Below, piece by piece: positions 1 to 64,000 of a DNA stretch of 64,000 nucleotides (its first letter is position 1; each line of letters starts with the position of its first letter). This stretch comes from Streptomyces europaeiscabiei (GTDB lineage: Bacteria > Actinomycetota > Actinomycetes > Streptomycetales > Streptomycetaceae). The DNA is taken from assembly GCF_036346855.1 (NCBI RefSeq), contig NZ_CP107841.1, forward strand, positions 3,042,001-3,106,000, written 5' to 3'. The notes below the pieces were generated by a model that ran no database searches, had not been told where the DNA came from, and saw only the letters and a list, made by a program, of their open reading frames with translations. The position numbers were made by a program, and so were the translations under genes.

Positions 1-2804
1 ACGTGGCGGGCGGTGGTGGTCTTGAAGCCGTACGTCTGGACCTTGCCGTCGGGGTTGGCCTGGCCGGTGACGGTACGGGCAGTGGTGTAGGTGCTGGATC
101 CGTCGGGGCGCGTCTGGATCGTGAAGTCGACGGGGAAGCCCGCCGTACCGCCGCCCGCTCCCCCGGTGTCGGTGCGGGGGAAGAGGCGTACGGCGTCCAG
201 GTCGGTGTCGGCGCCGAGGTCGATCTCCACCCACACGGGGTTCGCGCTGACGTCGGCCGAGGCGAACTCGTTGCTGGTGTAGCCCCTGGCACCGGACACG
301 CTGGTGAGCTTGCCGTCGGTGAGCCGGTTCCTGCCCCAGCTGCTGTTCTCCAGGCTGCTGTTGCTGGTGACCGTCCGCCCCAGAGCCAGGTCGTCGAGGC
401 GGCCGACGCCCGTCGCCGTGAACGTCCACGTGCCCGGCTGGACCTTGAAGTAGACGTACGAGGAGTCCTTGCCGTCATAGCTCAGACCGCTGACGCTGCC
501 CGTGGAGGAGCCGCCGGTGAAGACGGTGGTGCCGTTCGCCTTGATGACCGGCTGGGAGCCGCCGTAGGTGGGCACACCGACACGGGCGGTCGTCCCGCTC
601 GGCGAGGTGAGCGTCAGGGTCACCTGGGTGCCGTCCCGCTCGATGCCGAAGCGGATGGTTCCCTCGACGGTCGGCGTCACTGTGTTGATCTTCGTGAGGG
701 TGCCGGTCTGCGGGATCACCTCGTACGTCTCCCAGCCGGCCTTGGTGGGGCGGACACCCGCGGCGTAGGCGGACAGGGCGTACAGCGGGCCGCCGTTCCA
801 TGCATGGTTGTCGGTGCCCTGCGACTTGACCCACACCTCCCACAGGGTGTGGCAGTCGGGGTCGGCGACCTGGGCGGCGAAGCGGTTGCGCATCCGCTCC
901 TCGGCGACCGTGGCCGCGCCCATCATGTACAGCGCCTCCAGGACGTAGAACTCCATGTACGGGCTGGCGTTGAGGTGGGTGCGCAGCACGTTGGTGATCG
1001 CCGGGTAGTGGCTGGGGGTGGCCAGGCCCGCGACCACCGCGAGGGCGTTGGCCCGGTCGTCGGTGTCGCCGCTGTAGGCGGGCGAGCGGTACTCGTTCTT
1101 GGTGGAGTTCCACAGCAGGGAGTCGAAGTTGGCCTTGATGCTGGTGCGCTGGGCCTGCCATCCGGCGACGTCGCCGCTGTTGCCGCTGAGGTCGGCGAGC
1201 TTGGCGGCGGTGTCCAGGGCCAGGTAGTACCAGCAGTTGTTCAGGACCCGGGCGTCGATGTTGCTGCCCCAGTCCTGCCAGTCCCAGTCCCCGGCGCGGT
1301 GGGCGACCAGACCGTCGCTGCCCAGGCCCCACAGGTCCAGATACTTCTTCACCGCCGGGTAGGCGCCGGTGACCGCGCTCGTGTCGCCGGTGTAGAGGTG
1401 GAACGTCCAGAACGACCACACCGAGGCGAGCATCTGGTTGGGCAGCTCGGCGGTCCAGATGGTCGAGGGCATCGGGGAGTACAGCACGCCGCCGGACTCC
1501 TGCCAGGAGGCCAGCTGCGAGATGGCCTTCTTGCCGAGGTCGTGGGACTTGGTGTCGAAGGTGTAGAAGCCTTCCTTCAGCTGGTTGACCACATCGCCCC
1601 ACCACTGGGCGCGTTCGCGGGTCGGGCAGTCCATGTAGTTGTCCCGCATGTTGACGTACATGGTGCGGGCGGCCTTGGTCCACACGGTGTCGAACAAGGC
1701 GTCGCTGCTGGTGAACGACCCGTCGAAGTCCGTGTCGTACCCGGACTCCCGGTACTTGAGATCCACGATCGTCACGCCCGCCGGGATGATGTACCGCACG
1801 GCGGTACCGCTCATCCAGGCCAGCGCCTCGAACTCCTGGACACCGCCGGTACAGACGTAGGTGGCGCGGACGTTGAAGATGGTCTTCTGGTCGATGCCGA
1901 CCAGGCCCTTGCCGTCGTCGTAGTGATCGGTCTGGATGCCGATCACCGCGCCGGCCGGGGCGTCCACCTTCAGGTACGGGGTGACCTGGATGTTGGACGG
2001 CAGGGTGGCCCAGATCGCGGTGGAGCCCTGGCCGGTGGCCGGGAGTGAGGCGTTGTTGGTGTAGGACTTCAGGCCGGAGTAGCGGAACTGCGGGATCGGC
2101 CGCTCGACGAGACCGTTCCAGGGAGCGGCGCCGACGTCGCCGAAGTCGGTGGGCGCGCTCCAGGCGCTGTCGTCGAAGCCGGAGGACTGCCAGTCGGCCA
2201 TCGCGGCGGCGTTGCGGGCGTCGTAGTAGACGTTCGATTCCGGCAGCCGGAAGTTGACCTGGGTGCCGCTGGTGTTGTTCGAGTAGCCCGGGTGGACCTT
2301 GTGCTTCCAGCCGGTGTTGCTGACCAGCCGGGTCGTGGTGGAACCGGTCTCGATGTCGGACTGGAACAACAGCCCGCCCTTGCCGCTGCTGCTGTGCGAG
2401 AAGCCCTGCTTGCCGAAGTACCACACCAGCAGCGCCACCGTGTTGGTGCCGCTGGTCAGGTACGGGGCGAGGTCGATCTCGTCGTAGTACGTGTCCGTAC
2501 GGTTCGGGCCGCGCTTGAGCCCGCCCTCGAAGACCACCAGCGTGCCGTTGACCCACAGCCAGTACTTCGAGTCCGCCGCGATCTGCGTCACGGCCTTCGA
2601 GGGCGCGGAGTCCAGGGTGAACGATCTACGGAACGCCACCCACTGGTTCGCCGAGCTGGACGGAGCCCAGATCCACTTCGCGGTCCACGAGACCGCCGCG
2701 GACGCCGTCGGCGCGAGGCCGGGCAGGATCAGGGACCCCAGGGTGGGGGCCATGGCCACGGCTATGGCCGAGCGTAGAGCGGACCGGCGCGTTACGTCGT
2801 GCAT
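1..2804 (-). CDS. Exported GH78 alpha-L-rhamnosidase with C-terminal discoidin domain (3' end off window)
   Basis: Predicted to release terminal alpha-L-rhamnose from plant polysaccharides or glycosides outside the cell. The ATG at 2804 has a GGAG ribosome site just upstream. The N-terminus is Tat-like (TRRSAL, hydrophobic stretch, A-S-A-A cleavage region near residue 36). The GH78 hallmark DCPTRERAQWWGD is at about residues 392-404, preceded by N-terminal beta domains that begin with WTAKWIW. From about residue 800 the protein reads as an F5/8 type C (discoidin) carbohydrate-binding domain (LALGRTVTSNSS, VWVEIDLG). The frame is open to base 1, so the C-terminus is missing. A LacI-type palindrome sits about 90 bp upstream. 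The GH78 call is firm; the exact substrate is unknown. Confidence 0.9.
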   Translation of the reverse strand, partial: MHDVTRRSALRSAIAVAMAPTLGSLILPGLAPTASAAVSWTAKWIWAPSSSANQWVAFRRSFTLDSAPSKAVTQIAADSKYWLWVNGTLVVFEGGLKRGPNRTDTYYDEIDLAPYLTSGTNTVALLVWYFGKQGFSHSSSGKGGLLFQSDIETGSTTTRLVSNTGWKHKVHPGYSNNTSGTQVNFRLPESNVYYDARNAAAMADWQSSGFDDSAWSAPTDFGDVGAAPWNGLVERPIPQFRYSGLKSYTNNASLPATGQGSTAIWATLPSNIQVTPYLKVDAPAGAVIGIQTDHYDDGKGLVGIDQKTIFNVRATYVCTGGVQEFEALAWMSGTAVRYIIPAGVTIVDLKYRESGYDTDFDGSFTSSDALFDTVWTKAARTMYVNMRDNYMDCPTRERAQWWGDVVNQLKEGFYTFDTKSHDLGKKAISQLASWQESGGVLYSPMPSTIWTAELPNQMLASVWSFWTFHLYTGDTSAVTGAYPAVKKYLDLWGLGSDGLVAHRAGDWDWQDWGSNIDARVLNNCWYYLALDTAAKLADLSGNSGDVAGWQAQRTSIKANFDSLLWNSTKNEYRSPAYSGDTDDRANALAVVAGLATPSHYPAITNVLRTHLNASPYMEFYVLEALYMMGAATVAEERMRNRFAAQVADPDCHTLWEVWVKSQGTDNHAWNGGPLYALSAYAAGVRPTKAGWETYEVIPQTGTLTKINTVTPTVEGTIRFGIERDGTQVTLTLTSPSGTTARVGVPTYGGSQPVIKANGTTVFTGGSSTGSVSGLSYDGKDSSYVYFKVQPGTWTFTATGVGRLDDLALGRTVTSNSSLENSSWGRNRLTDGKLTSVSGARGYTSNEFASADVSANPVWVEIDLGADTDLDAVRLFPRTDTGGAGGGTAGFPVDFTIQTRPDGSSTYTTARTVTGQANPDGKVQTYGFKTTTARH

Positions 2805-2890
2805 CGCGGGCTCCTAGAGATGTGCGGGGAGGGTGGCAAACACGTCGGCAGCGCGGACGGGGAGGGGGCGGAATTATTGGTTCCGCGCTT

Positions 2891-2904
2891 TTGAAACGTT
2901 TCAA
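2891..2904. promoter_or_regulatory. LacI-family-type operator palindrome
   Basis: TTGAAACGTTTCAA is a perfect 14-bp palindrome 87 bp upstream of the leftward rhamnosidase gene. Read on the minus strand its first six bases can serve as a -35 (TTGAAA), with an AT-rich ACCAATAATTC about 17 bp on. The GAAACGTTTC core is the usual shape of a LacI/CcpA-family site, so repression by a sugar-responsive LacI regulator is inferred. No regulator gene is in the window. Confidence 0.65.
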
Positions 2905-3137
2905 TAACGTGGTTGCAGGCGAGATCTTTGTCCTGTTCATAGCGCTGTGTCAATGGTTGTGCGGTCGGCATTCTCGCGAGCCGCCCGAGCATGCAAGGAG
3001 GTCCCCGCAGTTCAGGCGGGTGGAGCAGGCGAGGCCTCACCGCCATGAGCGGTCGATGACGCGAGCGCGAGGGTGAGGGCGAGGCATCGAACTGGCCAGT
3101 TCCATTGACGTACCCCTGACCGACATCTATCTTCTGC

Positions 3138-3170
3138 TCGAACTTGCGAACAATGTTCGATTTTTCGAAC
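3138..3170. promoter_or_regulatory. Palindrome and TCGAAC repeats upstream of the GH43 genes
   Basis: CGAACAATGTTCG (3147-3159) is a perfect dyad around a central A. TCGAAC-type repeats at 3138-3143 and 3165-3170 flank it. It lies about 310 bp upstream of the GH43 start, in the otherwise gene-free stretch 2805-3481. This looks like an operator for a different regulator from the GAAACGTTTC sites. The rest of the stretch shows nothing recognisable. Confidence 0.45.
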
Positions 3171-3481
3171 CATGGCCGTCAAAGGAGACAGCCCGTGTTG
3201 CGCATCCGTCTCCGGCGCACTCCTGAGTCGGCTCCTCTGTCGGCCTTCTCAGCCGCCTTCGTCACCCGCCGGACCGCCACTGCGGCGGTGCCTCCGGTCG
3301 CTGCCACACCCCTGCGGAAACCGCGGCTCCGCGGGCGCTGACCGCGCATTGCGCGACATCCCACGGCGCGCGGAGCAGGTACTGCCCCAGCGGCACGAAG
3401 GCCGGGCCCCACCCTCGGGCCGGGCCCCACTCTCGACCTCACTCGCACCTGATCATGGCACCCACAAAGACAGGAACCCAT

Positions 3482-4912
3482 ATGCCCGCGGTTCTCGCTC
3501 GGCTGGCGGCGGTATTCGTCGCCGCCTGCCTGCTCTTCACAGCCCAAGTCGTGACCACACCTCAGCGGGCCGCCGCCGCGGACCCGGGTTACCTGATGAC
3601 GCACTTCATCGGGGAGGGGTCGACCGGTCAGCAGATGTACTTCTCGTACAGCACGGACGGTCTGAACTGGACCGACCTCAACGGTGGCGGGATGACCCTG
3701 CGCTCCACCGTGGGCACCCGTGGGGTGCGTGACCCCGCCCTGGTCCGCTCACCCGACGGCAGCAAGTACTGGATCATCGCGACCGACCTGTGCATCGGCT
3801 GCGGCCAGTCGTGGGGCGACTCCACCTCCAACGGCAGCCGCAACCTCGTCGTGTGGGAGTCCACCGACCTGGTCACCTGGTCGGCGCCGTGGCTGCTGAA
3901 CGTCGCCGGCGCGATCCCCGACGGACGCAACGCCTGGGCCCCTGAGGCGATCTGGGACCCGGCCACCAACAACTACGTCCTGTACTGGGCGACCAACGCA
4001 ACCCTCAACGGCGTACTGAAGCACCGGATCTACTACGCCCGCACCACCGACTTCCGCACCGTCACCACTCCCCAGGTCTACATCGACCGCCCCGGCACCC
4101 AGGGCATCATCGACACCCAGATCGTCGAGGTCCCCTCCGGTGTCGGCAACTTCCGCTACGTACGGGCCTCCGGCGACGGCCAGATCACCCTCGAAGGCAG
4201 CAACTCGATCCTCGGCACCTGGACCAACCTCGGCAACCTCTCCGGCATCGGCCTGACCGGCTCCCAGGTCGAGGGCCCGATGTGGATGAAGTTCCGCGAC
4301 CGCAACGAGTGGACCCTCTACCTCGACCAGTACGCGGCCGGAAAGGGCTACATGCCGGTCACCACGACCAACCCCTCCGCCTCCGGCACCTACAAGCTCC
4401 CGACCTCGGGAACCTACTCCCTGGGCGGAACGAAGAAGCGCCACGGCTCGATCCTGAACCTGACCGCCGCCGAGGACGCCCGGATCCAGGCCCGCTGGGC
4501 CAACGTGGCGGGCAAGCGACTGCAGTCCTTCAACTTCCAGGACCGCTACGTCCGGCACAGCAACTTCGACGTACGCATCGACCAGAACGTCACCAACGAT
4601 GACGCCAAGTTCCGGCCGCGGCCCGGCCTGACCGGCACCGGCACCGTCTCCTTCGAGTCGGTCAACTTCCCCGGCTACTACCTGCGCCACGACGGATCCG
4701 ACTTCCAGCTCGTGTACAACGACGGCACCACCCAGTTCGCCGCGGACGCCACCTTCCGCCAGGTCGCCGGCCTCGCCGACTCGACATGGTCGTCCTTCCA
4801 GTCCTACAACCACCCCGACCGCTACATCCGCCACTACGCCTACCAGCTGAAACTCGAAACGATCACCACCGCGACGGGACGCAGCGACGCCACCTTCCGA
4901 CTGACGAACTGA
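3482..4912 (+). CDS. Secreted GH43 family hydrolase with C-terminal AbfB (CBM42) domain
   Basis: Likely an extracellular arabinan/arabinoxylan-active enzyme. I chose the ATG at 3482 because it follows AGGAAC and gives a compact Sec signal (MPAVLARLAAVF... ending RAAAADPG); an ATG at 3455 lacks a ribosome site. The five-bladed propeller follows, with RGVRDPAL (D84 a candidate catalytic base), NLVVWESTDLVTWS, NAWAPEAIWDP and EGPMWMKFRD. From about residue 340 there are repeated blocks of the RLQSFNFQDRYVRH / SFESVNFPGYYLRH / SFQSYNHPDRYIRH type, which are diagnostic of the beta-trefoil arabinose-binding AbfB/CBM42 domain. A strong hairpin follows the stop. The GH43 subfamily and exact substrate are not resolved. 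Confidence 0.85.
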   Translation: MPAVLARLAAVFVAACLLFTAQVVTTPQRAAAADPGYLMTHFIGEGSTGQQMYFSYSTDGLNWTDLNGGGMTLRSTVGTRGVRDPALVRSPDGSKYWIIATDLCIGCGQSWGDSTSNGSRNLVVWESTDLVTWSAPWLLNVAGAIPDGRNAWAPEAIWDPATNNYVLYWATNATLNGVLKHRIYYARTTDFRTVTTPQVYIDRPGTQGIIDTQIVEVPSGVGNFRYVRASGDGQITLEGSNSILGTWTNLGNLSGIGLTGSQVEGPMWMKFRDRNEWTLYLDQYAAGKGYMPVTTTNPSASGTYKLPTSGTYSLGGTKKRHGSILNLTAAEDARIQARWANVAGKRLQSFNFQDRYVRHSNFDVRIDQNVTNDDAKFRPRPGLTGTGTVSFESVNFPGYYLRHDGSDFQLVYNDGTTQFAADATFRQVAGLADSTWSSFQSYNHPDRYIRHYAYQLKLETITTATGRSDATFRLTN

Positions 4913-4919
4913 CCAGACC

Positions 4920-4987
4920 GGGATGCCGGCGCCCTCAGGCGACGCCCCACCTGCCGCCCTCCCCTCCGAGGAAGGCGCCGGCATCCC
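4920..4987 (+). terminator. Long-stem hairpin after the first GH43 gene
   Basis: GGGATGCCGGCGCC (4920-4933) pairs perfectly with GGCGCCGGCATCCC (4974-4987) across a loop of about 40 nt, starting 7 bases after the stop codon. The stem is very stable but has no U-tract, which is common in Streptomyces. It could terminate the transcript or stabilise its 3' end. Confidence 0.6.
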
Positions 4988-5112
4988 ACCCGCGAACGCG
5001 ACGCGACACCAGATGTCATTCGGGCGGAACGCGGCACCTCGGCCGAGGCGTCGCGTCCCCCTCCGCAGGCATGTCCTCTTCACCGGCATGTCTTCTTCAG
5101 GGGATGTGAACC

Positions 5113-7440
5113 ATGCACAGCGTGCGACTTCAGTGCCGCCGGAGATTCCGGCTGGGCGCCCTGGCCGCCGTGGCCGCCGCCTCGCTCATGGTGGGCGTCG
5201 TCGGCCCGGCGGCCCCCGCCCAGGCGGCGGAGATCACCGACGGCCTGGCTCTGTGGTACAAACTCGACGCCACCTCGGGCACCGTGGCGGTGGACGCCTC
5301 CGGCAACGGACGCGACGGCACCGTCAACGGCACCGCGGGCTGGTCGGGCAACGGCGAGGGGCTCACCTTCAACGGGTCCAGCACCTACGTCAAAGTGCCG
5401 GACAACATCATGAGCGGCATGAACTCGATCACCGTCTCGATGGACGTGCAGATCGACGCCGCCCAGGCCACGCCCTACTTCATCTACGGCTTCGGCAACA
5501 CCGCGAGCAGCGGCACCGGCAACGGGTACCTGTTCACCACGGGCAACTCGTTCAGGACCGCGATCGCCTCCGGGAACTCGTCCACCGAGCAGAACACCCG
5601 GACCTCCGTCGCGTTGCAGCGCTCGGTCTGGAAGCACATCACCTACACCCAGACCGGCACCACGGGCGTCCTGTACGAGGACGGCGTGGAGAAGGCCCGT
5701 AACACGTCGGTCACCCTCACCCCCGGTTCCATCGGGTCCGGCATCACCACGGCCAACTACATCGGCAAGTCGGTCTACAACAGTGACAAGCTCTTCAAGG
5801 GCAAGATCCGCGACTTTCGGGTCTACGACCGCGCGCTGGCGCCCACCGAGGTCCTCGAAGTCAGCGGGAACACCACGGGCATCGGCGCGGCCACCCACCC
5901 CAGGCTGAAGATCGACGCCATCGTCGACAACGCCAACAGCAAGATCACCCTCCCGCTGACCGAGGGCACCGACCTCACCACGCTCGCCCCGCAGTTCACC
6001 ATCGCCCAGGGCGCGACCCTCAGCCCTGCCTCAGGCGCCCCGCGCGACTTCACCAACCCCGTGACGTACGAGGTGACCGGCTCCGACGGCGCCAAGCGCA
6101 CCTGGACGGTCGAGGCGCTGGTCATGAAGAGCCCGGTCCTGCCGGGGCTCACCGCCGACCCGAACATCGTCCGGTTCGGTGACACCTTCTACGTCTACCC
6201 GACCACCGACGGCTTCGCGGGCTGGAGCGGCACGAAGTTCAAGGCGTACTCCTCCAAGGACCTGGTCCACTGGACCGACCACGGCGTCATCCTCGACCTC
6301 GGACCCGACGTCACCTGGGCCGACACCCGGGCCTGGGCCCCGACCATGGCCGAGAAGAACGGGAAGTACTACTTCTACTACTCCGCCGACACCAACATCG
6401 GCGTCGCCGTCTCCGACTCGCCCACCGGCCCGTTCACGGACCCCCTGGGCAAGCCGCTGATCGCCCGCGGTGCCTTCACCGGCCAGATGATCGACCCGGC
6501 GGTCTTCACCGACGACGACGGCAAGAGGTACCTCTACTGGGGCAACGGCCGCGCCTACGTCGTCCCGCTCAACGACGACATGGTCTCCTTCGACTCCTCC
6601 AAGGTCACCGACATCACCCCCAGCGGCTACAACGAGGGCACCTTCGTCATCAAGCGCAAGGGCACCTACTACTTCACGTGGTCGGAGAACGACACACGTG
6701 ACGAGAACTACCGGGTCGCCTACGCCACCGGCTCCTCGCCCACCGGCCCCTGGACCAAGCGGGGCGTGATCCTGGAGAAGGACCTTTCCGTCGGCATCAA
6801 GGGCCCCGGCCACCACTCGGTGGTCGATGTCCCGGGCACCGACGACTGGTACATCGCCTACCACCGCTTCGCCATCCCCGGCGGAGACGGCACCCACCGC
6901 GAAACCACCATCGACACAATGGAGTTCGACTCCAGCGGCCTGATCAAGAAGGTCGTCCCCACCCTGGAGAGCATCGACCCGGTCACCGTCGGCGCCGTCC
7001 TGCCGACGCACACCAACCGCTCGCTCCAGTCGGTCAACTTCACCGGCCGCTACGCCGCCGTCCGTTCCGACAGCCTCGGCTACATCGACCCGGTGACCTC
7101 CTCCAGCACCACCGCGGTCAAGCAGAGCGCCACCTTCACCATCGTCCCCGGCCTGGCCGACCCCACCTGCTACTCCTTCCGCGACTCGTCCGGCCGCTAC
7201 CTGCGCCACAAGGACTTCCGGGTCCGCGCCGACGCGAGCAACGGCACCGCGACCTTCAACCAGGACGCCACCTACTGCGCCCGGCCGGGTTCGGCCACCG
7301 GCTCGGTCAGCCTGGAATCGTTCAACTACCCCGGCCGCTACCTCCGCCACTACAACTTCGAGTTGCGCATAGACCCCTTCCAGGACACCGCCACCTTCCG
7401 CGCCGACAGTTCCTTCAGGCCGGTCAACCCCTGGGCCTGA
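5113..7440 (+). CDS. Secreted LamG-GH43-CBM42 arabinan-degrading enzyme
   Basis: A 775-residue exported multidomain hydrolase. It has a signal peptide to about A38 (PAQAAE), then a LamG/concanavalin-like domain (about 40-250: ALWYKLDATSGT, GKIRDFRVYDRAL). A beta linker follows (about 255-335). The GH43 propeller (about 340-640) shows the expected acids: D349 in LTADPN, D461 in MIDPAVF and E508 in YNEGTFV, the classic base, pKa modulator and acid. An AbfB/CBM42 trefoil (about 650-772) ends the protein. The linker lies between two sugar-binding modules and the catalytic domain, so attack on insoluble arabinan or arabinoxylan is inferred. The start ATG follows CAGGGGATGTGAACC. It is about 200 bp downstream of the other GH43 gene but separated by a hairpin, so co-transcription is uncertain. 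Confidence 0.88.
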   Translation: MHSVRLQCRRRFRLGALAAVAAASLMVGVVGPAAPAQAAEITDGLALWYKLDATSGTVAVDASGNGRDGTVNGTAGWSGNGEGLTFNGSSTYVKVPDNIMSGMNSITVSMDVQIDAAQATPYFIYGFGNTASSGTGNGYLFTTGNSFRTAIASGNSSTEQNTRTSVALQRSVWKHITYTQTGTTGVLYEDGVEKARNTSVTLTPGSIGSGITTANYIGKSVYNSDKLFKGKIRDFRVYDRALAPTEVLEVSGNTTGIGAATHPRLKIDAIVDNANSKITLPLTEGTDLTTLAPQFTIAQGATLSPASGAPRDFTNPVTYEVTGSDGAKRTWTVEALVMKSPVLPGLTADPNIVRFGDTFYVYPTTDGFAGWSGTKFKAYSSKDLVHWTDHGVILDLGPDVTWADTRAWAPTMAEKNGKYYFYYSADTNIGVAVSDSPTGPFTDPLGKPLIARGAFTGQMIDPAVFTDDDGKRYLYWGNGRAYVVPLNDDMVSFDSSKVTDITPSGYNEGTFVIKRKGTYYFTWSENDTRDENYRVAYATGSSPTGPWTKRGVILEKDLSVGIKGPGHHSVVDVPGTDDWYIAYHRFAIPGGDGTHRETTIDTMEFDSSGLIKKVVPTLESIDPVTVGAVLPTHTNRSLQSVNFTGRYAAVRSDSLGYIDPVTSSSTTAVKQSATFTIVPGLADPTCYSFRDSSGRYLRHKDFRVRADASNGTATFNQDATYCARPGSATGSVSLESFNYPGRYLRHYNFELRIDPFQDTATFRADSSFRPVNPWA

Positions 7441-7461
7441 CCGCCTCTTCTCGCTCGTCGG

Positions 7462-7492
7462 CCGCCCCGCACGACTATGCCGTGCGGGGCGG
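7462..7492 (+). terminator. Hairpin terminator after the GH43 gene
   Basis: CCGCCCCGCACG pairs with CGTGCGGGGCGG around a short loop, 21 bp after the stop. A 27-bp unit covering the loop and right arm (7469-7495) is duplicated immediately downstream at 7496-7522 with one or two changes, so the right arm exists twice. Confidence 0.7.
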
Positions 7493-7538
7493 TCGGCACG
7501 ACTATGCCGTGCGGGGCGGCCGGCACGCGTGGACGCTT

Positions 7539-7766
7539 CTACACCGGGCGATAAACAGCCTGGTCCGGGTCCGGTCTCACGATCAGGCCGTCCTTGGCCA
7601 GCTCACGCAGGTTGTGACGGGCCTCCTTGCCGGCGGCTTCGTCGCTTGTCGGCTCGTATCCGGCGACCCGCAGGGCCAGTACGGCGCGTTCCGTGTCCCA
7701 GGTGCCGCCCAGCGCCTGGATCACCGTCGCCAGTGCTTGCTTGTGCGTCAGCGGCTTCTCGGTCAT
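7539..7766 (-). CDS. Small winged-helix-like protein, function unknown
   Basis: 75 residues. The ATG at 7766 is preceded by GGGGAGGG, a clear ribosome site; longer upstream readings are not needed. The sequence alternates helices and ends with an ARHNLRELAKDGLIVRPDP block typical of the recognition helix and wing of a small winged helix. A DNA-binding role is plausible but unproven. It is transcribed against the GH43 genes and shares the 7462-7522 hairpin region as its 3' flank. Confidence 0.6.
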   Translation of the reverse strand: MTEKPLTHKQALATVIQALGGTWDTERAVLALRVAGYEPTSDEAAGKEARHNLRELAKDGLIVRPDPDQAVYRPV

Positions 7767-8130
7767 TTCGCCCTCCCCATCGAAAACGGCCACAGCATGA
7801 CACATGACGGCCTCGTTCCCACCAAGTCCCTTGGCCGTCATGTGAGTTGTCATGCAGGTCGGGCGCGGGGACATGGCCTTTCCGCGGCTCCGCGATCGAG
7901 CAGGCGGTGAGGTGGGTGGTGCGGCGTCCCGAGCGCCCTCAGCCTTGGAAGAGGCCGGAGACATCCCCCGGGCTATGCCCTGGGCACCGACCCGCGTGCC
8001 GTGATCGTCTGCCGGGTCTCGGTGGGCATGCCCGCCGAGACCTCCGAGTCAGCAGCCCACGGGGCACGCTCGGCAGCATCCATGTCCTCGGTATCGACAT
8101 CGGCACCGGCACCGGCACCGGCACCCACGC

Positions 8131-8196
8131 AGTCCCGCAGTCCCGCAGTCCCGCAGTCCCGCAGTCCCGCAGTCCCGCAGTCCCGCAGTCCCGCAG
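8131..8196. repeat. 8-bp tandem repeat array (about 8 copies of AGTCCCGC)
   Basis: Perfect head-to-tail AGTCCCGC units, immediately preceded by GCACCG hexamers. There are no spacers, so it is a minisatellite and not a CRISPR. Slippage-driven length variation between strains is expected. Confidence 0.9.
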
Positions 8197-8291
8197 CAGG
8201 GTCCGAGACTCTCCGCCACGCCGGGTCGGGTCGGGTCGGGTCGCAGAGGCTGTGGAAACGCCGGTGCGCTGAGACGACCGAAGACAAAGCA

Positions 8292-8303
8292 TAAAACGTT
8301 TCA
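8292..8303. promoter_or_regulatory. Degenerate LacI-type operator half-match
   Basis: TAAAACGTTTCA differs by one base from TGAAACGTTTCA, the core of the site at 2891. It is about 820 bp upstream of the second rhamnosidase. It could be a distal auxiliary operator or chance. Confidence 0.35.
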
Positions 8304-9020
8304 CACATGAGTGGGTTCGAGATCAGACACGCCCCCACGCGACACACCAAAAGACATACGACAGCAAGGAGTTCGGATTCCCTGCACCTCCTTTCCATCT
8401 GCGACGAAACTCTTCGCCACAACCCATCAGCGCCCCGTTCCGATTCCCGTTGACGGCGGCGAACGAGCGGTCCGACGCACCCCGGCAACCACTGCGGGGC
8501 GAGGTCCGCGCCCCGTGCGGCGTCAGCCTGCGGCTGCCCCCACCATCTCCCCCTCTTCTTCGCGGTCCTGCGAGAGGGCCGCCCGCCTACGGACCCGGCA
8601 TGACCGTTCCCTCTGTCCAACCGGTGACCTGGAGGGGATAGCGTCACCGTCACCTGCCCTGTTCGAGGGCTGGATACCGAGCTGGACCCGGACCAGTCGG
8701 CCCGTGACCCTTCCATCACCGACCGGTGTCTGAGAGAGCGCCGAGGTGTGGTCGTCAGGCGGTATCGCCACGGGGCCCAGGCCTCGGGCACACGCCACAG
8801 CGCACAGACGACCCCTTCCTCACTCCACGGAGCGGCCCACCGACTCCGCGGAGCCCGGCACACGGCCACCAAGACGGGCCTGCCGCCCTCCGCGCCTCCA
8901 CAACCTCACGGCCCCACGGCCTCACGGCCTCCACAACCTCACGGCCCCACGGCCCCACGGCCCCACGGCCTCACGCAAAACTTTCCCTCACTAATTCGTT
9001 TCTGCAATGCAACGGAGACG

Positions 9021-9109
9021 TTGACAGTCCCGCATATGCCCCACAGGATGTCAGCCACTCCACTCCACCCACCGGCAGGAAACCCTCCCTGCTCATTGAA
9101 ACGTATCAA
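9021..9109 (+). promoter_or_regulatory. Promoter plus LacI-type operator of the second rhamnosidase
   Basis: TTGACA (9021-9026) and CAGGAT (9044-9049) are spaced by 17 bp, a good housekeeping-type promoter. The near-perfect palindrome TTGAAACGTATCAA (9096-9109) lies downstream of it, ending 10 bp before the GTG start and overlapping the AAGGA ribosome site. A repressor there would block transcription elongation or initiation. It matches the site at 2891-2904 in 13 of 14 positions, linking the two rhamnosidases. Confidence 0.65.
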
Positions 9110-9119
9110 GGACGCGCCC

Positions 9120-12100
9120 GTGCCCCCTGTCGCTCCCCTCTTCCCCATAGCCAGAAGACACCGAAGAGCCAGCAGAGCCAGAACTCCCCGTACTCTCCTG
9201 CTGGTGGTGCTCACCGCCTGGTTCGCCCTCGTCGGTGGCCTGACCGGACAGCTGCCCCTGGCGAGCGCCGCTCAGGACGCTCCCACAGCCCTGACCGCGA
9301 ACAGCCTGACCACGCCCGTCGACGTGGCCCCCGGCTCCACCCCACTGCTCGGCTGGCAGGTCGGCGGCGAGCGGCAGACCGCCTACCGGATCCAGGTCGC
9401 CACGACCTCCTCGGCCCTGACCGGAACCCCTGACATATGGGACTCGGGCCAGGTCACCTCCACCGCCAACAGCAACGTCTCCTACGACGGCCCGGACCTG
9501 ACCGCCTCCTCCCGCTACTACTGGCGCATCCGCACGTGGGACTCCTCGGGCGCGGCCTCCCCCTGGTCGGCAGCCGCCTCCTTCGGCACGGGGCCGGGCA
9601 CCACCTGGTCCGGGGCCACCCCGGTCTGGAGCGGCGCCCCGACCGCGTGGACCGACTACACGTTCCGGGGCAGCTTCGTCATCAACGCCAAATACGCCAG
9701 TGTCACCTTCCGCGCACAGAACACCAGCAACTACTACCTGTGGCAGTTCAAGGGCAACGGCGAGAACACCATCGCCCCCCAGGTCCAGAAGAACGGCACC
9801 TTCACCGCCCTCAAGACCGCCCAGGCCCTCCCCTTCGCCCTCACCACCGGCTCCACCTACGACTTCAAGATCGTCGCCTCCGGCTCGACCTTCACCACCT
9901 CCCTGAAGGCGCACTCCGACAGCACCTGGACCCAGGTCGACACCACCACCGACACCACGTTCAACTCGGGCGGCATCGGCTTCCGCACGGGACTGACCGA
10001 GCAGGCCACCTTCGACGACATCACCGTGACCGACAGCGGTGACCAGTCCCTCTACAGCAACGACTTCAACGACTCCGACAACGCCGACTTCACCTGCGGC
10101 ACCATCCTGAGCAACGCGCTGTTCGTCGACAAGGCGAAGAACTGCGGCACCGGGTTCCCGACCGCCTGGACGAACTACACGTTCCAGGGCAGCTTCGTCA
10201 TCAACGCCAAATACGCCGGCGTCACCTTCCGCGCACAGAACACCAGCAACTACTACCTGTGGCAGTTCAAGGGCAACGGCGAGAACACCATCGCCCCCCA
10301 GGTCCAGAAGAACGGCACCTTCACCGCCCTCAAGACCGCCCAGGCCCTCCCCTTCGCCCTCACCACCGGCTCCACCTACGACTTCAAGATCGTCGCCTCC
10401 GGCTCGACCTTCACCACCTCCCTGAAGGCGCACTCCGACAGCACCTGGACCCAGGTCGACACCACCACCGACACCACCTTCTCCGCCGGCGGCATCGGCT
10501 TCCGCACCGGCAGCACCGAGCAGGCCACCTTCGACGACATCACCGTCACCGACCCCAACAACCGGTCCCTGTACGGCAACGACTTCAGCGACGCCTCGAA
10601 CGCCGACTTCACCTGCGGCGCCATCACCGGTGGCGCCCTGTCCGTCGGCACGAGCAAGAACTGCGGCACCGGACTGCTGACGGTTCCGAGCTGGACCTTC
10701 CTCCGCGGCGCCACCAAGCTGGCCGCCGGCAAGAGCGTCGCCTGGGCCCACCTGTACGCCACGGGCGCCTCCACCACCCCGGCACGGCAGTATGTCTACA
10801 AGCTGTGGGTCAACGGCAGCTTCGTCGGCGTCGGCCCGACCCGCCCGGTCGGATCCGAGGCCCGCTACGACGGCTACGACGTCACGTCCCTGCTGAACGC
10901 GGGCGCCACCAACACCATCGGCGCGCTCGCCTACACCACCAGCAGCCAGCGCTTCCTCGCCAAACTGGTGGTCCGGTACACCGACGGCACCACCAAGACC
11001 TTCGGCACAGGCTCCAACTGGAAGGCCCTCGACGGCACCAGCGTCCTGCCGAACGTCGGCTCCATCGGCACCGGGTACTACACAGCGCCCAAGGAGAACT
11101 TCGACGCCCGCCGCTACCCGTTCGGCTTCGCCACGGCCGGCTTCGACGCCTCCGCCTGGCCCTCGGCGGTCACCAAGAGCGCCTTCACCGACCTCCAGCC
11201 GACGCCGACCGCGAAGGTCCGGCAGACGTTCAAGACACCCGTCTCGGTCACCGAGTACTCCTCCGGCAACTACTTCATCGACTACGGCCGCACCTGGATC
11301 GGTGGTCTGTCCCTGAACCTGACCGGCACCTCCGGGCAGGTGGTTGACATCCGCTACGGCGAGGTCACCTCCGGCACCAACACGGTCAAGTACCAGACGT
11401 CGGGCGGCAACACCTACCAGGACAAGTGGGTCCTGAAGTCCGGTAGCCAGCAACTGGAAACCTGGGGCCCGCGCGTCTTCCGGTACGTCCAGGTCATCGG
11501 CGCCCCCACCGGGCTGACCGAGGCCGACTTCAAGGCCGAGGCGTACGTCTACCCGTTCGACGAGTCGGCAGGCGTCTTCGACTCCTCCGACACCTCGCTC
11601 AACAAGGTCTGGGCGCTGTCCCGCAACACCATCGAGGCGACCAACCTGAACCTGTACGTCGACTCGTGGGAGCGCGAGCGCGACATCTACGAGGCCGACA
11701 CCTACCTCCAGCTCATGGGTCACCTCTACACCGGCGGCGACGCGACACTGGGCGACTACTCGCTGAACTTCCTGAAGTCCAACCGCACCTGGCCCACCGA
11801 GTGGCCCATGTACGTCATCCTGGCCATGCACGACAGCTACGAGACGACCGGCAACACCGCCCCCCTGTCAGCCGCGTACACCGCGCTGCAGGGCAAGCTG
11901 CCGGACGAGTGGTTCGAGTCCTCGACCGGTCTGATCCACAAGACGACCGGTAGCTCGGGTGCCAGCAGCTGCAACGACTGCGACATCGTCGACTGGCCCA
12001 CCTCCGAGCGCGACGGCTACGTCTTCACCTCCTACAACACCGTCATCAACGCCATCGCCTACCGCTCCTACGAGGACATGGCCGACATCGCCACCGCGCT

Positions 12101-12923
12101 GGGCAAGAGCTCGGACGCCGCCACCTACACGGCCAAGGCCGACGCCATCAAGGACGCGGTCAACGAGCGGATGTGGGACTCCACCAAGGGTGCCTACCGC
12201 GACGGGCTGAAGAACGACGGCACGGTGATCGACCACTACGCCGTCCAGGCCAGCGCCTTCGCCACCGCGCTCGGCATAGCCGACTCCTCGCAGGCCTCGC
12301 AGGTGGCCTCCTACCTGGGCACCCGCGGCATGGCGTGCAGCGTGTACTGCGCCCCGTTCGTCATCCAGTCCCTGTACGAGGGCAACCGGCCCGACCTCGC
12401 CCACACCATGCTGACGTCGACCGGAACCCGCAGCTGGATGAACATGATCAACGACGGGGCGGGCGCCACCATGGAGGCCTGGGACCTGTCGCTGAAGTCC
12501 AACACCACCTACTCCCACCCGTGGGCGGCCTCTCCCGCCTTCACCATCCCCCAGAGCATGTTCGGTATCCAGCCCAACACCCCCGGCTACCGAACCTTCC
12601 AGGTCAAGCCCCAGCCGACCTCGGTCACCTGGGCCAACGTCACGGTTCCCACCGCACACGGCACCATCGGCGCCGCGTACGACACCACCAGCGGCGGACG
12701 CGTCGACATCGGCGTGAGCGTCCCGGCCAACACGACCGCCTCGGTGTACCTGCCCGGCGGAACGGCGAGCACGACCAGCGTCTTCATGAACGGCGACAGC
12801 GTCTCCGCCACCTACGACAACGGCTTCATGCGCGTCGACGACGTCGAGCCGGGCTGCCACGTCGTCACCACGACCTCCGACAGCACTCCGTACACCAACA
12901 CCAAACTGACCGGCATCTGCTGA
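9120..12923 (+). CDS. Secreted GH78-type alpha-L-rhamnosidase with duplicated beta-sandwich module
   Basis: 1267 residues. I chose the GTG at 9120 because AAGGA lies 8 bases upstream and a basic-then-hydrophobic signal peptide follows (RTLLLVVLTAWFALVGG, cleavage near ASAAQD). Residues about 57-160 match the GH78 N-terminal fibronectin-like domain (LLGWQV, RYYWRIRTWDSSG). Next come two nearly identical modules of 173 residues (about 175-347 and 348-520), which look like a LamG-type beta-sandwich. The rhamnosidase beta domains and (alpha/alpha)6 barrel follow. In place of the usual DCPTRER-GWTGD the catalytic segment reads DSWERERDIYEAD (848-860), so the family is certain but the subfamily is divergent. 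A strong hairpin follows the stop. Confidence 0.87.
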   Translation: MPPVAPLFPIARRHRRASRARTPRTLLLVVLTAWFALVGGLTGQLPLASAAQDAPTALTANSLTTPVDVAPGSTPLLGWQVGGERQTAYRIQVATTSSALTGTPDIWDSGQVTSTANSNVSYDGPDLTASSRYYWRIRTWDSSGAASPWSAAASFGTGPGTTWSGATPVWSGAPTAWTDYTFRGSFVINAKYASVTFRAQNTSNYYLWQFKGNGENTIAPQVQKNGTFTALKTAQALPFALTTGSTYDFKIVASGSTFTTSLKAHSDSTWTQVDTTTDTTFNSGGIGFRTGLTEQATFDDITVTDSGDQSLYSNDFNDSDNADFTCGTILSNALFVDKAKNCGTGFPTAWTNYTFQGSFVINAKYAGVTFRAQNTSNYYLWQFKGNGENTIAPQVQKNGTFTALKTAQALPFALTTGSTYDFKIVASGSTFTTSLKAHSDSTWTQVDTTTDTTFSAGGIGFRTGSTEQATFDDITVTDPNNRSLYGNDFSDASNADFTCGAITGGALSVGTSKNCGTGLLTVPSWTFLRGATKLAAGKSVAWAHLYATGASTTPARQYVYKLWVNGSFVGVGPTRPVGSEARYDGYDVTSLLNAGATNTIGALAYTTSSQRFLAKLVVRYTDGTTKTFGTGSNWKALDGTSVLPNVGSIGTGYYTAPKENFDARRYPFGFATAGFDASAWPSAVTKSAFTDLQPTPTAKVRQTFKTPVSVTEYSSGNYFIDYGRTWIGGLSLNLTGTSGQVVDIRYGEVTSGTNTVKYQTSGGNTYQDKWVLKSGSQQLETWGPRVFRYVQVIGAPTGLTEADFKAEAYVYPFDESAGVFDSSDTSLNKVWALSRNTIEATNLNLYVDSWERERDIYEADTYLQLMGHLYTGGDATLGDYSLNFLKSNRTWPTEWPMYVILAMHDSYETTGNTAPLSAAYTALQGKLPDEWFESSTGLIHKTTGSSGASSCNDCDIVDWPTSERDGYVFTSYNTVINAIAYRSYEDMADIATALGKSSDAATYTAKADAIKDAVNERMWDSTKGAYRDGLKNDGTVIDHYAVQASAFATALGIADSSQASQVASYLGTRGMACSVYCAPFVIQSLYEGNRPDLAHTMLTSTGTRSWMNMINDGAGATMEAWDLSLKSNTTYSHPWAASPAFTIPQSMFGIQPNTPGYRTFQVKPQPTSVTWANVTVPTAHGTIGAAYDTTSGGRVDIGVSVPANTTASVYLPGGTASTTSVFMNGDSVSATYDNGFMRVDDVEPGCHVVTTTSDSTPYTNTKLTGIC
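9640..10677 (+). repeat. Tandem 519-bp duplication inside the rhamnosidase gene
   Basis: The two copies (about 9640-10158 and 10159-10677) are offset by exactly 519 bp, or 173 codons. They share an uninterrupted identical run of roughly 258 nt beginning at about 9701 and 10220. Synonymous sites are conserved there, so the duplication is recent or maintained by gene conversion. Confidence 0.9.
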
Positions 12924-12942
12924 GCACCGGCCTTCCCTGACT

Positions 12943-12971
12943 GGGGCGCCTCGGGTTCTCCGGGGCGCCCC
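12943..12971 (+). terminator. Hairpin after the rhamnosidase
   Basis: GGGGCGCC (12943-12950) pairs with GGCGCCCC (12964-12971) across a 13-nt loop, 20 bp after the stop codon. Confidence 0.7.
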
Positions 12972-13020
12972 GGTGTCATGCCAGGGTCCTGCTGTCCGGC
13001 CGGCGGGAGAGGGAAGCGTG

Positions 13021-13731
13021 GCCGCCACCGGCTCGGACCGATTCAGCGCCGAGAGGATCGTGGTGACCGGACAGGAATTCGTCATCCAACTGGTCGGGCC
13101 GTACGGCGACCTGAACGTCCTCCATCCGTGCTGCGAGGGCAACGGCCGTACCCAGCGGGCGTTCCTGGAACAGCTCAGCACCGGCGCCGGATACGCCCTG
13201 GGCTGGTCGGGCATGGACCCTCAACGCAACGAGGCCGCCTCGGACGAGTCGGCGACCTACTTCAACGTCAACGGCCGCAAGATCACCGCCGACTTCAACA
13301 CGTACAGCCACGGCCAGACCAAGCAGAACTACCTCGTTCTACTCGCCCACCTGGAGGACCTGGAGCGCGCCCCTCCCCCGGAGGGCTACCAGGCCCCCTT
13401 CTACAAGGCCGGCCGAGCGGCCGAGATGAGGGCCGCGCACGTCACCGTAGCCGAGCGTGCGCCACTTCTCCGTACCCTCGCCTGGGTTCGGATACATGGT
13501 GAGGTTGCTGTGACTGGAGCCTTCGACATGGTCCAGACCGAAGACGCGCCCGGCCGGCCCGCAGGAACGCGGCCCACTCCTACACCCCGACTCCCGGGAA
13601 ACCTCAGTCGAAGCACCCGGTCTTCGCCCCGTCCGTCTCGGAGCCGACCTCGATGTGGAATCCGGAGCCCGAGTCGAACTCCGGCCCGGCGTCGTAGTCG
13701 TACTCGATCTCCAGTTGGCGGGCGGTCGTGA
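13021..13731 (+). pseudogene. Fic-domain fragment fused to unrelated open frame
   Basis: Residues encoded by about 13069-13249 align closely with the intact Fic protein at 60147-60716 (EFVIQLVGPYGDLNVLHP...GNGRTQRAFLEQLSTGAGYAL versus EFIIQLATLYGDLNVLHP...). The Fic catalytic motif HPFREGNGR has become HPCCEGNGR here, and everything N-terminal of it is missing. After DPQRNEAAS the reading frame continues into unrelated sequence of unknown origin (YFNVNGRKITADFNTYSHGQ) that loses coding character past about 13500. A GTG with GGGAGAGGGAAGC upstream exists at 13021, so expression cannot be excluded. A functional AMP-transferase is unlikely. Confidence 0.7.
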
Positions 13732-14173
13732 ACTGCACGGTCAGCGTCAGAGCGTCGCCGTCCCCGCCCTTGGTGAAGCACAGTCCGGCTTCCGTGTCGG
13801 CGACGTCCGGGTCCGTGGGGTCGGACTGCACGTGCCAGCCGCCCGCCTCGGCGGTGGTGCGGTAGAAGTCGACGACCTTCTGCCGGGAACCGGGGAAGGC
13901 GTAGGTGCGCTCGGCGTACAACCAGGCATCACCGCTGTCGTCGAGGCATTCCGCGTCCACCGAGGCGAAGTCCTTCGGGACGGTCGCACCGGGAGGGACG
14001 GAGATCAATATGGGTTGCTCGCTCAGTTCCTTCACCCGTGCCTTGGTCCCCTCGCAGGTGTTGAACGGGGACGGAGAGGAGCAGCCGGTCAGGCCGACGG
14101 CCATGAGGGCGGTGGCCAGCAGCAGTGCGGTCGAACGGGCTGGACACATCGGCGAACGCAGCGGCAGCGGCAT
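13604..14173 (-). CDS. Putative membrane-anchored lipoprotein
   Basis: 189 residues. The ATG at 14173 has GGAG seven bases upstream. A hydrophobic signal segment ends in the lipobox LTGC (ALLLATALMAVGLTGCSSPSP), so lipidation and anchoring on the outer face of the membrane are predicted. The mature part is acidic and Cys-poor, with paired beta segments (LTLTVQFTTARQLEIEYDYD). I do not recognise a family. It lies between the Fic fragment and the RHS remnant and is transcribed leftward. Confidence 0.7.
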   Translation of the reverse strand: MPLPLRSPMCPARSTALLLATALMAVGLTGCSSPSPFNTCEGTKARVKELSEQPILISVPPGATVPKDFASVDAECLDDSGDAWLYAERTYAFPGSRQKVVDFYRTTAEAGGWHVQSDPTDPDVADTEAGLCFTKGGDGDALTLTVQFTTARQLEIEYDYDAGPEFDSGSGFHIEVGSETDGAKTGCFD

Positions 14174-14401
14174 GAGGGTCTCCAGGAGGGGCGTGGGTGC
14201 GGCTCGAAGGGCTGGTGTGGGGGTGGGGCAGCCGGTCCGGAGGGAAATCGAGACTAGCTCGGGCCGGACGATGCTGGGGAGGCGGCGGACGCCGGAGGTG
14301 GTGCGCGAGTGCCGGAACACGCTCCCGAAGGGGCCTGCTCCGGCACCCGTTGGCCAGGTCAGCGGGTCAGGGGACGCAAGGGTCACATGACCGCCATGGG
14401 A

Positions 14402-15215
14402 TCACCTCGCCAGGAATCCCCGGTTGTAGAGCCAGTTCCCGACGGTGTGCAGGGCGGCCGTAGCTGTTGTAGTAGACCATCTGCCTGCGGTTCCAGCTGC
14501 TGCCGACGAAGGCGCGTGCCTGCCGGTTGTTTGTACTGGTCCTTGCGGGACTCGGGGCTGCGGTCTCCGTACTCGTGGGCGTCGCCCAGCCGCTTGGCGG
14601 CAGCCGCACCGAAGAAAGAAGGTCAGCGCTGCCTGCCAAATGCAGTGACGGACGGCATTGTTGCGTGACTTGCTGGTGCCGATGTTCCACAGCGGGATGC
14701 CCGACAGGTACGACGCGAAGACACACCCGCTGTACCCCAGGCTCCAGCATGCCCTGGCCTCCACACGTTTCTTCTTCGCCGAGCGACCGTCCAGGTCGAA
14801 CTGGTTGACCGGATCGGCATTGGGGGAATCGCACGCGTTCGCGCTGCCGCCCTGGACGGGGTCGGCAGACAGGAAACGGCCGGTGGCCGGGTCGTACAGG
14901 CGGGCGCCCACGAGCGACAGCCCGGTGACGGTCTCCGACGAGCACTGATGCGCGCCGAGCCAGTTGCATCGGGTTGCCTGCTGGCCGGGCCGGGCATTGC
15001 CGAACTCGTCGGCGTCCAGAACCGTCGGGGCGACCGCCGTGTCGGCCGGCAGCTGCAGGGCGATGTCACCGTGCAGGTTGGCCAGTTGGAGCAAGGTACC
15101 GCCGGTCTTGGTGGTCGCCGCCAGCTTGCCGTTCGGGCCCGAGCACGTTGCGGGTCACCGCGCCGCTGCTCGTGTTCTCGCCAGCGTTCAAGCCGAGCAA
15201 ACCTGACGAGCGAAC
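14402..15215 (-). pseudogene. Frameshifted RHS-repeat toxin C-terminus
   Basis: The central part has the RHS-associated core signature (GARLYDPATGRFLSADPVQGG ... NADPVNQFDLDGR), which precedes variable toxin tips in polymorphic toxins. The tip matches the NA[V/L]RHCIWQA ... AKRLGDAHE ... NNRQAR family seen in actinobacterial RHS proteins. That pattern is scattered over all three minus-strand frames: the RHCIWQAALTFF, AAAKRLGDAHEYGDRSPESRKDQY, NNRQARAFVGSSWNRRQMVYYNS and LHTVGNWLYNRGFLAR segments need successive frame changes. Another shift near 15135 separates upstream core sequence (ENTSSGAVTRNVLGP from NGKLAATTKTGG). It is truncated at its 5' end and clearly dead. Confidence 0.8.
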
Positions 15216-15344
15216 GCGGCAAAGAGGGCGAGGTTTGCCCGCCTCCTGAAGGACACGATCAACTGGTTCTGATCATTGATCCACAAGCCTTGACGATAGC
15301 TCAGCGCGACGAGACCGTCTGCAGGCTTACCGAAAGCTATAGCG

Positions 15345-18203
15345 TCACTCGTCGTCATCCCCGTCATCGAAATCGAAGGTCAGCTGCCCCCGCAGCTCCC
15401 CGTCTGGCGGAGCCGCGGGCTGGGGCTGCGTCGGATCTACGGAGTCATCGATCTCGTGCGGCAGGGCATAGTCGTCCGCCAACCGCGCGAGGTGCAGGAT
15501 GAGGGGCATGCCCAGGCCATCGCGGGCCTCTCGGTAGTCCTCGCTGAAACGCTGCTGGTGCACGAACGCCGCCCAGGCTTCTGCATCGTCGCCTGGCTGG
15601 AGACAGGCGACCGTGAATTCGAGAAGATCCGGGTTCCAGGCGTTCGCCGTCGGCCGGTGTGCGCTGTTGCCCGACGGGTTGGTGTGCGGCGTCAGCTTCG
15701 CGTCATCGTTGGTGAGCTTCGTCTGGGTACTGGACTTGCCGACCGTGCTGTAGAAGACGCGGCCCGGATCGCCCTGTACGCCGGGCTTCCACAACCCCAT
15801 CGCAAAGCCCCCTCGCTGCTGGCCCTCCAGCTCAGGTTTGAGTTCCTCCCGCTCCGCCCACCACTGCGCCGTTTCGTCCCTGGTGCCATCGGCGACCCGG
15901 ACGACTCGCAATTGCTTGCCGTAGAGTCCGATCCGCTGCGTCGGCCCTCCGTCGAGACCGAGGCGATCCTGCTCCAGTCCGTCGTTCTTCAGCCACATCC
16001 AGCGCTTCCGCAGGTCCTGGGCATGTGCCAGTACGAGCGTCGGGGTGCTGCGCAAGCTCGACAGCGTCTGCTTGATGAAGGCCGCCATGAGCGCCGCCTG
16101 GTCGGCGCTGGTCCTCTTTGCCTCAACGCGTCCGGTCAACGCCTTGAGGAGTTCCGGATACGGAACCCATCCGTGCATGTCCGCCGACCTGCCGAGGACG
16201 CACTTCGCGCCCGGTCGGATGAGAATCGCGATCGGCGTGAACTGCTGCCTGCCCGTGGGCCCGTCGTGGCGGCGCTCCACGAGATGGAAGGCCACCTGGT
16301 TCAGGCCAACGGGGATGAGGTCGCCGAGAGTGTGCTGCGGCAGCAACCGCATACCGGTTTGGCGCATACCGTCTGACCAGGCCGATGCAGCACGCATCCG
16401 CGCGTCCTCCATGGCCTGCTCCTGCTTTTCAGCGTCGGAGTCCAAGGGACGGATGAACTGGGTCACCAGGCTCGCGTCGGCGCAGCCGAGACGGATCGCG
16501 TACTTCGGGTCGCTGCGCCGCCGGGCATGTTGGAAGGCGTCCTGGCCGTCGAGTTCCACGATGGCCAACCGCATGCCCGGAACGGTCGCGCGCAGGCTGT
16601 TCATGGCTTCCGCCACCTGGGTCCGGCGGTCCGCGATGGCCTCGTCGTGCTCCTTGCCCCTGCAGGGCACGCGATCACCACCCAGTGGGCCACCCAGCGA
16701 GCCCAGTCGCCGGGCGTGCAGCCGAACCGTCAGCTCCTCCGACTCCCAGACCCACGTGTCGGCTGCCTCCTCCCGCCGGAGCCCGGCGAGACCCAGTCCA
16801 GCCTCCGCGGCAGCGACGATCTGATCACGCATGATGTCCGACTGATAGAGAACGAGCGTCGTGAGATCCTCACCCTCCAAAGCCTCGGCCAGCCGGGCGC
16901 GGAGCACCTGGGCGTTGTGCGCCGAGAAGAGTTCTCGCTGGTCAAGAATCGCGGCGAGATCCTCGGGCGTCTGCTCCTTCTTGGGAATGGGCGGCAACTT
17001 CTTCAACTGCTTCTTTGGCGGTCGAGCGTACGAGCTGCGCGTGAGTGCCGGAATGGGCACGAACTCCGGGGCGATCGCCTGTTCCGCCCACTCGATGAGC
17101 CTCCGTCGTTCGCTGGGCATCAGGCCCGTGCCGATGGTGTGCTTACCCATGACCGCGTGATGCCCGACGGCGATCCGGATGCCGTCCCGGCCGTGGATCC
17201 AGTGGTCGGCCTCCTTGACCAGCCGGTCCGGAGAGGGCAGCGCGTCAAGAGCGGTGATCTGGGTGAGCATTCCCTCCGGTCCGCCCTGTCGCCACTCGGT
17301 CGTGCCGTTCCTCCAGTCCAGCATGGCGACCGCGAAGCGCTGCGGGGCAGGGCCGTCGAGCACAAGTGAGGCGTCCGGCAGCAGGTAGGCCGACACGCCC
17401 TTGCCATAAGGAATGAACACCTTGCCGCTCACGAATCGACGGACACCGGCACTCAGGTGGACCCGCGGAACGGGCGAGAACGGCACGGTACGTACGGTGA
17501 CCCGGATGGTCGCGGCGTAGTACGCCGGCTTTCCGTCGCCTCCTCCGCGACGCTTGGGCACGTACTCGATGAGCTCGGACATCAGCTCGGCGCCGCCGCT
17601 GCCCGCTCCGCGGGAGCCGCCGAGACCCGCCACTTGGCGGAAGGTGAGTTGCTTCCCGTTGTGCTCGTACGGCGCCAGGCAGGTGATCCTGGCTGCGAGG
17701 ACGTCGGGAAGGAGCCGGTACACGTGGGCTGAGGGGACCGCGGTCTGGCGTGGGGTATCCCGTAGTTCGAGCAGATCAACCATGCCCTGCTGCCAACTGA
17801 GGGCGGACGTGTCCAGATCCCGGAAGCAGTCCATCAGCAGCCCCGTCGTCTCGGGGTCGTCCGGGTTCCTCTGGAGGCTCTTGAGCCAGGTGGCGACGTA
17901 GAGATTGGTCACCGCGATCGGGTACGGACCCGTGCAGTACAACCAGGGGTTCGCCGAGCCGAACCGGGCCGTTGAGTCGACCGTGACGATGTCCGGGGCG
18001 GTGGCGCGCAGCAGCTGGTTGATGCGCTTCGTCGGCACTCGCCGGCGTCGCTCGGCCTGCCGCTCGTCCAACCCGTCGCGGTGCAGGCGCAGGACGGGTT
18101 CCTCCCAGTGCTCGGGGAGGGCGAGCGTGTGCATCGGGACCGTGAACGGTCCCCGAGCCGGGTCAGGCATGTAGGCGGCGGCCCGGAGGCACTGGTATTC
18201 CAC
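15345..18203 (-). CDS. pPIWI-RE family Argonaute/PIWI-like protein
   Basis: 952 residues. The GTG at 18203 is preceded by AAGGAGA. The architecture fits the pPIWI-RE family described by Burroughs, Iyer and Aravind: an N-terminal X-type region, a MID-like middle (about 480-600) and a C-terminal RNase H-fold PIWI domain. The family is named for conserved R and E residues. Candidates here are E862 in DLLEFTV and R885 in HQQRFSED, followed by PLILHLARLADDYAL; this assignment is inferred. Such proteins are proposed to use RNA or DNA guides against invading nucleic acid. It is the last gene of a four-gene leftward operon with the DinG helicase (59-bp gap) and REase, which is the published core gene set. 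Its tail is acidic (FDFDDGDDDE). Confidence 0.82.
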   Translation of the reverse strand: MEYQCLRAAAYMPDPARGPFTVPMHTLALPEHWEEPVLRLHRDGLDERQAERRRRVPTKRINQLLRATAPDIVTVDSTARFGSANPWLYCTGPYPIAVTNLYVATWLKSLQRNPDDPETTGLLMDCFRDLDTSALSWQQGMVDLLELRDTPRQTAVPSAHVYRLLPDVLAARITCLAPYEHNGKQLTFRQVAGLGGSRGAGSGGAELMSELIEYVPKRRGGGDGKPAYYAATIRVTVRTVPFSPVPRVHLSAGVRRFVSGKVFIPYGKGVSAYLLPDASLVLDGPAPQRFAVAMLDWRNGTTEWRQGGPEGMLTQITALDALPSPDRLVKEADHWIHGRDGIRIAVGHHAVMGKHTIGTGLMPSERRRLIEWAEQAIAPEFVPIPALTRSSYARPPKKQLKKLPPIPKKEQTPEDLAAILDQRELFSAHNAQVLRARLAEALEGEDLTTLVLYQSDIMRDQIVAAAEAGLGLAGLRREEAADTWVWESEELTVRLHARRLGSLGGPLGGDRVPCRGKEHDEAIADRRTQVAEAMNSLRATVPGMRLAIVELDGQDAFQHARRRSDPKYAIRLGCADASLVTQFIRPLDSDAEKQEQAMEDARMRAASAWSDGMRQTGMRLLPQHTLGDLIPVGLNQVAFHLVERRHDGPTGRQQFTPIAILIRPGAKCVLGRSADMHGWVPYPELLKALTGRVEAKRTSADQAALMAAFIKQTLSSLRSTPTLVLAHAQDLRKRWMWLKNDGLEQDRLGLDGGPTQRIGLYGKQLRVVRVADGTRDETAQWWAEREELKPELEGQQRGGFAMGLWKPGVQGDPGRVFYSTVGKSSTQTKLTNDDAKLTPHTNPSGNSAHRPTANAWNPDLLEFTVACLQPGDDAEAWAAFVHQQRFSEDYREARDGLGMPLILHLARLADDYALPHEIDDSVDPTQPQPAAPPDGELRGQLTFDFDDGDDDE

Positions 18204-18262
18204 GGTGCTGGTTCTCCTTGGAGGCGAAGAGGTCGTGTGGTCTCGAATGTGCCGACGCGCCG

Positions 18263-21200
18263 TCAGCCCATGTCCGCAAGGGCGCGGTAGAGCGGTTCGT
18301 ACAGCTCGCGGACCAGCGACTTGTCGATCGGGGGAGGCTCGGGATCGGCCGCGCCGTCTGCGGCGAAGTAGGGGGCGAGGACTTCGCGCATACTCGCCAG
18401 AAGACTCGTGTCGGGCGTATCCATGGCCTGGAACCCGGCTTCGCGCGGCGAGAACGCCGCGTCGACGAAGACCACCCTGGCCGGCACGCCGCCGCGTACG
18501 AGTCGACCGATGACCTGCCACATGACGACGAGTTGGTCCCAGGTGAACGCCACCTTCTCGTCGTCCCGCAGGCTCGACCAGGCGAGTTTGCGGGTCAGGT
18601 AACGGTTCCATTGACGGCGGGCACGGCTGCGGAAGGCGACGGCGGCTCGGTCGGGTGTGGCCTCGGCGAGCGCGCCTTGCCAGAACGTGCCGTCGATGTC
18701 GCGGAGTTGGCGTACGGCCCAGTCGTTGATGGACTGGATGGCGAGCGAGATGTCGTCGGGGCGCGGGTGGGGGCGGGCCAGGAAGTACACGGTGCCGATG
18801 GCGGCCTTGCCCCCACGCAGCACGATGTTGTGCCCGCGCTCCACCGCGAGGAGCGGGGCGACGAGGAGGTCGCCGCCGACGGAGGGAAACGACTTGACGT
18901 CCCCGCGCGGCAGGGTGCGCGCGGCATTGTCCTCCGGCAGCCGCGTCCAGGCGGTGTCCGCGTCCGCGTCGTCGGACACGAGCTGGGTGACACGTCCGTT
19001 CCACTCGGGGATCTGGTTGAGGTATTCGGCCGCCCTGCGTGCCTCGTCGTAGCTACCGACGAGGAGGAGGATGCGGCGTCGCTCCGGATCGTCGATCTCG
19101 TCCAGTTCGGCGTCCAGCATGCTCACCGAGTCGGGCAGGCTGCGGTCGGGCACAGCCAGCTGGTGCAGCATGTGCAGCAGGACCTGCGGCCGCTCCTCAG
19201 GGTCGCAGCCGGACAAGCGCAACGGTTTCGGCTGGTCGCCTCCGGGCCAGTACAGGAACTCCTTGCGGAACTCGCTGCCCAGCACAGCCTCGACCTCCTC
19301 GTCGCGGGGTCGCAGTACGGCCCCCACGTCGGTGTGCACGTGGTACCTGCTGGAGGTGCCTGCCCAGCTCGTGGCGGACATCAGGAGGACGTGCGGTCCG
19401 GGGCGGCCGTCCACGGCGCACAGGTCGCCCAGCCGCATGAGCAGCTCACGGCCGACGCCGTTGCAGTGGAAGAAGCGGAGTTCGCCACTGCGGTCGCCAT
19501 CTCGCTCGCGGTCGTCGTGGCGGAACTGGAAGCCGAGGACATTGCCCATGGGCGACTCGGGGATGACCGCCTCATAGTCCTTCGGAGGCCTCCTGGAGAG
19601 CACGTTGGAGGCGCTCTCCAGGTTGAGTGCGGCTTCGACGCGCGGCCACAGCGTGGTCATGAAGTCGAGGCGGCTGTGCAGAGCGGACAGGATCAGCGTG
19701 AACTCGAAGCGCCGGGCCTGGAGGTCGATATCGGCGAGTACGCCGCAGTCGTCCGAGACGACGTCGGTGAGGGCCTCGCGGAGCCGTTCGCGGGTTCGGG
19801 CTCCCTGAGGCGCGTGCAGGAGCTCCAGGGTGAGGTGGACGAAGGTGTTGACCAGGGGAGTCACCTCATCGTCTCCCGTACCGCTCTGCTGCTCGTGCAA
19901 CGGATCGTCCCTGAACCGTCCGAGTGCGACGTCCAGGCTCCGGGCCGCCGCAGGAGGGCGCTCACCCTCATTCCGGCCGGGAAACCAGCTGTCGAGGAGC
20001 AGACTGTGCAGGGTGAAGGCGCTGAAGTAGTCCGTGCTGATCCAGCGCCTGAGGCCGTCGTCCTTGACGAGTAGCGAGTAGAGGCGGTCGGTGGCGGCGC
20101 TGACCGTGTTGACGGCGTTGGTCCAGTCGTCGACGTCACGGGCGGACAGCTGGAGCCTTCCGTCACGGGCCATCTGCTGGAACTTGTGCACCGCGACCTC
20201 GTCGAACCAGGAGTTCGGGGCTTTGCCCACGAGGGTGCTGGCGGGCGCGAAGGCCGTGTCGAGTTGCATCTGCACCCGGTCCGCCTCGTCCACGATGATG
20301 AGATCGCTCATCCGGCAGGCGAGCTCGAGATACCTCAGCTGGTCGTCGTGCTGGTGCTGCGGCACGGAGCTGTGCACCAGGCCGGCCGGCGTGGCGACCC
20401 ACACCTGGGCGTCGACCAGGTCGCGGGCCCCGCGATGTCGGGGACAGCGGTTCCACAGCGGGCACAGCCGCCGCTGCGGCTTCGGGCGGCGGGAGTCACG
20501 CACCGCCGGGCTCTCGTCGTCGAGCAGCGGATCGCCGTCAGCAGGCTCGACCTCGGGCACGGTGAACAGGGTCAGGCACGGCGCCTCACGGATGCCGAGG
20601 GGTCGGCGCGCCTCCAGGCCGCGCAGAACGTCGACCGGGCATGCACTGCTCAGATAGGCGAAGCCCGCATGGTCGTGCCCCAGCATGGTGGCCGCACCGG
20701 CCGTGGCGGTGCGGCGGTGCAGCCGGCTGATGTTGCGCTCGCGCGTGGAGTGCCCGAGGATCGGCGCGGCCCGCACGCCCAGTCGGTCGAACTGCTCGAC
20801 GACAGCAAGGGTTTCCGCCACGTCGCCGACGACAATGGTGACGCGACGGGGTGTCTGGGTCACGACGTGGTACGTCAGGATGTCGCGGATCGTGGACTTG
20901 CCGGCGCCGACCATGCCCACCAGGTGCAGCAGCCGGTCGACCGTCAGCCGCCCCTTCTCCGTGAAGCTCTCGGCTTCCTCGTCGCGCACGAGCAGTTTGA
21001 CGCGCCGAAGCCGCCCGGCCCAGTCATTGCGGGGACCATGCGGTGCCGCCGCCTCTGTGGTGTCCATCGTGTCGGCGGCCTTTTCGAGTTCCGCCCACGT
21101 GACGTCTACCGGCTCTCCCCGTCCTGCGGGCGGCGCGTCGAGAGCGTGTGCTCGGGGCAGGGTGTCCGACAGCAGTTCCTCCTCGAACACCACGGAGTGG

Positions 21201-21700
21201 GTGCGGTCCTGTACGCGGAAGGTGTACTCACCCGCCTCGGCGAAGGGAACGGAGCGCGTCGAGAAGTCGGGCGCGGTGCTGAGCAAATTTTCGAAGATCT
21301 CGAAGCGGCGCGCGGCGCGTGCGGGCTCGCGGCGACGCGGTACGTCATCGAGTCCGTCGAGGTCGTATCCCCGCAGCTGCTGAGGAACTGTCAGATAGTC
21401 GGCCAGTGCCTCGCGCCAGGCATGGCGCCGACGCAGGTCCCACAGGTAGTGGCGGGCCCTCAGGACACGCAGGCGCTGTTCGTCTGTGCGCACGTCGCCG
21501 AAGGCTTCGCTGTACGGGTAGCCGCCCAGCAGCGGCCACACGTCGGCGGCAGTACGGGTCGGCGTCACGTTCTGAAGCAGGTACAGGCCCAGTTCGATGT
21601 CGAGGAGGTCGCCGGGACGGAAACTGCCGAGGTTCGCCGGCCATACCTCGGTGAGCTCCTTCGGCGAGCAGCGTCGGTGCCATCCACTGCGGTCACGCAT
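18263..21700 (-). CDS. DinG-type Fe-S superfamily 2 helicase of the pPIWI-RE system
   Basis: 1145 residues. The ATG at 21700 follows GAAGGAGG and overlaps the end of the upstream nuclease gene by 8 bp. A roughly 240-residue N-terminal extension (the Z-type region of pPIWI-RE helicases, by context) precedes Walker A GMVGAGKST (about 262-270). Four cysteines at about 354, 375, 413 and 419 (SSACP, APCL, LCPLWNRC) sit where DinG/XPD helicases bind a 4Fe-4S cluster. Walker B DEAD is at 471-474 and motif VI is QVIGRLVR near residue 1060. It probably unwinds or remodels the nucleic acid that the PIWI protein targets. Confidence 0.85.
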   Translation of the reverse strand: MRDRSGWHRRCSPKELTEVWPANLGSFRPGDLLDIELGLYLLQNVTPTRTAADVWPLLGGYPYSEAFGDVRTDEQRLRVLRARHYLWDLRRRHAWREALADYLTVPQQLRGYDLDGLDDVPRRREPARAARRFEIFENLLSTAPDFSTRSVPFAEAGEYTFRVQDRTHSVVFEEELLSDTLPRAHALDAPPAGRGEPVDVTWAELEKAADTMDTTEAAAPHGPRNDWAGRLRRVKLLVRDEEAESFTEKGRLTVDRLLHLVGMVGAGKSTIRDILTYHVVTQTPRRVTIVVGDVAETLAVVEQFDRLGVRAAPILGHSTRERNISRLHRRTATAGAATMLGHDHAGFAYLSSACPVDVLRGLEARRPLGIREAPCLTLFTVPEVEPADGDPLLDDESPAVRDSRRPKPQRRLCPLWNRCPRHRGARDLVDAQVWVATPAGLVHSSVPQHQHDDQLRYLELACRMSDLIIVDEADRVQMQLDTAFAPASTLVGKAPNSWFDEVAVHKFQQMARDGRLQLSARDVDDWTNAVNTVSAATDRLYSLLVKDDGLRRWISTDYFSAFTLHSLLLDSWFPGRNEGERPPAAARSLDVALGRFRDDPLHEQQSGTGDDEVTPLVNTFVHLTLELLHAPQGARTRERLREALTDVVSDDCGVLADIDLQARRFEFTLILSALHSRLDFMTTLWPRVEAALNLESASNVLSRRPPKDYEAVIPESPMGNVLGFQFRHDDRERDGDRSGELRFFHCNGVGRELLMRLGDLCAVDGRPGPHVLLMSATSWAGTSSRYHVHTDVGAVLRPRDEEVEAVLGSEFRKEFLYWPGGDQPKPLRLSGCDPEERPQVLLHMLHQLAVPDRSLPDSVSMLDAELDEIDDPERRRILLLVGSYDEARRAAEYLNQIPEWNGRVTQLVSDDADADTAWTRLPEDNAARTLPRGDVKSFPSVGGDLLVAPLLAVERGHNIVLRGGKAAIGTVYFLARPHPRPDDISLAIQSINDWAVRQLRDIDGTFWQGALAEATPDRAAVAFRSRARRQWNRYLTRKLAWSSLRDDEKVAFTWDQLVVMWQVIGRLVRGGVPARVVFVDAAFSPREAGFQAMDTPDTSLLASMREVLAPYFAADGAADPEPPPIDKSLVRELYEPLYRALADMG

Positions 21701-22871
21701 GGCGGCCTCCTTCGGTACGCGGGGGTTCTGGCTCCTGTCGGCTCGGGGCGGGGAGTTCGCGGCCCACCAGCCGCAGAAACGCCTGGTCGTCCAGGAGAGT
21801 GACCCGCCCGGCCATGTCGTCGGGCAAGTTGCGGCGGAACTGCCGCCCGTACGCCTCGTTCTCGCGGAATCGGTACCGAGGTACGACGAGGAAGGCACGC
21901 TCGTACGGCGGGTCACCCCGGAAGGGAGTGGTCGTGCGCGCCAGGAGTGCGGGGTTGACGCGGTCCTTCACATCCACGGCCCAGTGCCGCCGCCCGGGCA
22001 GAGGGACGCGAAGGTCGTATGCGTCGTAGTTCGGCCACATCTCGGCCGTGATCCCGAACTTCTTCTTCAGTGCTGCTTCCAGATCCGTCTCGGCGAGTCC
22101 GGGGCTGGTGACGAACATGCGGAGGGGACGGCTGAGTTGGAAGACTCCCCCCTTGTAGGGGCGCAGTGGAGTGCCATCGCCCCCTGCCCCGTCACGGCGG
22201 CAACGGTCCAGTTCGCAGCGGTGTCCGCCGACGAGCAGCGGCACCATGAGGCAGTGGCAGCGCGCGCACTGCCGATACGCACCCTCACGCAGATAGGACG
22301 CGGGAGCAGGTTCGTAGCAGCGCTTGATGACGCTGTGCAGCAGCATCCCGCATTCCGGATCGCCGCCGAGCAGCGCCAGTTCGGCACCGGTGAGCACGGG
22401 CCTAGTGGTGAGAAGTGCGCGGAAGGCGGTGTAGGTGCCGGGTGACTTGGCTGCGCGGCAGATCGCGAGGGCTTCCAGGATCCGTTCGTTCTCGAACAGT
22501 TCGGCGGCGGGATCGGCCGCGCTCACCTCCCACTCCAGGCACAACTGGTGCGGCAGTCTGGTCTCGGGATCGACCAGCAGAGCCCTACCCGAGCGACCCT
22601 CGTCGGGCAGGGTCAACGGCCATTCCTCAAGCGGCCGTTCGCATGCCCACCGAACCATTTCCGGCACACTGCCGGGCGGTTCCTCACTCCGCCGCAGGCA
22701 GTGCAGCACGAGGCGGTTGTAGGCGTTCTGCACCTTGGCCGGGTAGACCGAGTTGGGCACGGTCCGCAGTCGGGACAGGCAGGCGAGGGCGCTGGCGACC
22801 AGGCGCAACAGCGTCTCGTCGGTGGTCCCGGCGCCTTCGGGAATCGCGGGCAGCAGGTCCGTCGTCGTCAT
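21693..22871 (-). CDS. PD-(D/E)xK restriction-type nuclease of the pPIWI-RE system
   Basis: 392 residues. The start ATG at 22871 overlaps the previous stop (ATGA), with GGAAGAGG upstream. The C-terminal half has a restriction-endonuclease-like core: D286 in YDLRVPLPG and D300-V-K302 in AVDVKD. A cysteine-rich zinc-ribbon-like block sits in the middle (QCARCHC ... GGHRCELDRCR). The helical N-terminal half corresponds to the Y-type region of this operon's known REase partner. Presumably it cleaves DNA exposed by the DinG helicase under guidance of the PIWI protein; this is inference from conserved gene neighbourhood. Confidence 0.78.
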   Translation of the reverse strand: MTTTDLLPAIPEGAGTTDETLLRLVASALACLSRLRTVPNSVYPAKVQNAYNRLVLHCLRRSEEPPGSVPEMVRWACERPLEEWPLTLPDEGRSGRALLVDPETRLPHQLCLEWEVSAADPAAELFENERILEALAICRAAKSPGTYTAFRALLTTRPVLTGAELALLGGDPECGMLLHSVIKRCYEPAPASYLREGAYRQCARCHCLMVPLLVGGHRCELDRCRRDGAGGDGTPLRPYKGGVFQLSRPLRMFVTSPGLAETDLEAALKKKFGITAEMWPNYDAYDLRVPLPGRRHWAVDVKDRVNPALLARTTTPFRGDPPYERAFLVVPRYRFRENEAYGRQFRRNLPDDMAGRVTLLDDQAFLRLVGRELPAPSRQEPEPPRTEGGRHA

Positions 22872-24505
22872 GCCTCTTCCTCTCCAGCAACGGCCGGGCC
22901 TGGCCCGGCACTCGGACACCACTGGGATACCGGACAGGACTGACAATGCGGTCCGGGCCAGGCGTCCCACGCCTCGTCATCTCGCCAGGGAGCGCTGTAC
23001 CGCCGCAGCACGGACCGCGCCTTGGCCTGCTGCTCGGGGTCGGTCGAATCGATGACATGGGGATCGGAGCCGTCCGGCCGGAGGATCTCCACCTCGACGC
23101 GCGATCCGCCCGGGTCACCGCCCAGCGCACCCTGTGCCAGCAGCGTGACGGCCAGGGCGAGTTGGGGATACGTCTCCAGGAGATCCGCCTGGTTCCGTCG
23201 CCGCTTCCTCGTCGTCTTGAGTTCTCGCCACACCCAGGAGCCGTCCTCCTGGTAGAGCAGGTCGGGCTTGGCGACGACCACGGCCTGTGCGGCGGTGTCG
23301 TGGACAACCCGCAGGGCCTCCGGCTCGACCCGCTGGACAAGTCCCCGGTCCTGGAAGGGGCAGGCGTCGACGTGGTGGAGCAACATGTCCCGGCCGGTCG
23401 CGGCGTCCTCGTCAGAGACCCGCCACCGCCCCTCCGTCCAGTTCTCGCCTTCGGTAGGCATGTCCGCGACGGCGCAGGGCGGCCACCCTTCACGCCGGTG
23501 CAACTTCTCGATCCAGCCGTGCACCGCCTGGCCGAGTTTGGCGGCGCTGCCGTACTCGTCGGACCTGGGCAGGTGTAACGCACGCAGGAACGCCTGTGCG
23601 GGGCAGGCCGCGTGGTAGCGGAGGTCGCTGACGGACACCTTCCGCAGCGGTGCGACGCGCGACGGCACTCCAAGGACCCCGGGCCTGCGCGGCACGGCCG
23701 GGCAGGCCGTGAACTGCTTGCAGTCCACGCAGGAGGAGCCGGGCGTCGGCGCCCCACCCGCCACGACACGGGCGACGTGCGAGTGCCCGTGCTCGGCGTA
23801 GTACGCCTCGGCGTCCTCGGCGGTACCGTCGAACTGCACCCGGGGCCGACCGTCGGCCAGCCCGACCTCGACGACGCGAACGCGCTCGGGCCGGGCGAAG
23901 GGGCCGAGCGGCTGGAAGGCCCGCGACCACTTGAGGGGCCAGGCCGCCGGTCGCCCGTGGACCGCCACGTACACGGCGATGGCGATCTCGCCGGGCTCGG
24001 ATCCCTTGGCCTGGCCGTGCCGCAGCCGCCGGTACTCGCGCAGCCGTCCGTCGGCGGACTCGTACCGCCGCCACCAGGCGTACAGCTCCCAGAACTTGCC
24101 GTTCTCGCGCTGCGCCACCCAGTAGGCACGGACAGGGCGCAGCTTCTTGTCGCTTTCCGCAGCCAACGCCTGTATGTACGACCGCAGGGCGTGCTCGGCA
24201 TAGGTGAGATGTCCGGGGTGGAGGGCGGGCGTCCTGGAGCGCAGCCCCTCCAGGGCCTGGTCGAGTGTCTCCTCGTGGAACTCAACCCGGTCGACGGCGT
24301 CCATGACCGGCCCGAGGGTGAAGGTTTCGAGCTCCGGCTTCGGCAGCCGCAGGCGCTGGGCCGGCCACAGCCCCGGTCGGGCCTTTGCGGCGGCGTGCGA
24401 GGGGCAGGTGTGCTCCTCGTCTCCGCCGGTACCGGGTCCGACCCGCAGAAGACTGTCGTCCCCCGTGAGCCAGTGCGGCCTGCGCCATGCCATGTCGTGG
24501 CCCAT
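22868..24505 (-). CDS. RecB/Cas4-like PD-(D/E)xK nuclease with Cys clusters
   Basis: 545 residues from the ATG at 24505 (GGGGGAGG very close upstream); an ATG four codons in, at 24493, has a more usual spacing. The catalytic set is D415 (KPDLLY) and E428-L-K430 (WRELKTT), the RecB-family motif. A first cysteine in YHAACPAQAFL and a C-terminal CQSCPVSQWCP cluster resemble the Fe-S staple of Cas4/AddB nucleases. A separate CVDCKQFTAC cluster lies near residue 260. It is the first gene of the leftward operon, overlapping the REase gene by 4 bp. It is not part of the three-gene core known to me, so it may be an actinobacterial addition. Confidence 0.75.
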   Translation of the reverse strand: MGHDMAWRRPHWLTGDDSLLRVGPGTGGDEEHTCPSHAAAKARPGLWPAQRLRLPKPELETFTLGPVMDAVDRVEFHEETLDQALEGLRSRTPALHPGHLTYAEHALRSYIQALAAESDKKLRPVRAYWVAQRENGKFWELYAWWRRYESADGRLREYRRLRHGQAKGSEPGEIAIAVYVAVHGRPAAWPLKWSRAFQPLGPFARPERVRVVEVGLADGRPRVQFDGTAEDAEAYYAEHGHSHVARVVAGGAPTPGSSCVDCKQFTACPAVPRRPGVLGVPSRVAPLRKVSVSDLRYHAACPAQAFLRALHLPRSDEYGSAAKLGQAVHGWIEKLHRREGWPPCAVADMPTEGENWTEGRWRVSDEDAATGRDMLLHHVDACPFQDRGLVQRVEPEALRVVHDTAAQAVVVAKPDLLYQEDGSWVWRELKTTRKRRRNQADLLETYPQLALAVTLLAQGALGGDPGGSRVEVEILRPDGSDPHVIDSTDPEQQAKARSVLRRYSAPWRDDEAWDAWPGPHCQSCPVSQWCPSAGPGPAVAGEEEA

Positions 24506-24576
24506 TACCTCCCCCTTCGAGACAGACGTCGCCCAGACGCCACCCCTCGGCGTGGCCTGGGGCGTCGATGTCTTCG

Positions 24577-24648
24577 ACCGTAGCATGGAATATTGGAACT
24601 CCTTGGAACTCCTTGGCATAGATTGGCTCGTGCGCTAAGGTGCCCCTC
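24577..24648. promoter_or_regulatory. Divergent promoter region with TGGAA repeats
   Basis: Between the two operons, TGGAA occurs at 24586, 24594 and 24604, and TGGCA at 24614, spaced 8, 10 and 10 bp. Rightward, TTGGCA (24613-24618) and TAAGGT (24636-24641) are 17 bp apart and end 7 bp before the ATG at 24649, which suggests a leaderless or very short leader. Leftward, a possible -10 TACGGT (24582-24577) lies just beyond the repeats. A regulator bound to the repeats would cover both promoters. A similar repeat is at 47343-47377. Confidence 0.5.
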
Positions 24649-25542
24649 ATGGCGGCATCACTGGAGGAGCTCGAGCAGCGCCTGTCCCATCTGCGCACCG
24701 AGTTGCGCGGCGCCGTACGCGCCCGGGACAAGGCCGAAACCACGCGCATCCGTCGCGCTCTGCGCGAGGCGGAGGCCGCGTGGGAGCAGGCTCTCGATGC
24801 AGAGGCCGGGCCGGATGCCGAAGCCGGGCCGGACACCGAGGCACTCGCGCCGGCGGCCGAGACACGGACGCCACCCACGACGACAGGCGAACCACGCCGC
24901 CAGGAGCGCCCTGCGCACGGCTCCATCCCGGTCCGCGAACAGGTGCACCAAGCGCTCACTCTGCTGGGCGCTCCCGCGTCCCCGAAACTCATCTCGTCCG
25001 CGTACGAGGCGTTCTTCACCGAGCCGCTCGTCGCCGCCAAACTCGCGTCGCTGCGCCGGGACGAGGAACGCTCCTTCACGGCACAGGGTTATGCCCGCCC
25101 GTACTACATCTGCGCGGCCCTGACCCACGACCGCCTCGTCCCCGCCCGCGGGCTTCTCGCTCTGTCCACCTGGCCCGTGGAGCGACGGATCATCACCCCG
25201 CTCAGCCCCCGGACCGACTTCCTCACCCACGCGGTCGGCACCGCCGAGCAGATCCGGCGACTGGCCACAGCAGGGCATCCGGCCCCGGACGCGGCCTGGC
25301 GGCTGCTGCGCCGGTTCGCCCTCACGATCCCGGGCGCCTGTGATTCCGCGGCCCCGGAACCCGACCCCGCCCGTGTGATCGCCGCCGCCCGCGCCGAAGC
25401 GGCCGTCCACCAGCAGGAGGACGACCAACAGCGGCGGGCGGCGGCGGAGCGCGTCCGTTCTCAACTCACCGACACACAAAAGCTGTTTGGTGCAGCACCG
25501 CTGCGTGATGCCCTGCGTGACGCGAGCGGCAGCATGCACTGA
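24649..25542 (+). CDS. Unknown protein with N-terminal coiled coil, winged-helix-like core
   Basis: 297 residues. The ATG at 24649 is preceded by TAAGGTG; a GTG three codons earlier is less likely. The first 55 residues form a charged coiled coil (LEELEQRLSHLRTELRGAVRARDK). An Ala/Pro-rich linker follows, then a segment (about 95-170) that reads like a winged helix (REQVHQALTLLGAPASPKLISSAYEAFF ... KLASLRRDEER). No catalytic motif is visible. It is first in a rightward operon of four genes that overlap or nearly abut. A DNA-binding sensor or regulator role is a guess from context only. Confidence 0.65.
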   Translation: MAASLEELEQRLSHLRTELRGAVRARDKAETTRIRRALREAEAAWEQALDAEAGPDAEAGPDTEALAPAAETRTPPTTTGEPRRQERPAHGSIPVREQVHQALTLLGAPASPKLISSAYEAFFTEPLVAAKLASLRRDEERSFTAQGYARPYYICAALTHDRLVPARGLLALSTWPVERRIITPLSPRTDFLTHAVGTAEQIRRLATAGHPAPDAAWRLLRRFALTIPGACDSAAPEPDPARVIAAARAEAAVHQQEDDQQRRAAAERVRSQLTDTQKLFGAAPLRDALRDASGSMH

Positions 25543-25617
25543 CCTCTCCGGCGGGTGAGAGACCACGGTCGTCTCACCCGCCGGCACACCTCCGAAGACG
25601 TCCCCGAAGCAGAGACG

Positions 25618-26736
25618 ATGCCCTCTCAGCAGTCCGAACCTCCCGACGACAGACTCGCGCGGCTACGCGGACCGCGCCCTCCCCAGCCGTACACCGCCCG
25701 CAAGATCACCGCCCTGACCGCCAACCCCGCCTGTGCCCGCCGCGCCGTCCTCGACGCGGCCGGCGTGGACAAGGCGCTGCTCGCCCAACAGGTCGGATAC
25801 GAGCCGCGCTTCGGCCAGTCACCCTTCGCCCTCGCCCGCGAACAGGCGTTCCACAGCCTCGTGAAGTGGGGCGGCTACGCCGAGCTCATCCGGCTGCTGC
25901 GCGAGCAGCTCACCGTCCCCGTGGCAGAGGCCCATGTCACCGACCTCAACGAGGTGGCGGGCAACACGGCCCTGCACGTGCGCGAGCGTGAGACCCGCCG
26001 CCTCATCGCGCACGTGGCCTCCGGCCAGGACGTACGGCTCATCCTCGACCGCCCCGTGCTCACCCTCGAAGTCGCCGGTCAGACGGCGTACTTGGAACCG
26101 GACGCGCTCACCCACCGCATCGACGGGAAGTTCCACGTCGTCCTGATCCGCTCGTTCGCGGCGATCGACGGCCAGGCCAACCCGACCGCCGTCGCCGAGG
26201 CGGCCAAGCAGGCCGCTGTCTACGTCCTCGCCCTGCGCCGCGCCTTCGACACCGCCGGCCTGCCCACCGAGCAGATCTCCCACAAGTTCCTGCTCGTCTG
26301 CCCCAAGGACTTCTCCAACCGCCCCTACGGCCGCCTGATCGACCTCCGGCAGGAACTCGACGCCCTCCAGTTCCAGCTCACTCGGCTGCGGCGCGCCGAG
26401 GACCTCGCGGCCCGACTCCCCGAGACGGCGACCCTGGACACGACCCGCAGCACGGACGAACTCGCCTCCTCCATAGAGGCGTTGGACGCGTCGTACACGC
26501 CCTCCTGCCTGTCCTTCTGCGAGATGGCGCGCTACTGCCGCGACGAGGCCGACGGATGCGCCTCGCCGGCCCGCCTGGGCAGTGGCGTACGCAACAACCT
26601 GCCGGGCATCGACTCCACCCGCACCGCGCTCGACTACCTGGACGGCGTCTCCGCCCCGGGAGAGGCCGAGGCGGAAGCCGCCGACCTGCTGCGCGATGCC
26701 GCTCGGCTGCGCCGACTCCGCCGGGGGGCCGCATGA
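25618..26736 (+). CDS. Cas4-like PD-(D/E)xK protein with altered ExK motif
   Basis: 372 residues; ATG at 25618 with AGAG upstream. The layout matches Cas4/RecB-like nucleases: an early cysteine (NPACARRAVLD), D162 in LEPDAL, a beta strand that should carry E-x-K, Q-x3-Y (KQAAVYVL), and a C-terminal Fe-S-like cysteine cluster (CLSFCEMARYC ... CASP). The ExK strand reads VVLIRSF (174-180), so the glutamate is Leu176 and the lysine Arg178. Either the active site is rearranged or the protein binds DNA without cutting. It overlaps the next gene by 4 bp (ATGA). Confidence 0.7.
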   Translation: MPSQQSEPPDDRLARLRGPRPPQPYTARKITALTANPACARRAVLDAAGVDKALLAQQVGYEPRFGQSPFALAREQAFHSLVKWGGYAELIRLLREQLTVPVAEAHVTDLNEVAGNTALHVRERETRRLIAHVASGQDVRLILDRPVLTLEVAGQTAYLEPDALTHRIDGKFHVVLIRSFAAIDGQANPTAVAEAAKQAAVYVLALRRAFDTAGLPTEQISHKFLLVCPKDFSNRPYGRLIDLRQELDALQFQLTRLRRAEDLAARLPETATLDTTRSTDELASSIEALDASYTPSCLSFCEMARYCRDEADGCASPARLGSGVRNNLPGIDSTRTALDYLDGVSAPGEAEAEAADLLRDAARLRRLRRGAA

Positions 26737-28250
26737 GTGTCCTGTCCACCGTCGCCGCGCTCACGGCGTCCCGCACCGGCCGTGCCGAGCCGCTGACGAC
26801 CGTCCGCCACCAGCACCTGGACGAGAAGCCGTTCGTCCTGGTGCCGCTCACCCTCGCCGGCGAGGCGTGCGCGCCACTGGCCGCGCTCGCGGGCACGGAC
26901 CCCGAGCACCCGACCCTCCTCACCGTCCGCCAGCCGCGCAACCGCGCCGAACGCTTCCGGTTCGCCGAGCGCCTCGCCGCACTCCTCCTCGCGTACATCG
27001 ACGGGTGCCGGACGGATACGGAGCCCTACACCGTCGGCCGCGGCAAGGAGAAGGAGGAACGCCTGCGCTCCCTGCGGGCCCCACAGCTCCTCGTGCCGAA
27101 CGGCGAGGGCATCGCGTACGTGCGCCTGCTCGGCCGTCTGACCAGACTGCGCGCCACCGAGGGGCCGTACGCGGTCGACCCGTCCGTGCCCGCCCTCGGC
27201 AAGTGGCTGACCTGGTACGCGGAGCTGGCCGAGTTCCCGAACTCCGGTGTGCTCCTCGCGATGACCCGGCTGCTCGCCGCGCACTGGGTCACGGGCCAGA
27301 GCCCTTCCGAGGACTCCCACCTCGCGTCCCAGCTCGCCTGGCTCGATCCACCGGAGGGCAGCGACGGCGCGCGTGCGGCGCGGGAGGCGGAGGACCCCTC
27401 CGTGTGGCCGCCGGCCGGTCCGACCACGGACCCGGTCTTCGACCGGACCCTCCACGAGCTGATGACGCGCTACGACGAGGCGTCCGACGAGCGCGGACGC
27501 GAGGCGGTCGGCCGCCAGATCGACCGTGAGCTGAGCGGCCAGATGCTGCCCACCTGGCGGCTCATGTGGCGCGGCGTGGAGCTGCTCCGCGATCTGCCGG
27601 AGGGTGCCCACGTCCCCGACCGCTGGGCCCTCGACCGCCGCTGGTTCTCCGAGTACGCCGAGTACCTGGACGCCGACGGCCGCCCGCAGGCCCGCCGCGA
27701 CCAGGCCGTCAGAGCTGCCCGCCGCCTGGCCCGGCTGGAGGACGCGGTCACCCGCTACGAGGCGGAGCGCGCCTACGACGATCCGCTGGTGATGGCGGAG
27801 TACGAGCTGACCGGCGAGGCGTTCACGGGAACGGTGACGGCCAGGGACGAGGACCGCTACGTCCCCGGCGACCGTCCCGGCTCCCAGGTCTGGCGCCCGA
27901 TGATCACCCTCCGCACCGGCACCGACACCCGCGTCGGTCTCGCGGTCGGCACGGAGGCGAAGTCCCCCGCCCGGCCCGGCCAAGGAGCCCGGATCCTCGA
28001 AGTACGGCAGGAGGACGACGGCGGCCACACCGTGGTGCTCCAGCTCAAGGGCGGCTTCGCGAACAAGCGCAAGCCGCCGGCACCGGCCGGCACCCTCGCG
28101 GAGACCGGCGAGGAGCTGACGTACACCACGCTCAACCCCACGGCCATGCCGTCCGCCCTGCCCGACGAGGAGAACACCCCCTGGACCCACGGCGGTCCGC
28201 CCCAGCCGTACGAGCCCACAAACGAGGACGCAGAGGAGACCTGGGAGTGA
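26733..28250 (+). CDS. Unknown 505-residue protein of the divergent cassette
   Basis: Starts at the ATG overlapping the previous stop; its own stop overlaps the next start (GTGA). It is mostly helical in the first 380 residues (RRLARLEDAVTRYEAERA). A beta-rich C-terminal third follows (GEAFTGTVTARDEDRYVPG, PMITLRTGTDTRVGLAVGTEAKS, HTVVLQLKGGF), which reads like a small barrel or OB-type fold. I recognise no family and no nuclease or ATPase motif. Translational coupling on both sides suggests it acts with the Cas4-like protein and the SF1 helicase, for example as a bridging or nucleic-acid-loading subunit. Confidence 0.65.
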   Translation: MSVLSTVAALTASRTGRAEPLTTVRHQHLDEKPFVLVPLTLAGEACAPLAALAGTDPEHPTLLTVRQPRNRAERFRFAERLAALLLAYIDGCRTDTEPYTVGRGKEKEERLRSLRAPQLLVPNGEGIAYVRLLGRLTRLRATEGPYAVDPSVPALGKWLTWYAELAEFPNSGVLLAMTRLLAAHWVTGQSPSEDSHLASQLAWLDPPEGSDGARAAREAEDPSVWPPAGPTTDPVFDRTLHELMTRYDEASDERGREAVGRQIDRELSGQMLPTWRLMWRGVELLRDLPEGAHVPDRWALDRRWFSEYAEYLDADGRPQARRDQAVRAARRLARLEDAVTRYEAERAYDDPLVMAEYELTGEAFTGTVTARDEDRYVPGDRPGSQVWRPMITLRTGTDTRVGLAVGTEAKSPARPGQGARILEVRQEDDGGHTVVLQLKGGFANKRKPPAPAGTLAETGEELTYTTLNPTAMPSALPDEENTPWTHGGPPQPYEPTNEDAEETWE

Positions 28251-29611
28251 CCGCCCTCCTTCCCGACACCGGGGAGCCCGAAGCCCTCACCCCCGGCGAA
28301 CGCGCGGACCGGGCGGTCGCGGGGATCCTGACCAGCCTCGACACCGCGCCCGGCCGGGGCGTCGTCGTGGACTCGCCTCCCGGAGCCGGGAAGTCCACTC
28401 TGGTGGTGAAGGCCACCGGGCACCTGACGTCCGCGGGCCACCAGCTCATGGTCGTCGCGCAGACCAACGAGCAGGTCGACGACCTCGTGGACCGCATCGC
28501 GCAGAAGTATCCCGGCCTGGCGCTCGGCCGCCTCCACGCCGGCGGCCACATCCTCCCGCCCCGCGTCACCCGGCACCCCAACGTCACCGGGAGCAACCAG
28601 GTGACGGACCTGCGCGACCTGCCCGTCGTGGTGTCCACCGCGAAGAAGTGGTCGTTCGTCACCCCGGACAAGTGCGCGCCGTGGCGGTGGGCCATCGTCG
28701 ACGAGGCGTACCAGATGCGCTCGGACGGACTCCTGGCAACGGCCCCGCTGTTCGCCCAGGACCACTCGCAGGTCCTCTTCGTCGGCGACCCCGGCCAGCT
28801 CGACCCCTTCGCCACCGTGGAGAGCGACCGCTGGCACGGCCTGACCTGGGACCCCCTGCGCAACGCGGTCGACGTCACCCTCGCCCACAACCCCGACCTC
28901 CTACGCCACCAACTCCCCGTCTCCTGGCGCCTCCCGGAAACGGCGGCACCCTTGGTCGAGCAGGCCTTCTACCCCTTCTACCGGTTCGTCCCCGGCACGA
29001 CGGCACCGGAGCGCGTGCTGTCGTACGCCAGCCTGTCCCACGGCCCCAGCCCGCTGGACGACGTCCTCGCCCGAGCCGCCGCCTCCGGCTGGGGCCACCT
29101 GGAACTCCCCGCCCGCCACACCCTCGACCAGGACCCGGAGGTGGCGGACGCCCTCGCGGCGACGGCTGCCCGGCTGCTGGAGCGCGGTGCGCTGGTCAAT
29201 GGGGAGCGGCTGACTGAGGCGCGCATAGCGATCGGCACGGCACGCACCGTGCAGGCCGACGCGGTCCGCGCCCGACTCGCCGATCGCGGTCTGACTGACA
29301 TCATCGTGGACACCGCCAACCGCCTCCAGGGCCGCGAGTTCGACGTCACCCTGGTCTGGCACCCGCTCTCCGGCCGCCAGGACGCCTCCGCCTTCCACCT
29401 GGAGACGGGCCGCCTGTGCGTCCTGCTGTCCCGACACCGCTTCGCCTGCATTGTGGTGGCCCGCGCTGGCATCCGCGACCTACTGGACCGGCATCCACGG
29501 AGCAGCCCGGTGTACCTGGATGTGCCGCCTAAGTTTCCGGATGGATGGCGGGCCCATCAGGTGGTCATGGGGTGGCTGGAGCGGGGGGAGCACCGGGTGC
29601 GGGCGGCTTGA
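28247..29611 (+). CDS. Dna2/UPF1-like superfamily 1 helicase
   Basis: 454 residues; the GTG start overlaps the previous stop. Walker A is SPPGAGKST (43-51), motif II DEAY (152-155), motif III GDPGQLDP, motif IV-like QLPVSWRLP, motif V NRLQGREFDVT and motif VI LCVLLSRHRF. This is the full SF1B signature set of Dna2/UPF1-type helicases, without accessory domains. Together with the Cas4-like protein two genes upstream it resembles a split Dna2 (nuclease plus helicase). It is the last gene of the operon; the next gene starts about 190 bp on. Confidence 0.82.
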   Translation: MTALLPDTGEPEALTPGERADRAVAGILTSLDTAPGRGVVVDSPPGAGKSTLVVKATGHLTSAGHQLMVVAQTNEQVDDLVDRIAQKYPGLALGRLHAGGHILPPRVTRHPNVTGSNQVTDLRDLPVVVSTAKKWSFVTPDKCAPWRWAIVDEAYQMRSDGLLATAPLFAQDHSQVLFVGDPGQLDPFATVESDRWHGLTWDPLRNAVDVTLAHNPDLLRHQLPVSWRLPETAAPLVEQAFYPFYRFVPGTTAPERVLSYASLSHGPSPLDDVLARAAASGWGHLELPARHTLDQDPEVADALAATAARLLERGALVNGERLTEARIAIGTARTVQADAVRARLADRGLTDIIVDTANRLQGREFDVTLVWHPLSGRQDASAFHLETGRLCVLLSRHRFACIVVARAGIRDLLDRHPRSSPVYLDVPPKFPDGWRAHQVVMGWLERGEHRVRAA

Positions 29612-29804
29612 GAACCCCTGAAATCCAATCATCACCAAGCTGTGAAATATCCGAGGAGAAAGTGGTTGAATGCTGCATGTGCTGCGCTTTGGCAGCTTTC
29701 GTCAGTGACGTCGGACACTCGTAACTACGCTCTCGATGAAGCAGCGACGTCCAAGGCGGTCGGCGCCGAGTTTCTCAGCGCCTGGTTCTGGGGGGAAAGG
29801 TCCT

Positions 29805-32800
29805 ATGCACACCGATGAGGTCGAGCCTGGGGTTCGCCTGACCGGATTGGCCTCGGGGTCGGTTACCGTCGTGGCCGCCACGCCGGTCGGTGACGCTCTT
29901 CAAATTACGGTCCGCGACGACTCCGGACACCTGTTCGACCAGGTGCTCTTCCCCGAAGACCTCCCTGGGCTGCGGCGTGAAGCATCAAGCTCACGGTGGT
30001 CGTTCGACGCCGACCCTGCACAGTTCCGTCTTGCGGCTGAAGCACTACGCATGCGGCACGCGGGTCTGTCGGACCCGATGCTGGCCGTGGAAACCAGCGA
30101 CATCGACCCGCTACCCCACCAGATCCGCGCCGTCTACGGCACCCTGCTGGCCCAAGCCGGCTCCCTGCGCTTCCTGCTGGCAGATGATCCTGGCGCAGGC
30201 AAGACGATCATGGCGGGTCTCTATCTCAAAGAGCTGCTGCTGCGCGGAGACGTACAGCGGTGCCTGATCGTCGCCCCCGGTGGGCTGGTCGAGCAGTGGC
30301 AGACCGAACTCGCGGAGAAGTTCGGGATCGAGATGGCGATCTTGACACGCGATCTCGCCGAGGCCGACCGCGATGGCGACCCGTTCCGGCGCAACCCCAT
30401 GCTGATCGCGCGCATGGACCAGCTCGCCCGCAACGAAGAGTGGCAGACCATCCTCGCGGAGTCGGAATGGGACCTCATCGTCGTAGACGAGGCCCACCGT
30501 ATGAGCGCCTCCTGGTTCGGCAACGAACTTAAGCGCACCCGCCGCTACGAGCTCGGACAGCTGCTCGGCAGGATCACCCGACACTTCCTGCTGATGACCG
30601 CGACCCCTCACTCGGGGTCGGAAGCCAACTTCCAGACGTTCCTCGCGCTACTGGACCCCGATAGGTTCGCCGGGCAGTACCGCCAGGGCGTGCACTCCAC
30701 CGACACCACCGGACTGATGCGCCGGATGATCAAGGAGGACCTGCTCACCTTCGAGGGCAAGCCGCTATTCCCTGAGCGGGTAGCGGAGACCGTCGAGTAC
30801 ACGCTTTCCCCACCGGAGATGCGTCTGTACGAAGAGGTCACCGAGTACGTACGCACGGAGATGAACCGGGCCGAGCGAACCGACGGCAGACGACGCACCG
30901 TCGGCTTCGCGCTCACGGTCATGCAGCGACGCCTGGCGTCGAGCCCGGAGGCGATCTACCGGTCGATACGGCGCCGTGCCGCGCGCCTGCGCGCCCACCG
31001 TGAGCAGATCCTGGCGGGCCCGTTCGTTCCCCCACCCGAGACACTGTCGTTCGACCCGGACGATTTCGACTCCGACGAGTTGGGTGCCGCCGAGCTGGAG
31101 CAGCTGGAGAGCGAGGTCCTGGACGCCGCCACCGCCGCACGCACGGCAGCCGAGCTGGACGCCGAGCTCGCGGTCCTGGCACGTCTTGAAGAGATCGCTG
31201 AACAGGTCCGTACCTCGGGTGAGGATCGAAAGTGGCAGGAGTTGCGTTCCCTTGTCCTCAAGGCCCGCGAAGAGGGCCTGAGCAGTGACCGCCACGCCCC
31301 GCACAAGATCATTATCTTCACCGAGCACCGCGACACCCTCGACTACCTCGCAGGCCGGATCACCACCCTGCTGGGCGGCGATGCGGATGCCGTGTGCACC
31401 ATCCACGGCGGCACCGCGCGACAGGCTCGTCGGGAGACCCGAACCAAGTTCAGCAACGACCCTCGCTGCCACGTTCTGATCGCCACCGACGCCGCCGGCG
31501 AAGGACTGAACCTTCAGGCCGCGCACCTGATGGTCAACTATGACCTCCCCTGGAACCCCAACCGAATCGAGCAGCGCTTCGGACGTATCCACCGCATCGG
31601 CCAGCGCGAGGTCTGCCGCCTGTGGAACCTCGTGGCCTCCGAAACCAGGGAAGGTCAGGTCTTCCAGCGCCTCCTGACCAAGATCGAGCAGCAGCGTCGC
31701 GCCTACGGCGGCAAGGTCTTCGACGTCCTGGGAGAGAATGCCTTCGCGGACGAGCCGCTACGTGACCTGCTTATGCGAGCCATCCGCTACGGCGAGCAGC
31801 CCGAGGTCCGCGCCCACCTGGACCAGGTCATCGACAAGTCCGTAGCCGACGGCCTCCAGGAGCTGATCAAGGAACGCGCACTGGCCACCTCGGAGATCGG
31901 AACGGAGGAGCTGGCCGAGCTGCGCCGGCAGATGGATGAGGCCCGTGCCCGGCGCATGCAGCCCCATTTCGTGCAGGCCTTCGTCATGGAGTCCCTGCGT
32001 GCCCTGGGCGGGCGGGCCTCCAAGCGGGAGAAAGACCGATTCGAGCTGACCCAGGTGCCCGCCGTCCTACGCGAAGGTCGGCGTACCGTCAGCCCGCGCT
32101 ATGCACGCATCACCTTCGAGCCCTCAGCCGTGATCATGCCGGGCCGCCCGGACGCCGAGCTCATAGCGCCCGGTCATCCTCTGATGGACGCGATCATCAC
32201 CGAGATCCTGAACAGGTACGGCGACACGCTGACCCGTGGAGCGACCTTCCTGGACCGGACCGTCACCACTCCCCAGCTCGTGTTCGCCTTGCTGGAAGAG
32301 CTCTCGGACGGGCACGGCGCGGCAATCAGCAAGAGGTTCGAGTACGTCTCCGTGCTGCCCGACGGAACCGCAGAGCAGGCAGGCCCCGCTCCGTACCTCG
32401 ACCTGTCCCTGCCCACAGACCTGAACCTGGAGCAGCACACCGCGCTGACCCTTGCCATCAACTCCGAGCTGTCCTCGGCCTGGCTTGCCGACGGCGTTGA
32501 GAAGATCGCCCAGAGCTGGGCGATCCAGCACGGTCTGCCCGAGCACCGTGCCGACGTCGTCGCTCGCGTCGTCCCAGCTGTCGAGCGGACGCGCAAGCTT
32601 ATGCGTCAGCGGCTGCTGGCTCAGATGAACTACTGGGACGGCGAGTCGATCAAGCTCGCCGAGGCGCAGGCGGCAGGCAAGAAGATCCGTATCTCGCCGG
32701 CCACCGCACGCGATCGCGCCCGGTCGCTGGAGACCCGGCTCGAACGCCGTCAAGGCGAACTCGACCTCGAAATCCAGGTCAACGTGCACCCGCCGCAGAT

Positions 32801-33275
32801 CATCAGCGCAGCGCTCGTCCTGCCCGCCGCGGTCGTCCCAGGCACCGCCGGCGATCAGCCGACACCTGACAACTTCGCTCTGGACACCACCGTCACCGAG
32901 CGTCGTGCCGTAGATGCCGTACTGGCTGCCGAGCGTCGGCTCGGCCGGGTACCCGAGGAGATGGCGCACTCCAACAAGGGCTTCGACATCCGTTCCTGCA
33001 AGCCCGACGGCCACCTGATCTTCATCGAGGTCAAGGGGCGTGTTCTGGGCGCTGACAACTTCACTGTCACCACCAGCGAGGTCGGCTACGCCAAGAACGC
33101 CGAGCCCGACTACCGGCTCGCCTTGGTCGCCGTCGACCCCGACACCCCTGACGGGTCGAACGACCAGGTCCGCTATGTGCTCAACCCCTTCGCCGACTTA
33201 GTCCTGGACAAGTACGTCGACGACCTGCGCCGCAAGTGGAAGGCCGAGTGGGGCCGCGGTGTAGAGCCCCTCTGA
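29805..33275 (+). CDS. SNF2-type helicase with C-terminal DUF3883 (Hma-like helicase)
   Basis: 1156 residues. The ATG at 29805 follows GGGGGGAAAGG; an ATG at 29736 lacks a ribosome site. Walker A is DDPGAGKT (127-134), DEAH is at 228-231, TATPH follows, and the helicase C half has ATDAAGEGLNLQ and QRFGRIHRIGQ, a SNF2/RapA-type set. A long helical middle leads to a DUF3883 (NE-PxK-like) domain at about 1040-1140 (NKGFDIRSCKPDGHLIFIEVKGR). With the next two genes it forms the helicase-methylase-ATPase set called Hma by PADLOC. Codon 1132 (33198-33200) is TTA, so translation may depend on the bldA tRNA. Confidence 0.88.
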   Translation: MHTDEVEPGVRLTGLASGSVTVVAATPVGDALQITVRDDSGHLFDQVLFPEDLPGLRREASSSRWSFDADPAQFRLAAEALRMRHAGLSDPMLAVETSDIDPLPHQIRAVYGTLLAQAGSLRFLLADDPGAGKTIMAGLYLKELLLRGDVQRCLIVAPGGLVEQWQTELAEKFGIEMAILTRDLAEADRDGDPFRRNPMLIARMDQLARNEEWQTILAESEWDLIVVDEAHRMSASWFGNELKRTRRYELGQLLGRITRHFLLMTATPHSGSEANFQTFLALLDPDRFAGQYRQGVHSTDTTGLMRRMIKEDLLTFEGKPLFPERVAETVEYTLSPPEMRLYEEVTEYVRTEMNRAERTDGRRRTVGFALTVMQRRLASSPEAIYRSIRRRAARLRAHREQILAGPFVPPPETLSFDPDDFDSDELGAAELEQLESEVLDAATAARTAAELDAELAVLARLEEIAEQVRTSGEDRKWQELRSLVLKAREEGLSSDRHAPHKIIIFTEHRDTLDYLAGRITTLLGGDADAVCTIHGGTARQARRETRTKFSNDPRCHVLIATDAAGEGLNLQAAHLMVNYDLPWNPNRIEQRFGRIHRIGQREVCRLWNLVASETREGQVFQRLLTKIEQQRRAYGGKVFDVLGENAFADEPLRDLLMRAIRYGEQPEVRAHLDQVIDKSVADGLQELIKERALATSEIGTEELAELRRQMDEARARRMQPHFVQAFVMESLRALGGRASKREKDRFELTQVPAVLREGRRTVSPRYARITFEPSAVIMPGRPDAELIAPGHPLMDAIITEILNRYGDTLTRGATFLDRTVTTPQLVFALLEELSDGHGAAISKRFEYVSVLPDGTAEQAGPAPYLDLSLPTDLNLEQHTALTLAINSELSSAWLADGVEKIAQSWAIQHGLPEHRADVVARVVPAVERTRKLMRQRLLAQMNYWDGESIKLAEAQAAGKKIRISPATARDRARSLETRLERRQGELDLEIQVNVHPPQIISAALVLPAAVVPGTAGDQPTPDNFALDTTVTERRAVDAVLAAERRLGRVPEEMAHSNKGFDIRSCKPDGHLIFIEVKGRVLGADNFTVTTSEVGYAKNAEPDYRLALVAVDPDTPDGSNDQVRYVLNPFADLVLDKYVDDLRRKWKAEWGRGVEPL

Positions 33276-33355
33276 CACACACGATCCACACGCCTTCATC
33301 CGCTCGAACGCCACCCGAGGCACAGTTCGAGCGCCTCGGAATCTAGATTGAGCAG

Positions 33356-36214
33356 GTGAACACCGCAGTGCAGCCCGGAACGCCATCAGGTTCTGTCCCT
33401 CGACGCAAGCTCATCGAGGTCTCCCTCCCGCTGGAGGACATCAACGCCGAGTCCGCCCGTGAGAAGTCGATCCGCCATGGCCACCCCTCTACGCTGCACC
33501 TGTGGTGGGCCCGCCGCCCCCTCGCCGCAGCACGGGCGGTGCTGTTTGCACAGCTCGTTGATGACCCGTCTTCACACCCCGAGTTGTTCCCCTCCGAGGA
33601 GGAGCAGAAAGCAGAGCGCGAGCGCCTGCACAGGATCATCCGGCGGCTGGTGGTCTGGGAAAATATCTCCGATGAGGGCCTGTATCGGGAAGCTCGTGAG
33701 GAGATTCTCAAGGGCACTGGAGGAAACCCGCCAGCGATCCTGGACCCGTTCGCGGGCGGCGGCACGATCCCGTTGGAGGCCCAGCGCCTAGGCCTGGAGG
33801 CTCATGCGAGCGATCTCAACCCGGTGCCCGTACTGATCAACAAGGCCCTCGTCGAGATCCCACCCAGGTTCGCAGGCCATCCGCCCGTCTTCCCAGGGGC
33901 TGCAGAGACTCGAATGGGACCTTGGCTGCGTGCCACAGGTCTTGCAGAAGATGTGCGCCACTACGGCGCCTGGATGCGAGACCGCGCCCAAGAGCGAATC
34001 GGACACCTGTACCCCAAGGCGCAGGTTCCTGTATTGGGACCCGCCGGTGAGCCCACTGGGAAGACCACAGAAGCCACTGTCATCGCATGGATTTGGGCAC
34101 GCACGGTGACATGCCCAAACCCGGCGTGTGGTATTCGTATGCCGCTGGTGCGCTCTTGGTGGCTCGGCAAGAAGAAGGGCAAGGAGGCGTACGTCGTCCC
34201 CACAGTAGTCCCAGACGTCACAGCATCTAGTGGGCGGAGGGTCGACTTCTCCATCGGGCACGACCCAAAGCATGGGCCGAAAAAAGATGAGGATGGCACG
34301 GTAGGACGTAAGGGAGCACGCTGCGTTGCCTGTGGCTCCACGGTGGAGTTGAAGTACGTCCGGATTGAGGGTCGCGCAAAGCGCATGAGCGAGCAACTCA
34401 TGGCCATTGTCACCGAAGGGAATCGGCAGCGAATTTACCTAGCTCCAACAGTCGACCATGTAGAGATCGCACGTTCCCCCCGACCGGATGGCATTCCCCT
34501 AGGAGAACTCGGCTACTATCCGCGCGACATTAAAGCACCAACCTACGGCCTTACCGAATTTGGAGACCTTTTCACAAAAAGGCAGCTCGCAACACTCATA
34601 ACTCTTAGCGATCTCGTCAGTGAGGCTCGAGAGCAACTACTCGCCGACGCCGTTGCGGCAGGTATTCCCCAGGGTGAGTCTTTGACTGATGGCGGAGACG
34701 GAGCCGAGGCCTACGCCGACGCTGTAGCAACGTACCTCGGAATGGCGGTAAGCCGTTTGTCTGACTACGGCGGAACGATCTCTACCTGGATGCCCGACCC
34801 GAAGAACGAAGGCATTCGAAACACATTCGCCCGCCAGGCACTCCCAATGACTTGGGACTTTGCCGAGGCGAATCTTTTTAGCGAATCTTCCGGAAACCTT
34901 GGATTCATGCTTCGCGGTATCACCCGAGTACTTAACGAACTTCCCGCGCTCGGCGCGGGAAATGCGAAACAGGCCGATGCCGCCAGCCGCGATTACACGG
35001 GTCTCCTAATTTCTACCGACCCGCCTTACTACGACAACATCGGGTACTCGGACCTCTCCGACTACTTCTATGTCTGGCTGCGTCGTTCCCTACGCGTCAT
35101 CCACCCGGACCTGTTCGGCACGATGCTGGTCCCAAAGAATGAGGAGCTCGTAGCCAACCCATACCGCCACGGCGGCAAGGAGCAGGCTGAGAGGTTCTTC
35201 GAGGAGGGCTTTGAGCAGGTCTTCGCACACGCACGACAGTCGGCATCCCCGGACTACCCGATCACTGTCTTCTACGCCTTCAAACAGGCTGAGCTGGAGA
35301 AGGAGGGTGTCGCTTCCACAGGGTGGTCCACCTTCCTGGAGGGCATGGTCCGTAATGGCTGGACCATCACCGCGACGTGGCCGATTCGCTCGGAACGTGG
35401 CGGTCGAATGCTCTCTGTGGGTACGAACGCACTCGCCTCATCGATCGTGTTGGCTCTCCGTCCCCGCGAGACAACTGCCCCGGCGACGGACCGCACAGGG
35501 TTCCTAGTTGCGCTGCACACAGAACTGGAGGAGGCGCTGCCTCGTGTCCGTGAGGGCGCGATCGCTCCGGCGGATCTGCGGCAGACGATTCTCGGCCCTG
35601 GAATGGCTGTGTTCTCCCGCTTCTCTCGGGTGCTGGAAGACGACGGCTCCACAATGTCCGTGAAGACCGCACTGGCGCTGATCAACCAGACTTTCGATGC
35701 CCTTCAGAACGAGCATGACGCCGAACTGGACGCCGACACCCGTTTCTGCCTGGACTGGTTCCGTTCCTACGGCTGGGACACACGCCCCTACGGTGACGCC
35801 GAGTCGCTGGCTGTGCCGCTGGGCCTCTCGGTGGATGGAATCGCCCGCGGCGGAGCCCTCACCTCTGGCGGCGGAAAGGTCGCGCTGATCAAGCCGCTGG
35901 ACCTCGACTCCGGATGGGACCCGGCCCACGATGACCGGCTGTCCCTGTGGGAGGTCACCTGCCACCTGGCGCGCGCGTACGCGACCGATGGGCGCGAGGA
36001 GGCCGCCAGGCTCATGGCCGAGGTGAAGGGGAGTGTGAACCTGGACGAAATCAACCGCCTGGCAACCCGCCTCTATGAGCTGATGGAGTCTCAGGACTCC
36101 TCGACTGCTGGCCTGTTCAATGGGCTCGGAGGTGCGTGGGCCGATGTCTCCGCGACGTCGACCACGATCCGCCCGGCCGCTGTGGCCGAGATGCTCTTTG
36201 GGGAGGAGATCTGA
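33356..36214 (+). CDS. DUF1156 adenine-specific DNA methyltransferase (Hma-like methylase)
   Basis: 952 residues from a GTG at 33356. The SAM-binding motif is DPFAGGGT (130-137) and the catalytic motif DPPYY (555-559), the order of a beta-group N6-adenine methylase (COG1743). A zinc-ribbon insertion carries CPNPAC (253-258) and CVAC (323-326). The middle of the gene (about 34.1-35.0 kb) is visibly richer in A and T and uses many non-Streptomyces codons, a sign of transfer or mosaic origin. It probably marks self DNA, with the helicase and ATPase genes providing the response. It overlaps the next start by one base. Confidence 0.87.
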   Translation: MNTAVQPGTPSGSVPRRKLIEVSLPLEDINAESAREKSIRHGHPSTLHLWWARRPLAAARAVLFAQLVDDPSSHPELFPSEEEQKAERERLHRIIRRLVVWENISDEGLYREAREEILKGTGGNPPAILDPFAGGGTIPLEAQRLGLEAHASDLNPVPVLINKALVEIPPRFAGHPPVFPGAAETRMGPWLRATGLAEDVRHYGAWMRDRAQERIGHLYPKAQVPVLGPAGEPTGKTTEATVIAWIWARTVTCPNPACGIRMPLVRSWWLGKKKGKEAYVVPTVVPDVTASSGRRVDFSIGHDPKHGPKKDEDGTVGRKGARCVACGSTVELKYVRIEGRAKRMSEQLMAIVTEGNRQRIYLAPTVDHVEIARSPRPDGIPLGELGYYPRDIKAPTYGLTEFGDLFTKRQLATLITLSDLVSEAREQLLADAVAAGIPQGESLTDGGDGAEAYADAVATYLGMAVSRLSDYGGTISTWMPDPKNEGIRNTFARQALPMTWDFAEANLFSESSGNLGFMLRGITRVLNELPALGAGNAKQADAASRDYTGLLISTDPPYYDNIGYSDLSDYFYVWLRRSLRVIHPDLFGTMLVPKNEELVANPYRHGGKEQAERFFEEGFEQVFAHARQSASPDYPITVFYAFKQAELEKEGVASTGWSTFLEGMVRNGWTITATWPIRSERGGRMLSVGTNALASSIVLALRPRETTAPATDRTGFLVALHTELEEALPRVREGAIAPADLRQTILGPGMAVFSRFSRVLEDDGSTMSVKTALALINQTFDALQNEHDAELDADTRFCLDWFRSYGWDTRPYGDAESLAVPLGLSVDGIARGGALTSGGGKVALIKPLDLDSGWDPAHDDRLSLWEVTCHLARAYATDGREEAARLMAEVKGSVNLDEINRLATRLYELMESQDSSTAGLFNGLGGAWADVSATSTTIRPAAVAEMLFGEEI

Positions 36215-39200
36215 TGGCGCTGACGAACAATGAGAAGGTACTGCGCAGCTTCGACCAGCTAATCGAAGGCATGCGACCGTGGGTCGACATGCGTATGTCC
36301 GCCCAGGCTCCTGCCGGCAAGGACTGGATCGAGCTGATCGCCGCTGAGGACACTGCGAAGTTCGGCACGGCCAAGACGTACTCGCGGGACGACGTGCGAT
36401 TTTTGTTGCGCATAGTCACAGAGAGATGGAAGGTTTTCGAGAAGGACCTCTCGCGCCCACAGTCCGCGTTGGCCTCCGAATTGCGGGAGACAGCGAACGC
36501 GGCTCACCACGGGCAGAAGTTCTCCTCGGACGACACCTACCGTGCGCTGGACACGATCGAGCGTCTACTGACGGTGATCGGTGCCGGTGGCGAGGCCGAT
36601 GCGGTCGCGAAGATGCGCATGGAACACCAGCGGGAGGTCTTCGAGAAGCAGACCCGCAACCGGCTCATCCGTGAGGCGCAGGCGGTCAAGGTGGCCGGTA
36701 TGCAGGCCGGTACGGCGATCAAGCCGTGGCGTGAAGTCATCCGGCCGCACGCCGACGTGATCCGCGGGCAGTTCTCCGCCGCGGAGTTCGCTGCCGACCT
36801 GTATGCGGTGGCCCATGGCCACAGCGCGGCGCCGGAGTATCTGAACCCGGCTGAGTTCTTCTCCCGTACCTATCTCACCAGCGGTCTGTCCGATCTGCTG
36901 ACTCGTGCGCTCAAGCGCCTCTCCGGGGACGCCGGAGCAAGCCCGGTCATAAACCTGCAGACCCAGTTCGGTGGCGGCAAGACGCACTCGATGCTGGCCC
37001 TGTACCACCTGTTCTCCGAAGGCCTGGCTACAAGCGCACTGTCTCAGTCTGTCCAGGACGTTGTGCATGCCTCCCTGCCCACGGAAGAAGGCGATCCGCT
37101 GAGGTCTTTGGACGTGAAGCGGGTCACCTTGGTGGGCACGAAGCTCTCCCCTAGCCAGCCGATCCCTAAGGACGACGGCACGCAGGTGCGCACGCTCTGG
37201 GGGGAGTTGGCCTGGCAGCTCGGAGATCGCGAGGCATTCGACCGCGTCGCGATGGCTGATGCCACCGGCACCGATCCCGGCGACGCTCTGGACGCCGTCG
37301 TGCGCGACGTCGTCGCTGGCGGCAAGAGCGTGTTGATCCTGATCGACGAGTGGGTGGCCTACGCCCGCCAACTCGTGGGCCGCGACGACCTGCCGGGCGG
37401 ATCCTTTGCCACGCAGCACACCTTCGCCCAGCACCTGACCGAGATGGCCAAATCCATCCCGGGCGTCATGCTCGTGGTCTCGATCCCCGCTTCCGACTCC
37501 CTGGACAACGGGGGCGGCGGCTCGGCGCTGGAGGTAGGCGGCCCCAACGGGCACGTCGCCCTGGAAACCCTGCAGCACACCATCGGCCGGAACGCCGACG
37601 ACTGGCGACCGGCCAACAACATCGAGTCCTTCGAAATCGTGCGGCGGCGTCTGTTCGAAGAACCCGACGCCGTGGCCCTGGCGGACATCGCCGCAGTGGC
37701 CAAGCAGTACGTGAAGTACTACCAGGAGAACACCGGGTTCTTCCCTCGCGAGACGACCACCGGCGCGTACGAGCAGCGCATCCGAGCGGCGTACCCCATC
37801 CATCCCGAGTTGTTCGACCGGCTCTACGAAGACTGGTCGACGCTGCCGAAGTTCCAGCGCACCCGCGGCGTGCTGCGTCTGATGAGCGTGGTCATCAACT
37901 CGCTGTGGGCCGCCCAGGACACCACACCGCTTATCACCCCTGGCGCAGTGCCCGTCCACGACACCCAGGTCTTCAGCGAGATCACCAAGTATCTCGATGA
38001 CAACTGGAAGCCAGTGGTGGACAAGGACGTAGACGGCGAGGGGGCAACCCCCGTTCAGATCGACCACGAGCGTCCGTCGTTCGGGCAGCGAGCCCTGACC
38101 AGGCGTGTCGCCCGGTCGGTATTCATCGCAACCGTCCCGACGCTGCGCTCAGCACACAAGGGCGTGGACATCCAGCAACTCCGCTTGGGCACTGCGGTTC
38201 CCGGCGACGTCATCAACCACATCGGTGATGCCCGTGCCTTGCTGGGCCAGCGTGCCACGTACTTCTACGAAGACGGTGAACGCTCCTGGTACGACCTGGC
38301 TGCTTCGGTCTCCCGCGTGGCCGCCGACCGCGCAGCCGGCTACAGCCAGGCCGACGTGCACGCCACGATCGTCGAACGCCTCAAGACGACGGCGAAGGCA
38401 TCCAAGGCTTCCTTCGGTGCCTTGCACGCCGCGCCTCTCGACACCGGGGACATCCCCGATTCCGAGGTGCTCAAGCTCGTCGTCCTGCACCCGAAGTTCA
38501 CCTGGGGCAAGGACGCCTCCGCCGCCACGGATTTCGCCGCGCGTCTCCTTCGGGAGGCAGGCGCCGGGCAGCGGCAGCGCCGCAACATGCTGGTCATGGT
38601 TGCCGCCGATCGCGACACCTACCCCGAACTCGAAGGGGTAGTGCGGGAGTACCGGGCCTGGAAATCCATCGCCGACGAGGCCGAGGAGCTTGAGCTCAGC
38701 GCCCAGCAGCGCAAGCAGTCCGTCACCCGCGCACGCCAGTTGGACGCGGCCGTCGACGACCGTATCCGCGCGGCCTTCACCGCAGCGCTGATCCCGACCG
38801 AGCTGCCCGGCCAGAAGCCGACCATCTCTTTCACCCGTGTCGCCAAGGACGGTGGTTCCCTCGCGGAGCGCGTCACCGCAGCGCTCAAAGCCAAGGGCTG
38901 GATCACCCCGGTGCTCGGGGCAACGCTGGTGCGTATGGCTCTCGAAGGCGCCCTGGCCAACGCCTGGGGCAAGGGGCATGTGAGGTTCGGCGACCTGTGG
39001 TCCTGGTACACGCAGTACCCCTACCTCAAGCGCCTGCCCAACCGACAGGTACTTGAACAGGCCGTACTCGGTGCTGCCGACGTCCTTCTCTGGCAGCAGG
39101 ACGCCTTCGCCCTCGCCGACGGCTACGACGAGACCACCGACGAGTACCAGAACCTCTGGCTCCACGGCGACAAGCCCGATCCCAGCTTCGTCACCGACGA

Positions 39201-39627
39201 AACGCTCCTCGTTCAGCCGGCCCGAGCCGTCGCCCAGCGCGCACGGGTTGTGGCCGCCCCGCCGATCGAACCGGTCACCCCTGCGGATGGTGGCAATAGC
39301 GGTGAAGGCAGCAGCCCGTCTTCCAGTCCCGGTGCTGTCACGCCTACGCCGGGCCCCGGCTCCCAGCCTTCGACTCCGCCGGCGAAGAAGGTCACGCGCA
39401 GGTTCTGGGGTGTCAAGACCCTCAACCCCAACCGTCCCGCTGCCGACTTCGCCAATATCCAGCAGGAGGTCCTGGCACACCTCGAAGCCGCCGACGGCGT
39501 CACGCTCGAAGTCCGTATCGAGATCACGGCAAGCACTGCCGACGGATTCACCGAACAGCAAGTGCGTACCGTCCGAGAGAACGCCGCCCAGCTGAAGTTC
39601 GAGGACACGGGTTTCGAAGAGAACTGA
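36214..39627 (+). CDS. DUF499 AAA-type ATPase (Hma-like ATPase)
   Basis: 1137 residues. I chose the ATG at 36214 because it overlaps the methylase stop (ATGA) after GGGGAGGAG; a longer in-frame reading starts inside the previous gene. Walker A is FGGGKT (252-257) and Walker B LILIDE (374-379), typical of COG1483/DUF499. An N-terminal Swt1-like HEPN-type helical region (FDQLIEGMRPWVDMRM) precedes the ATPase. A Ser/Pro-rich linker (about residues 1030-1060) separates a small C-terminal domain (KKVTRRFWGVKTLNP). Its partners in known systems are the DUF1156 methylase and a large helicase, both present here. Confidence 0.86.
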   Translation: MALTNNEKVLRSFDQLIEGMRPWVDMRMSAQAPAGKDWIELIAAEDTAKFGTAKTYSRDDVRFLLRIVTERWKVFEKDLSRPQSALASELRETANAAHHGQKFSSDDTYRALDTIERLLTVIGAGGEADAVAKMRMEHQREVFEKQTRNRLIREAQAVKVAGMQAGTAIKPWREVIRPHADVIRGQFSAAEFAADLYAVAHGHSAAPEYLNPAEFFSRTYLTSGLSDLLTRALKRLSGDAGASPVINLQTQFGGGKTHSMLALYHLFSEGLATSALSQSVQDVVHASLPTEEGDPLRSLDVKRVTLVGTKLSPSQPIPKDDGTQVRTLWGELAWQLGDREAFDRVAMADATGTDPGDALDAVVRDVVAGGKSVLILIDEWVAYARQLVGRDDLPGGSFATQHTFAQHLTEMAKSIPGVMLVVSIPASDSLDNGGGGSALEVGGPNGHVALETLQHTIGRNADDWRPANNIESFEIVRRRLFEEPDAVALADIAAVAKQYVKYYQENTGFFPRETTTGAYEQRIRAAYPIHPELFDRLYEDWSTLPKFQRTRGVLRLMSVVINSLWAAQDTTPLITPGAVPVHDTQVFSEITKYLDDNWKPVVDKDVDGEGATPVQIDHERPSFGQRALTRRVARSVFIATVPTLRSAHKGVDIQQLRLGTAVPGDVINHIGDARALLGQRATYFYEDGERSWYDLAASVSRVAADRAAGYSQADVHATIVERLKTTAKASKASFGALHAAPLDTGDIPDSEVLKLVVLHPKFTWGKDASAATDFAARLLREAGAGQRQRRNMLVMVAADRDTYPELEGVVREYRAWKSIADEAEELELSAQQRKQSVTRARQLDAAVDDRIRAAFTAALIPTELPGQKPTISFTRVAKDGGSLAERVTAALKAKGWITPVLGATLVRMALEGALANAWGKGHVRFGDLWSWYTQYPYLKRLPNRQVLEQAVLGAADVLLWQQDAFALADGYDETTDEYQNLWLHGDKPDPSFVTDETLLVQPARAVAQRARVVAAPPIEPVTPADGGNSGEGSSPSSSPGAVTPTPGPGSQPSTPPAKKVTRRFWGVKTLNPNRPAADFANIQQEVLAHLEAADGVTLEVRIEITASTADGFTEQQVRTVRENAAQLKFEDTGFEEN

Positions 39628-39867
39628 GTTGGCCCGACGATCCGCGCGCACATCGTTCTACTCGGAGGAGTCCGTGACGGTGAGCCCGGGAGACAGTGAC
39701 ATTGTGTATGCGGCCTTCCACTCTCGACGTCATCGATGAACCTGGGCAAGGCTGACGCTACATATTGCTGGTGAGGGAGGCCCAAGGTCTCCCCCACCAG
39801 TACTGAGCGATGCGAGACCGAGGGCATCACCACCACACCGGTCACCGGCCGTTGGCGCCCGTGTCTC
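39628..39867. other. Short spacer, nothing recognised
   Basis: Convergent gap between the DUF499 gene and the leftward DUF397 gene. No clear hairpin terminator or gene was found. Confidence 0.5.
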
Positions 39868-40053
39868 TCACACCTCTGTCGCGAACTCCACGAACCGCGA
39901 CCACTCCTCACAGCCGACGGCGAAATGAGGGCGCGTCACATCCTTGGAGTCACGTACGCAGACGGCCTGTTCGGTGATGGCGACCTCCACGCAGCTGTCA
40001 CCCTGAGTGCCGCTGTAGCTGGACTTGAACCACGCCAGTTCCGTCGTGTTCAT
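39868..40053 (-). CDS. DUF397 small protein
   Basis: 61 residues with the family signature (WFKSSYSGTQGDSCVEVA ... VRDSKD). DUF397 genes in Streptomyces are almost always paired with the type of helix-turn-helix regulator encoded immediately upstream, and act as its small partner or target. Its ATG overlaps the stop of that regulator gene (ATGA), so the two are translationally coupled. Confidence 0.92.
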   Translation of the reverse strand: MNTTELAWFKSSYSGTQGDSCVEVAITEQAVCVRDSKDVTRPHFAVGCEEWSRFVEFATEV

Positions 40054-40922
40054 AGCTCTCCTCGGAGTCGCTCCAGCAGGCCACGCGAGTCCTTGGGGTT
40101 CAGGGCCTGCGAGCGCAGTGTGTCATAGCGCTGGCAGAGGAAGCTCACCTCTTTCGGGTCGGAAATCAGTCGGCCGTTCTGCTGTCCCTCCGAGTACGCG
40201 AGTCGCCGCTGTCGAGGCGTCTCCAAGAGCTGTACAGGACCGTCCAGGCAAGCGTGGAACTCAGTATTCAGCGGCATGACCTGAAGCGTCACGTTGCGCG
40301 GAGCAGTCAGCTCCAATACGTGGTCAATCAGCTCCCTCATGACCGGAGGCCCGCCCAGCTGACGCCTGAAGACGAACTCCTCGACGATGAAGCTGAACAC
40401 GGCATTTGGCCGCTCCCCGAGCAACTTCTGGCGCTCAAGACGTGCCCTGACCTGGTCCTCCAACTGCCCGTCCGTCAGTGGCGGAATGGCATTGTCGAAC
40501 ACAGCCCGCGCATACCCCTCCGACTGCAACAACCCCGGCACCAGCCGGCACTCGTACGTGCACAGGCTCACCGCCACCCGCTCCAGCCGAGCCCACTGCC
40601 GGAACCACGCCGCGAGTCCGACATCCCCGCGTCCCCGTGTCACGTACTTCGACGCCTTCCGCAGCGCCCCCGTGTTCCCCAGCGTATCCTCCGACCGCTC
40701 CACCAACGCCACGTCTGGCATCCGGCGCCCCAACTCCACGGACTCCACCGTGTGCTTGGAGAAGCTGACCAGGTTCGCGAACTCGGTTCTGCTGTACCCC
40801 GCGTGCTCGCGCAGTGCCTGCATGACCGCCCCGAACGTCCGCAGGCTGTCCGAGGGATCGGGCTCCCGGTCCGCCTCGCCGCACGACACGTCTTCGTCGT
40901 CCACCACACCGCCGTCGGTCAT
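40050..40922 (-). CDS. Helix-turn-helix (XRE) regulator with DUF5753-type sensor domain
   Basis: 290 residues. The ATG at 40922 has GGAGGTGG upstream. The XRE domain is at about 20-75 (FGAVMQALREHAGYSRTEFANLVSFSKHTVESVELGRRMP). The C-terminal part matches the DUF5753 (Scr1-like) region that follows such domains in Streptomyces (EGYARAVF, LERQKLL, QVMPLNTEFHACLDGP, YDTLRSQAL). It forms the common regulator/DUF397 pair, often with a nearby ATP-binding anti-sigma-like gene as seen here on the opposite strand. Confidence 0.9.
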   Translation of the reverse strand: MTDGGVVDDEDVSCGEADREPDPSDSLRTFGAVMQALREHAGYSRTEFANLVSFSKHTVESVELGRRMPDVALVERSEDTLGNTGALRKASKYVTRGRGDVGLAAWFRQWARLERVAVSLCTYECRLVPGLLQSEGYARAVFDNAIPPLTDGQLEDQVRARLERQKLLGERPNAVFSFIVEEFVFRRQLGGPPVMRELIDHVLELTAPRNVTLQVMPLNTEFHACLDGPVQLLETPRQRRLAYSEGQQNGRLISDPKEVSFLCQRYDTLRSQALNPKDSRGLLERLRGEL

Positions 40923-41090
40923 CCGCGGCCACCTCCGGTTCCATACCCGCGCTGTTCGCCGTCCCACAGTCGACGACACTCAGCGTGACGTATGAACCGT
41001 CGTACCGTCCACGGAATGTGCCCGTACGCTGACGCAACGTACGGACCGCACCTCTGGAACGCGCCCCCGTGCACCCGTCACCGTGGCCTC

Positions 41091-41561
41091 ATGAGCGCAA
41101 TCACACCCCAACTTCCCTCCACCGTACATACGTTCGTGCAGCTCCTGTCGTCCACCCGTCGCGGAGCCCGGCTCGCCCGCCTCCTCGCCTGCGAGCAGTT
41201 CCGCGCGTGGCCGATGTCACCCGGCGTCACCGAACGCGCCGAGCAGATCGTGGCCGAACTCGCCACCAACGCCGCCCTGCACGGTCGGGTTGGCAGCCGC
41301 GACTTCCGGCTCGCCCTCACCCTCGACACGGCGGCCGGCTTGCTCCGCATCGCCGTCACCGATGCCCGGGGCGAGCGCCTCCCGTCGCCGCCTGCGGATT
41401 GCGGAACGCCCCTGGACGCCGAGTCCGGCCGCGGCCTGCTCCTGGTCACCACCCTCGCCGACCGCTGGGGCGTCGAGCCGTACCCGCCCGGCGGCAAGAC
41501 GGTCTGGGCCGAGTGCGCCTGCAAGACCCCCGGCCCGGACTCGCACAGCGGGCGGCTCTAA
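41091..41561 (+). CDS. RsbW-like ATP-binding protein (HATPase, anti-sigma type)
   Basis: 156 residues from the ATG at 41091. It has the GHKL fold motifs of anti-sigma kinases: N-box ELATNAALHG, G1-like DARGERLP and G2-like GRGLLLVTTLADRWGV. It is divergent from the HTH/DUF397 pair, a frequent arrangement in Streptomyces in which the kinase-like protein modulates a regulator. No sigma factor gene is adjacent. The start lacks a strong ribosome site. Confidence 0.82.
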   Translation: MSAITPQLPSTVHTFVQLLSSTRRGARLARLLACEQFRAWPMSPGVTERAEQIVAELATNAALHGRVGSRDFRLALTLDTAAGLLRIAVTDARGERLPSPPADCGTPLDAESGRGLLLVTTLADRWGVEPYPPGGKTVWAECACKTPGPDSHSGRL

Positions 41562-41777
41562 CCGCGACGGCTGGGCGTGGGGGGGGCGGTCAGGGGCGTG
41601 ACGAGGCGGAGTGCGCCGGTGCGGCGCCCCTGGGAGGTGCCGACGGTGATCTCGCAGTCGATGGGGCGGGCCGCAACGGCTCCGAGCCTCGACAGGTAGG
41701 GAGCTGTCGGGGAAACACTCCAGAACTGGCAGCCCGAGTGGGAGACTTGGGGCCTAACGACCTAAGGAGCTCAAGGT

Positions 41778-42509
41778 ATGACAACAGGCGCCCACGACGG
41801 ACCGGTTCCGGCAGAAGACGGACGTGGGCAGCGAGTCCTCGACCTCCTGGACAAGGCAATCGACAGCCAGAGCGTACTGGTGCGCAAGAACATCGCCCGG
41901 GCCCGCCAGCGGAACCCGGAGGCGACACCGGCACAGGTGATCCGCAACCTGGAGCGGATGTACGTCAGCGCCTTGACCGGGACGGGTGCCGCGGTTGGAG
42001 GAGTTGCAGCCGCGCCCGGCGTCGGCACGGGAGTCGCTCTGGCACTGTCGGCAGGCGAGACTCTCTCGTCTCTTGAACTGAGCGCCCTCTTCGCGCTCTC
42101 GCTCGCCGAAATCCACGGAGTCCCCATCGACGAGGTCGAGCGCCGCCGGACGATCGTCATGGGAATCATGCTCGGCGGGAGCGGCTCCGCCACCATCACC
42201 AAGGTCGCCGAGCGTACGGGGCAACACTGGGGACGTCAGATTGTCGCCAAGGTGCCAGTCGAGACGTTGCGTCAGATCAACAAGATCCTGGGGAAGAACT
42301 TCATCACGAAGTTCGGGACCAAGCAGGGAATCATCGTTCTCGGTCGAGTGGCACCCTTCGGTATCGGCGCTGTGATTGGTGGTGGCGCCAACGCTGCTCT
42401 CGCCACTCTGGCGGTGAGGGCCGGTCGTCGCGCCTTTGGCCCACCCCCGACGTCGTGGCCATGGCTGACGCACAGCACACCGCCGAAGTCCGAGAACTCG
42501 CCTGACTGA
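41778..42509 (+). CDS. EcsC-like glycine-rich membrane-associated protein
   Basis: 243 residues. The ATG at 41778 follows AAGGAGCTCAAGGT. The core has two glycine-zipper hydrophobic hairpins (GTGAAVGGVAAAPGVGTGVALALSAG and the later VAPFGIGAVIGGGANAALATLAV) around a helical segment (ALFALSLAEIHGVPIDEVERRRTIVMG) that resembles EcsC-family proteins. Membrane association is likely. Function is unknown; the EcsC assignment is by eye and modest. Confidence 0.6.
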   Translation: MTTGAHDGPVPAEDGRGQRVLDLLDKAIDSQSVLVRKNIARARQRNPEATPAQVIRNLERMYVSALTGTGAAVGGVAAAPGVGTGVALALSAGETLSSLELSALFALSLAEIHGVPIDEVERRRTIVMGIMLGGSGSATITKVAERTGQHWGRQIVAKVPVETLRQINKILGKNFITKFGTKQGIIVLGRVAPFGIGAVIGGGANAALATLAVRAGRRAFGPPPTSWPWLTHSTPPKSENSPD

Positions 42510-42530
42510 CCCTCGGCGCAACCCAAGGGG

Positions 42531-43217
42531 GTGCTTGTGGGCGGCGGAGGGTTCAACCGCACGTGTGTGAAGTGCCGCAACTCCATCGAGGTAGACCAGG
42601 ACGGCCGGGTGGTCGCCCATGACAGGCTGGTGAGCCATTTCCCCTGCCATGCCTCCGGTCAGCTCGCGGCACTCGTGTCGGTCGAGTGGGGGCCCGGACC
42701 TCGGCGTAGCCGGCAGATTGCGGGTGGGGGCGAAGGACGCAGGCGTGACCGACGGAAGACAACCGAGTACCTCAAGCCCCCTGAGTGGCTGCCGAATTAT
42801 CGGGGTGAGCACCTGCCGACAATCGGCTTGCCCGCCAACGGGTGGTTCAGTGTCTGGTTCCCGGCTCACACGATGTGGGAGCACGAACGGAAACTCTCCG
42901 GCTGGGTCGGAAGCGATCGATCGTTCCGGTGGGACGGCCGCGTGGAGTGTTGGACGGTTGCCAGCGCTCACTTCCCTCGCATAAGCCGGGAGCTGCTCCG
43001 CAGGCACCCGAGCGTCCTCATCGGCCGTGAGTACAACCCGCGTGAAAGGTGCAACTCGTCCTGCCAGAACGCCCAGGGCTTTCTGTGTACCTGCTCCTGT
43101 CGTGCCAAGTACCACGGCCGTGGTAAATGGCGAAGCGGGTGGAGGACCCTCGGCGAGTTCAGCGGTCGGCGCGGGGGGAGGCCGTGGCACTGGACGGCCA
43201 TTGCCGTTGCCGGCTGA
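42531..43217 (+). CDS. Unknown cysteine-rich protein
   Basis: Up to 228 residues; the GTG at 42531 or 42537 follows AAGGGG. The N-terminus has a zinc-ribbon-like C-x2-C (TCVKCRNSI) and a CH pair (FPCHASGQ). A C-terminal block has the spacing C-x3-C-x6-C-x-C-x-C ending in HGRG (RCNSSCQNAQGFLCTCSCRAKYHG), a pattern I have seen in hypothetical actinobacterial and phage proteins. Two metal-binding sites are inferred. It follows the EcsC-like gene by 22 bp and may share its transcript. Confidence 0.55.
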   Translation: MLVGGGGFNRTCVKCRNSIEVDQDGRVVAHDRLVSHFPCHASGQLAALVSVEWGPGPRRSRQIAGGGEGRRRDRRKTTEYLKPPEWLPNYRGEHLPTIGLPANGWFSVWFPAHTMWEHERKLSGWVGSDRSFRWDGRVECWTVASAHFPRISRELLRRHPSVLIGREYNPRERCNSSCQNAQGFLCTCSCRAKYHGRGKWRSGWRTLGEFSGRRGGRPWHWTAIAVAG

Positions 43218-43343
43218 TCGCTTCGGCACCCGCTCGCGGAGTAAGCCTGCGCAGGGCCGAGCCCCGCGCCCCGCGCCTGCCGCCGGAGCCCGTGCACCGC
43301 CCTGCGCAGCCATCCGGACGGGACGGGGCGTGGCTCTCGGCCA

Positions 43344-43829
43344 TCAGACAGCGACCACGTGCACGTCCGTCGGCGCGAGGACCGTCAGGTAGGCGTGGAT
43401 GTCCCCCGGGTCGGTGGTGAAGATGACCGCGCTGCCGTGTCGGGCCGCTGCCAACGCCACCCAGGCGTCCACCGCGTCCGGCCGCTTCTTCGTCGGCAGG
43501 GCCGCCTGCCCCAGAGCGGTGCCGATGCGCCGCCAGTCCGTGAGGTCCGGGCCCGTCGCGCAGGCCAGACACTCCGGACGGCCCGCCTTCGTCTCACGCA
43601 TGGGCGGCTCGGACGTGCGGGCCTGAGGGACCACGCAGTCCTTCAGGACGCCGGACAGGGCGTGCACCAGCGACGGCTGGGGGCGCCACACCTGGGCGAG
43701 GACCGGTCCGAGCACCAACGCCCGGTGCGGGACCGCGCGCAGCCCCTCGTGGAGAGCGACCGCCTTCGCCTTGCGGTCGGCGAGTGCGATGAGCATGCCC
43801 GTGTCGTAGACCGGCACCCGTGCGCTCAC
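43344..43829 (-). CDS. PIN-domain (VapC-like) toxin
   Basis: 161 residues. The PIN acid residues are D9 in VYDTGML, DAVDAWVALAA and the late FTTDPGD, consistent with a Mg-dependent RNase fold. The start overlaps the stop of the upstream ribbon-helix-helix gene by 4 bp. This order, antitoxin then toxin, is standard for VapBC-type pairs. It is somewhat longer than typical VapC, with an insert around residues 70-85. Confidence 0.82.
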   Translation of the reverse strand: MSARVPVYDTGMLIALADRKAKAVALHEGLRAVPHRALVLGPVLAQVWRPQPSLVHALSGVLKDCVVPQARTSEPPMRETKAGRPECLACATGPDLTDWRRIGTALGQAALPTKKRPDAVDAWVALAAARHGSAVIFTTDPGDIHAYLTVLAPTDVHVVAV

Positions 43830-44155
43830 GCGGCGTGTCCCTGACGGCGGCCTTGCCGGTCCCGGCCGTGGACGAGGCCCAGGGCTTCCTCGACCTCGCG
43901 GCGTTCCTGCTCCGTCAGTTCCGCGGCCGGTTCCGGGGCGGGTTCGGCGGGCAGTCCGTCGGCTGCCTGCTCCGCGCGGGCGATGAGTGCGTCCACCTCG
44001 GCGAACTGTTCCTCTATGGCATCGCTCTCGGCCATCTGGCGCGTTGCGGCATGCACCAGGTAGGCCGAGACGTCCATGCCCGCCCGTTCCGCGTGCTGCC
44101 TGATGCGATCGGCCTGGTCCTGCTCCAAGCTGATGGTGATGCGCGTCTTTGCCAC
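43826..44155 (-). CDS. Ribbon-helix-helix antitoxin of the PIN toxin
   Basis: 109 residues. The N-terminal strand and two helices (KTRITISLEQDQADRIRQHAERAGMDVSAYLVHAAT) are a CopG/RHH DNA-binding domain. The acidic C-terminus (EEQFAEVDALIARAEQAA, EEALGLVHG) would wrap the toxin. It presumably represses its own promoter as in other VapB-type antitoxins. Confidence 0.85.
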   Translation of the reverse strand: MAKTRITISLEQDQADRIRQHAERAGMDVSAYLVHAATRQMAESDAIEEQFAEVDALIARAEQAADGLPAEPAPEPAAELTEQERREVEEALGLVHGRDRQGRRQGHAA

Positions 44156-44312
44156 GAAGGCATCGTAATACGCGTATGACGACAGTGCGAGTGTGGTGGA
44201 GGTGGGCCGCTGGGGACGCCTCCCTCTCCCCGGCGCCCCCCTTCCGTACCGGCCCCCCGCCTACCGGCGTCCGCCACCCGCCCCGCGCGGAGGACCTGGG
44301 GTCCGGCAGCGA

Positions 44313-44765
44313 TCAGTCACTGCGTCCGGGCGCCAAAGCTCCGATCACCCGCTCGACGTCGTCCCGCCACGCACACAACTCCCCCTGCGTGGGAGCCAGT
44401 TCGTACCCGTGGTAGTGGCAGGCCCGGCTGAGGCCGGCCCAGGTCGCCGACCAGCGGCGGGCCGTGTCGGGGTCGGCGTAGGACTCCAGGCACAGGGCCT
44501 GGGCGTGCGGCGGGCAGCGGGCCAGCTGCGGTTTGCGGGCGTGCCAGTAGCGGCGCAGGGCCTCTTCGAGGGCGTGGCGCAGCAGGAGTGCCACGGCGCG
44601 CGGCCAGACGCCCGTGGTGGAGGCGGTGGCCGTGCCGAGCAACCGGTCCGCGCCCGCGAGCAGTTCCTCGGGCGTCGAGGTGGACGGCGGCGGGGGCGGC
44701 AGGGCTGCGGGGAGCCGGGGCGGGAGTGCGGACGGTACGGGTGTGGCCGGGCGGATCGTGGTCAC
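44313..44765 (-). CDS. Small HEPN-like partner of the Rad50-like ATPase
   Basis: 150 residues from a GTG overlapping the ATPase stop (GTGA). After a Pro-rich N-terminus it is all-helical. It contains RHALEEALRRYWHARKP and then LSRACHYHGYELAP, in which R114-x4-H119 fits the R-x4-6-H catalytic motif of HEPN RNases. Overlap with the ATPase gene implies a fixed stoichiometry or complex. HEPN membership is inferred from the motif and helical pattern; toxin or RNase activity is untested. Confidence 0.65.
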   Translation of the reverse strand: MTTIRPATPVPSALPPRLPAALPPPPPSTSTPEELLAGADRLLGTATASTTGVWPRAVALLLRHALEEALRRYWHARKPQLARCPPHAQALCLESYADPDTARRWSATWAGLSRACHYHGYELAPTQGELCAWRDDVERVIGALAPGRSD

Positions 44766-47188
44766 AGGGATCGCACCGCCTTGGCAAGGTCCGCGGTGCG
44801 GCGGATGATCTCCTCCGCGTCGTCGACGGGCACGGCTTCGTGGGAGCCCCTGTTGCACCAGCGGATGTGGTCGGTGGCCTGCTGGCCGTAGGCCCGGGTG
44901 AGGTCGGTCATGGTCTCGCCCACCCGGTCGGTCTCCCCGTAGAGGGCGAGGGAGGCCAGTTCGGTGAGCTTGTGGGCCTTGGCGATGCGCTGCTCGATCT
45001 CGGCGTGCGGCAGGCCCGTGCCGAGGAGTCGGCGTCGGGCCGGTTCGAGGAAGGCGGCCTCCAGGGCGGTGCGGCACAGGCCGGGCAGAACCCGCGCTAC
45101 GACGTCGCCGGGCAGGTCGCGGGTCCTGGCGAGCGCCTTCGCGTCGTACAGGGCCTGCTTGACGGGGTCGTCGCCGGAGCGGACACGTACGGCGGAGTGC
45201 TCACGGCGGTCGACGGTGAGGACGGTGGCGGGCAGCCGCAGGTACTTCAGGGCCTGTGGCAGGCGGGTGTCGTGCGTGAACACGACGACCTGGCGGTGTT
45301 CGGCGAGGAGTGCGAGGACGCGGGCGAGGCCGTCCACCTTGGCGGGGTCCATGGACTGCACCGGGTCGTCGATGACCAGGAACCGGAAGGGGTTCTCCGG
45401 CAGGAAGGTGCGCGGAAGGAAGAGGGAGAGGGCGAGGGAGTGCAGTTCTCCCTGGCTCATCACGCCGAGTGCGGGGGCGTCGATGTCGTCGACGGTCACG
45501 TCGAGGGCGACCTTGCGCTGGGTTGCGGAGCCGCTCAGGCGGACCGGGCCGAGGGCGACGTTGCTCTGCTGGCGCAGGTTGGACCAGATGCGCTGGGCGT
45601 CCTCGGCGATGGGCCGCATCCGGTCGGCCCGGATCTCGTCGTGGGCGGCCTTGAGCCATTTCTGGGCGGCCTTGACGCGGGCCAGGCGCGGGATCGCCCG
45701 CTCGGCGGCATGTGCCTTGTCGAGCCAGGCCGCGAGCGCCCGTGCGGCGTCACGCCAGGCGTCGTCCTGGTCGGCGAGGCGCCCTGCGGCCTCCTGACGG
45801 GTGACACGCGCGGCGTCTGCCGCGGTCCGTGCGGCGTTCTCCGCGACGGACGCCAGTGCGGCCGGGTCGGAGACGGTACGGCACCGCAGCCAGTCGTCCC
45901 AGGCGGCGGCAATCTCGGGCGGCAGCCAGCCCGGAGGCGGCACGGCGAGATCACGGACGGCCTGGCCGGCCGAGTGAAGTTCCCGGCGTGCGGTGAGGGC
46001 CTGTTCGGCCTCGGCGCGCAGGAGGCGTTCCTGCTCGGCCGCCTCCAGCGCCCAGTCCTCGTCCAGCCGTGCCGCGCCACCGCACACGGGACAGGTTGCG
46101 AGTTCGGGGTGGGCGCGGTGGTGGGCGAGAGCGCGGGCGAGAAGTTCGGCACGTTGTAGCGCGTCCTCTGCGGAGGTGCCCCGCAGGTCCTCGGCAGCGG
46201 CGATCGTCTCGCGCAGCCGGGCCACAGCCGTGGCCACCGCCTCGGTGTCGGGTCCGGTCAGGGTGGAGCGGCGGCGCAGGTCGAACAGGAGTGACTCGTC
46301 CGCCGCACCCGTCCCGGCGGCCAGTTCGGCCGCCCGCGCGAGGTCCGGGCGCCGCCCGTCGAGTGCCGAACGAGCGGCCCGGGCGCGAGGGTCCTCGGTG
46401 TTCTCCAACAGGGCGAGCAGGGCGGAGAGTTCAGCCTTGGCTTCCTTCGCGGGCGCGTCGTACTCGCGGGCCAGGTCGCGCAGCCGCTTGTCTGCGGCGG
46501 CGAGCTCCTCCAGGCCGAGGATGGAGGCGACGGCGTCGTACATCTCGCTGGGCCTGCCGCCGATGACCTGGCCGAGTTCGGAGTACGACAGGAAGGGACG
46601 GTAGGTCGCCAGGTCTTCCTGCCAGCCGAGGTCCGGGAGCGGAACGGGGTCGTGGCCGGGCCGGTCGAGTTCGGCGGCGGAGTCGGCGACGTCGTCTCCG
46701 TGCCACGTGCGCAGCACAGTGGCGGACTCCGGGTCGCCGTCGATGCGCAACTCCACGGCGATCTGCGGCTCCTGGCCGTGGTGAAGGTTGCGCCAGCTTC
46801 TGCGCCAGATGTCACTGCGGCCGCGCCAGCGGGCGTTGTCGCCGGTCAGCGCGATCTCGGTGGCTTCCGCGAAGCTCGACTTGCCGGAGCCGTTGCGGCC
46901 GGTGACCAGTGTGAGCCCCGGGCCGGGGGTGAGCGGGAGGCGTGTGGTCCGGCCGATGCCGCGGAATCCGCTGACTGTGACGGACTGCAGATAGGCGCCC
47001 GGCATCCGTCCGCGAACCGGTCCGTCGTCCTGGAAGGCGTTGAGCAGGTCGGCCTTGGCGTCCTCGTCGAGATCCGAGGCGGCGAGCCGTTCGGCGATGA
47101 GGAGAGCGAGGGTGCCGGGGGCCGTCGGCTGCCCGGCGGACTGCTGTGCGGGGGACGGGTCCGGAGCGGAATCGGCGGATTCGGGCAT
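44762..47188 (-). CDS. Rad50/SMC-like ATPase with zinc-hook and C-terminal HEPN-like motif
   Basis: 808 residues. Walker A is GRNGSGKSS (97-105), a zinc-hook-like CPVCGG (C366, C369) sits between two coiled coils, the ABC signature-like SQGELHSLALSLFLPR follows, and Walker B is FLVIDDPVQSMDP (D607). The last 150 residues are helical and contain R776-W-C-N-R-G-S-H783, which fits an R-x6-H HEPN motif. The plan resembles RloC/PrrC-like ATPase-nuclease proteins that sense DNA ends or damage, though the family is not one I can name. It forms a two-gene operon with the overlapping small HEPN-like gene and is probably anti-phage. Confidence 0.75.
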   Translation of the reverse strand: MPESADSAPDPSPAQQSAGQPTAPGTLALLIAERLAASDLDEDAKADLLNAFQDDGPVRGRMPGAYLQSVTVSGFRGIGRTTRLPLTPGPGLTLVTGRNGSGKSSFAEATEIALTGDNARWRGRSDIWRRSWRNLHHGQEPQIAVELRIDGDPESATVLRTWHGDDVADSAAELDRPGHDPVPLPDLGWQEDLATYRPFLSYSELGQVIGGRPSEMYDAVASILGLEELAAADKRLRDLAREYDAPAKEAKAELSALLALLENTEDPRARAARSALDGRRPDLARAAELAAGTGAADESLLFDLRRRSTLTGPDTEAVATAVARLRETIAAAEDLRGTSAEDALQRAELLARALAHHRAHPELATCPVCGGAARLDEDWALEAAEQERLLRAEAEQALTARRELHSAGQAVRDLAVPPPGWLPPEIAAAWDDWLRCRTVSDPAALASVAENAARTAADAARVTRQEAAGRLADQDDAWRDAARALAAWLDKAHAAERAIPRLARVKAAQKWLKAAHDEIRADRMRPIAEDAQRIWSNLRQQSNVALGPVRLSGSATQRKVALDVTVDDIDAPALGVMSQGELHSLALSLFLPRTFLPENPFRFLVIDDPVQSMDPAKVDGLARVLALLAEHRQVVVFTHDTRLPQALKYLRLPATVLTVDRREHSAVRVRSGDDPVKQALYDAKALARTRDLPGDVVARVLPGLCRTALEAAFLEPARRRLLGTGLPHAEIEQRIAKAHKLTELASLALYGETDRVGETMTDLTRAYGQQATDHIRWCNRGSHEAVPVDDAEEIIRRTADLAKAVRSL

Positions 47189-47342
47189 GGCGTGAACTCC
47201 CGTGGAAGCGACGGCTGCGGAGCCAGCGGTCGGACAGACGTACGGAGGCAGCGCAGCGTGATGGTCACGGGCCGCACAGAAGCGTCGGCGTGACGTGTGG
47301 GGCGTGAGCTGGGGATGACCCTAGCCCAGACACCCACAAGAA

Positions 47343-47377
47343 TGGAAGTCATTGGAATTGTTTGGAAATCACTGGGA
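47343..47377. promoter_or_regulatory. TGGAA repeat array upstream of the Rad50-like operon
   Basis: TGGAA at 47343, 47353 and 47363, then TGGGA at 47373, exactly 10 bp apart. Read leftward they are TTCCA repeats upstream of a possible -10 TAGGGT (47324-47319). The same direct-repeat design occurs at 24586-24618 between the pPIWI-RE operons, so a common regulator is possible. Confidence 0.5.
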
Positions 47378-47415
47378 TCGGCAAGCAGGGGACCGCGAAG
47401 CCTCTCGCCCCGCGC

Positions 47416-49089
47416 CTACAGGCGCCACTCCTCAGCGAGCACGCCGACCAGTTCGTCCTGCCTCGCCCTCAGCAGCCCGGGGCTCCACTCGGCATGCTGA
47501 AGCACCTGGCTCGTCAGCGCGAAGGGGACCACTCCCCCGCGGCCGGTGAAGTACTTGGCCTTCTTCTCGGCGAAGTCGTAGTTCTGGGCGGCCGAGTTCT
47601 TCGCACGGTTCAGCAGGACCAGGTTGCCCAGGCGATGCGTCCACCGTGCGCGCTGCTCCTCGTCGAACAAGGCGGTCCACCGCGATCCGGAACCCGGGTT
47701 CTGCGGCAGAACATGCTCGACGGTGATGAGCCCATGGTTGTAGGTCACCCCCTGCCCACGCGCCAGCAACTCATCGAGCCGAAGGAGCACGTACTTGCGG
47801 ATCTTGCCGACGAGATAGAGATCGCCGTCGAGCCTGGCGCGGGTGTCCGCCTTCTCGTCGTCCGTCAGCTCGAGTGCGGGGGAATCGAGACCCTGTCCTT
47901 CATCGAGTTGCCGGAGCAGTTCGGCATAGCGTCTGACCCGAGGGGTGGTGTACTCGCGGCGGATGAACAGACTTGCCGACAGCCGCTCCAGCGCCCGCAT
48001 GAACGCGTCGAGCCAGGCCGGATCGTGCTCGTGGTAGCGCAGCGCCCAGAGAGCGGCGGGCCGCCAGTCGTTGTTGTCGACTTGCTGGAGCCTCCGGAAC
48101 CAGGCGTTGACCGCGTCCGCGCCCGATGCGGACTCGTAACGCGCCTCCCGGATCCTGGCGTACGCGTCGGCGTACGGCCGGACGACATCGTGGACGAAGA
48201 CCTCGGCCTTGCCGGGAAGGTAGTGGCTGAGCACCTGCTCCGGGAATTCCTTGAGCAGCTCCTGTTCAGCGCGCTTCTTGGCGAAGATCATCCGCAGGTG
48301 GAGGAAGAGCTCGGCGAAGTCGTCGCGCCCGAGCATCTCCTCGGCGTCCTCCCAGACGGTGGCGCACTCGTCGGACGCCTCCGGTCCGAGATCACCGATT
48401 ATGCGTGACTTGAAGATGTCGGTCGGGGACAGGTCCAGCCCCCGGGAGTTCATGACACTGAAGATCCGATGTGCGCTGTCGAGGTCGGGGGTACTGACGA
48501 CGACCAGAAACGTCCGCTCGGCGAGCATCTGAGACAGCTTCAGCCGGTCCTCCTCAGGCGATGCCGAGAGGCTGCGGTGCAGGACTGTCGCGTTGCGGAG
48601 GATGGCCTTCTGCGCATCGGTGCGCAGGGCGTCCTCCTTGAGCGTCAGCAGAGTGCCTACCGCGTCTTTCGTCTGCACGTACTTCCCGAAGAAGTCCGCG
48701 TCGCGACTCCGCAGGGTAAGCCGCGGTCTCGGCGCGAGACCACGGATCTTGGCGCCCGGCTCCATCACCAGCCTGTCGAGGTCGCTGCGCAGTTCCGGAT
48801 CCTCGGTGAGATCACGCAGGACCGACAGGAGGATGGTCAGGGTCGTGAGGCGCTGCTGGCCGTCGATGACGTCCGCCCTCGGAGCCCCTCCGTTCTTGAC
48901 GAGCACGACAGATCCAAGGAAGTACGGTTCGTCCGTCCCTCGGTCCAGGGCTTCCTGCAGGTCTGTCAGCAGTTGAACCGCCTGCTCCTCCTGCCACGCG
49001 TAGGGGCGCTGGTAGTCGGGGATCTGAAAGTCGTAGTCACTGCTGAACACCTTGTGCAGGGGCATCTCATGCGCCTCAAGCTTTTGCAT
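47416..49089 (-). CDS. GmrSD-type (DUF262-DUF1524) type IV restriction protein
   Basis: 557 residues. I chose the ATG at 49089, with GGGGG upstream and the DUF262 fold beginning at once (VFSSDYDFQIPDYQRPYAW); the frame is open further upstream but with low-complexity sequence. The ParB-like NTPase motif is DGQQRLTTL (76-84). The C-terminal HNH/DUF1524 has TVEHVLPQNP and HRLGNLVLLNRAKNSAAQNYDFAEKK. This single-chain GmrS+GmrD layout is typical of NTP-dependent endonucleases that attack modified phage DNA. The gene stands alone. Confidence 0.88.
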   Translation of the reverse strand: MQKLEAHEMPLHKVFSSDYDFQIPDYQRPYAWQEEQAVQLLTDLQEALDRGTDEPYFLGSVVLVKNGGAPRADVIDGQQRLTTLTILLSVLRDLTEDPELRSDLDRLVMEPGAKIRGLAPRPRLTLRSRDADFFGKYVQTKDAVGTLLTLKEDALRTDAQKAILRNATVLHRSLSASPEEDRLKLSQMLAERTFLVVVSTPDLDSAHRIFSVMNSRGLDLSPTDIFKSRIIGDLGPEASDECATVWEDAEEMLGRDDFAELFLHLRMIFAKKRAEQELLKEFPEQVLSHYLPGKAEVFVHDVVRPYADAYARIREARYESASGADAVNAWFRRLQQVDNNDWRPAALWALRYHEHDPAWLDAFMRALERLSASLFIRREYTTPRVRRYAELLRQLDEGQGLDSPALELTDDEKADTRARLDGDLYLVGKIRKYVLLRLDELLARGQGVTYNHGLITVEHVLPQNPGSGSRWTALFDEEQRARWTHRLGNLVLLNRAKNSAAQNYDFAEKKAKYFTGRGGVVPFALTSQVLQHAEWSPGLLRARQDELVGVLAEEWRL

Positions 49090-49918
49090 GCCCCCGATGA
49101 TGGCGGAAAGGCCGAGCTTCCCGGCACCCGGTCGGCTCAGCTTCCTTCGATCCGGCAGCGGCCTCGTCGGTGCGGGGACCGCCCCACGCCCGAACGAGGT
49201 GTCTACCGCACAGTCACGCTTGGGAAAGCGGAACCCATCGGGCTGGCTGGGCAGCTGCCAGGGGCGGCGGAGGTCTTCGGCAAGCGGGCGTGACGGGGGT
49301 CGGGTGTGGACGGCGATGACCGGCCGGACCCACGGGTCGGCGGTCTGCGGGGCGCATATCACATCCACACCGCGCCTGACACGGCCGATTACACCCGTGA
49401 CCTGGACGACTGCCCTCGTTCCGCTGGAACGACACCCGTCCCGAACTGCTCGGCGCCGAAACTCGACCGCCCCGAAGCCGGCTATGCCATGGGAAGTTGT
49501 CAACCGTAAAGCGGGAAGACGAAACCGCCCACGGCACCCACCGAGTCATGACCCTGATCCTCGACATCTACGACCTCATGGCCGAGGATCAACAATCCAA
49601 TACCCCTACCCGCCCATTCTCGCCCCCGGCCAGAACCCCCACGCACCCCGCCTGAGCACCCCACCGGCGCGCTGCAAGCGAACCGCAGCGCGGCGTACTC
49701 GGCGATTCAAACCGCCCACCCATCACACCGCGCAGGCAGCCGCCCTTGGAACCCCGTAATTACCGCATGGTCGTCTCGACCACGAAGGACTTCGTCACGG
49801 CCTCCGCCGAAGCCGACCGCCAACTCGCGCTTGCCGCGTGCCGGGACTATGCGCAGGTAGGCCTCGCTCGGCTCCTTGGGGGCACCGGCGAACCAAGTGG
49901 AAGGCGAAGGTCACCCAC
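49090..49918. other. Gene-poor spacer with coding remnants
   Basis: No intact gene is supported. Two short stretches keep coding character without recognisable starts or partners: about 49425-49590 (THRVMTLILDIYDLMAEDQQS) and about 49768-49900 (MVVSTTKDFVTASAEADRQLALAACRDYAQVGLARLLGG). Both are probably truncated gene remains at the join between two defence cassettes. Confidence 0.5.
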
Positions 49919-51793
49919 TCATGGGCCCTGCTTTATCCCAGTCGGGACCAGGCTAGCCAGCATGGCCTGAGTCTCGGGATCGGTTGAGTAGAGTACGGTA
50001 CCGACCATCCCCCGCGTGAGTAGCACTTTGTAGGTATTTCGAATAAGGCGTCCGAAGGCTTCTGGCTCCGCCTTTTTCACGGCGTGGTCCTTGCTCTCTC
50101 TAGGAGCAGCGCGCCACTCATTCCCGCGCCACACCAGGTCGGGACCGAAGATCATTCCGTTCCAGGTGTACTCGAATCCTTGGGCCGTGTAAATGCACCC
50201 GATCTGCCCGAAGCCTGACGGATCAGTGGCCCACAGCGAAGAAACGGGTGCCCCTCCGACTGGTTGCTCACTTCTAAGGTTCCAGGGCCTGCGCCATTCC
50301 CCAATAACCACGTCGTCGACGAGGCTGCCGTCAATCCGCGGATCGCTCCACTGCCAGCAGAATCCTGCCGTCATGCGAGAGGTGTAGCCGGCTTCCTGCT
50401 GGCCGCGTAGGTAGCCCTCCATCCCTTGGGGCGATTCGGCGACGAGTAACTCGAAATCTTCCTCGGGCTGCCACTGAATCGGACCACCGGGCTCAAGGCC
50501 GAGGAGACGGAGGACCCAATGTTCGTAGGCACGGCTCCCGCCGCACCGGAACTGGCTGTTGAGATCGACATGGCGAACAATGCACCCGCGCGCGTGAGCA
50601 GCCTCGTCGATGGTCTCGACACTTCCCATCTCCCCGGGTCTCACGACCTGATGCTCGTCGATCAGGAAGACGGGGACCCTGGCTGCGTCGATGAGTTCCT
50701 CCACTTGGCTTCGACCGCTCCGATGCCCGGCGTGCGCGCCCTGCCTCGACGACCGCTGGCGAATGCGGTGGGCTTCATCACAGATCAAGACGTCCAGCCC
50801 GTTTCGTTCAGCACTTGTGAAGTCGAAGAAATAACGGAAGAGCTTTGGAATTCGGCCGTTCTTAGTGCCGACGACATGCCGAAGAGTGGTAGTGAAGGAC
50901 TTGGACCCGGTGGCGTGGACAACGCTTCGCCCGTTCCTCCCGAGGTGTCCCATCAGGTGCAGCGCAATGATGCTCTTACCCGAACCAGGACCCCCGGATA
51001 TCACTATGACTTCCTTTTGGTCCGACTGTCGCGACAGGTCCGCCGCCCGCTTCACCAAACGCGCCGCTACCTCTTGCTCATCCATCAAGAGGAACTCACC
51101 GCCGTCGATTATCTCGGCAGCAGCGGCACGCATTAGTTGACGGCCGGGAGCACGGGGGCTATCCAGGAGATAATCACCCTCTACCGAACCATCCAGGGCA
51201 GAAAGGCGGGTCTGTAGATACTTAATAAGTTCTCCGCGGGATGTATCCGTGAAGAGTTGCGCCTTTGCGTCGGGTAATCTTAACAGTTCACTGACATCTT
51301 GATCGGCTGCGTAGTGCAGATAGGCCACGCCCGCGACGGCGCCCTCCTGATCGATCAGCACACTGGTGAAATCCTGCAGGTATTCGCAGTAGCGGCGCAC
51401 CTGGGCCACGGGATGTAGAGCCGGTCGATTACCCATTCTCGCTACTAGACATAAATTGTCAGTGCCAGGAACGAGGCGCGCTTCGCTCCACTGCTTGAGT
51501 TCGACGATGACGTAGGACGGTCTGCCCGTCGCGGGGTGGGAGCCAGCAAGGATAATGTCTGCGCGAAGGCTGGTGAGGGGTAATCGGTGCTCTATCAGCA
51601 CCTCGATGTCATCAAGCCCTGCATCGCACAGAACCTCTGCCAGGGCCGGGATGCTGTTCTCCCACGAGCGGCGTTCACTGGGCGACGGGTTCTGGAAGAG
51701 CACGGAGCGGTACTTCTGGGCGAGCCGCTCAGAGAGAACTCCGTCACTGCACTGATCGAACAGTGCGCGTGCGGACATGCGAAGAAGAGGCAC
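49919..51793 (-). CDS. DUF2075-type helicase/ATPase with N-terminal PD-(D/E)xK domain
   Basis: 624 residues from a GTG at 51793 (ACGGAG seven bases upstream); an ATG five codons in is possible. The N-terminal nuclease core has D79 (RADIILAG) and E98-L-K100 (VIVELKQW). The ATPase has Walker A GGPGSGKS (267-274), Walker B LICDEAHR, an arginine-rich LNSQFRCGGS and the C-terminal LTRGMVGTVLYS typical of DUF2075/SF1-like proteins. Several codons are TTA (for example at 51583-51581) and the gene is less GC-rich than its surroundings, so it looks recently acquired and possibly bldA-dependent. It likely works with the EVE-like/DUF3883 gene just upstream. Confidence 0.82.
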   Translation of the reverse strand: MPLLRMSARALFDQCSDGVLSERLAQKYRSVLFQNPSPSERRSWENSIPALAEVLCDAGLDDIEVLIEHRLPLTSLRADIILAGSHPATGRPSYVIVELKQWSEARLVPGTDNLCLVARMGNRPALHPVAQVRRYCEYLQDFTSVLIDQEGAVAGVAYLHYAADQDVSELLRLPDAKAQLFTDTSRGELIKYLQTRLSALDGSVEGDYLLDSPRAPGRQLMRAAAAEIIDGGEFLLMDEQEVAARLVKRAADLSRQSDQKEVIVISGGPGSGKSIIALHLMGHLGRNGRSVVHATGSKSFTTTLRHVVGTKNGRIPKLFRYFFDFTSAERNGLDVLICDEAHRIRQRSSRQGAHAGHRSGRSQVEELIDAARVPVFLIDEHQVVRPGEMGSVETIDEAAHARGCIVRHVDLNSQFRCGGSRAYEHWVLRLLGLEPGGPIQWQPEEDFELLVAESPQGMEGYLRGQQEAGYTSRMTAGFCWQWSDPRIDGSLVDDVVIGEWRRPWNLRSEQPVGGAPVSSLWATDPSGFGQIGCIYTAQGFEYTWNGMIFGPDLVWRGNEWRAAPRESKDHAVKKAEPEAFGRLIRNTYKVLLTRGMVGTVLYSTDPETQAMLASLVPTGIKQGP

Positions 51794-51878
51794 GGAAGAT
51801 CTCCGTAAGGGCGGTGGACTCGAAGGCAAGGGGCCAGCGGGGGCTTGCTCCCGGAACCCCTGAAGTGCATCTGGGCAG

Positions 51879-52817
51879 TCAGGCGAGCGGTAGGCGGTAC
51901 TCGAAGCTCCGCGGCCTCAGGTCCTCCTCAGCCGGCGCCCAGTCATAGAGGTGCAACACCCTGCCGCCACTCGCTGTGTAGTTGTCGGTCCGCAAGTCCA
52001 CCTTGATGTCACTGACCACAAATAGGTCCACGGTGTTCTGCGGGTCCCGGGCATGCTCGACCTCGTTGATCGTCAGGTCGACGCTCGTGGCCGCTCCCGT
52101 TGTGCCCTTCACCTCTACGCGACGCTCTTCCCTGTCACGGGTGCAGTGGAGGTCGTAAGGCTTGCCAAGGCGTTCGACCGTCCAGCCCTCCTCCTCGTAG
52201 TGAGCGACTGCCATGTCCTCCGCGTGCAGTTCGATGGCCTTGCGCTTCCTGGGGTCGAAGACGAAGCCCGCTCCACTGGAGGGCCGCTTCGGTGGCTTGG
52301 GCGGCTTCACCTGCTCCGCGGTGAAGCCGGGCGTGCGGTTCAGGGCCACCGTCTGCCGTTCGGACCAGTTCGCTGGGATCCCTGCCGCATCGAGCAACGG
52401 CTGCGGATCCATGTCTACGACCATGCCTATGCCTCGTTGAGTCCCCGAAACACGTATGGCGTCACTGGCGGCCATTCCAAGCGGCCCGTCCTCATCGAGA
52501 CGGACGTCGTGGAGTACAGCCAACGGCTCGATGCCGAAGCGCACCGGGTACTTGATGGCGTTCTCGGCTTCCTCGTCCGGCCAGTGAGGGGCCTCTGCCT
52601 CGTAGAAGTTCTCACGTACTTCGAACAGGTACAGAGTGATCTTCTTGGTACTCCATACGTCGAGTTGTACGCGCGGACCCACTCCCGTGGCCAGCACGGC
52701 GAAGCGCGGGCGCGCGGACCGGTACTCGGGCCTCCATACAGGGAACCCCCACGACCGAGTTTCGATCCCGTACTGCAGATTGCGCTGGGTTCCGGACGCT
52801 TGGCCTACGTGGACCAT
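51879..52817 (-). CDS. EVE-like plus DUF3883 protein, probable modified-DNA sensor
   Basis: About 312 residues from an ATG at 52817, where the domain homology begins (VHVGQASGTQRNLQYGIETRSWGF). No clear ribosome site is visible, and the frame stays open to 52988. The N-terminal 150 residues (RPRFAVLATGVGPR, LYLFEVRENFYEAEAPHWPDE, KYPVRFGIEPL) look like an EVE/PUA-type pocket used to read modified bases. A linker (about 175-210) leads to DUF3883 (ELHAEDMAVAHYEEEGWTVERLGKPYDL ... RRVEVKGT), a nuclease-like module common in restriction systems. It precedes the nuclease-DUF2075 gene by about 85 bp on the same strand, so a two-gene restriction unit is likely. Confidence 0.68.
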   Translation of the reverse strand: MVHVGQASGTQRNLQYGIETRSWGFPVWRPEYRSARPRFAVLATGVGPRVQLDVWSTKKITLYLFEVRENFYEAEAPHWPDEEAENAIKYPVRFGIEPLAVLHDVRLDEDGPLGMAASDAIRVSGTQRGIGMVVDMDPQPLLDAAGIPANWSERQTVALNRTPGFTAEQVKPPKPPKRPSSGAGFVFDPRKRKAIELHAEDMAVAHYEEEGWTVERLGKPYDLHCTRDREERRVEVKGTTGAATSVDLTINEVEHARDPQNTVDLFVVSDIKVDLRTDNYTASGGRVLHLYDWAPAEEDLRPRSFEYRLPLA

Positions 52818-53049
52818 CACGAACGAGGATGTCCGCGAGGGATCGTGGAGGGGAGCAGGATCGTCGCCCTTGCGGCTGTCCTCGTGCCTCGCCAAGTGCC
52901 TTCCTCCGTGACCGCCTACCTCTGCGCCGATCCCAAACGATCGACTGAGCCCATGACCATGCCACATGGCAGTCAGATTTTCACACAACTAAAGCCAGCG
53001 GTTGGCGAGTTGGCAGCACAAATCGGACACAGGACGGGAGGACACCTCA

Positions 53050-54148
53050 GAGGGCGTTCGAAGTGGGCAGATTGCCGTTTACGCCCTAGTACGTTCCTCG
53101 CCAGGTGGGTGTCGTCTCGTCCGTTATGCGCCTGGCGAGGTTGTCGATCGAGGCGATGTGGATCATGGTCTCGGAGCTGGCGGTGAGGGTCTCGTAGTCG
53201 CGGGCGAGGCGGCGGTGCATCATGATCCAGCCGATACTCCGCTCCACCACCCAGCGCCTTTTCACGACCTGAAAGCCGCGGCTCTCCGGATTCCGGTTGA
53301 CGACTTCGACGTCGATTCCGAGGGTGGCGCCGTGCTCGACGACGGCATTCTTGAAGCCGGTGTCGACCCAGCTCTTCGAGATGGTCGGGTACATCTCCTT
53401 CGCCTGGTCGAGGAGGCGGATTCCCAGGGCGTTCTCCGAGAGGCCGGCGGCGGTGACGGTCACGGCGAGGATGAGTCCGATCGTGTCGGTGAGGATGCCC
53501 CGCTTTCGGCCCACGATCTTCTTCGCGGCGTCCGTTCCCTGGCTGGTCACGGGCACGTTGGTGGAAGTCTTCACGCTCTGCGTGTCGATCACGGATGCGG
53601 TCGGCTCGGGCTTGCGCCCCTCTTTTACTCGCGCCAGTCCGGTCAGGTCGTAGTTGAGCTGGGCGAAGATTCCTTCGTCGCGCCAGGCGGCGTAGTAGGC
53701 GTAAACGGTGCCGTGGTTCGGGAAGTCGTGCGGGAGGTATTTCCAGGGAATTCCGGTGCGGTTCACGTAGAGGATGGCGTTGAAGACGTCCCGTAAATCG
53801 ACCTTGGCCGGCTGTCCGGTTGGTCTGCGGTCGAGTCGGGCCTTTCTCCAGGCCGTCAACGTCGGCTCGATCAGGGCCCATCGGGCGTCGGACAGGTCGC
53901 TGGGGTACGGCTTGCGCTCGCTCACGGCGTAGCGTGATCACGTGCGAGGCGGAGGGCTCGGTTCCGTCACTCGCTGGGCGATTCCATGGCAACTTCAAAC
54001 CAGACGGACTTCCAGGCATGGAAGTGAACGAGACGGATGGCTGAGCATCCGCCCTGGAGACCATCATTCGCCGCCTATGGGATGAAGGCCCCCAAAGCAG
54101 GGCAGGGGCGAGAGCCATATTTAGGGCTTGACCTGCATAAACGCCCTC
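53050..54148. mobile_element. IS5-family element (IS1031-like group), complete
   Basis: The ends share the inverted repeat GAGGGCGTT and are flanked by TCA at 53047-53049 and 54149-54151, a TNA target duplication as expected for this group. One transposase gene fills the element. It looks intact. Confidence 0.8.
53086..53925 (-). CDS. IS5-family transposase
   Basis: 279 residues with the DUF4096-type N-terminus (YPSDLSDARWALIEPTL) and DDE features: VIDTQSVKTSTNV carries the first Asp, WVDTGFKN the second, and RRWVVERSIGWIMMHRRLARDYE the third acid with the Y-R-E type signature. Full length. Confidence 0.92.
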   Translation of the reverse strand: MSERKPYPSDLSDARWALIEPTLTAWRKARLDRRPTGQPAKVDLRDVFNAILYVNRTGIPWKYLPHDFPNHGTVYAYYAAWRDEGIFAQLNYDLTGLARVKEGRKPEPTASVIDTQSVKTSTNVPVTSQGTDAAKKIVGRKRGILTDTIGLILAVTVTAAGLSENALGIRLLDQAKEMYPTISKSWVDTGFKNAVVEHGATLGIDVEVVNRNPESRGFQVVKRRWVVERSIGWIMMHRRLARDYETLTASSETMIHIASIDNLARRITDETTPTWRGTY

Positions 54149-54339
54149 TCAGTGCCCGCTCAAGGCGCTCTGCTCAACAGGACGGCGCCCCGCGTTCACA
54201 CGCACGCCCAGTGGCTCGGACCCCGAAGGCGGACCACGCCCACTTGCTGAGCAGCGTTAGAAGCCGTTGTCTTTCCGAGAGTGACGGGCGTGTTTCTGCT
54301 GGTCAGGTGTAGGGGTGGTGTTTCGGCGGGAGGGACGGG

Positions 54340-54867
54340 TTGTTGTGTCGTCTCTTCGGTGGAGGTGCCGGGATGCCGTCGGTGATGGGGTTGCTGGAGG
54401 AGCGTGAACGCGTCGCTCGGCAGCGGGTGGATGCTCTCCAGGCCGAGCTGCGGGAAGCGGAGGCGGTGTGGGAGCGGTTCGTGATTGCCCGTGAGACGGT
54501 GGGTGAGGTTCTGGCGGAGCCTCGCGGAGGCGAGGACGTGGCGCCGGTCGTGGTGGCCGGCGAACGGCCGGTGCAGGTCAGGCAGGCGGTGCCCGGCTCA
54601 GTGGTGCCTCACTGGGAGGAAGGGCTCGCCCCGGCGGTTCTCGCGCCGGACTACCAGCGGATCATGGACGTGCTGGCCGGCGGGAACGGGATGCGCGGGG
54701 AGGCGATGGACTGTCGTCAACTCGCGGCCGGCCTCGGGCTGGAGCCGGTCCCGGCGAAGGTGGAAGGGGTGCGGTCGAAAGCCAAGCGGCTGGCCGCGCG
54801 GGGCTGGCTGGCTGAGGAACGTCCGGGGCTGTTCAGCGTGCCCGTCGGGCGAGGCGGCGGCTCATGA
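54340..54867 (+). CDS. Unknown IS passenger protein with coiled coil
   Basis: 175 residues from the first start; an ATG at residue 12 (MPSVMGLLEERERVARQRVDALQAELREAE) is equally plausible. The first 50 residues are a strong coiled coil. The C-terminal 80 look like a winged helix (DYQRIMDVLAGG ... MDCRQLAAGLGLEPVPAKVEGVRSKAKRLAARGWLAEERPGLF). It lies between the ends of the IS and overlaps the convergent transposase by about 35 bp. A role in transposition control is a guess. Confidence 0.6.
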   Translation: MLCRLFGGGAGMPSVMGLLEERERVARQRVDALQAELREAEAVWERFVIARETVGEVLAEPRGGEDVAPVVVAGERPVQVRQAVPGSVVPHWEEGLAPAVLAPDYQRIMDVLAGGNGMRGEAMDCRQLAAGLGLEPVPAKVEGVRSKAKRLAARGWLAEERPGLFSVPVGRGGGS

Positions 54868-55714
54868 CTGTGCTCATCGCCCACTTGATCACTGCCTCCG
54901 AGGTGTCGGTGCGCGTCTCGTAGTCGCGGGCCAGCCGGCGTGAGTGCATCAGCCACGCGAACGTGCGCTCCACCAGCCACCTCTTCGGCAGCACGATGAA
55001 ACCGCTGGTGTCGTCGCTGCGTCTGACCACGGTCAGCGCGATCCGCCATGCGTCGCGGGCGAGGTCGACCAGGCGCCCGGTGTAGCCGCCGTCGGCCCAC
55101 ACCCGCGTGATGCGCCAGTGCCGTTCACGCAGCCGGGCCAGGAGTGTCTGCCCCGCGTCCCGGTCGGTGACCGAGGCCGCGGTCACCGTCACGGCCAGCA
55201 GCAGTCCGAGGGTGTCCACCACGATGTGCCGCTTGCGGCCGTTGACCTTCTTCCCGCCGTCGAAGCCCCTGGTCGCGCCCGGCACCGACGCGGCTGCCCT
55301 CACCGACTGCGCATCGATGACGCCGGCCGTCGGCTCCGGGTCCCGGCCCTCAGCCCGGCGGACCCGGTCGCGCAGCCGGTCGTGGAACTCGGCGGTCAGG
55401 CCCTTGTCCCGCCAGCGCCGGAAGAAGGCGTAGACGCGGTCCCACGCGGGAAAGTCCGCAGGCATCGCCCGCCAGGTGATACCGCCCGCGACCAGATAGC
55501 GCACCGCGTCGACCATCTGCCGGTGGCAATAGCTCTCCGGTTGCCCGCCACGGCCCTCCAGCCAGCCGGGAACCGGCATCGCCTCACGTACGACGGCCCA
55601 CTCCGCGTCGCTCATGTCGGACGGATACTTCGGTCGCCTGTACGGCCGGTCCCTGGCGTTCCCGAACCGGTGTGCGAGGCAATCACACTCCAGGGAAGCT
55701 TGGTTGGACGCCAT
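54833..55714 (-). CDS. IS5-family transposase
   Basis: 293 residues from the ATG at 55714; the usual MSDAEWAVVREAMP start of related transposases appears about 30 residues later. DDE features include VIDAQSVRAAASV, WADGGYTGRL and RWLVERTFAWLMHSRRLARDYE. Full length and apparently intact. Confidence 0.9.
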   Translation of the reverse strand: MASNQASLECDCLAHRFGNARDRPYRRPKYPSDMSDAEWAVVREAMPVPGWLEGRGGQPESYCHRQMVDAVRYLVAGGITWRAMPADFPAWDRVYAFFRRWRDKGLTAEFHDRLRDRVRRAEGRDPEPTAGVIDAQSVRAAASVPGATRGFDGGKKVNGRKRHIVVDTLGLLLAVTVTAASVTDRDAGQTLLARLRERHWRITRVWADGGYTGRLVDLARDAWRIALTVVRRSDDTSGFIVLPKRWLVERTFAWLMHSRRLARDYETRTDTSEAVIKWAMSTVMSRRLARRAR

Positions 55715-55889
55715 CGACGCCGGCACGGAAGACTGCAGCACCAGGGGCCTCCTGTTGCTCGGTTGGATTCGACACCCACGAGCTGTGCGGGAGGCCCCGC
55801 TTTCATGCCCGGTCGGCCACGAGATCACCCGACCGAGTCGACAACCTCGAACTCACGCCCACCAAGATCGATAGAGCAACAGCTTCTTA

Positions 55890-57649
55890 GGGCGTGCAGA
55901 TCATTAACTCGTCTTTTTGACCTTGCTTCGAGTGGGGTCGGAAACGAGGAAGGTCGCGACGTCGGCTGGTGTGCGGAGGCGTGCGGTTGAGGCGTTGATG
56001 TGGTGGCCGTGTGCTTCCAGGAGTGGGCGGACTTCCTGTTTCGCGCGGCTGATGGTCGGAGCGGTGACGTCGAAGAGCTGCCCGAGGAGGTCCATAGTCG
56101 CGAGTTTGCGCAGGTGGAGCACGGTGGCCAGGATCCGGTCGGCTGGGGTGAGCTTGGCTTTGGCACCAGTGCCAGGGGCGACCAGGCGCTCGTGACCGCG
56201 ACGTGTGCGGAGCACTTGCTCGCGTTGAACCTCCAGCGCAGGAGTGAGCGCGTTGATGAGTTCGCTGAGCTGTTGGCGGGTCATGCCGGTCAGTTCTGGG
56301 TCCTGCAGCGCGTGCTGCGTGAGGCCGGGCGGTCTGGTCGCCGGGGCCTGGTCTGAGGTGCTGTTGTCCGGCGTCGCGTCCAGCGGGTGCCGGGGGTGCA
56401 GGGTGTAGTTCCAGTCGCCGTGGAAGCGGTGCCGGGTGATCGGCAGGGCGGCGATGTCGTCGTCGCTGACCTGGATGCCGGTGGGGTAGGCGTTGGTGTC
56501 GAGTTCGGCATGCACGGTCAGGCCGGTTTTAGTGGTGGTCGCCGCGATGCTTTCGACGATGACTTCGTGGCTGGTCAGGGGCCTGCCGCGCCAGTTCATG
56601 GTGATGTGGGAGAACAGCCGGTGCTCGATCCGGTTCCACTTCGACGTGCCCGGAGGCAGGTGGCAGACAGTGATCGTCAGGCCGGCCTCGACGGCGAACC
56701 GGGCGAGTTCGGTCTTCCAGGTGCGGGTGCGATAGCCGTTGGAGCCGCCCGCATCGGCGGTGATCAGCAGTCGGCCGGCCGTCGGATAGGCGGCTTTCCC
56801 GGCGCCGTTCCACCAGCGGCGGATCGACTCGACGGCGAACGCGGCGGTGTCGTGGTCGGTGCCCACGTTGACCCAGCCGGTGTTCGCGGCGACGTCGTAG
56901 ATGCCGTAGGGCACCGCTCTGCCCAGCTCGCGGTCGGGAAAGTCGTGGGTGTCGACCCGCACCGGCTCGCCTCTCGGCTCCCATTCACGGCCGTTGTTCT
57001 TGAACGGGCCGACCAGTTCCTTCTTCTTGGTGTCCACGCTGATGACTGGAGCTCCGCCGTCCTGGTGGTCGCGGGCCTGTTCGTTGAGGTAGTGGAACTG
57101 TGCGTCCCGGTCGGGGTGCTGTTTGCCTTCCATGGTCTTGGCGTTGCTCTGCAGGCTGAAGCCCTCCTCGCGCAGGAGGTCGCCCACCGTATCCGCACAG
57201 ATCCTGTGGCCTTGCCGAGTCAGTTGCTCGGCGAGCTTGCGGGTGGATTTGGTGGTCCAGCGCAGCGGCGACATGGGATCTCCGCGGACGTCGGGCTCGA
57301 CCAGCGCAAGGAGTGCCTCCCGAACGGCAGGGTTGCGGTCGACGACGCGTTTGCGGCCGGCGCCGGGCCGGCGGATACGTCCCAACGGAGCCTGGCCGGA
57401 GTCGAGTTCCCGCACTCCGACAGACACAGTGGCCTCGCGAACACCGGCGGCACGGGCGACCGCTCTGATCCCGCCGTGGCCGAGGGACTGGGCCTCCGCC
57501 CCTATCAACAAGCGACGCTGCCGCTCGTCGAGGTGCGGCAAAATCGCCTCGAACTTGGCTGCCAGCACGGCCCGTTGCCCATTCAACCCGCTCATGCCAG
57601 ACCAACGAACCACCGAGCAGAAAGCCGCGAGTTAATGATCTGCACGCCC
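55890..57649. mobile_element. ISAzo13-type element with perfect terminal repeats, TTA-flanked
   Basis: The ends are perfect inverted repeats of about 22 bp, starting GGGCGTGCAGATCATTAACT at 55890 and complementary through 57628-57649. TTA lies on both sides (55887-55889 and 57650-57652); the left TTA is shared with the neighbouring IS. Confidence 0.88.
55904..57595 (-). CDS. ISAzo13-family transposase
   Basis: 563 residues from the ATG at 57595. It has an N-terminal helix-turn-helix (SLGHGGIRAVARAAGVREATVSVGV), a DDE integrase core (SVDTKKKELVGPFKNNG, LLITADAGGSNGYRTRTWK, HLPPGTSKWNRIEHRLFSHI), and a C-terminal extra segment with a second helix-turn-helix-like region. These are the diagnostic blocks of ISAzo13 transposases. 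Intact. Confidence 0.93.
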   Translation of the reverse strand: MSGLNGQRAVLAAKFEAILPHLDERQRRLLIGAEAQSLGHGGIRAVARAAGVREATVSVGVRELDSGQAPLGRIRRPGAGRKRVVDRNPAVREALLALVEPDVRGDPMSPLRWTTKSTRKLAEQLTRQGHRICADTVGDLLREEGFSLQSNAKTMEGKQHPDRDAQFHYLNEQARDHQDGGAPVISVDTKKKELVGPFKNNGREWEPRGEPVRVDTHDFPDRELGRAVPYGIYDVAANTGWVNVGTDHDTAAFAVESIRRWWNGAGKAAYPTAGRLLITADAGGSNGYRTRTWKTELARFAVEAGLTITVCHLPPGTSKWNRIEHRLFSHITMNWRGRPLTSHEVIVESIAATTTKTGLTVHAELDTNAYPTGIQVSDDDIAALPITRHRFHGDWNYTLHPRHPLDATPDNSTSDQAPATRPPGLTQHALQDPELTGMTRQQLSELINALTPALEVQREQVLRTRRGHERLVAPGTGAKAKLTPADRILATVLHLRKLATMDLLGQLFDVTAPTISRAKQEVRPLLEAHGHHINASTARLRTPADVATFLVSDPTRSKVKKTS

Positions 57650-57652
57650 TTA

Positions 57653-58553
57653 GGAGTCCTTGCAGAAAGATCGTGTTGTGGCACGGTGGAGATGTACGTG
57701 ATCCCGTCTTCTGTGGGGTGTGAGCATGGCGCGGCGGAAGCCGTGGGAGATCAGCGACGAGTTGTGGGCGGTGATCGAGCCGCTGTTGCCGAAGCATGAG
57801 CGGCGGTTCCGGTACCCGGGGCGCAAGCGGATCGATGACCGCAAGACGCTCCAGGGAGTCCTGTTCGTCCTGTACACCGGTGTCCAGTGGGAGTTCCTGC
57901 CGCAGGAGTTGGGGTTCGGTTCAGGTCCCACCTGCTGGCGGCGGCTGGCCGAGTGGCAGGGGGCCGGAGTGTGGGAGGAACTGCAGCGGGTGCTGCTGGA
58001 CCGGTTGCGGGCTGCGGACCGCCTGGACTTCTCCCGCGCCACGATCGACGCCTCGCACGTGCAGGCCAAGCGGGGGCGTGGCAGCCCAAAAGTCGGTCCG
58101 AGTCCGGTTGACCGCGGGCGGCCGGGCTCGAAGCATCACGTGCTGACCGACGCGCATGGCACCCCGCTGCGGGTGTCACTGACCGGCGGTCACCGCCACG
58201 ATGTCACCCAGCTTCTGCCGCTGGTCGACGGGATGCCGCCGGTGCGGGGCAAGCGGGGCCGGCCCCGGCGCAAGCCCCTGACCCTGTATGCCGACCGCGG
58301 CTACGACTACGACGTCTACCGCCACCGGCTGCGTGAACGCGGCATCACACCGAAGATCGCCCGACGCGGACAGCCGCACGGTTCTGGCCTGGGCAGGGCC
58401 AGGTGGGTTGCCGAGTCCGCCATCGCCTGGCTCCACGGCCCCCGCCGCTTACGGACCCGCTGGGAAGCCCGAGACGACATGCACGACACCTTCCTCCAAC
58501 TCGCCCACTGCATGATCCTCGCCCGCAAGAACCCAGCATTCTGAAAGGACTCC
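57653..58553. mobile_element. IS5-family (IS427-like) element, TA-flanked
   Basis: The ends GGAGTCCTTGCAGAA (left) and GGAGTCCTTTCAGAA (right, reverse complement) differ at one base. TA flanks both ends (57651-57652, 58554-58555). It abuts the ISAzo13 element with no spacer other than the target bases. Confidence 0.85.
57726..58544 (+). CDS. IS5-family (IS427-like) transposase
   Basis: 272 residues from the ATG at 57726 (a GTG two codons earlier is possible). It has the usual RRKPWEISDELWAVIEPLLP start and DDE blocks ATIDASHVQAKRGR, YADRGYDYDVYRHRLRERGI and WVAESAIAWLHGPRRLRTRWE. A single uninterrupted frame, although many relatives need a programmed shift. Confidence 0.9.
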   Translation: MARRKPWEISDELWAVIEPLLPKHERRFRYPGRKRIDDRKTLQGVLFVLYTGVQWEFLPQELGFGSGPTCWRRLAEWQGAGVWEELQRVLLDRLRAADRLDFSRATIDASHVQAKRGRGSPKVGPSPVDRGRPGSKHHVLTDAHGTPLRVSLTGGHRHDVTQLLPLVDGMPPVRGKRGRPRRKPLTLYADRGYDYDVYRHRLRERGITPKIARRGQPHGSGLGRARWVAESAIAWLHGPRRLRTRWEARDDMHDTFLQLAHCMILARKNPAF

Positions 58554-58555
58554 TA

Positions 58556-59178
58556 AGGGCCGTCCTGGCAGACGAGGTGCACGCCTTCGCCGGCGACGAC
58601 CGGCTCTTCGCAGACCCCATCGCCAGACCCAGCAGCAACTCAAGCGCCAGAAGCGCTTCTCTCGGCCCATGGTCGTGATCAGCAAACGTCCGGCTGAGGC
58701 CGCTGACCGGGCCGTTCCCGGCCAGTGGGAGGACGACCTGATCGTCGGCAAGGAGAACGGCTCCGCCATCGGGACGCTGGTCGAACCCAGCACCCGCTTC
58801 GGCATGCTCATCCATCTGCCCGCCTACCACACAGCCATCAGCGTCCGCGACGCCCTCCAGGCAACCGTGCAAGCCCTGCCGCCGCATCTGAAGCGGTCCC
58901 TGACCTGGGATCAGGGCTCCCAGATGGCCGCCAACTACGAGTTCACCATCGCTACGAATGTCCCGGTCTACTTCGCGACCCGGCCAGCCCCTGCCAACGC
59001 GGCTCCAGCGAGAACACGAACGGCCTGCTGCGACAGCACTTCCCCAAGAGCAGCGACCTGTCCACCCACACCCGCCGGGACCTCGACGCCGTCCCTGTCG
59101 AACTGAACAATCGCCCACGCAAGACGCTCGGCTGGAAAACCCCAGCCGAGCGTCTGTCTAAACTGCTCGCTGCCTGAT
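58556..59178 (+). pseudogene. IS30-type transposase remnant, truncated and frameshifted
   Basis: The 5' end is cut by the adjacent IS. The frame reads KRFSRPMVVISKRPAEAADRAVPGQWEDDLIVGKENGSAIGTLVE ... LTWDQGSQMAANYEF up to about 58970, then jumps to another frame for the conserved tail (SPCQRGSSENTNGLLRQHFPKSSDL ... ELNNRPRKTLGWKTPAERLSKLL). The DDE acids are present but in two frames, so it is inactive. Confidence 0.85.
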
Positions 59179-59353
59179 CAACCGACTACGTGTTGCGACG
59201 ATCACTGGAATTCGCCCAGTTCCCCTGGAGCTCGGTGCCAGTACTCATCGAGCCCACCGTCCAGCACCGCGCCCCAGTGCGCACGCATGCACACTTGCGC
59301 GGAGCTTCAGGGAACTCGCAGGTAGAAGCGGGAAGCGCCCGAAAACACGAAAA

Positions 59354-59389
59354 GGGCCCCGACCAGGCAATAAGACCAGGTCAGAGCCC
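59354..59389 (-). terminator. Rho-independent terminator behind the rnpB 3'-end copy
   Basis: On the minus strand GGGCTCTGACC pairs with GGTCGGGGCCC around a 14-nt loop, followed by TTTTCGTGTTTT. It sits 4 bp downstream of the rnpB-end copy at 59394-59420, as expected of the original rnpB terminator displaced by an insertion. Confidence 0.72.
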
Positions 59390-59393
59390 TGTT

Positions 59394-59420
59394 GGCAGAC
59401 GAGTCGGGCTGTATGCCGGG
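59394..59420. repeat. Distal att-like copy of the rnpB 3' end
   Basis: 27 bp identical to 63929-63955 except one T/C change, in the same orientation. The right copy is the real end of the RNase P RNA gene, so this pair reads as attL/attR of an element integrated at rnpB. Confidence 0.78.
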
Positions 59421-59560
59421 GAGAATCACCGCAACGCTATGACCTGCAAAAACGTGCATGGAGAACGCTTCCGTGGCTACCTTGATGGCTGCGCAAGGAT
59501 GCGCCCCGCGCCGGAGCGGTCCGGACGAGGGCTTCGTCGTTCTCGGAGAGGCCGGTTCTG

Positions 59561-59757
59561 GTGGCCACCGAGACGGACTGCATCACCGCCGACGTGGTGA
59601 TCACCGAACTCAACCGGCGCGATGTACCGATGGTCCGGTTCAACCCCGCCGACATCGGCGAGGACCTCGCCGTCTCGGCTGGTGGCAGCCTCCGGGACGG
59701 AGTGAGAGGTGCCTCCAGGGCCGCCCGAGGCGGGACACTCACCGGAATCCGTACTAG
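59561..59757 (+). pseudogene. N-terminal fragment of an ATP-grasp RiPP maturase (TgmB/MvdD-like)
   Basis: The frame opens ATETDCITADVVITELNRRDVPMVRFNPADIGEDLAVSA, which matches the pre-ATP-grasp domain of actinobacterial ATP-grasp ribosomal-peptide maturases. It then degenerates (GGSLRDGVRGASRAARGG) and ends in the toxin-antitoxin promoter. The ATP-grasp catalytic domain is absent, as is any precursor peptide gene. A dead remnant inside the rnpB-bounded segment. Confidence 0.7.
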
Positions 59758-59769
59758 AATCTGTACAGA
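59755..59769 (+). promoter_or_regulatory. Possible promoter/operator of the antitoxin-Fic operon
   Basis: TAGAAT (59755-59760) could be a -10, and the palindrome TCTGTACAGA (59760-59769) overlaps it, 31 bp before the antitoxin ATG. Autorepression by the Phd-type antitoxin would fit. Confidence 0.45.
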
Positions 59770-59799
59770 ATCAAGCCTCTATATGGGTACGGTGCCAGC

Positions 59800-60150
59800 A
59801 TGGAGATTCCTGAGGTCGTGACCGTCAGCGACGCGCGCGCGGGACTGTCGCGGATCCTGGCTGACCTGTCTGAGTCCGGCGCGGATGCCGACCCGGTCCT
59901 GATCGGCGCCCACCGCAAGCCCCAGGGCGTCCTCCTGTCCGTCGAGGTCTTCGAGGCGCTGAGCGGCCGAGCGGCACGACGTGCGGCCGTCGCCTCGGCC
60001 ACCGGATCCATTGAGGCCGAGGGGCTCCATGCCTCCAATACCTCAGACCGCGACACCGAGGCATACGTGAAGGGCGACCTCGACGTGGACACCCTTGTGG
60101 CCCGCGCGATCGCCCGCCACCAGCAGACTTCGGAGCGTCGGGCAGGGTGA
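59800..60150 (+). CDS. Phd/YefM-type antitoxin with Fic-inhibitory motif
   Basis: 116 residues. The N-terminal Phd fold is clear (VTVSDARAGLSRILADLSESGADADPVLIGAHRKPQGVLLSVEVFEAL). Downstream a helix contains S-I-E-A-E-G, which fits the S/T-x3-E-G/N motif by which class I antitoxins such as VbhA block Fic ATP binding. Its stop overlaps the GTG of the Fic gene (GTGA). So one protein may both repress the promoter and obstruct the toxin active site. The motif match is visible; the inhibition is inferred. Confidence 0.8.
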   Translation: MEIPEVVTVSDARAGLSRILADLSESGADADPVLIGAHRKPQGVLLSVEVFEALSGRAARRAAVASATGSIEAEGLHASNTSDRDTEAYVKGDLDVDTLVARAIARHQQTSERRAG

Positions 60151-60716
60151 ACGATCCGTACGCCATGCCGGGCGGCGTGCTGCGCAACAAGCTCGGTATC
60201 ACCGATCATCAGCTGCTCGCGGCAGCGGAGGCGGACATCACCCGGGCGCGCCTCGTCATGCTCGCCGAGCGCCCCCTACCCGGCGCGTACGACCTCGGCC
60301 ATCTCCAAGCGTTCCATGCCGCGATCTTCGGTGACATCTATCCGTGGGCAGGCGAGTTACGCACCGTGAACATCGCCAAGCGCACACCGTTCTGTCCGGC
60401 GAGAAACCTGATGTCCTACGCCGGAGAGGTATTCGGCCGTCTCGCCTCATCCGGCCGGCTGCGGAGTCTCCCTCGGCAGGAATTCATCATCCAACTGGCC
60501 ACGTTGTACGGCGACCTGAACGTCCTCCACCCGTTCCGCGAAGGCAACGGCCGTGCCCAGCGGGCGTTCCTGGCCCAGCTCAGCACCGACGCGGGATACG
60601 CCCTGAACTGGTCGGGCATAGACCCTCAACGCAACGAGGACGCCTCGGTGAAGAGCTTCCTCGGTGACAACAATCTGTTGGAGCAGCTACTCGACGAGCT
60701 GGTCACCACGAGCTGA
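60147..60716 (+). CDS. Fic/Doc family toxin (AMP- or phosphotransferase)
   Basis: 189 residues from the overlapping GTG. The catalytic loop HPFREGNGRAQR is complete, and the flap strand precedes it (WAGELRTVNIAKRTPFC). A FIC protein of this size with HPFxxGNGR normally AMPylates or phosphorylates a host target such as a topoisomerase or EF-Tu; the target here is unknown. A degenerate near-copy of its central part lies at 13069-13249. Confidence 0.9.
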   Translation: MNDPYAMPGGVLRNKLGITDHQLLAAAEADITRARLVMLAERPLPGAYDLGHLQAFHAAIFGDIYPWAGELRTVNIAKRTPFCPARNLMSYAGEVFGRLASSGRLRSLPRQEFIIQLATLYGDLNVLHPFREGNGRAQRAFLAQLSTDAGYALNWSGIDPQRNEDASVKSFLGDNNLLEQLLDELVTTS

Positions 60717-60925
60717 CGCCTGTCACTCCGGCCGGCAAGGAAGCCCGGAACAGGGCGTCGCCCCTTGGGAACACCAGAGATCTTCAGGTGGGGAATCCGC
60801 CGTGGGTCAGGCCGCGCTGGGAGGAGAACCCGCTCCTCGCCGAGCACGAGCCCTGGCACGGCGCTACGTGCGGCGCGAGACGCGTGGCGCTCGCATCGGA
60901 CGGTACTTCCCGCCCTCCCAGCGAC

Positions 60926-63553
60926 TCAGACGGGGTTCCGGTCCTGCCAGCGGTCCCGGAACCAGGTGAGCGTCTCAATCAGCAACTCGCGGTTGCTGCT
61001 CTCCGCCAAGTGCACCAGGCGGAAGTTGGGCCGCAGTTCGAGCTTGCCCTCCGGGATGTCGACGCCCGCCAACTCGTTGAGCCGCGCTAGGAGTTCGGCG
61101 CGTAGCGCACGGTCCGTGAACGGCTCCCGGGTCGCCATGTGCTGGAACACGACTTCGGCAGTACCGCCCCGACCACCGCCCGGGTACAGGGTGAGCGGCC
61201 AGACGCCTCGGCCCGGGAGGCCCGCTTCACCCAGCATCAGGAAGGCGCTGGTCGTGACCTTCCCAGTGCCGTAGCCGATCCAGCCGCCGAGTTCTTCCCA
61301 CCGCGCCAGCACCTCACTCACCGCGCTCACGGTCTCCGCGCTGTCGTCCGCCGCGAGCTGCCGGAGGAACCGCGCGGCCCGGGTCTGCAGGGCCTGGCCC
61401 CCGGGAGCGGGCCGTGCCACCTCCCCGGCCTCCTCCGGCTCACCCTCCGCGTCGGCAACGAGCAGCGCGAGGTCGTCACTGGTGAGCCGCTGGGCGGGAT
61501 CGGCGGCCCCGGTGATCGTGAAGTGGATGCCGTCGGCCGTCAGTAGCGCGCGGACGTCACCCTGGTCCTCGGAGCCCCAGCGAAAACCGTCGGCGACCTT
61601 GCCCTCCGCGTTGAGCACCCGGTACACGTTGGCCACACCGGCGGTACCGGCAAGGTGGTTGCCCACGGCCTGGGCTCCGGAACCGATGAACCCCGCAAGA
61701 TCGCCGTACGACGTCCAGGTGCCGTGCGGAAGCGCGGCGAGAACCTGGTGGGCAAGGTGCCAGTCGCGGCTGCGCTCGGCACGGCCGACGCCGCTCAACG
61801 GGGCGGGCCACAACATGATCGCCCGGTCGGCGAGATCGTCGGCCCGGGCCAGGACCTCCTTCACACCCCAGCGGTCGGTGGCAGCGATACGGCGGTTCAT
61901 TTCCAGATGGCTGCCCTGCAGCAGTCCCTGTTTCCTCTCGAAGGGATGGTTGGACAACTCCGAGTTCACCGTGGTCAGCGTGAGGTTCCCGAGGGAGTGG
62001 ATCAGCCGGGCGTGCAGGTCCTCCGCGCTCTCGCCGTCACCCGCCTCCTCCTCCAGCACTCTCATCCACTCCTGTCCGGGGGACTGGGGCATGACGTGCT
62101 CGATGGTGAGCTGCGCCAAGGCGAAGTCCACCGGCTCGGGGTGGCCGTAGCTCTCCTCAAGGCGTTGCAGCACACGCCTGCGCTGATGCGGGAGGCCGTA
62201 CCGGTAGAAGGGCGCCTCCCGGACCTTCGTACGCAGCTCCTCGTCGTCGGGCCAGAAGCGGTTCTCCGCGGAGAGCAGCTGATGCAGGCCGTCCGCGACC
62301 GGAACGCCCTGCGGGAACTGTGCGGGGACGGCCTGGAAGATCCTGTTCAGGTTGTTCGGCGGCACCCGGCAGATCGTCCGGCGCACGAGGAAGCTCTCGA
62401 TGTACTCCATGGCCCGTGCCGTCTCCGCGGCGTCCGCCTCCCCGCGTGCCCGACGGTCGAGCAGCAGCATCAGCGCGGGGTAGGCCACCACCGCCTGCCA
62501 GTCCTGCAGCCGGATCAGGTGCCCTCGTACCAGCGGATCGGGTTCGTTCTTGGGGCGGACGATCCGGCGGAAGTGGGCGCTGCGGCGGTGGAGTTCCCTG
62601 ATGTACGCCTCGATGTCGGCCTCGCTCACCTCCGGGCGCTCGAATCGCTGCTGCTGCGCGGCATAGAGGTCCTGGCGGCGGACCCGGTCGTCGCCGTCGA
62701 GCACCAACTGCAGCCACATGAGCTGTTCCAGCTCGCCGTTGCTCAGACTGTCCTGCATGGGCAGCCAGTACGTTTCGTACACCTGCTCCCCGAGCGTCGG
62801 CAGCCGCATGAACAGGTAGTTCCGCAGCAGATCCGCCTGACTGAGCTTCAGGCCGGTGTTGTTGAGGGACTCGAAGATGCGGTGGACGTTGTCGCCGCGT
62901 TCGGCGGTCACCGAGACCAGCGTGAGACGGGACGTGATCGCCTGCTCGATGCGCAGCACATTCTGGAACGCTGTCGGATCGTGCGCTTCGACAACTTTGC
63001 GGCGGAAGAAGCGGTAGGCAGCGGCCACCCTGTCCCCCGCGCTCTGCTCCTCCTGGGCCACACGAATGTGCGCGGCGTACTGTGCACGGTCGGCCTGGGT
63101 CGGCAGCAGGCGGAAGTAATCGCTGCCGCGCTTGCGCTTGTTGATGAGGTACTCCTCATCAATGCGCTCCGCTTCCTCCGGCTGCGTGTCCGCGATGTGA
63201 TCACGGATCGCGGCCAACGCCAAGGAGAGCGTGGTCAACCGCTGCTGGCCGTCGACAACGAGCCAGCGGGGAAAGGTCGCTTCGTTCTGCGGGGAGGGCG
63301 CGAGCACGACCGAGCCGAGGAAGTGTGTGCTCGCCTCCGCACCGGACTCCAGTAGTTCGGCCTGTTCGAGGATGTCACTCCACAACTGCGCCAGTTGCTT
63401 CTCCGTCCAGGAGTAGGTCCGTTGGTAGAGAGGAACCTGGAACTGCTGGGCTCGTCCCTGCACAAGGTCGGCGAACAAAGTCTCTTTGGCCTGCATGACG
63501 TCTTGCGCTCTCCATCGCTTCACCTGGTTGGCACTTGAGGCAGAAGAACCCAT
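60926..63553 (-). CDS. GmrSD-type restriction protein fused to an alkyltransferase-like domain
   Basis: 875 residues; the ATG at 63553 follows CGGAGGG. DUF262 comes first (PLYQRTYSW, DGQQRLTTL at 101-109). The DUF1524 HNH part follows (TIEHVMPQ with E485-H486, HSLGNLTLTTVNSELSNHPFERKQ). At about 605-665 there is an MGMT/alkyltransferase-like DNA-binding domain (HLAHQVLAALPHGTWTSYGDLAGFIGS ... YRVLNAEGKVADGFRW). In true methyltransferases this holds P-C-H-R; here it reads N-V-Y-R (V643, Y644), so there is no acceptor cysteine and it should only bind DNA, as ATL proteins do. A further C-terminal domain (about 730-875) is unrecognised. Predicted to cut DNA with bulky modified guanines. Confidence 0.83.
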   Translation of the reverse strand: MGSSASSANQVKRWRAQDVMQAKETLFADLVQGRAQQFQVPLYQRTYSWTEKQLAQLWSDILEQAELLESGAEASTHFLGSVVLAPSPQNEATFPRWLVVDGQQRLTTLSLALAAIRDHIADTQPEEAERIDEEYLINKRKRGSDYFRLLPTQADRAQYAAHIRVAQEEQSAGDRVAAAYRFFRRKVVEAHDPTAFQNVLRIEQAITSRLTLVSVTAERGDNVHRIFESLNNTGLKLSQADLLRNYLFMRLPTLGEQVYETYWLPMQDSLSNGELEQLMWLQLVLDGDDRVRRQDLYAAQQQRFERPEVSEADIEAYIRELHRRSAHFRRIVRPKNEPDPLVRGHLIRLQDWQAVVAYPALMLLLDRRARGEADAAETARAMEYIESFLVRRTICRVPPNNLNRIFQAVPAQFPQGVPVADGLHQLLSAENRFWPDDEELRTKVREAPFYRYGLPHQRRRVLQRLEESYGHPEPVDFALAQLTIEHVMPQSPGQEWMRVLEEEAGDGESAEDLHARLIHSLGNLTLTTVNSELSNHPFERKQGLLQGSHLEMNRRIAATDRWGVKEVLARADDLADRAIMLWPAPLSGVGRAERSRDWHLAHQVLAALPHGTWTSYGDLAGFIGSGAQAVGNHLAGTAGVANVYRVLNAEGKVADGFRWGSEDQGDVRALLTADGIHFTITGAADPAQRLTSDDLALLVADAEGEPEEAGEVARPAPGGQALQTRAARFLRQLAADDSAETVSAVSEVLARWEELGGWIGYGTGKVTTSAFLMLGEAGLPGRGVWPLTLYPGGGRGGTAEVVFQHMATREPFTDRALRAELLARLNELAGVDIPEGKLELRPNFRLVHLAESSNRELLIETLTWFRDRWQDRNPV

Positions 63554-63872
63554 AGTGCCCTCCGAACAACGGGCGCGGGTTCCTCATCGACTGGAGCGGT
63601 GACACGAAGCAAGACCCGTCCCTGGTTCGCCGCGGGTTCGAATGGGCCGCGCGGACCGACACGACGGCCAACGCCGAGGCCGCGTAATCCCGCCGGGCCA
63701 GGACCGCCCGATGCCTCGGCTCCAACACCATGCTCCAACGGCTGTCGCCAACGCCCAGCCCTGAGGCCTCGCCCGCCCCTCCGCTCCAGGGACTTTTCAG
63801 GGACTTTCAGCTCTGTCCGACGGACTTCCGAGGGACTTTTCGCCGCCTAACACGGCAAGCTCCTGAAAGATC
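63554..63872. other. Spacer upstream of the GmrSD fusion, nothing recognised
   Basis: Holds the promoter side of the leftward restriction gene. Some codon-biased sequence (about 63600-63780) has no recognisable product; it may be a gene remnant. A repeated GGGACTTTTC/GGGACTTTCA motif lies around 63788-63840. Confidence 0.45.
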
Positions 63873-63908
63873 GGAAAGGGCCTCCGTCGCAGATCAGAGG
63901 CCCTTTCC
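63873..63908. terminator. Hairpin downstream of rnpB
   Basis: GGAAAGGGCCTC pairs with GAGGCCCTTTCC around a 12-nt loop, 20 bp beyond the rnpB 3' end. It would terminate leftward rnpB transcription and replaces the terminator left at 59354-59389. Confidence 0.7.
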
Positions 63909-63928
63909 CAGGCAAAGCCGCAGGTGGC

Positions 63929-64000
63929 GGCAGACGAGTCGGGCTGTACGCCGGGTTCTGTCGCCCGGTCGCCTCGCGGCGGCCGGGGAGACGGCCATCC
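63929..64000 (-). ncRNA. rnpB: RNase P RNA, 3' end (gene continues off the right edge)
   Basis: Read on the minus strand the sequence runs GGATGGCCGTCTCCCC ... GACAGAACCCGGCGTACAGC followed by CCGACTCGTCTGCC, the characteristic 3' terminus of Streptomyces RNase P RNA. Only about 72 nt are inside the window. Its last 27 bp form the right copy of the direct repeat that bounds the 59.4-63.95 kb segment. Confidence 0.85.

Follow-up and report, generated by a model that had tools for sequence, protein, structure and literature searches.

RNA-guided cleavage of DNA has been reported for a PIWI-RE protein of Pseudomonas (PMC10991935). The closest described relatives of the locus analyzed here are the three-gene pPIWI-RE system, as far as the accessible part of its description goes (PMC3702460), and the Ppr system of the PADLOC library; all four Ppr families are also present in this locus, with REase, DinG and PIWI in the gene order given in the paper. 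The window, that is, the whole stretch of DNA analyzed (64,000 nucleotides; G000:C1:3042001-3106000), comes from a 10.95-Mb genome of Streptomyces europaeiscabiei. The first-pass annotation of the window described an eight-gene divergent cassette with a 143-bp control region, and all eight open reading frames, as well as the gap, are confirmed. Genes A to D are located on the minus strand and genes E to H on the plus strand, and the gap between D and E (24506-24648) measures exactly 143 bp, provided that E starts at the ATG at 24649. Among the matches listed from open-access titles and beginnings of abstracts (bioRxiv excluded), there is no description of this eight-gene form, hereinafter the octet.

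The left operon

Each of the genes A to D matches a PADLOC family, and the left half of the octet is therefore already known. Gene A (15345-18203) encodes a pPIWI-RE protein of 952 aa (PprPIWI, E = 1.5e-167) with the pPIWI_RE X, MID and RNaseH domains of Pfam. Gene B (18263-21700) encodes a DinG-like helicase of 1145 aa (PprDinG, E = 3e-253) in which cysteines 354, 375, 413 and 419 do not vary across the alignment (29 rows from octets and 54 others), and gene C (21693-22871) encodes an REase of 392 aa (PprRE, E = 6.5e-76) with matches to pPIWI_RE_Y and pPIWI_RE_REase. The order REase, DinG, PIWI within a minus-strand operon is that of pPIWI-RE systems, in agreement with the earlier recognition of this trio. 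The product of gene D (22868-24505), a PD-(D/E)XK nuclease of 545 aa (PprPDDEXK, E = 4.3e-104; Pfam PDDEXK_1), keeps its D...ExK motif in 29 of 29 octet rows together with the clustered cysteines. This nuclease had been taken for an addition to the known trio, a claim that we abandon: PADLOC 2.0.0 includes a family for D, and A-D are present at 52 of 74 pPIWI-RE places. Outside the octet, on the side of gene A, a 1239-aa protein (9204-12923, plus strand) shows just one short, weak PADLOC match, to PDC-M02A (E = 2.3e-06).

Distribution of the octet

The PF18156 domain scores over the cut-off in 72 of 392 Streptomyces genomes, a count that leaves out eight rows under the cut-off. The same genomes contain 74 pPIWI-RE places, with a second fragment in G649 and a 40-position fragment in G646:C50, both over the cut-off, omitted; the stretches examined do not extend beyond 12 kb upstream of C and are shorter in L128 and L129. 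Twelve of the places carry A-H, 40 carry A-D without E-H, and 22 carry fewer of A-D. The octet is found at 12 of the 13 loci where A is at least 64% identical to that of the window, and at none of the 61 others; identity of A among these 12 octets ranges from 65 to 99%, the window's own locus included. At the remaining locus of this clade, L101, A is 64% identical and A-D are present, with E-H missing; the next nearest A is 46% identical.

A scan of a species-level genome collection with the E alignment, seeded by two conserved peptides and thus missing diverged E, recovered 47 E loci, in 16 of which A-D are divergent from E-F-G-H. There are 23 Streptomyces and Kitasatospora loci with E at least 56% identical, and 16 of these are octets. 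In seven loci (L036, L041, L042 and L044-L047), none of A-D is found in the flanking stretch examined; PF18156 is present elsewhere in two of these seven genomes (L042 and L045), and in L036 a DUF6119 protein is encoded divergently to E. When both scans are combined and repeats are merged, 23 distinct genomes have all eight genes in an identical order and orientation, more than chance would give. The eight-gene form singled out in the first-pass annotation is thus a conserved unit, given that it accounts for 16 of the 47 E-bearing loci and, within one clade of pPIWI-RE, for all 13 loci but one.

Coupling and exchange of the two arms

Across the 23 octets, the distances of the left and right arms correlate at 0.95, a value to which shared descent contributes. 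By gene, the correlation is 0.99 for E and D and 0.98 for F, G and H mutually; because it also reaches 0.97 for D and F, the contrast between E-with-D and F-G-H is slight. The nearest relative of the window for all genes is L111 (distances of 0.02-0.04). Beyond L111, the A-E genes of L026 (0.03-0.07) are nearer than those of L031 (0.11-0.22), whereas the F-H genes of L031 (0.04-0.05) are nearer than those of L026 (0.08-0.13). These distances suggest that genes were once exchanged, with the break lying between E and F; the arms appear to be exchangeable yet kept together.

Such exchange of F-H separately from A-E is among the observations expected if Ppr and E-F-G-H were independent modules, the latter a separate defense or repair operon, that share an island and a promoter gap and are held together by linkage and shared descent. 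The same explanation, the chief rival of a joined system, which we consider possible if rather doubtful, would account for the E-F-G-H genes found without A-D in other families, for the 61-62 of 74 pPIWI-RE places without E-H, and for the Hma genes located directly after H (29805-39627). However, 12 of 13 loci of the clade keep the octet despite PIWI proteins that differ by up to 34%, and the motif of F is altered in every octet row. The best explanation of the locus, to which we attach somewhat less than even confidence, is that in one Streptomyces clade the known guided Ppr system has been joined by a recruited E-F-G-H motor, the own nuclease center of which is off.

The right operon: E, G and H

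The genes of the right operon, E (24649-25542), F (25618-26736), G (26733-28250) and H (28247-29611), all on the plus strand, encode proteins of 297, 372, 505 and 454 aa, respectively. Overlapping starts had been noted for this operon; overlaps of 4 bp indeed join F to G and G to H, but a spacer of 75 bp separates E from F if F starts at 25618 (25555 is an alternative start). Only H resembles a Pfam, NCBIfam or PADLOC family, with AAA_11 (E = 3.1e-11) and AAA_30 over the cut-off and AAA_12 just under it, and among solved structures it matches SMUBP-2 (E = 0.00081). H has an SF1 helicase core of the UPF1/IGHMBP2 type that is expected of a Dna2-type enzyme. The other three proteins are under every curated cut-off in Pfam and NCBIfam and have no PADLOC match up to an E-value of 0.1. 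Directly after H, the genes HmaA, HmaB and HmaC (29805-39627, plus strand) constitute a second known defense system in the island.

The predicted model of E (pLDDT 87.9, pTM 0.67) consists of a helical hairpin and a second domain, possibly a winged helix. Comparison of E with solved-structure sequences returned only de novo proteins and short helical matches, and in the fold search only the N-terminal hairpin was matched; this hairpin is a common shape, and therefore no family is named for E.

DEDD 3'-5' exonucleases carry a D-x-E motif in the first strand. By fold comparison, the predicted model of G (pLDDT 90.5, pTM 0.89) may be exonuclease-like at approximately 31-346, followed at approximately 322-471 by a putative stalk and barrel similar to those of Sen1/Senataxin. 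The resemblance to exonucleases is confined to structure: no E-value below 0.001 was obtained with Foldseek, G has no match among solved-structure sequences, and D-x-E is absent from its first strand, the consensus around strand 34-40 being VLVPLxLAGEA. Taken together, G and H have the appearance of a UPF1-like helicase split over two proteins.

F, a probable Fe-S protein with an altered nuclease motif

The description of F as Cas4-like in the first-pass annotation stands with respect to the motifs and to four cysteines that are invariant across 42 aligned sequences; it does not extend to Pfam, in which the F of the window has no match, or to the active site, where ExK of this F reads L-I-R. 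PDDEXK_1 is matched by two of the 42 alignment members at E <= 0.01 (best 0.0045), and comparison of F with solved-structure sequences yielded only two matches, one to a de novo protein and a weak one of viral origin. On the evidence of its motifs and cysteines, F is a probable Fe-S nuclease-type protein of the PD-(D/E)XK type. A duplication of D as the origin of F was considered and set aside: hhalign aligns the motifs and cysteines of the two proteins with P of 0.024, compared with 0.087-0.62 for five unrelated pairs, which is suggestive only.

All 31 octet rows of F show an altered D...ExK motif, with the cysteines kept; of the 44 rows from outside the octets, 39 have an intact motif. An altered motif is also present in five loci without adjoining A-D (L036, L042, L044, L046 and L047) and is therefore a trait of the clade rather than strictly of the pairing; two of these changes outside the octets may be mild (in L047, K to R alone), and the F of L045 (Kitasatospora sp. 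A2-31) keeps D...ExK. The earlier image of a machine with two helicase-nuclease arms is doubtful in view of this alteration in every octet row, as opposed to D, which is intact in 29 of 29. Because the catalytic D...ExK is altered in the octet F, F-G-H is not classed as a Dna2 nuclease; the octet F-G-H may work like a Dna2 motor.

A TTGG array at the putative E promoter

Gap alignment and a pattern scan identified, in the D-E gap, an array of TTGG units with 10-bp spacing (24593, 24603, 24613 and 24623; 24593-24626, plus strand). The third unit, TTGGCA (24613-24618), occupies the place expected for a -35 box, and a -10-like TAAGGT (24636-24641, plus strand) is located 17 bp after it and 7 bp before the ATG at 24649; the putative E promoter appears leaderless-like. 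In the alignment of D-E gaps (24 rows, 23 distinct), three TTGG units 10 bp apart are found in every octet, and a fourth in many. With one mismatch allowed, the array pattern has 4 matches in the window against 0.12 expected; the strict pattern occurs just twice in the genome, each time within the window, with the second occurrence at 47352, and the backwards control nowhere.

Array scores were compared with those of 40 first-order shuffled samples per locus, and a locus was counted when no sample reached the observed score; the consensus is derived from octets, and related loci are not independent. All 17 octets are counted on this basis, as are 8 of the 12 SbcCD-linked loci, 17 of the 22 remaining loci with E-F-G-H and 3 of the 4 in which E is present but F-G-H is incomplete. 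Of the 9 F-G-H loci that have no E, none is counted, judged from the shuffle mean and maximum, at or near which all their scores lie. The simplest reading of this distribution is that E probably binds the TTGG array, and we propose that E is a regulator of the E-F-G-H module.

A second copy of the array (47342-47375, plus strand) is located upstream of an SMC-like gene (44762-47188, minus strand) with no E beside it, and a similar array precedes an SMC-like gene in the octet genome G304. The copy in the window can be read either as the relic of a lost E-F-G-H copy or as a second target of E. The array scores at SMC-like genes, for which there are no shuffled controls, are 21 of 22 for the window's own, 19 for G304, 16 for L175 and 12-14 for the others. 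In L046 and L050, the SMC-like gene and E are divergently oriented; as a regular partner of E-F-G-H the gene is not supported, with no E within approximately 1.5 kb in 20 relatives. Nearby, the gene at 47416-49368 (minus strand) matches PADLOC 'Orf5' (E = 7e-161) and HEC-06. A genome-wide regulon is likewise not supported, given that in 150 genomes of the genus the strict pattern occurs at 19 places versus 17 for the backwards control (12 and 5 by strand). Eight of the strict places in these genomes start with TTGG, of which six are in octet genomes (G000 twice, G123, G304, G330 and G429) and two in G408 and G418.

E-F-G-H outside the octet

Among the matches listed, relatives of G are encoded in 48 of 296 genomes of the class and in 27 of 28 genomes of the same genus, most at 46-52% identity. 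The genome of the window has two G genes, the octet copy and a core copy (G000:C1:3898384-3899931; 46% identity). All six core loci that were compared in Streptomyces share the neighbors of F-G-H and contain no E match, and the octet F-G-H is a paralog of this core actinobacterial chromosomal operon. A search of 50,697 phage records found no match to G, and among 72,556 plasmid records G matches 3, including one of 11.85 Mb; for E, partial matches occur in 9 plasmid records. The first-pass annotation would have counted against a joint cassette a right operon found mostly without pPIWI-RE genes or as a housekeeping locus, and this is partly what we observe: outside the clade F-G-H was found with no A-D in its vicinity, and a core copy has the same neighbors at each of the six core loci compared. 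E-F-G-H reads as a chromosomal or portable module that has been joined to one pPIWI-RE clade.

Sen1 and Senataxin act on R-loops. The similarity of G to these proteins, together with the paralogy of F-G-H to a core operon that has a copy in 27 of 28 same-genus genomes among the matches listed, could suggest that F-G-H protects the host, removing R-loops or repairing self-damage from the pPIWI-RE system; loss of cutting by F would fit. We regard such a role as highly unlikely, given that most pPIWI-RE loci manage without E-H and that the repeated SbcD/SbcC-like and Wadjet neighbors suggest DNA-end processing.

In particular, E-F-G-H is located beside an SbcD-like gene in 12 loci (L019, L023, L024, L053, L055, L057, L058, L060, L061, L067, L070 and L071), with a full SbcC-like partner in 11, and the combination is possibly a six-gene DNA-processing unit. 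JetA-like Wadjet genes adjoin E-F-G-H in L019, L042, L057, L058, L060, L061 and L071; thus, six of the 12 SbcD/SbcC-linked loci also adjoin such genes. For the relatives, genes were called, clustered and labeled as Wadjet or SbcCD by script, with library checks of L061 (PADLOC and Pfam), L019 (PADLOC) and L045 only. In the F-G-H tree of 60 loci, the 17 octets form one fully supported clade with L036, L042 and L044-L047, and SbcCD-linked loci are scattered over several places; L036, L042 and L044 nest among the octets, which therefore are not exclusive in this clade.

Several other loci deserve mention. In L045 (15001-19636), H is followed by Cas3e and Cas8e of a type I-E CRISPR system. E relatives (34-35% identity) without F-G-H, each with an E-type array, are found in L068 (10001-10780) and L069 (8421-9245), after a short gene labeled by eye as HU-like and before a gene for a protein of about 700 aa. 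In G101:C18, the SbcCD-linked E-F-G-H locus L024 is located approximately 19 kb from a distant pPIWI-RE locus (L129, A 26% identical).

RecBCD-like enzymes have been reported to feed some Argonautes. By analogy, the right arm together with D might make or trim the guides of pPIWI-RE, an explanation that draws on the presence of a helicase and a nuclease-like protein on either side of the gap and on the resemblance of the core and SbcCD-linked relatives to end-processing enzymes. It is unlikely, however, because 61-62 of the 74 sampled pPIWI-RE loci have no E-H and because the one PIWI-RE protein studied cut DNA with the help of RNA guides (PMC10991935); a DNA end-processor would not yield such guides directly. 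As a broader, tentative reading, E-F-G-H would be an actinobacterial, portable DNA-end-processing module, composed of a three-piece Dna2-like motor and an E-array switch, that is joined to mutually unrelated systems for cutting DNA (pPIWI-RE, Wadjet and SbcD/SbcC-like pairs) and that in the pPIWI-RE version has lost its nuclease center, with the partner nucleases cutting; a distinct helicase complex would then drive the guided system.

Proposed working of the joined system

If the Ppr system and the recruited motor act jointly, pPIWI-RE with its guide would locate the invading nucleic acid, DinG would open the hybrid, and C and D, with their motifs kept, would cut. F-G-H, by likeness a Dna2/UPF1-like helicase-nuclease divided over three proteins, would form a complex in which the G-H motor unwinds from the break while F, no longer a cutting subunit, carries the cluster and holds the strand; D, C and A would then degrade the unwound strands. 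E would be the module's own regulator, acting on the TTGG array that overlaps its promoter in the shared gap.

This joined system is supported by the retention of the octet in all loci of the clade but one, the correlation of the arms, the intact motif of D as opposed to the altered one of F, the fit of G with H, the array tied to E and the E-F-G-H copies that adjoin SbcD/SbcC-like and Wadjet genes elsewhere. Against it stand the altered F motif beyond the octets, L101 without E-H, the partly different histories of F-H and A-E, the lack of a significant profile relation of F to D and of F and G to fused RecB/RNase_H_2/helicase proteins, and the purely structural exonuclease-like match of G. 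Of its elements, the recurrence of the gene set, the paralogy of F-G-H, the states of the motifs and the distribution of the array are shown, and the folds of E and F, the catalytic state, recognition of the array by E, assembly into a complex and a role in defense are proposed. If the two operons act together, a little-studied branch of Argonautes would gain a dedicated DNA motor that would help to explain destruction of the target. A chromosomal repair-like operon would then have been captured by several defense systems, with a traceable change in the nuclease center. The E-array pair makes this reading testable, as the window holds the only two occurrences of the strict pattern in the genome.

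Comparison with known systems

Fused RecB-like/RNase_H_2/AAA helicases (PF13482) resemble F-G-H in the order of parts, and H is aligned by the profile with an E-value of 9.8e-13. A broken-up version of such a fusion was considered for F-G-H: H aligns but F (P = 0.14) and G (P = 0.66) do not, in a comparison with a profile of only six sequences, each with a P-loop; PF13482 has no match anywhere in the genome of the window. Wadjet and SbcCD are neighbors of E-F-G-H relatives, and neither is part of the octet. The Dna2/UPF1-like proteins (Sen1, Senataxin and SMUBP-2) are single polypeptides, whereas F-G-H is encoded by three genes, with a putative exonuclease-like domain in G and, in octets, the altered motif of F. 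Finally, compared with pPIWI-RE systems, for which the accessible part of the description (PMC3702460) gives standalone and three-gene forms only, the octet adds the divergent genes E-F-G-H.
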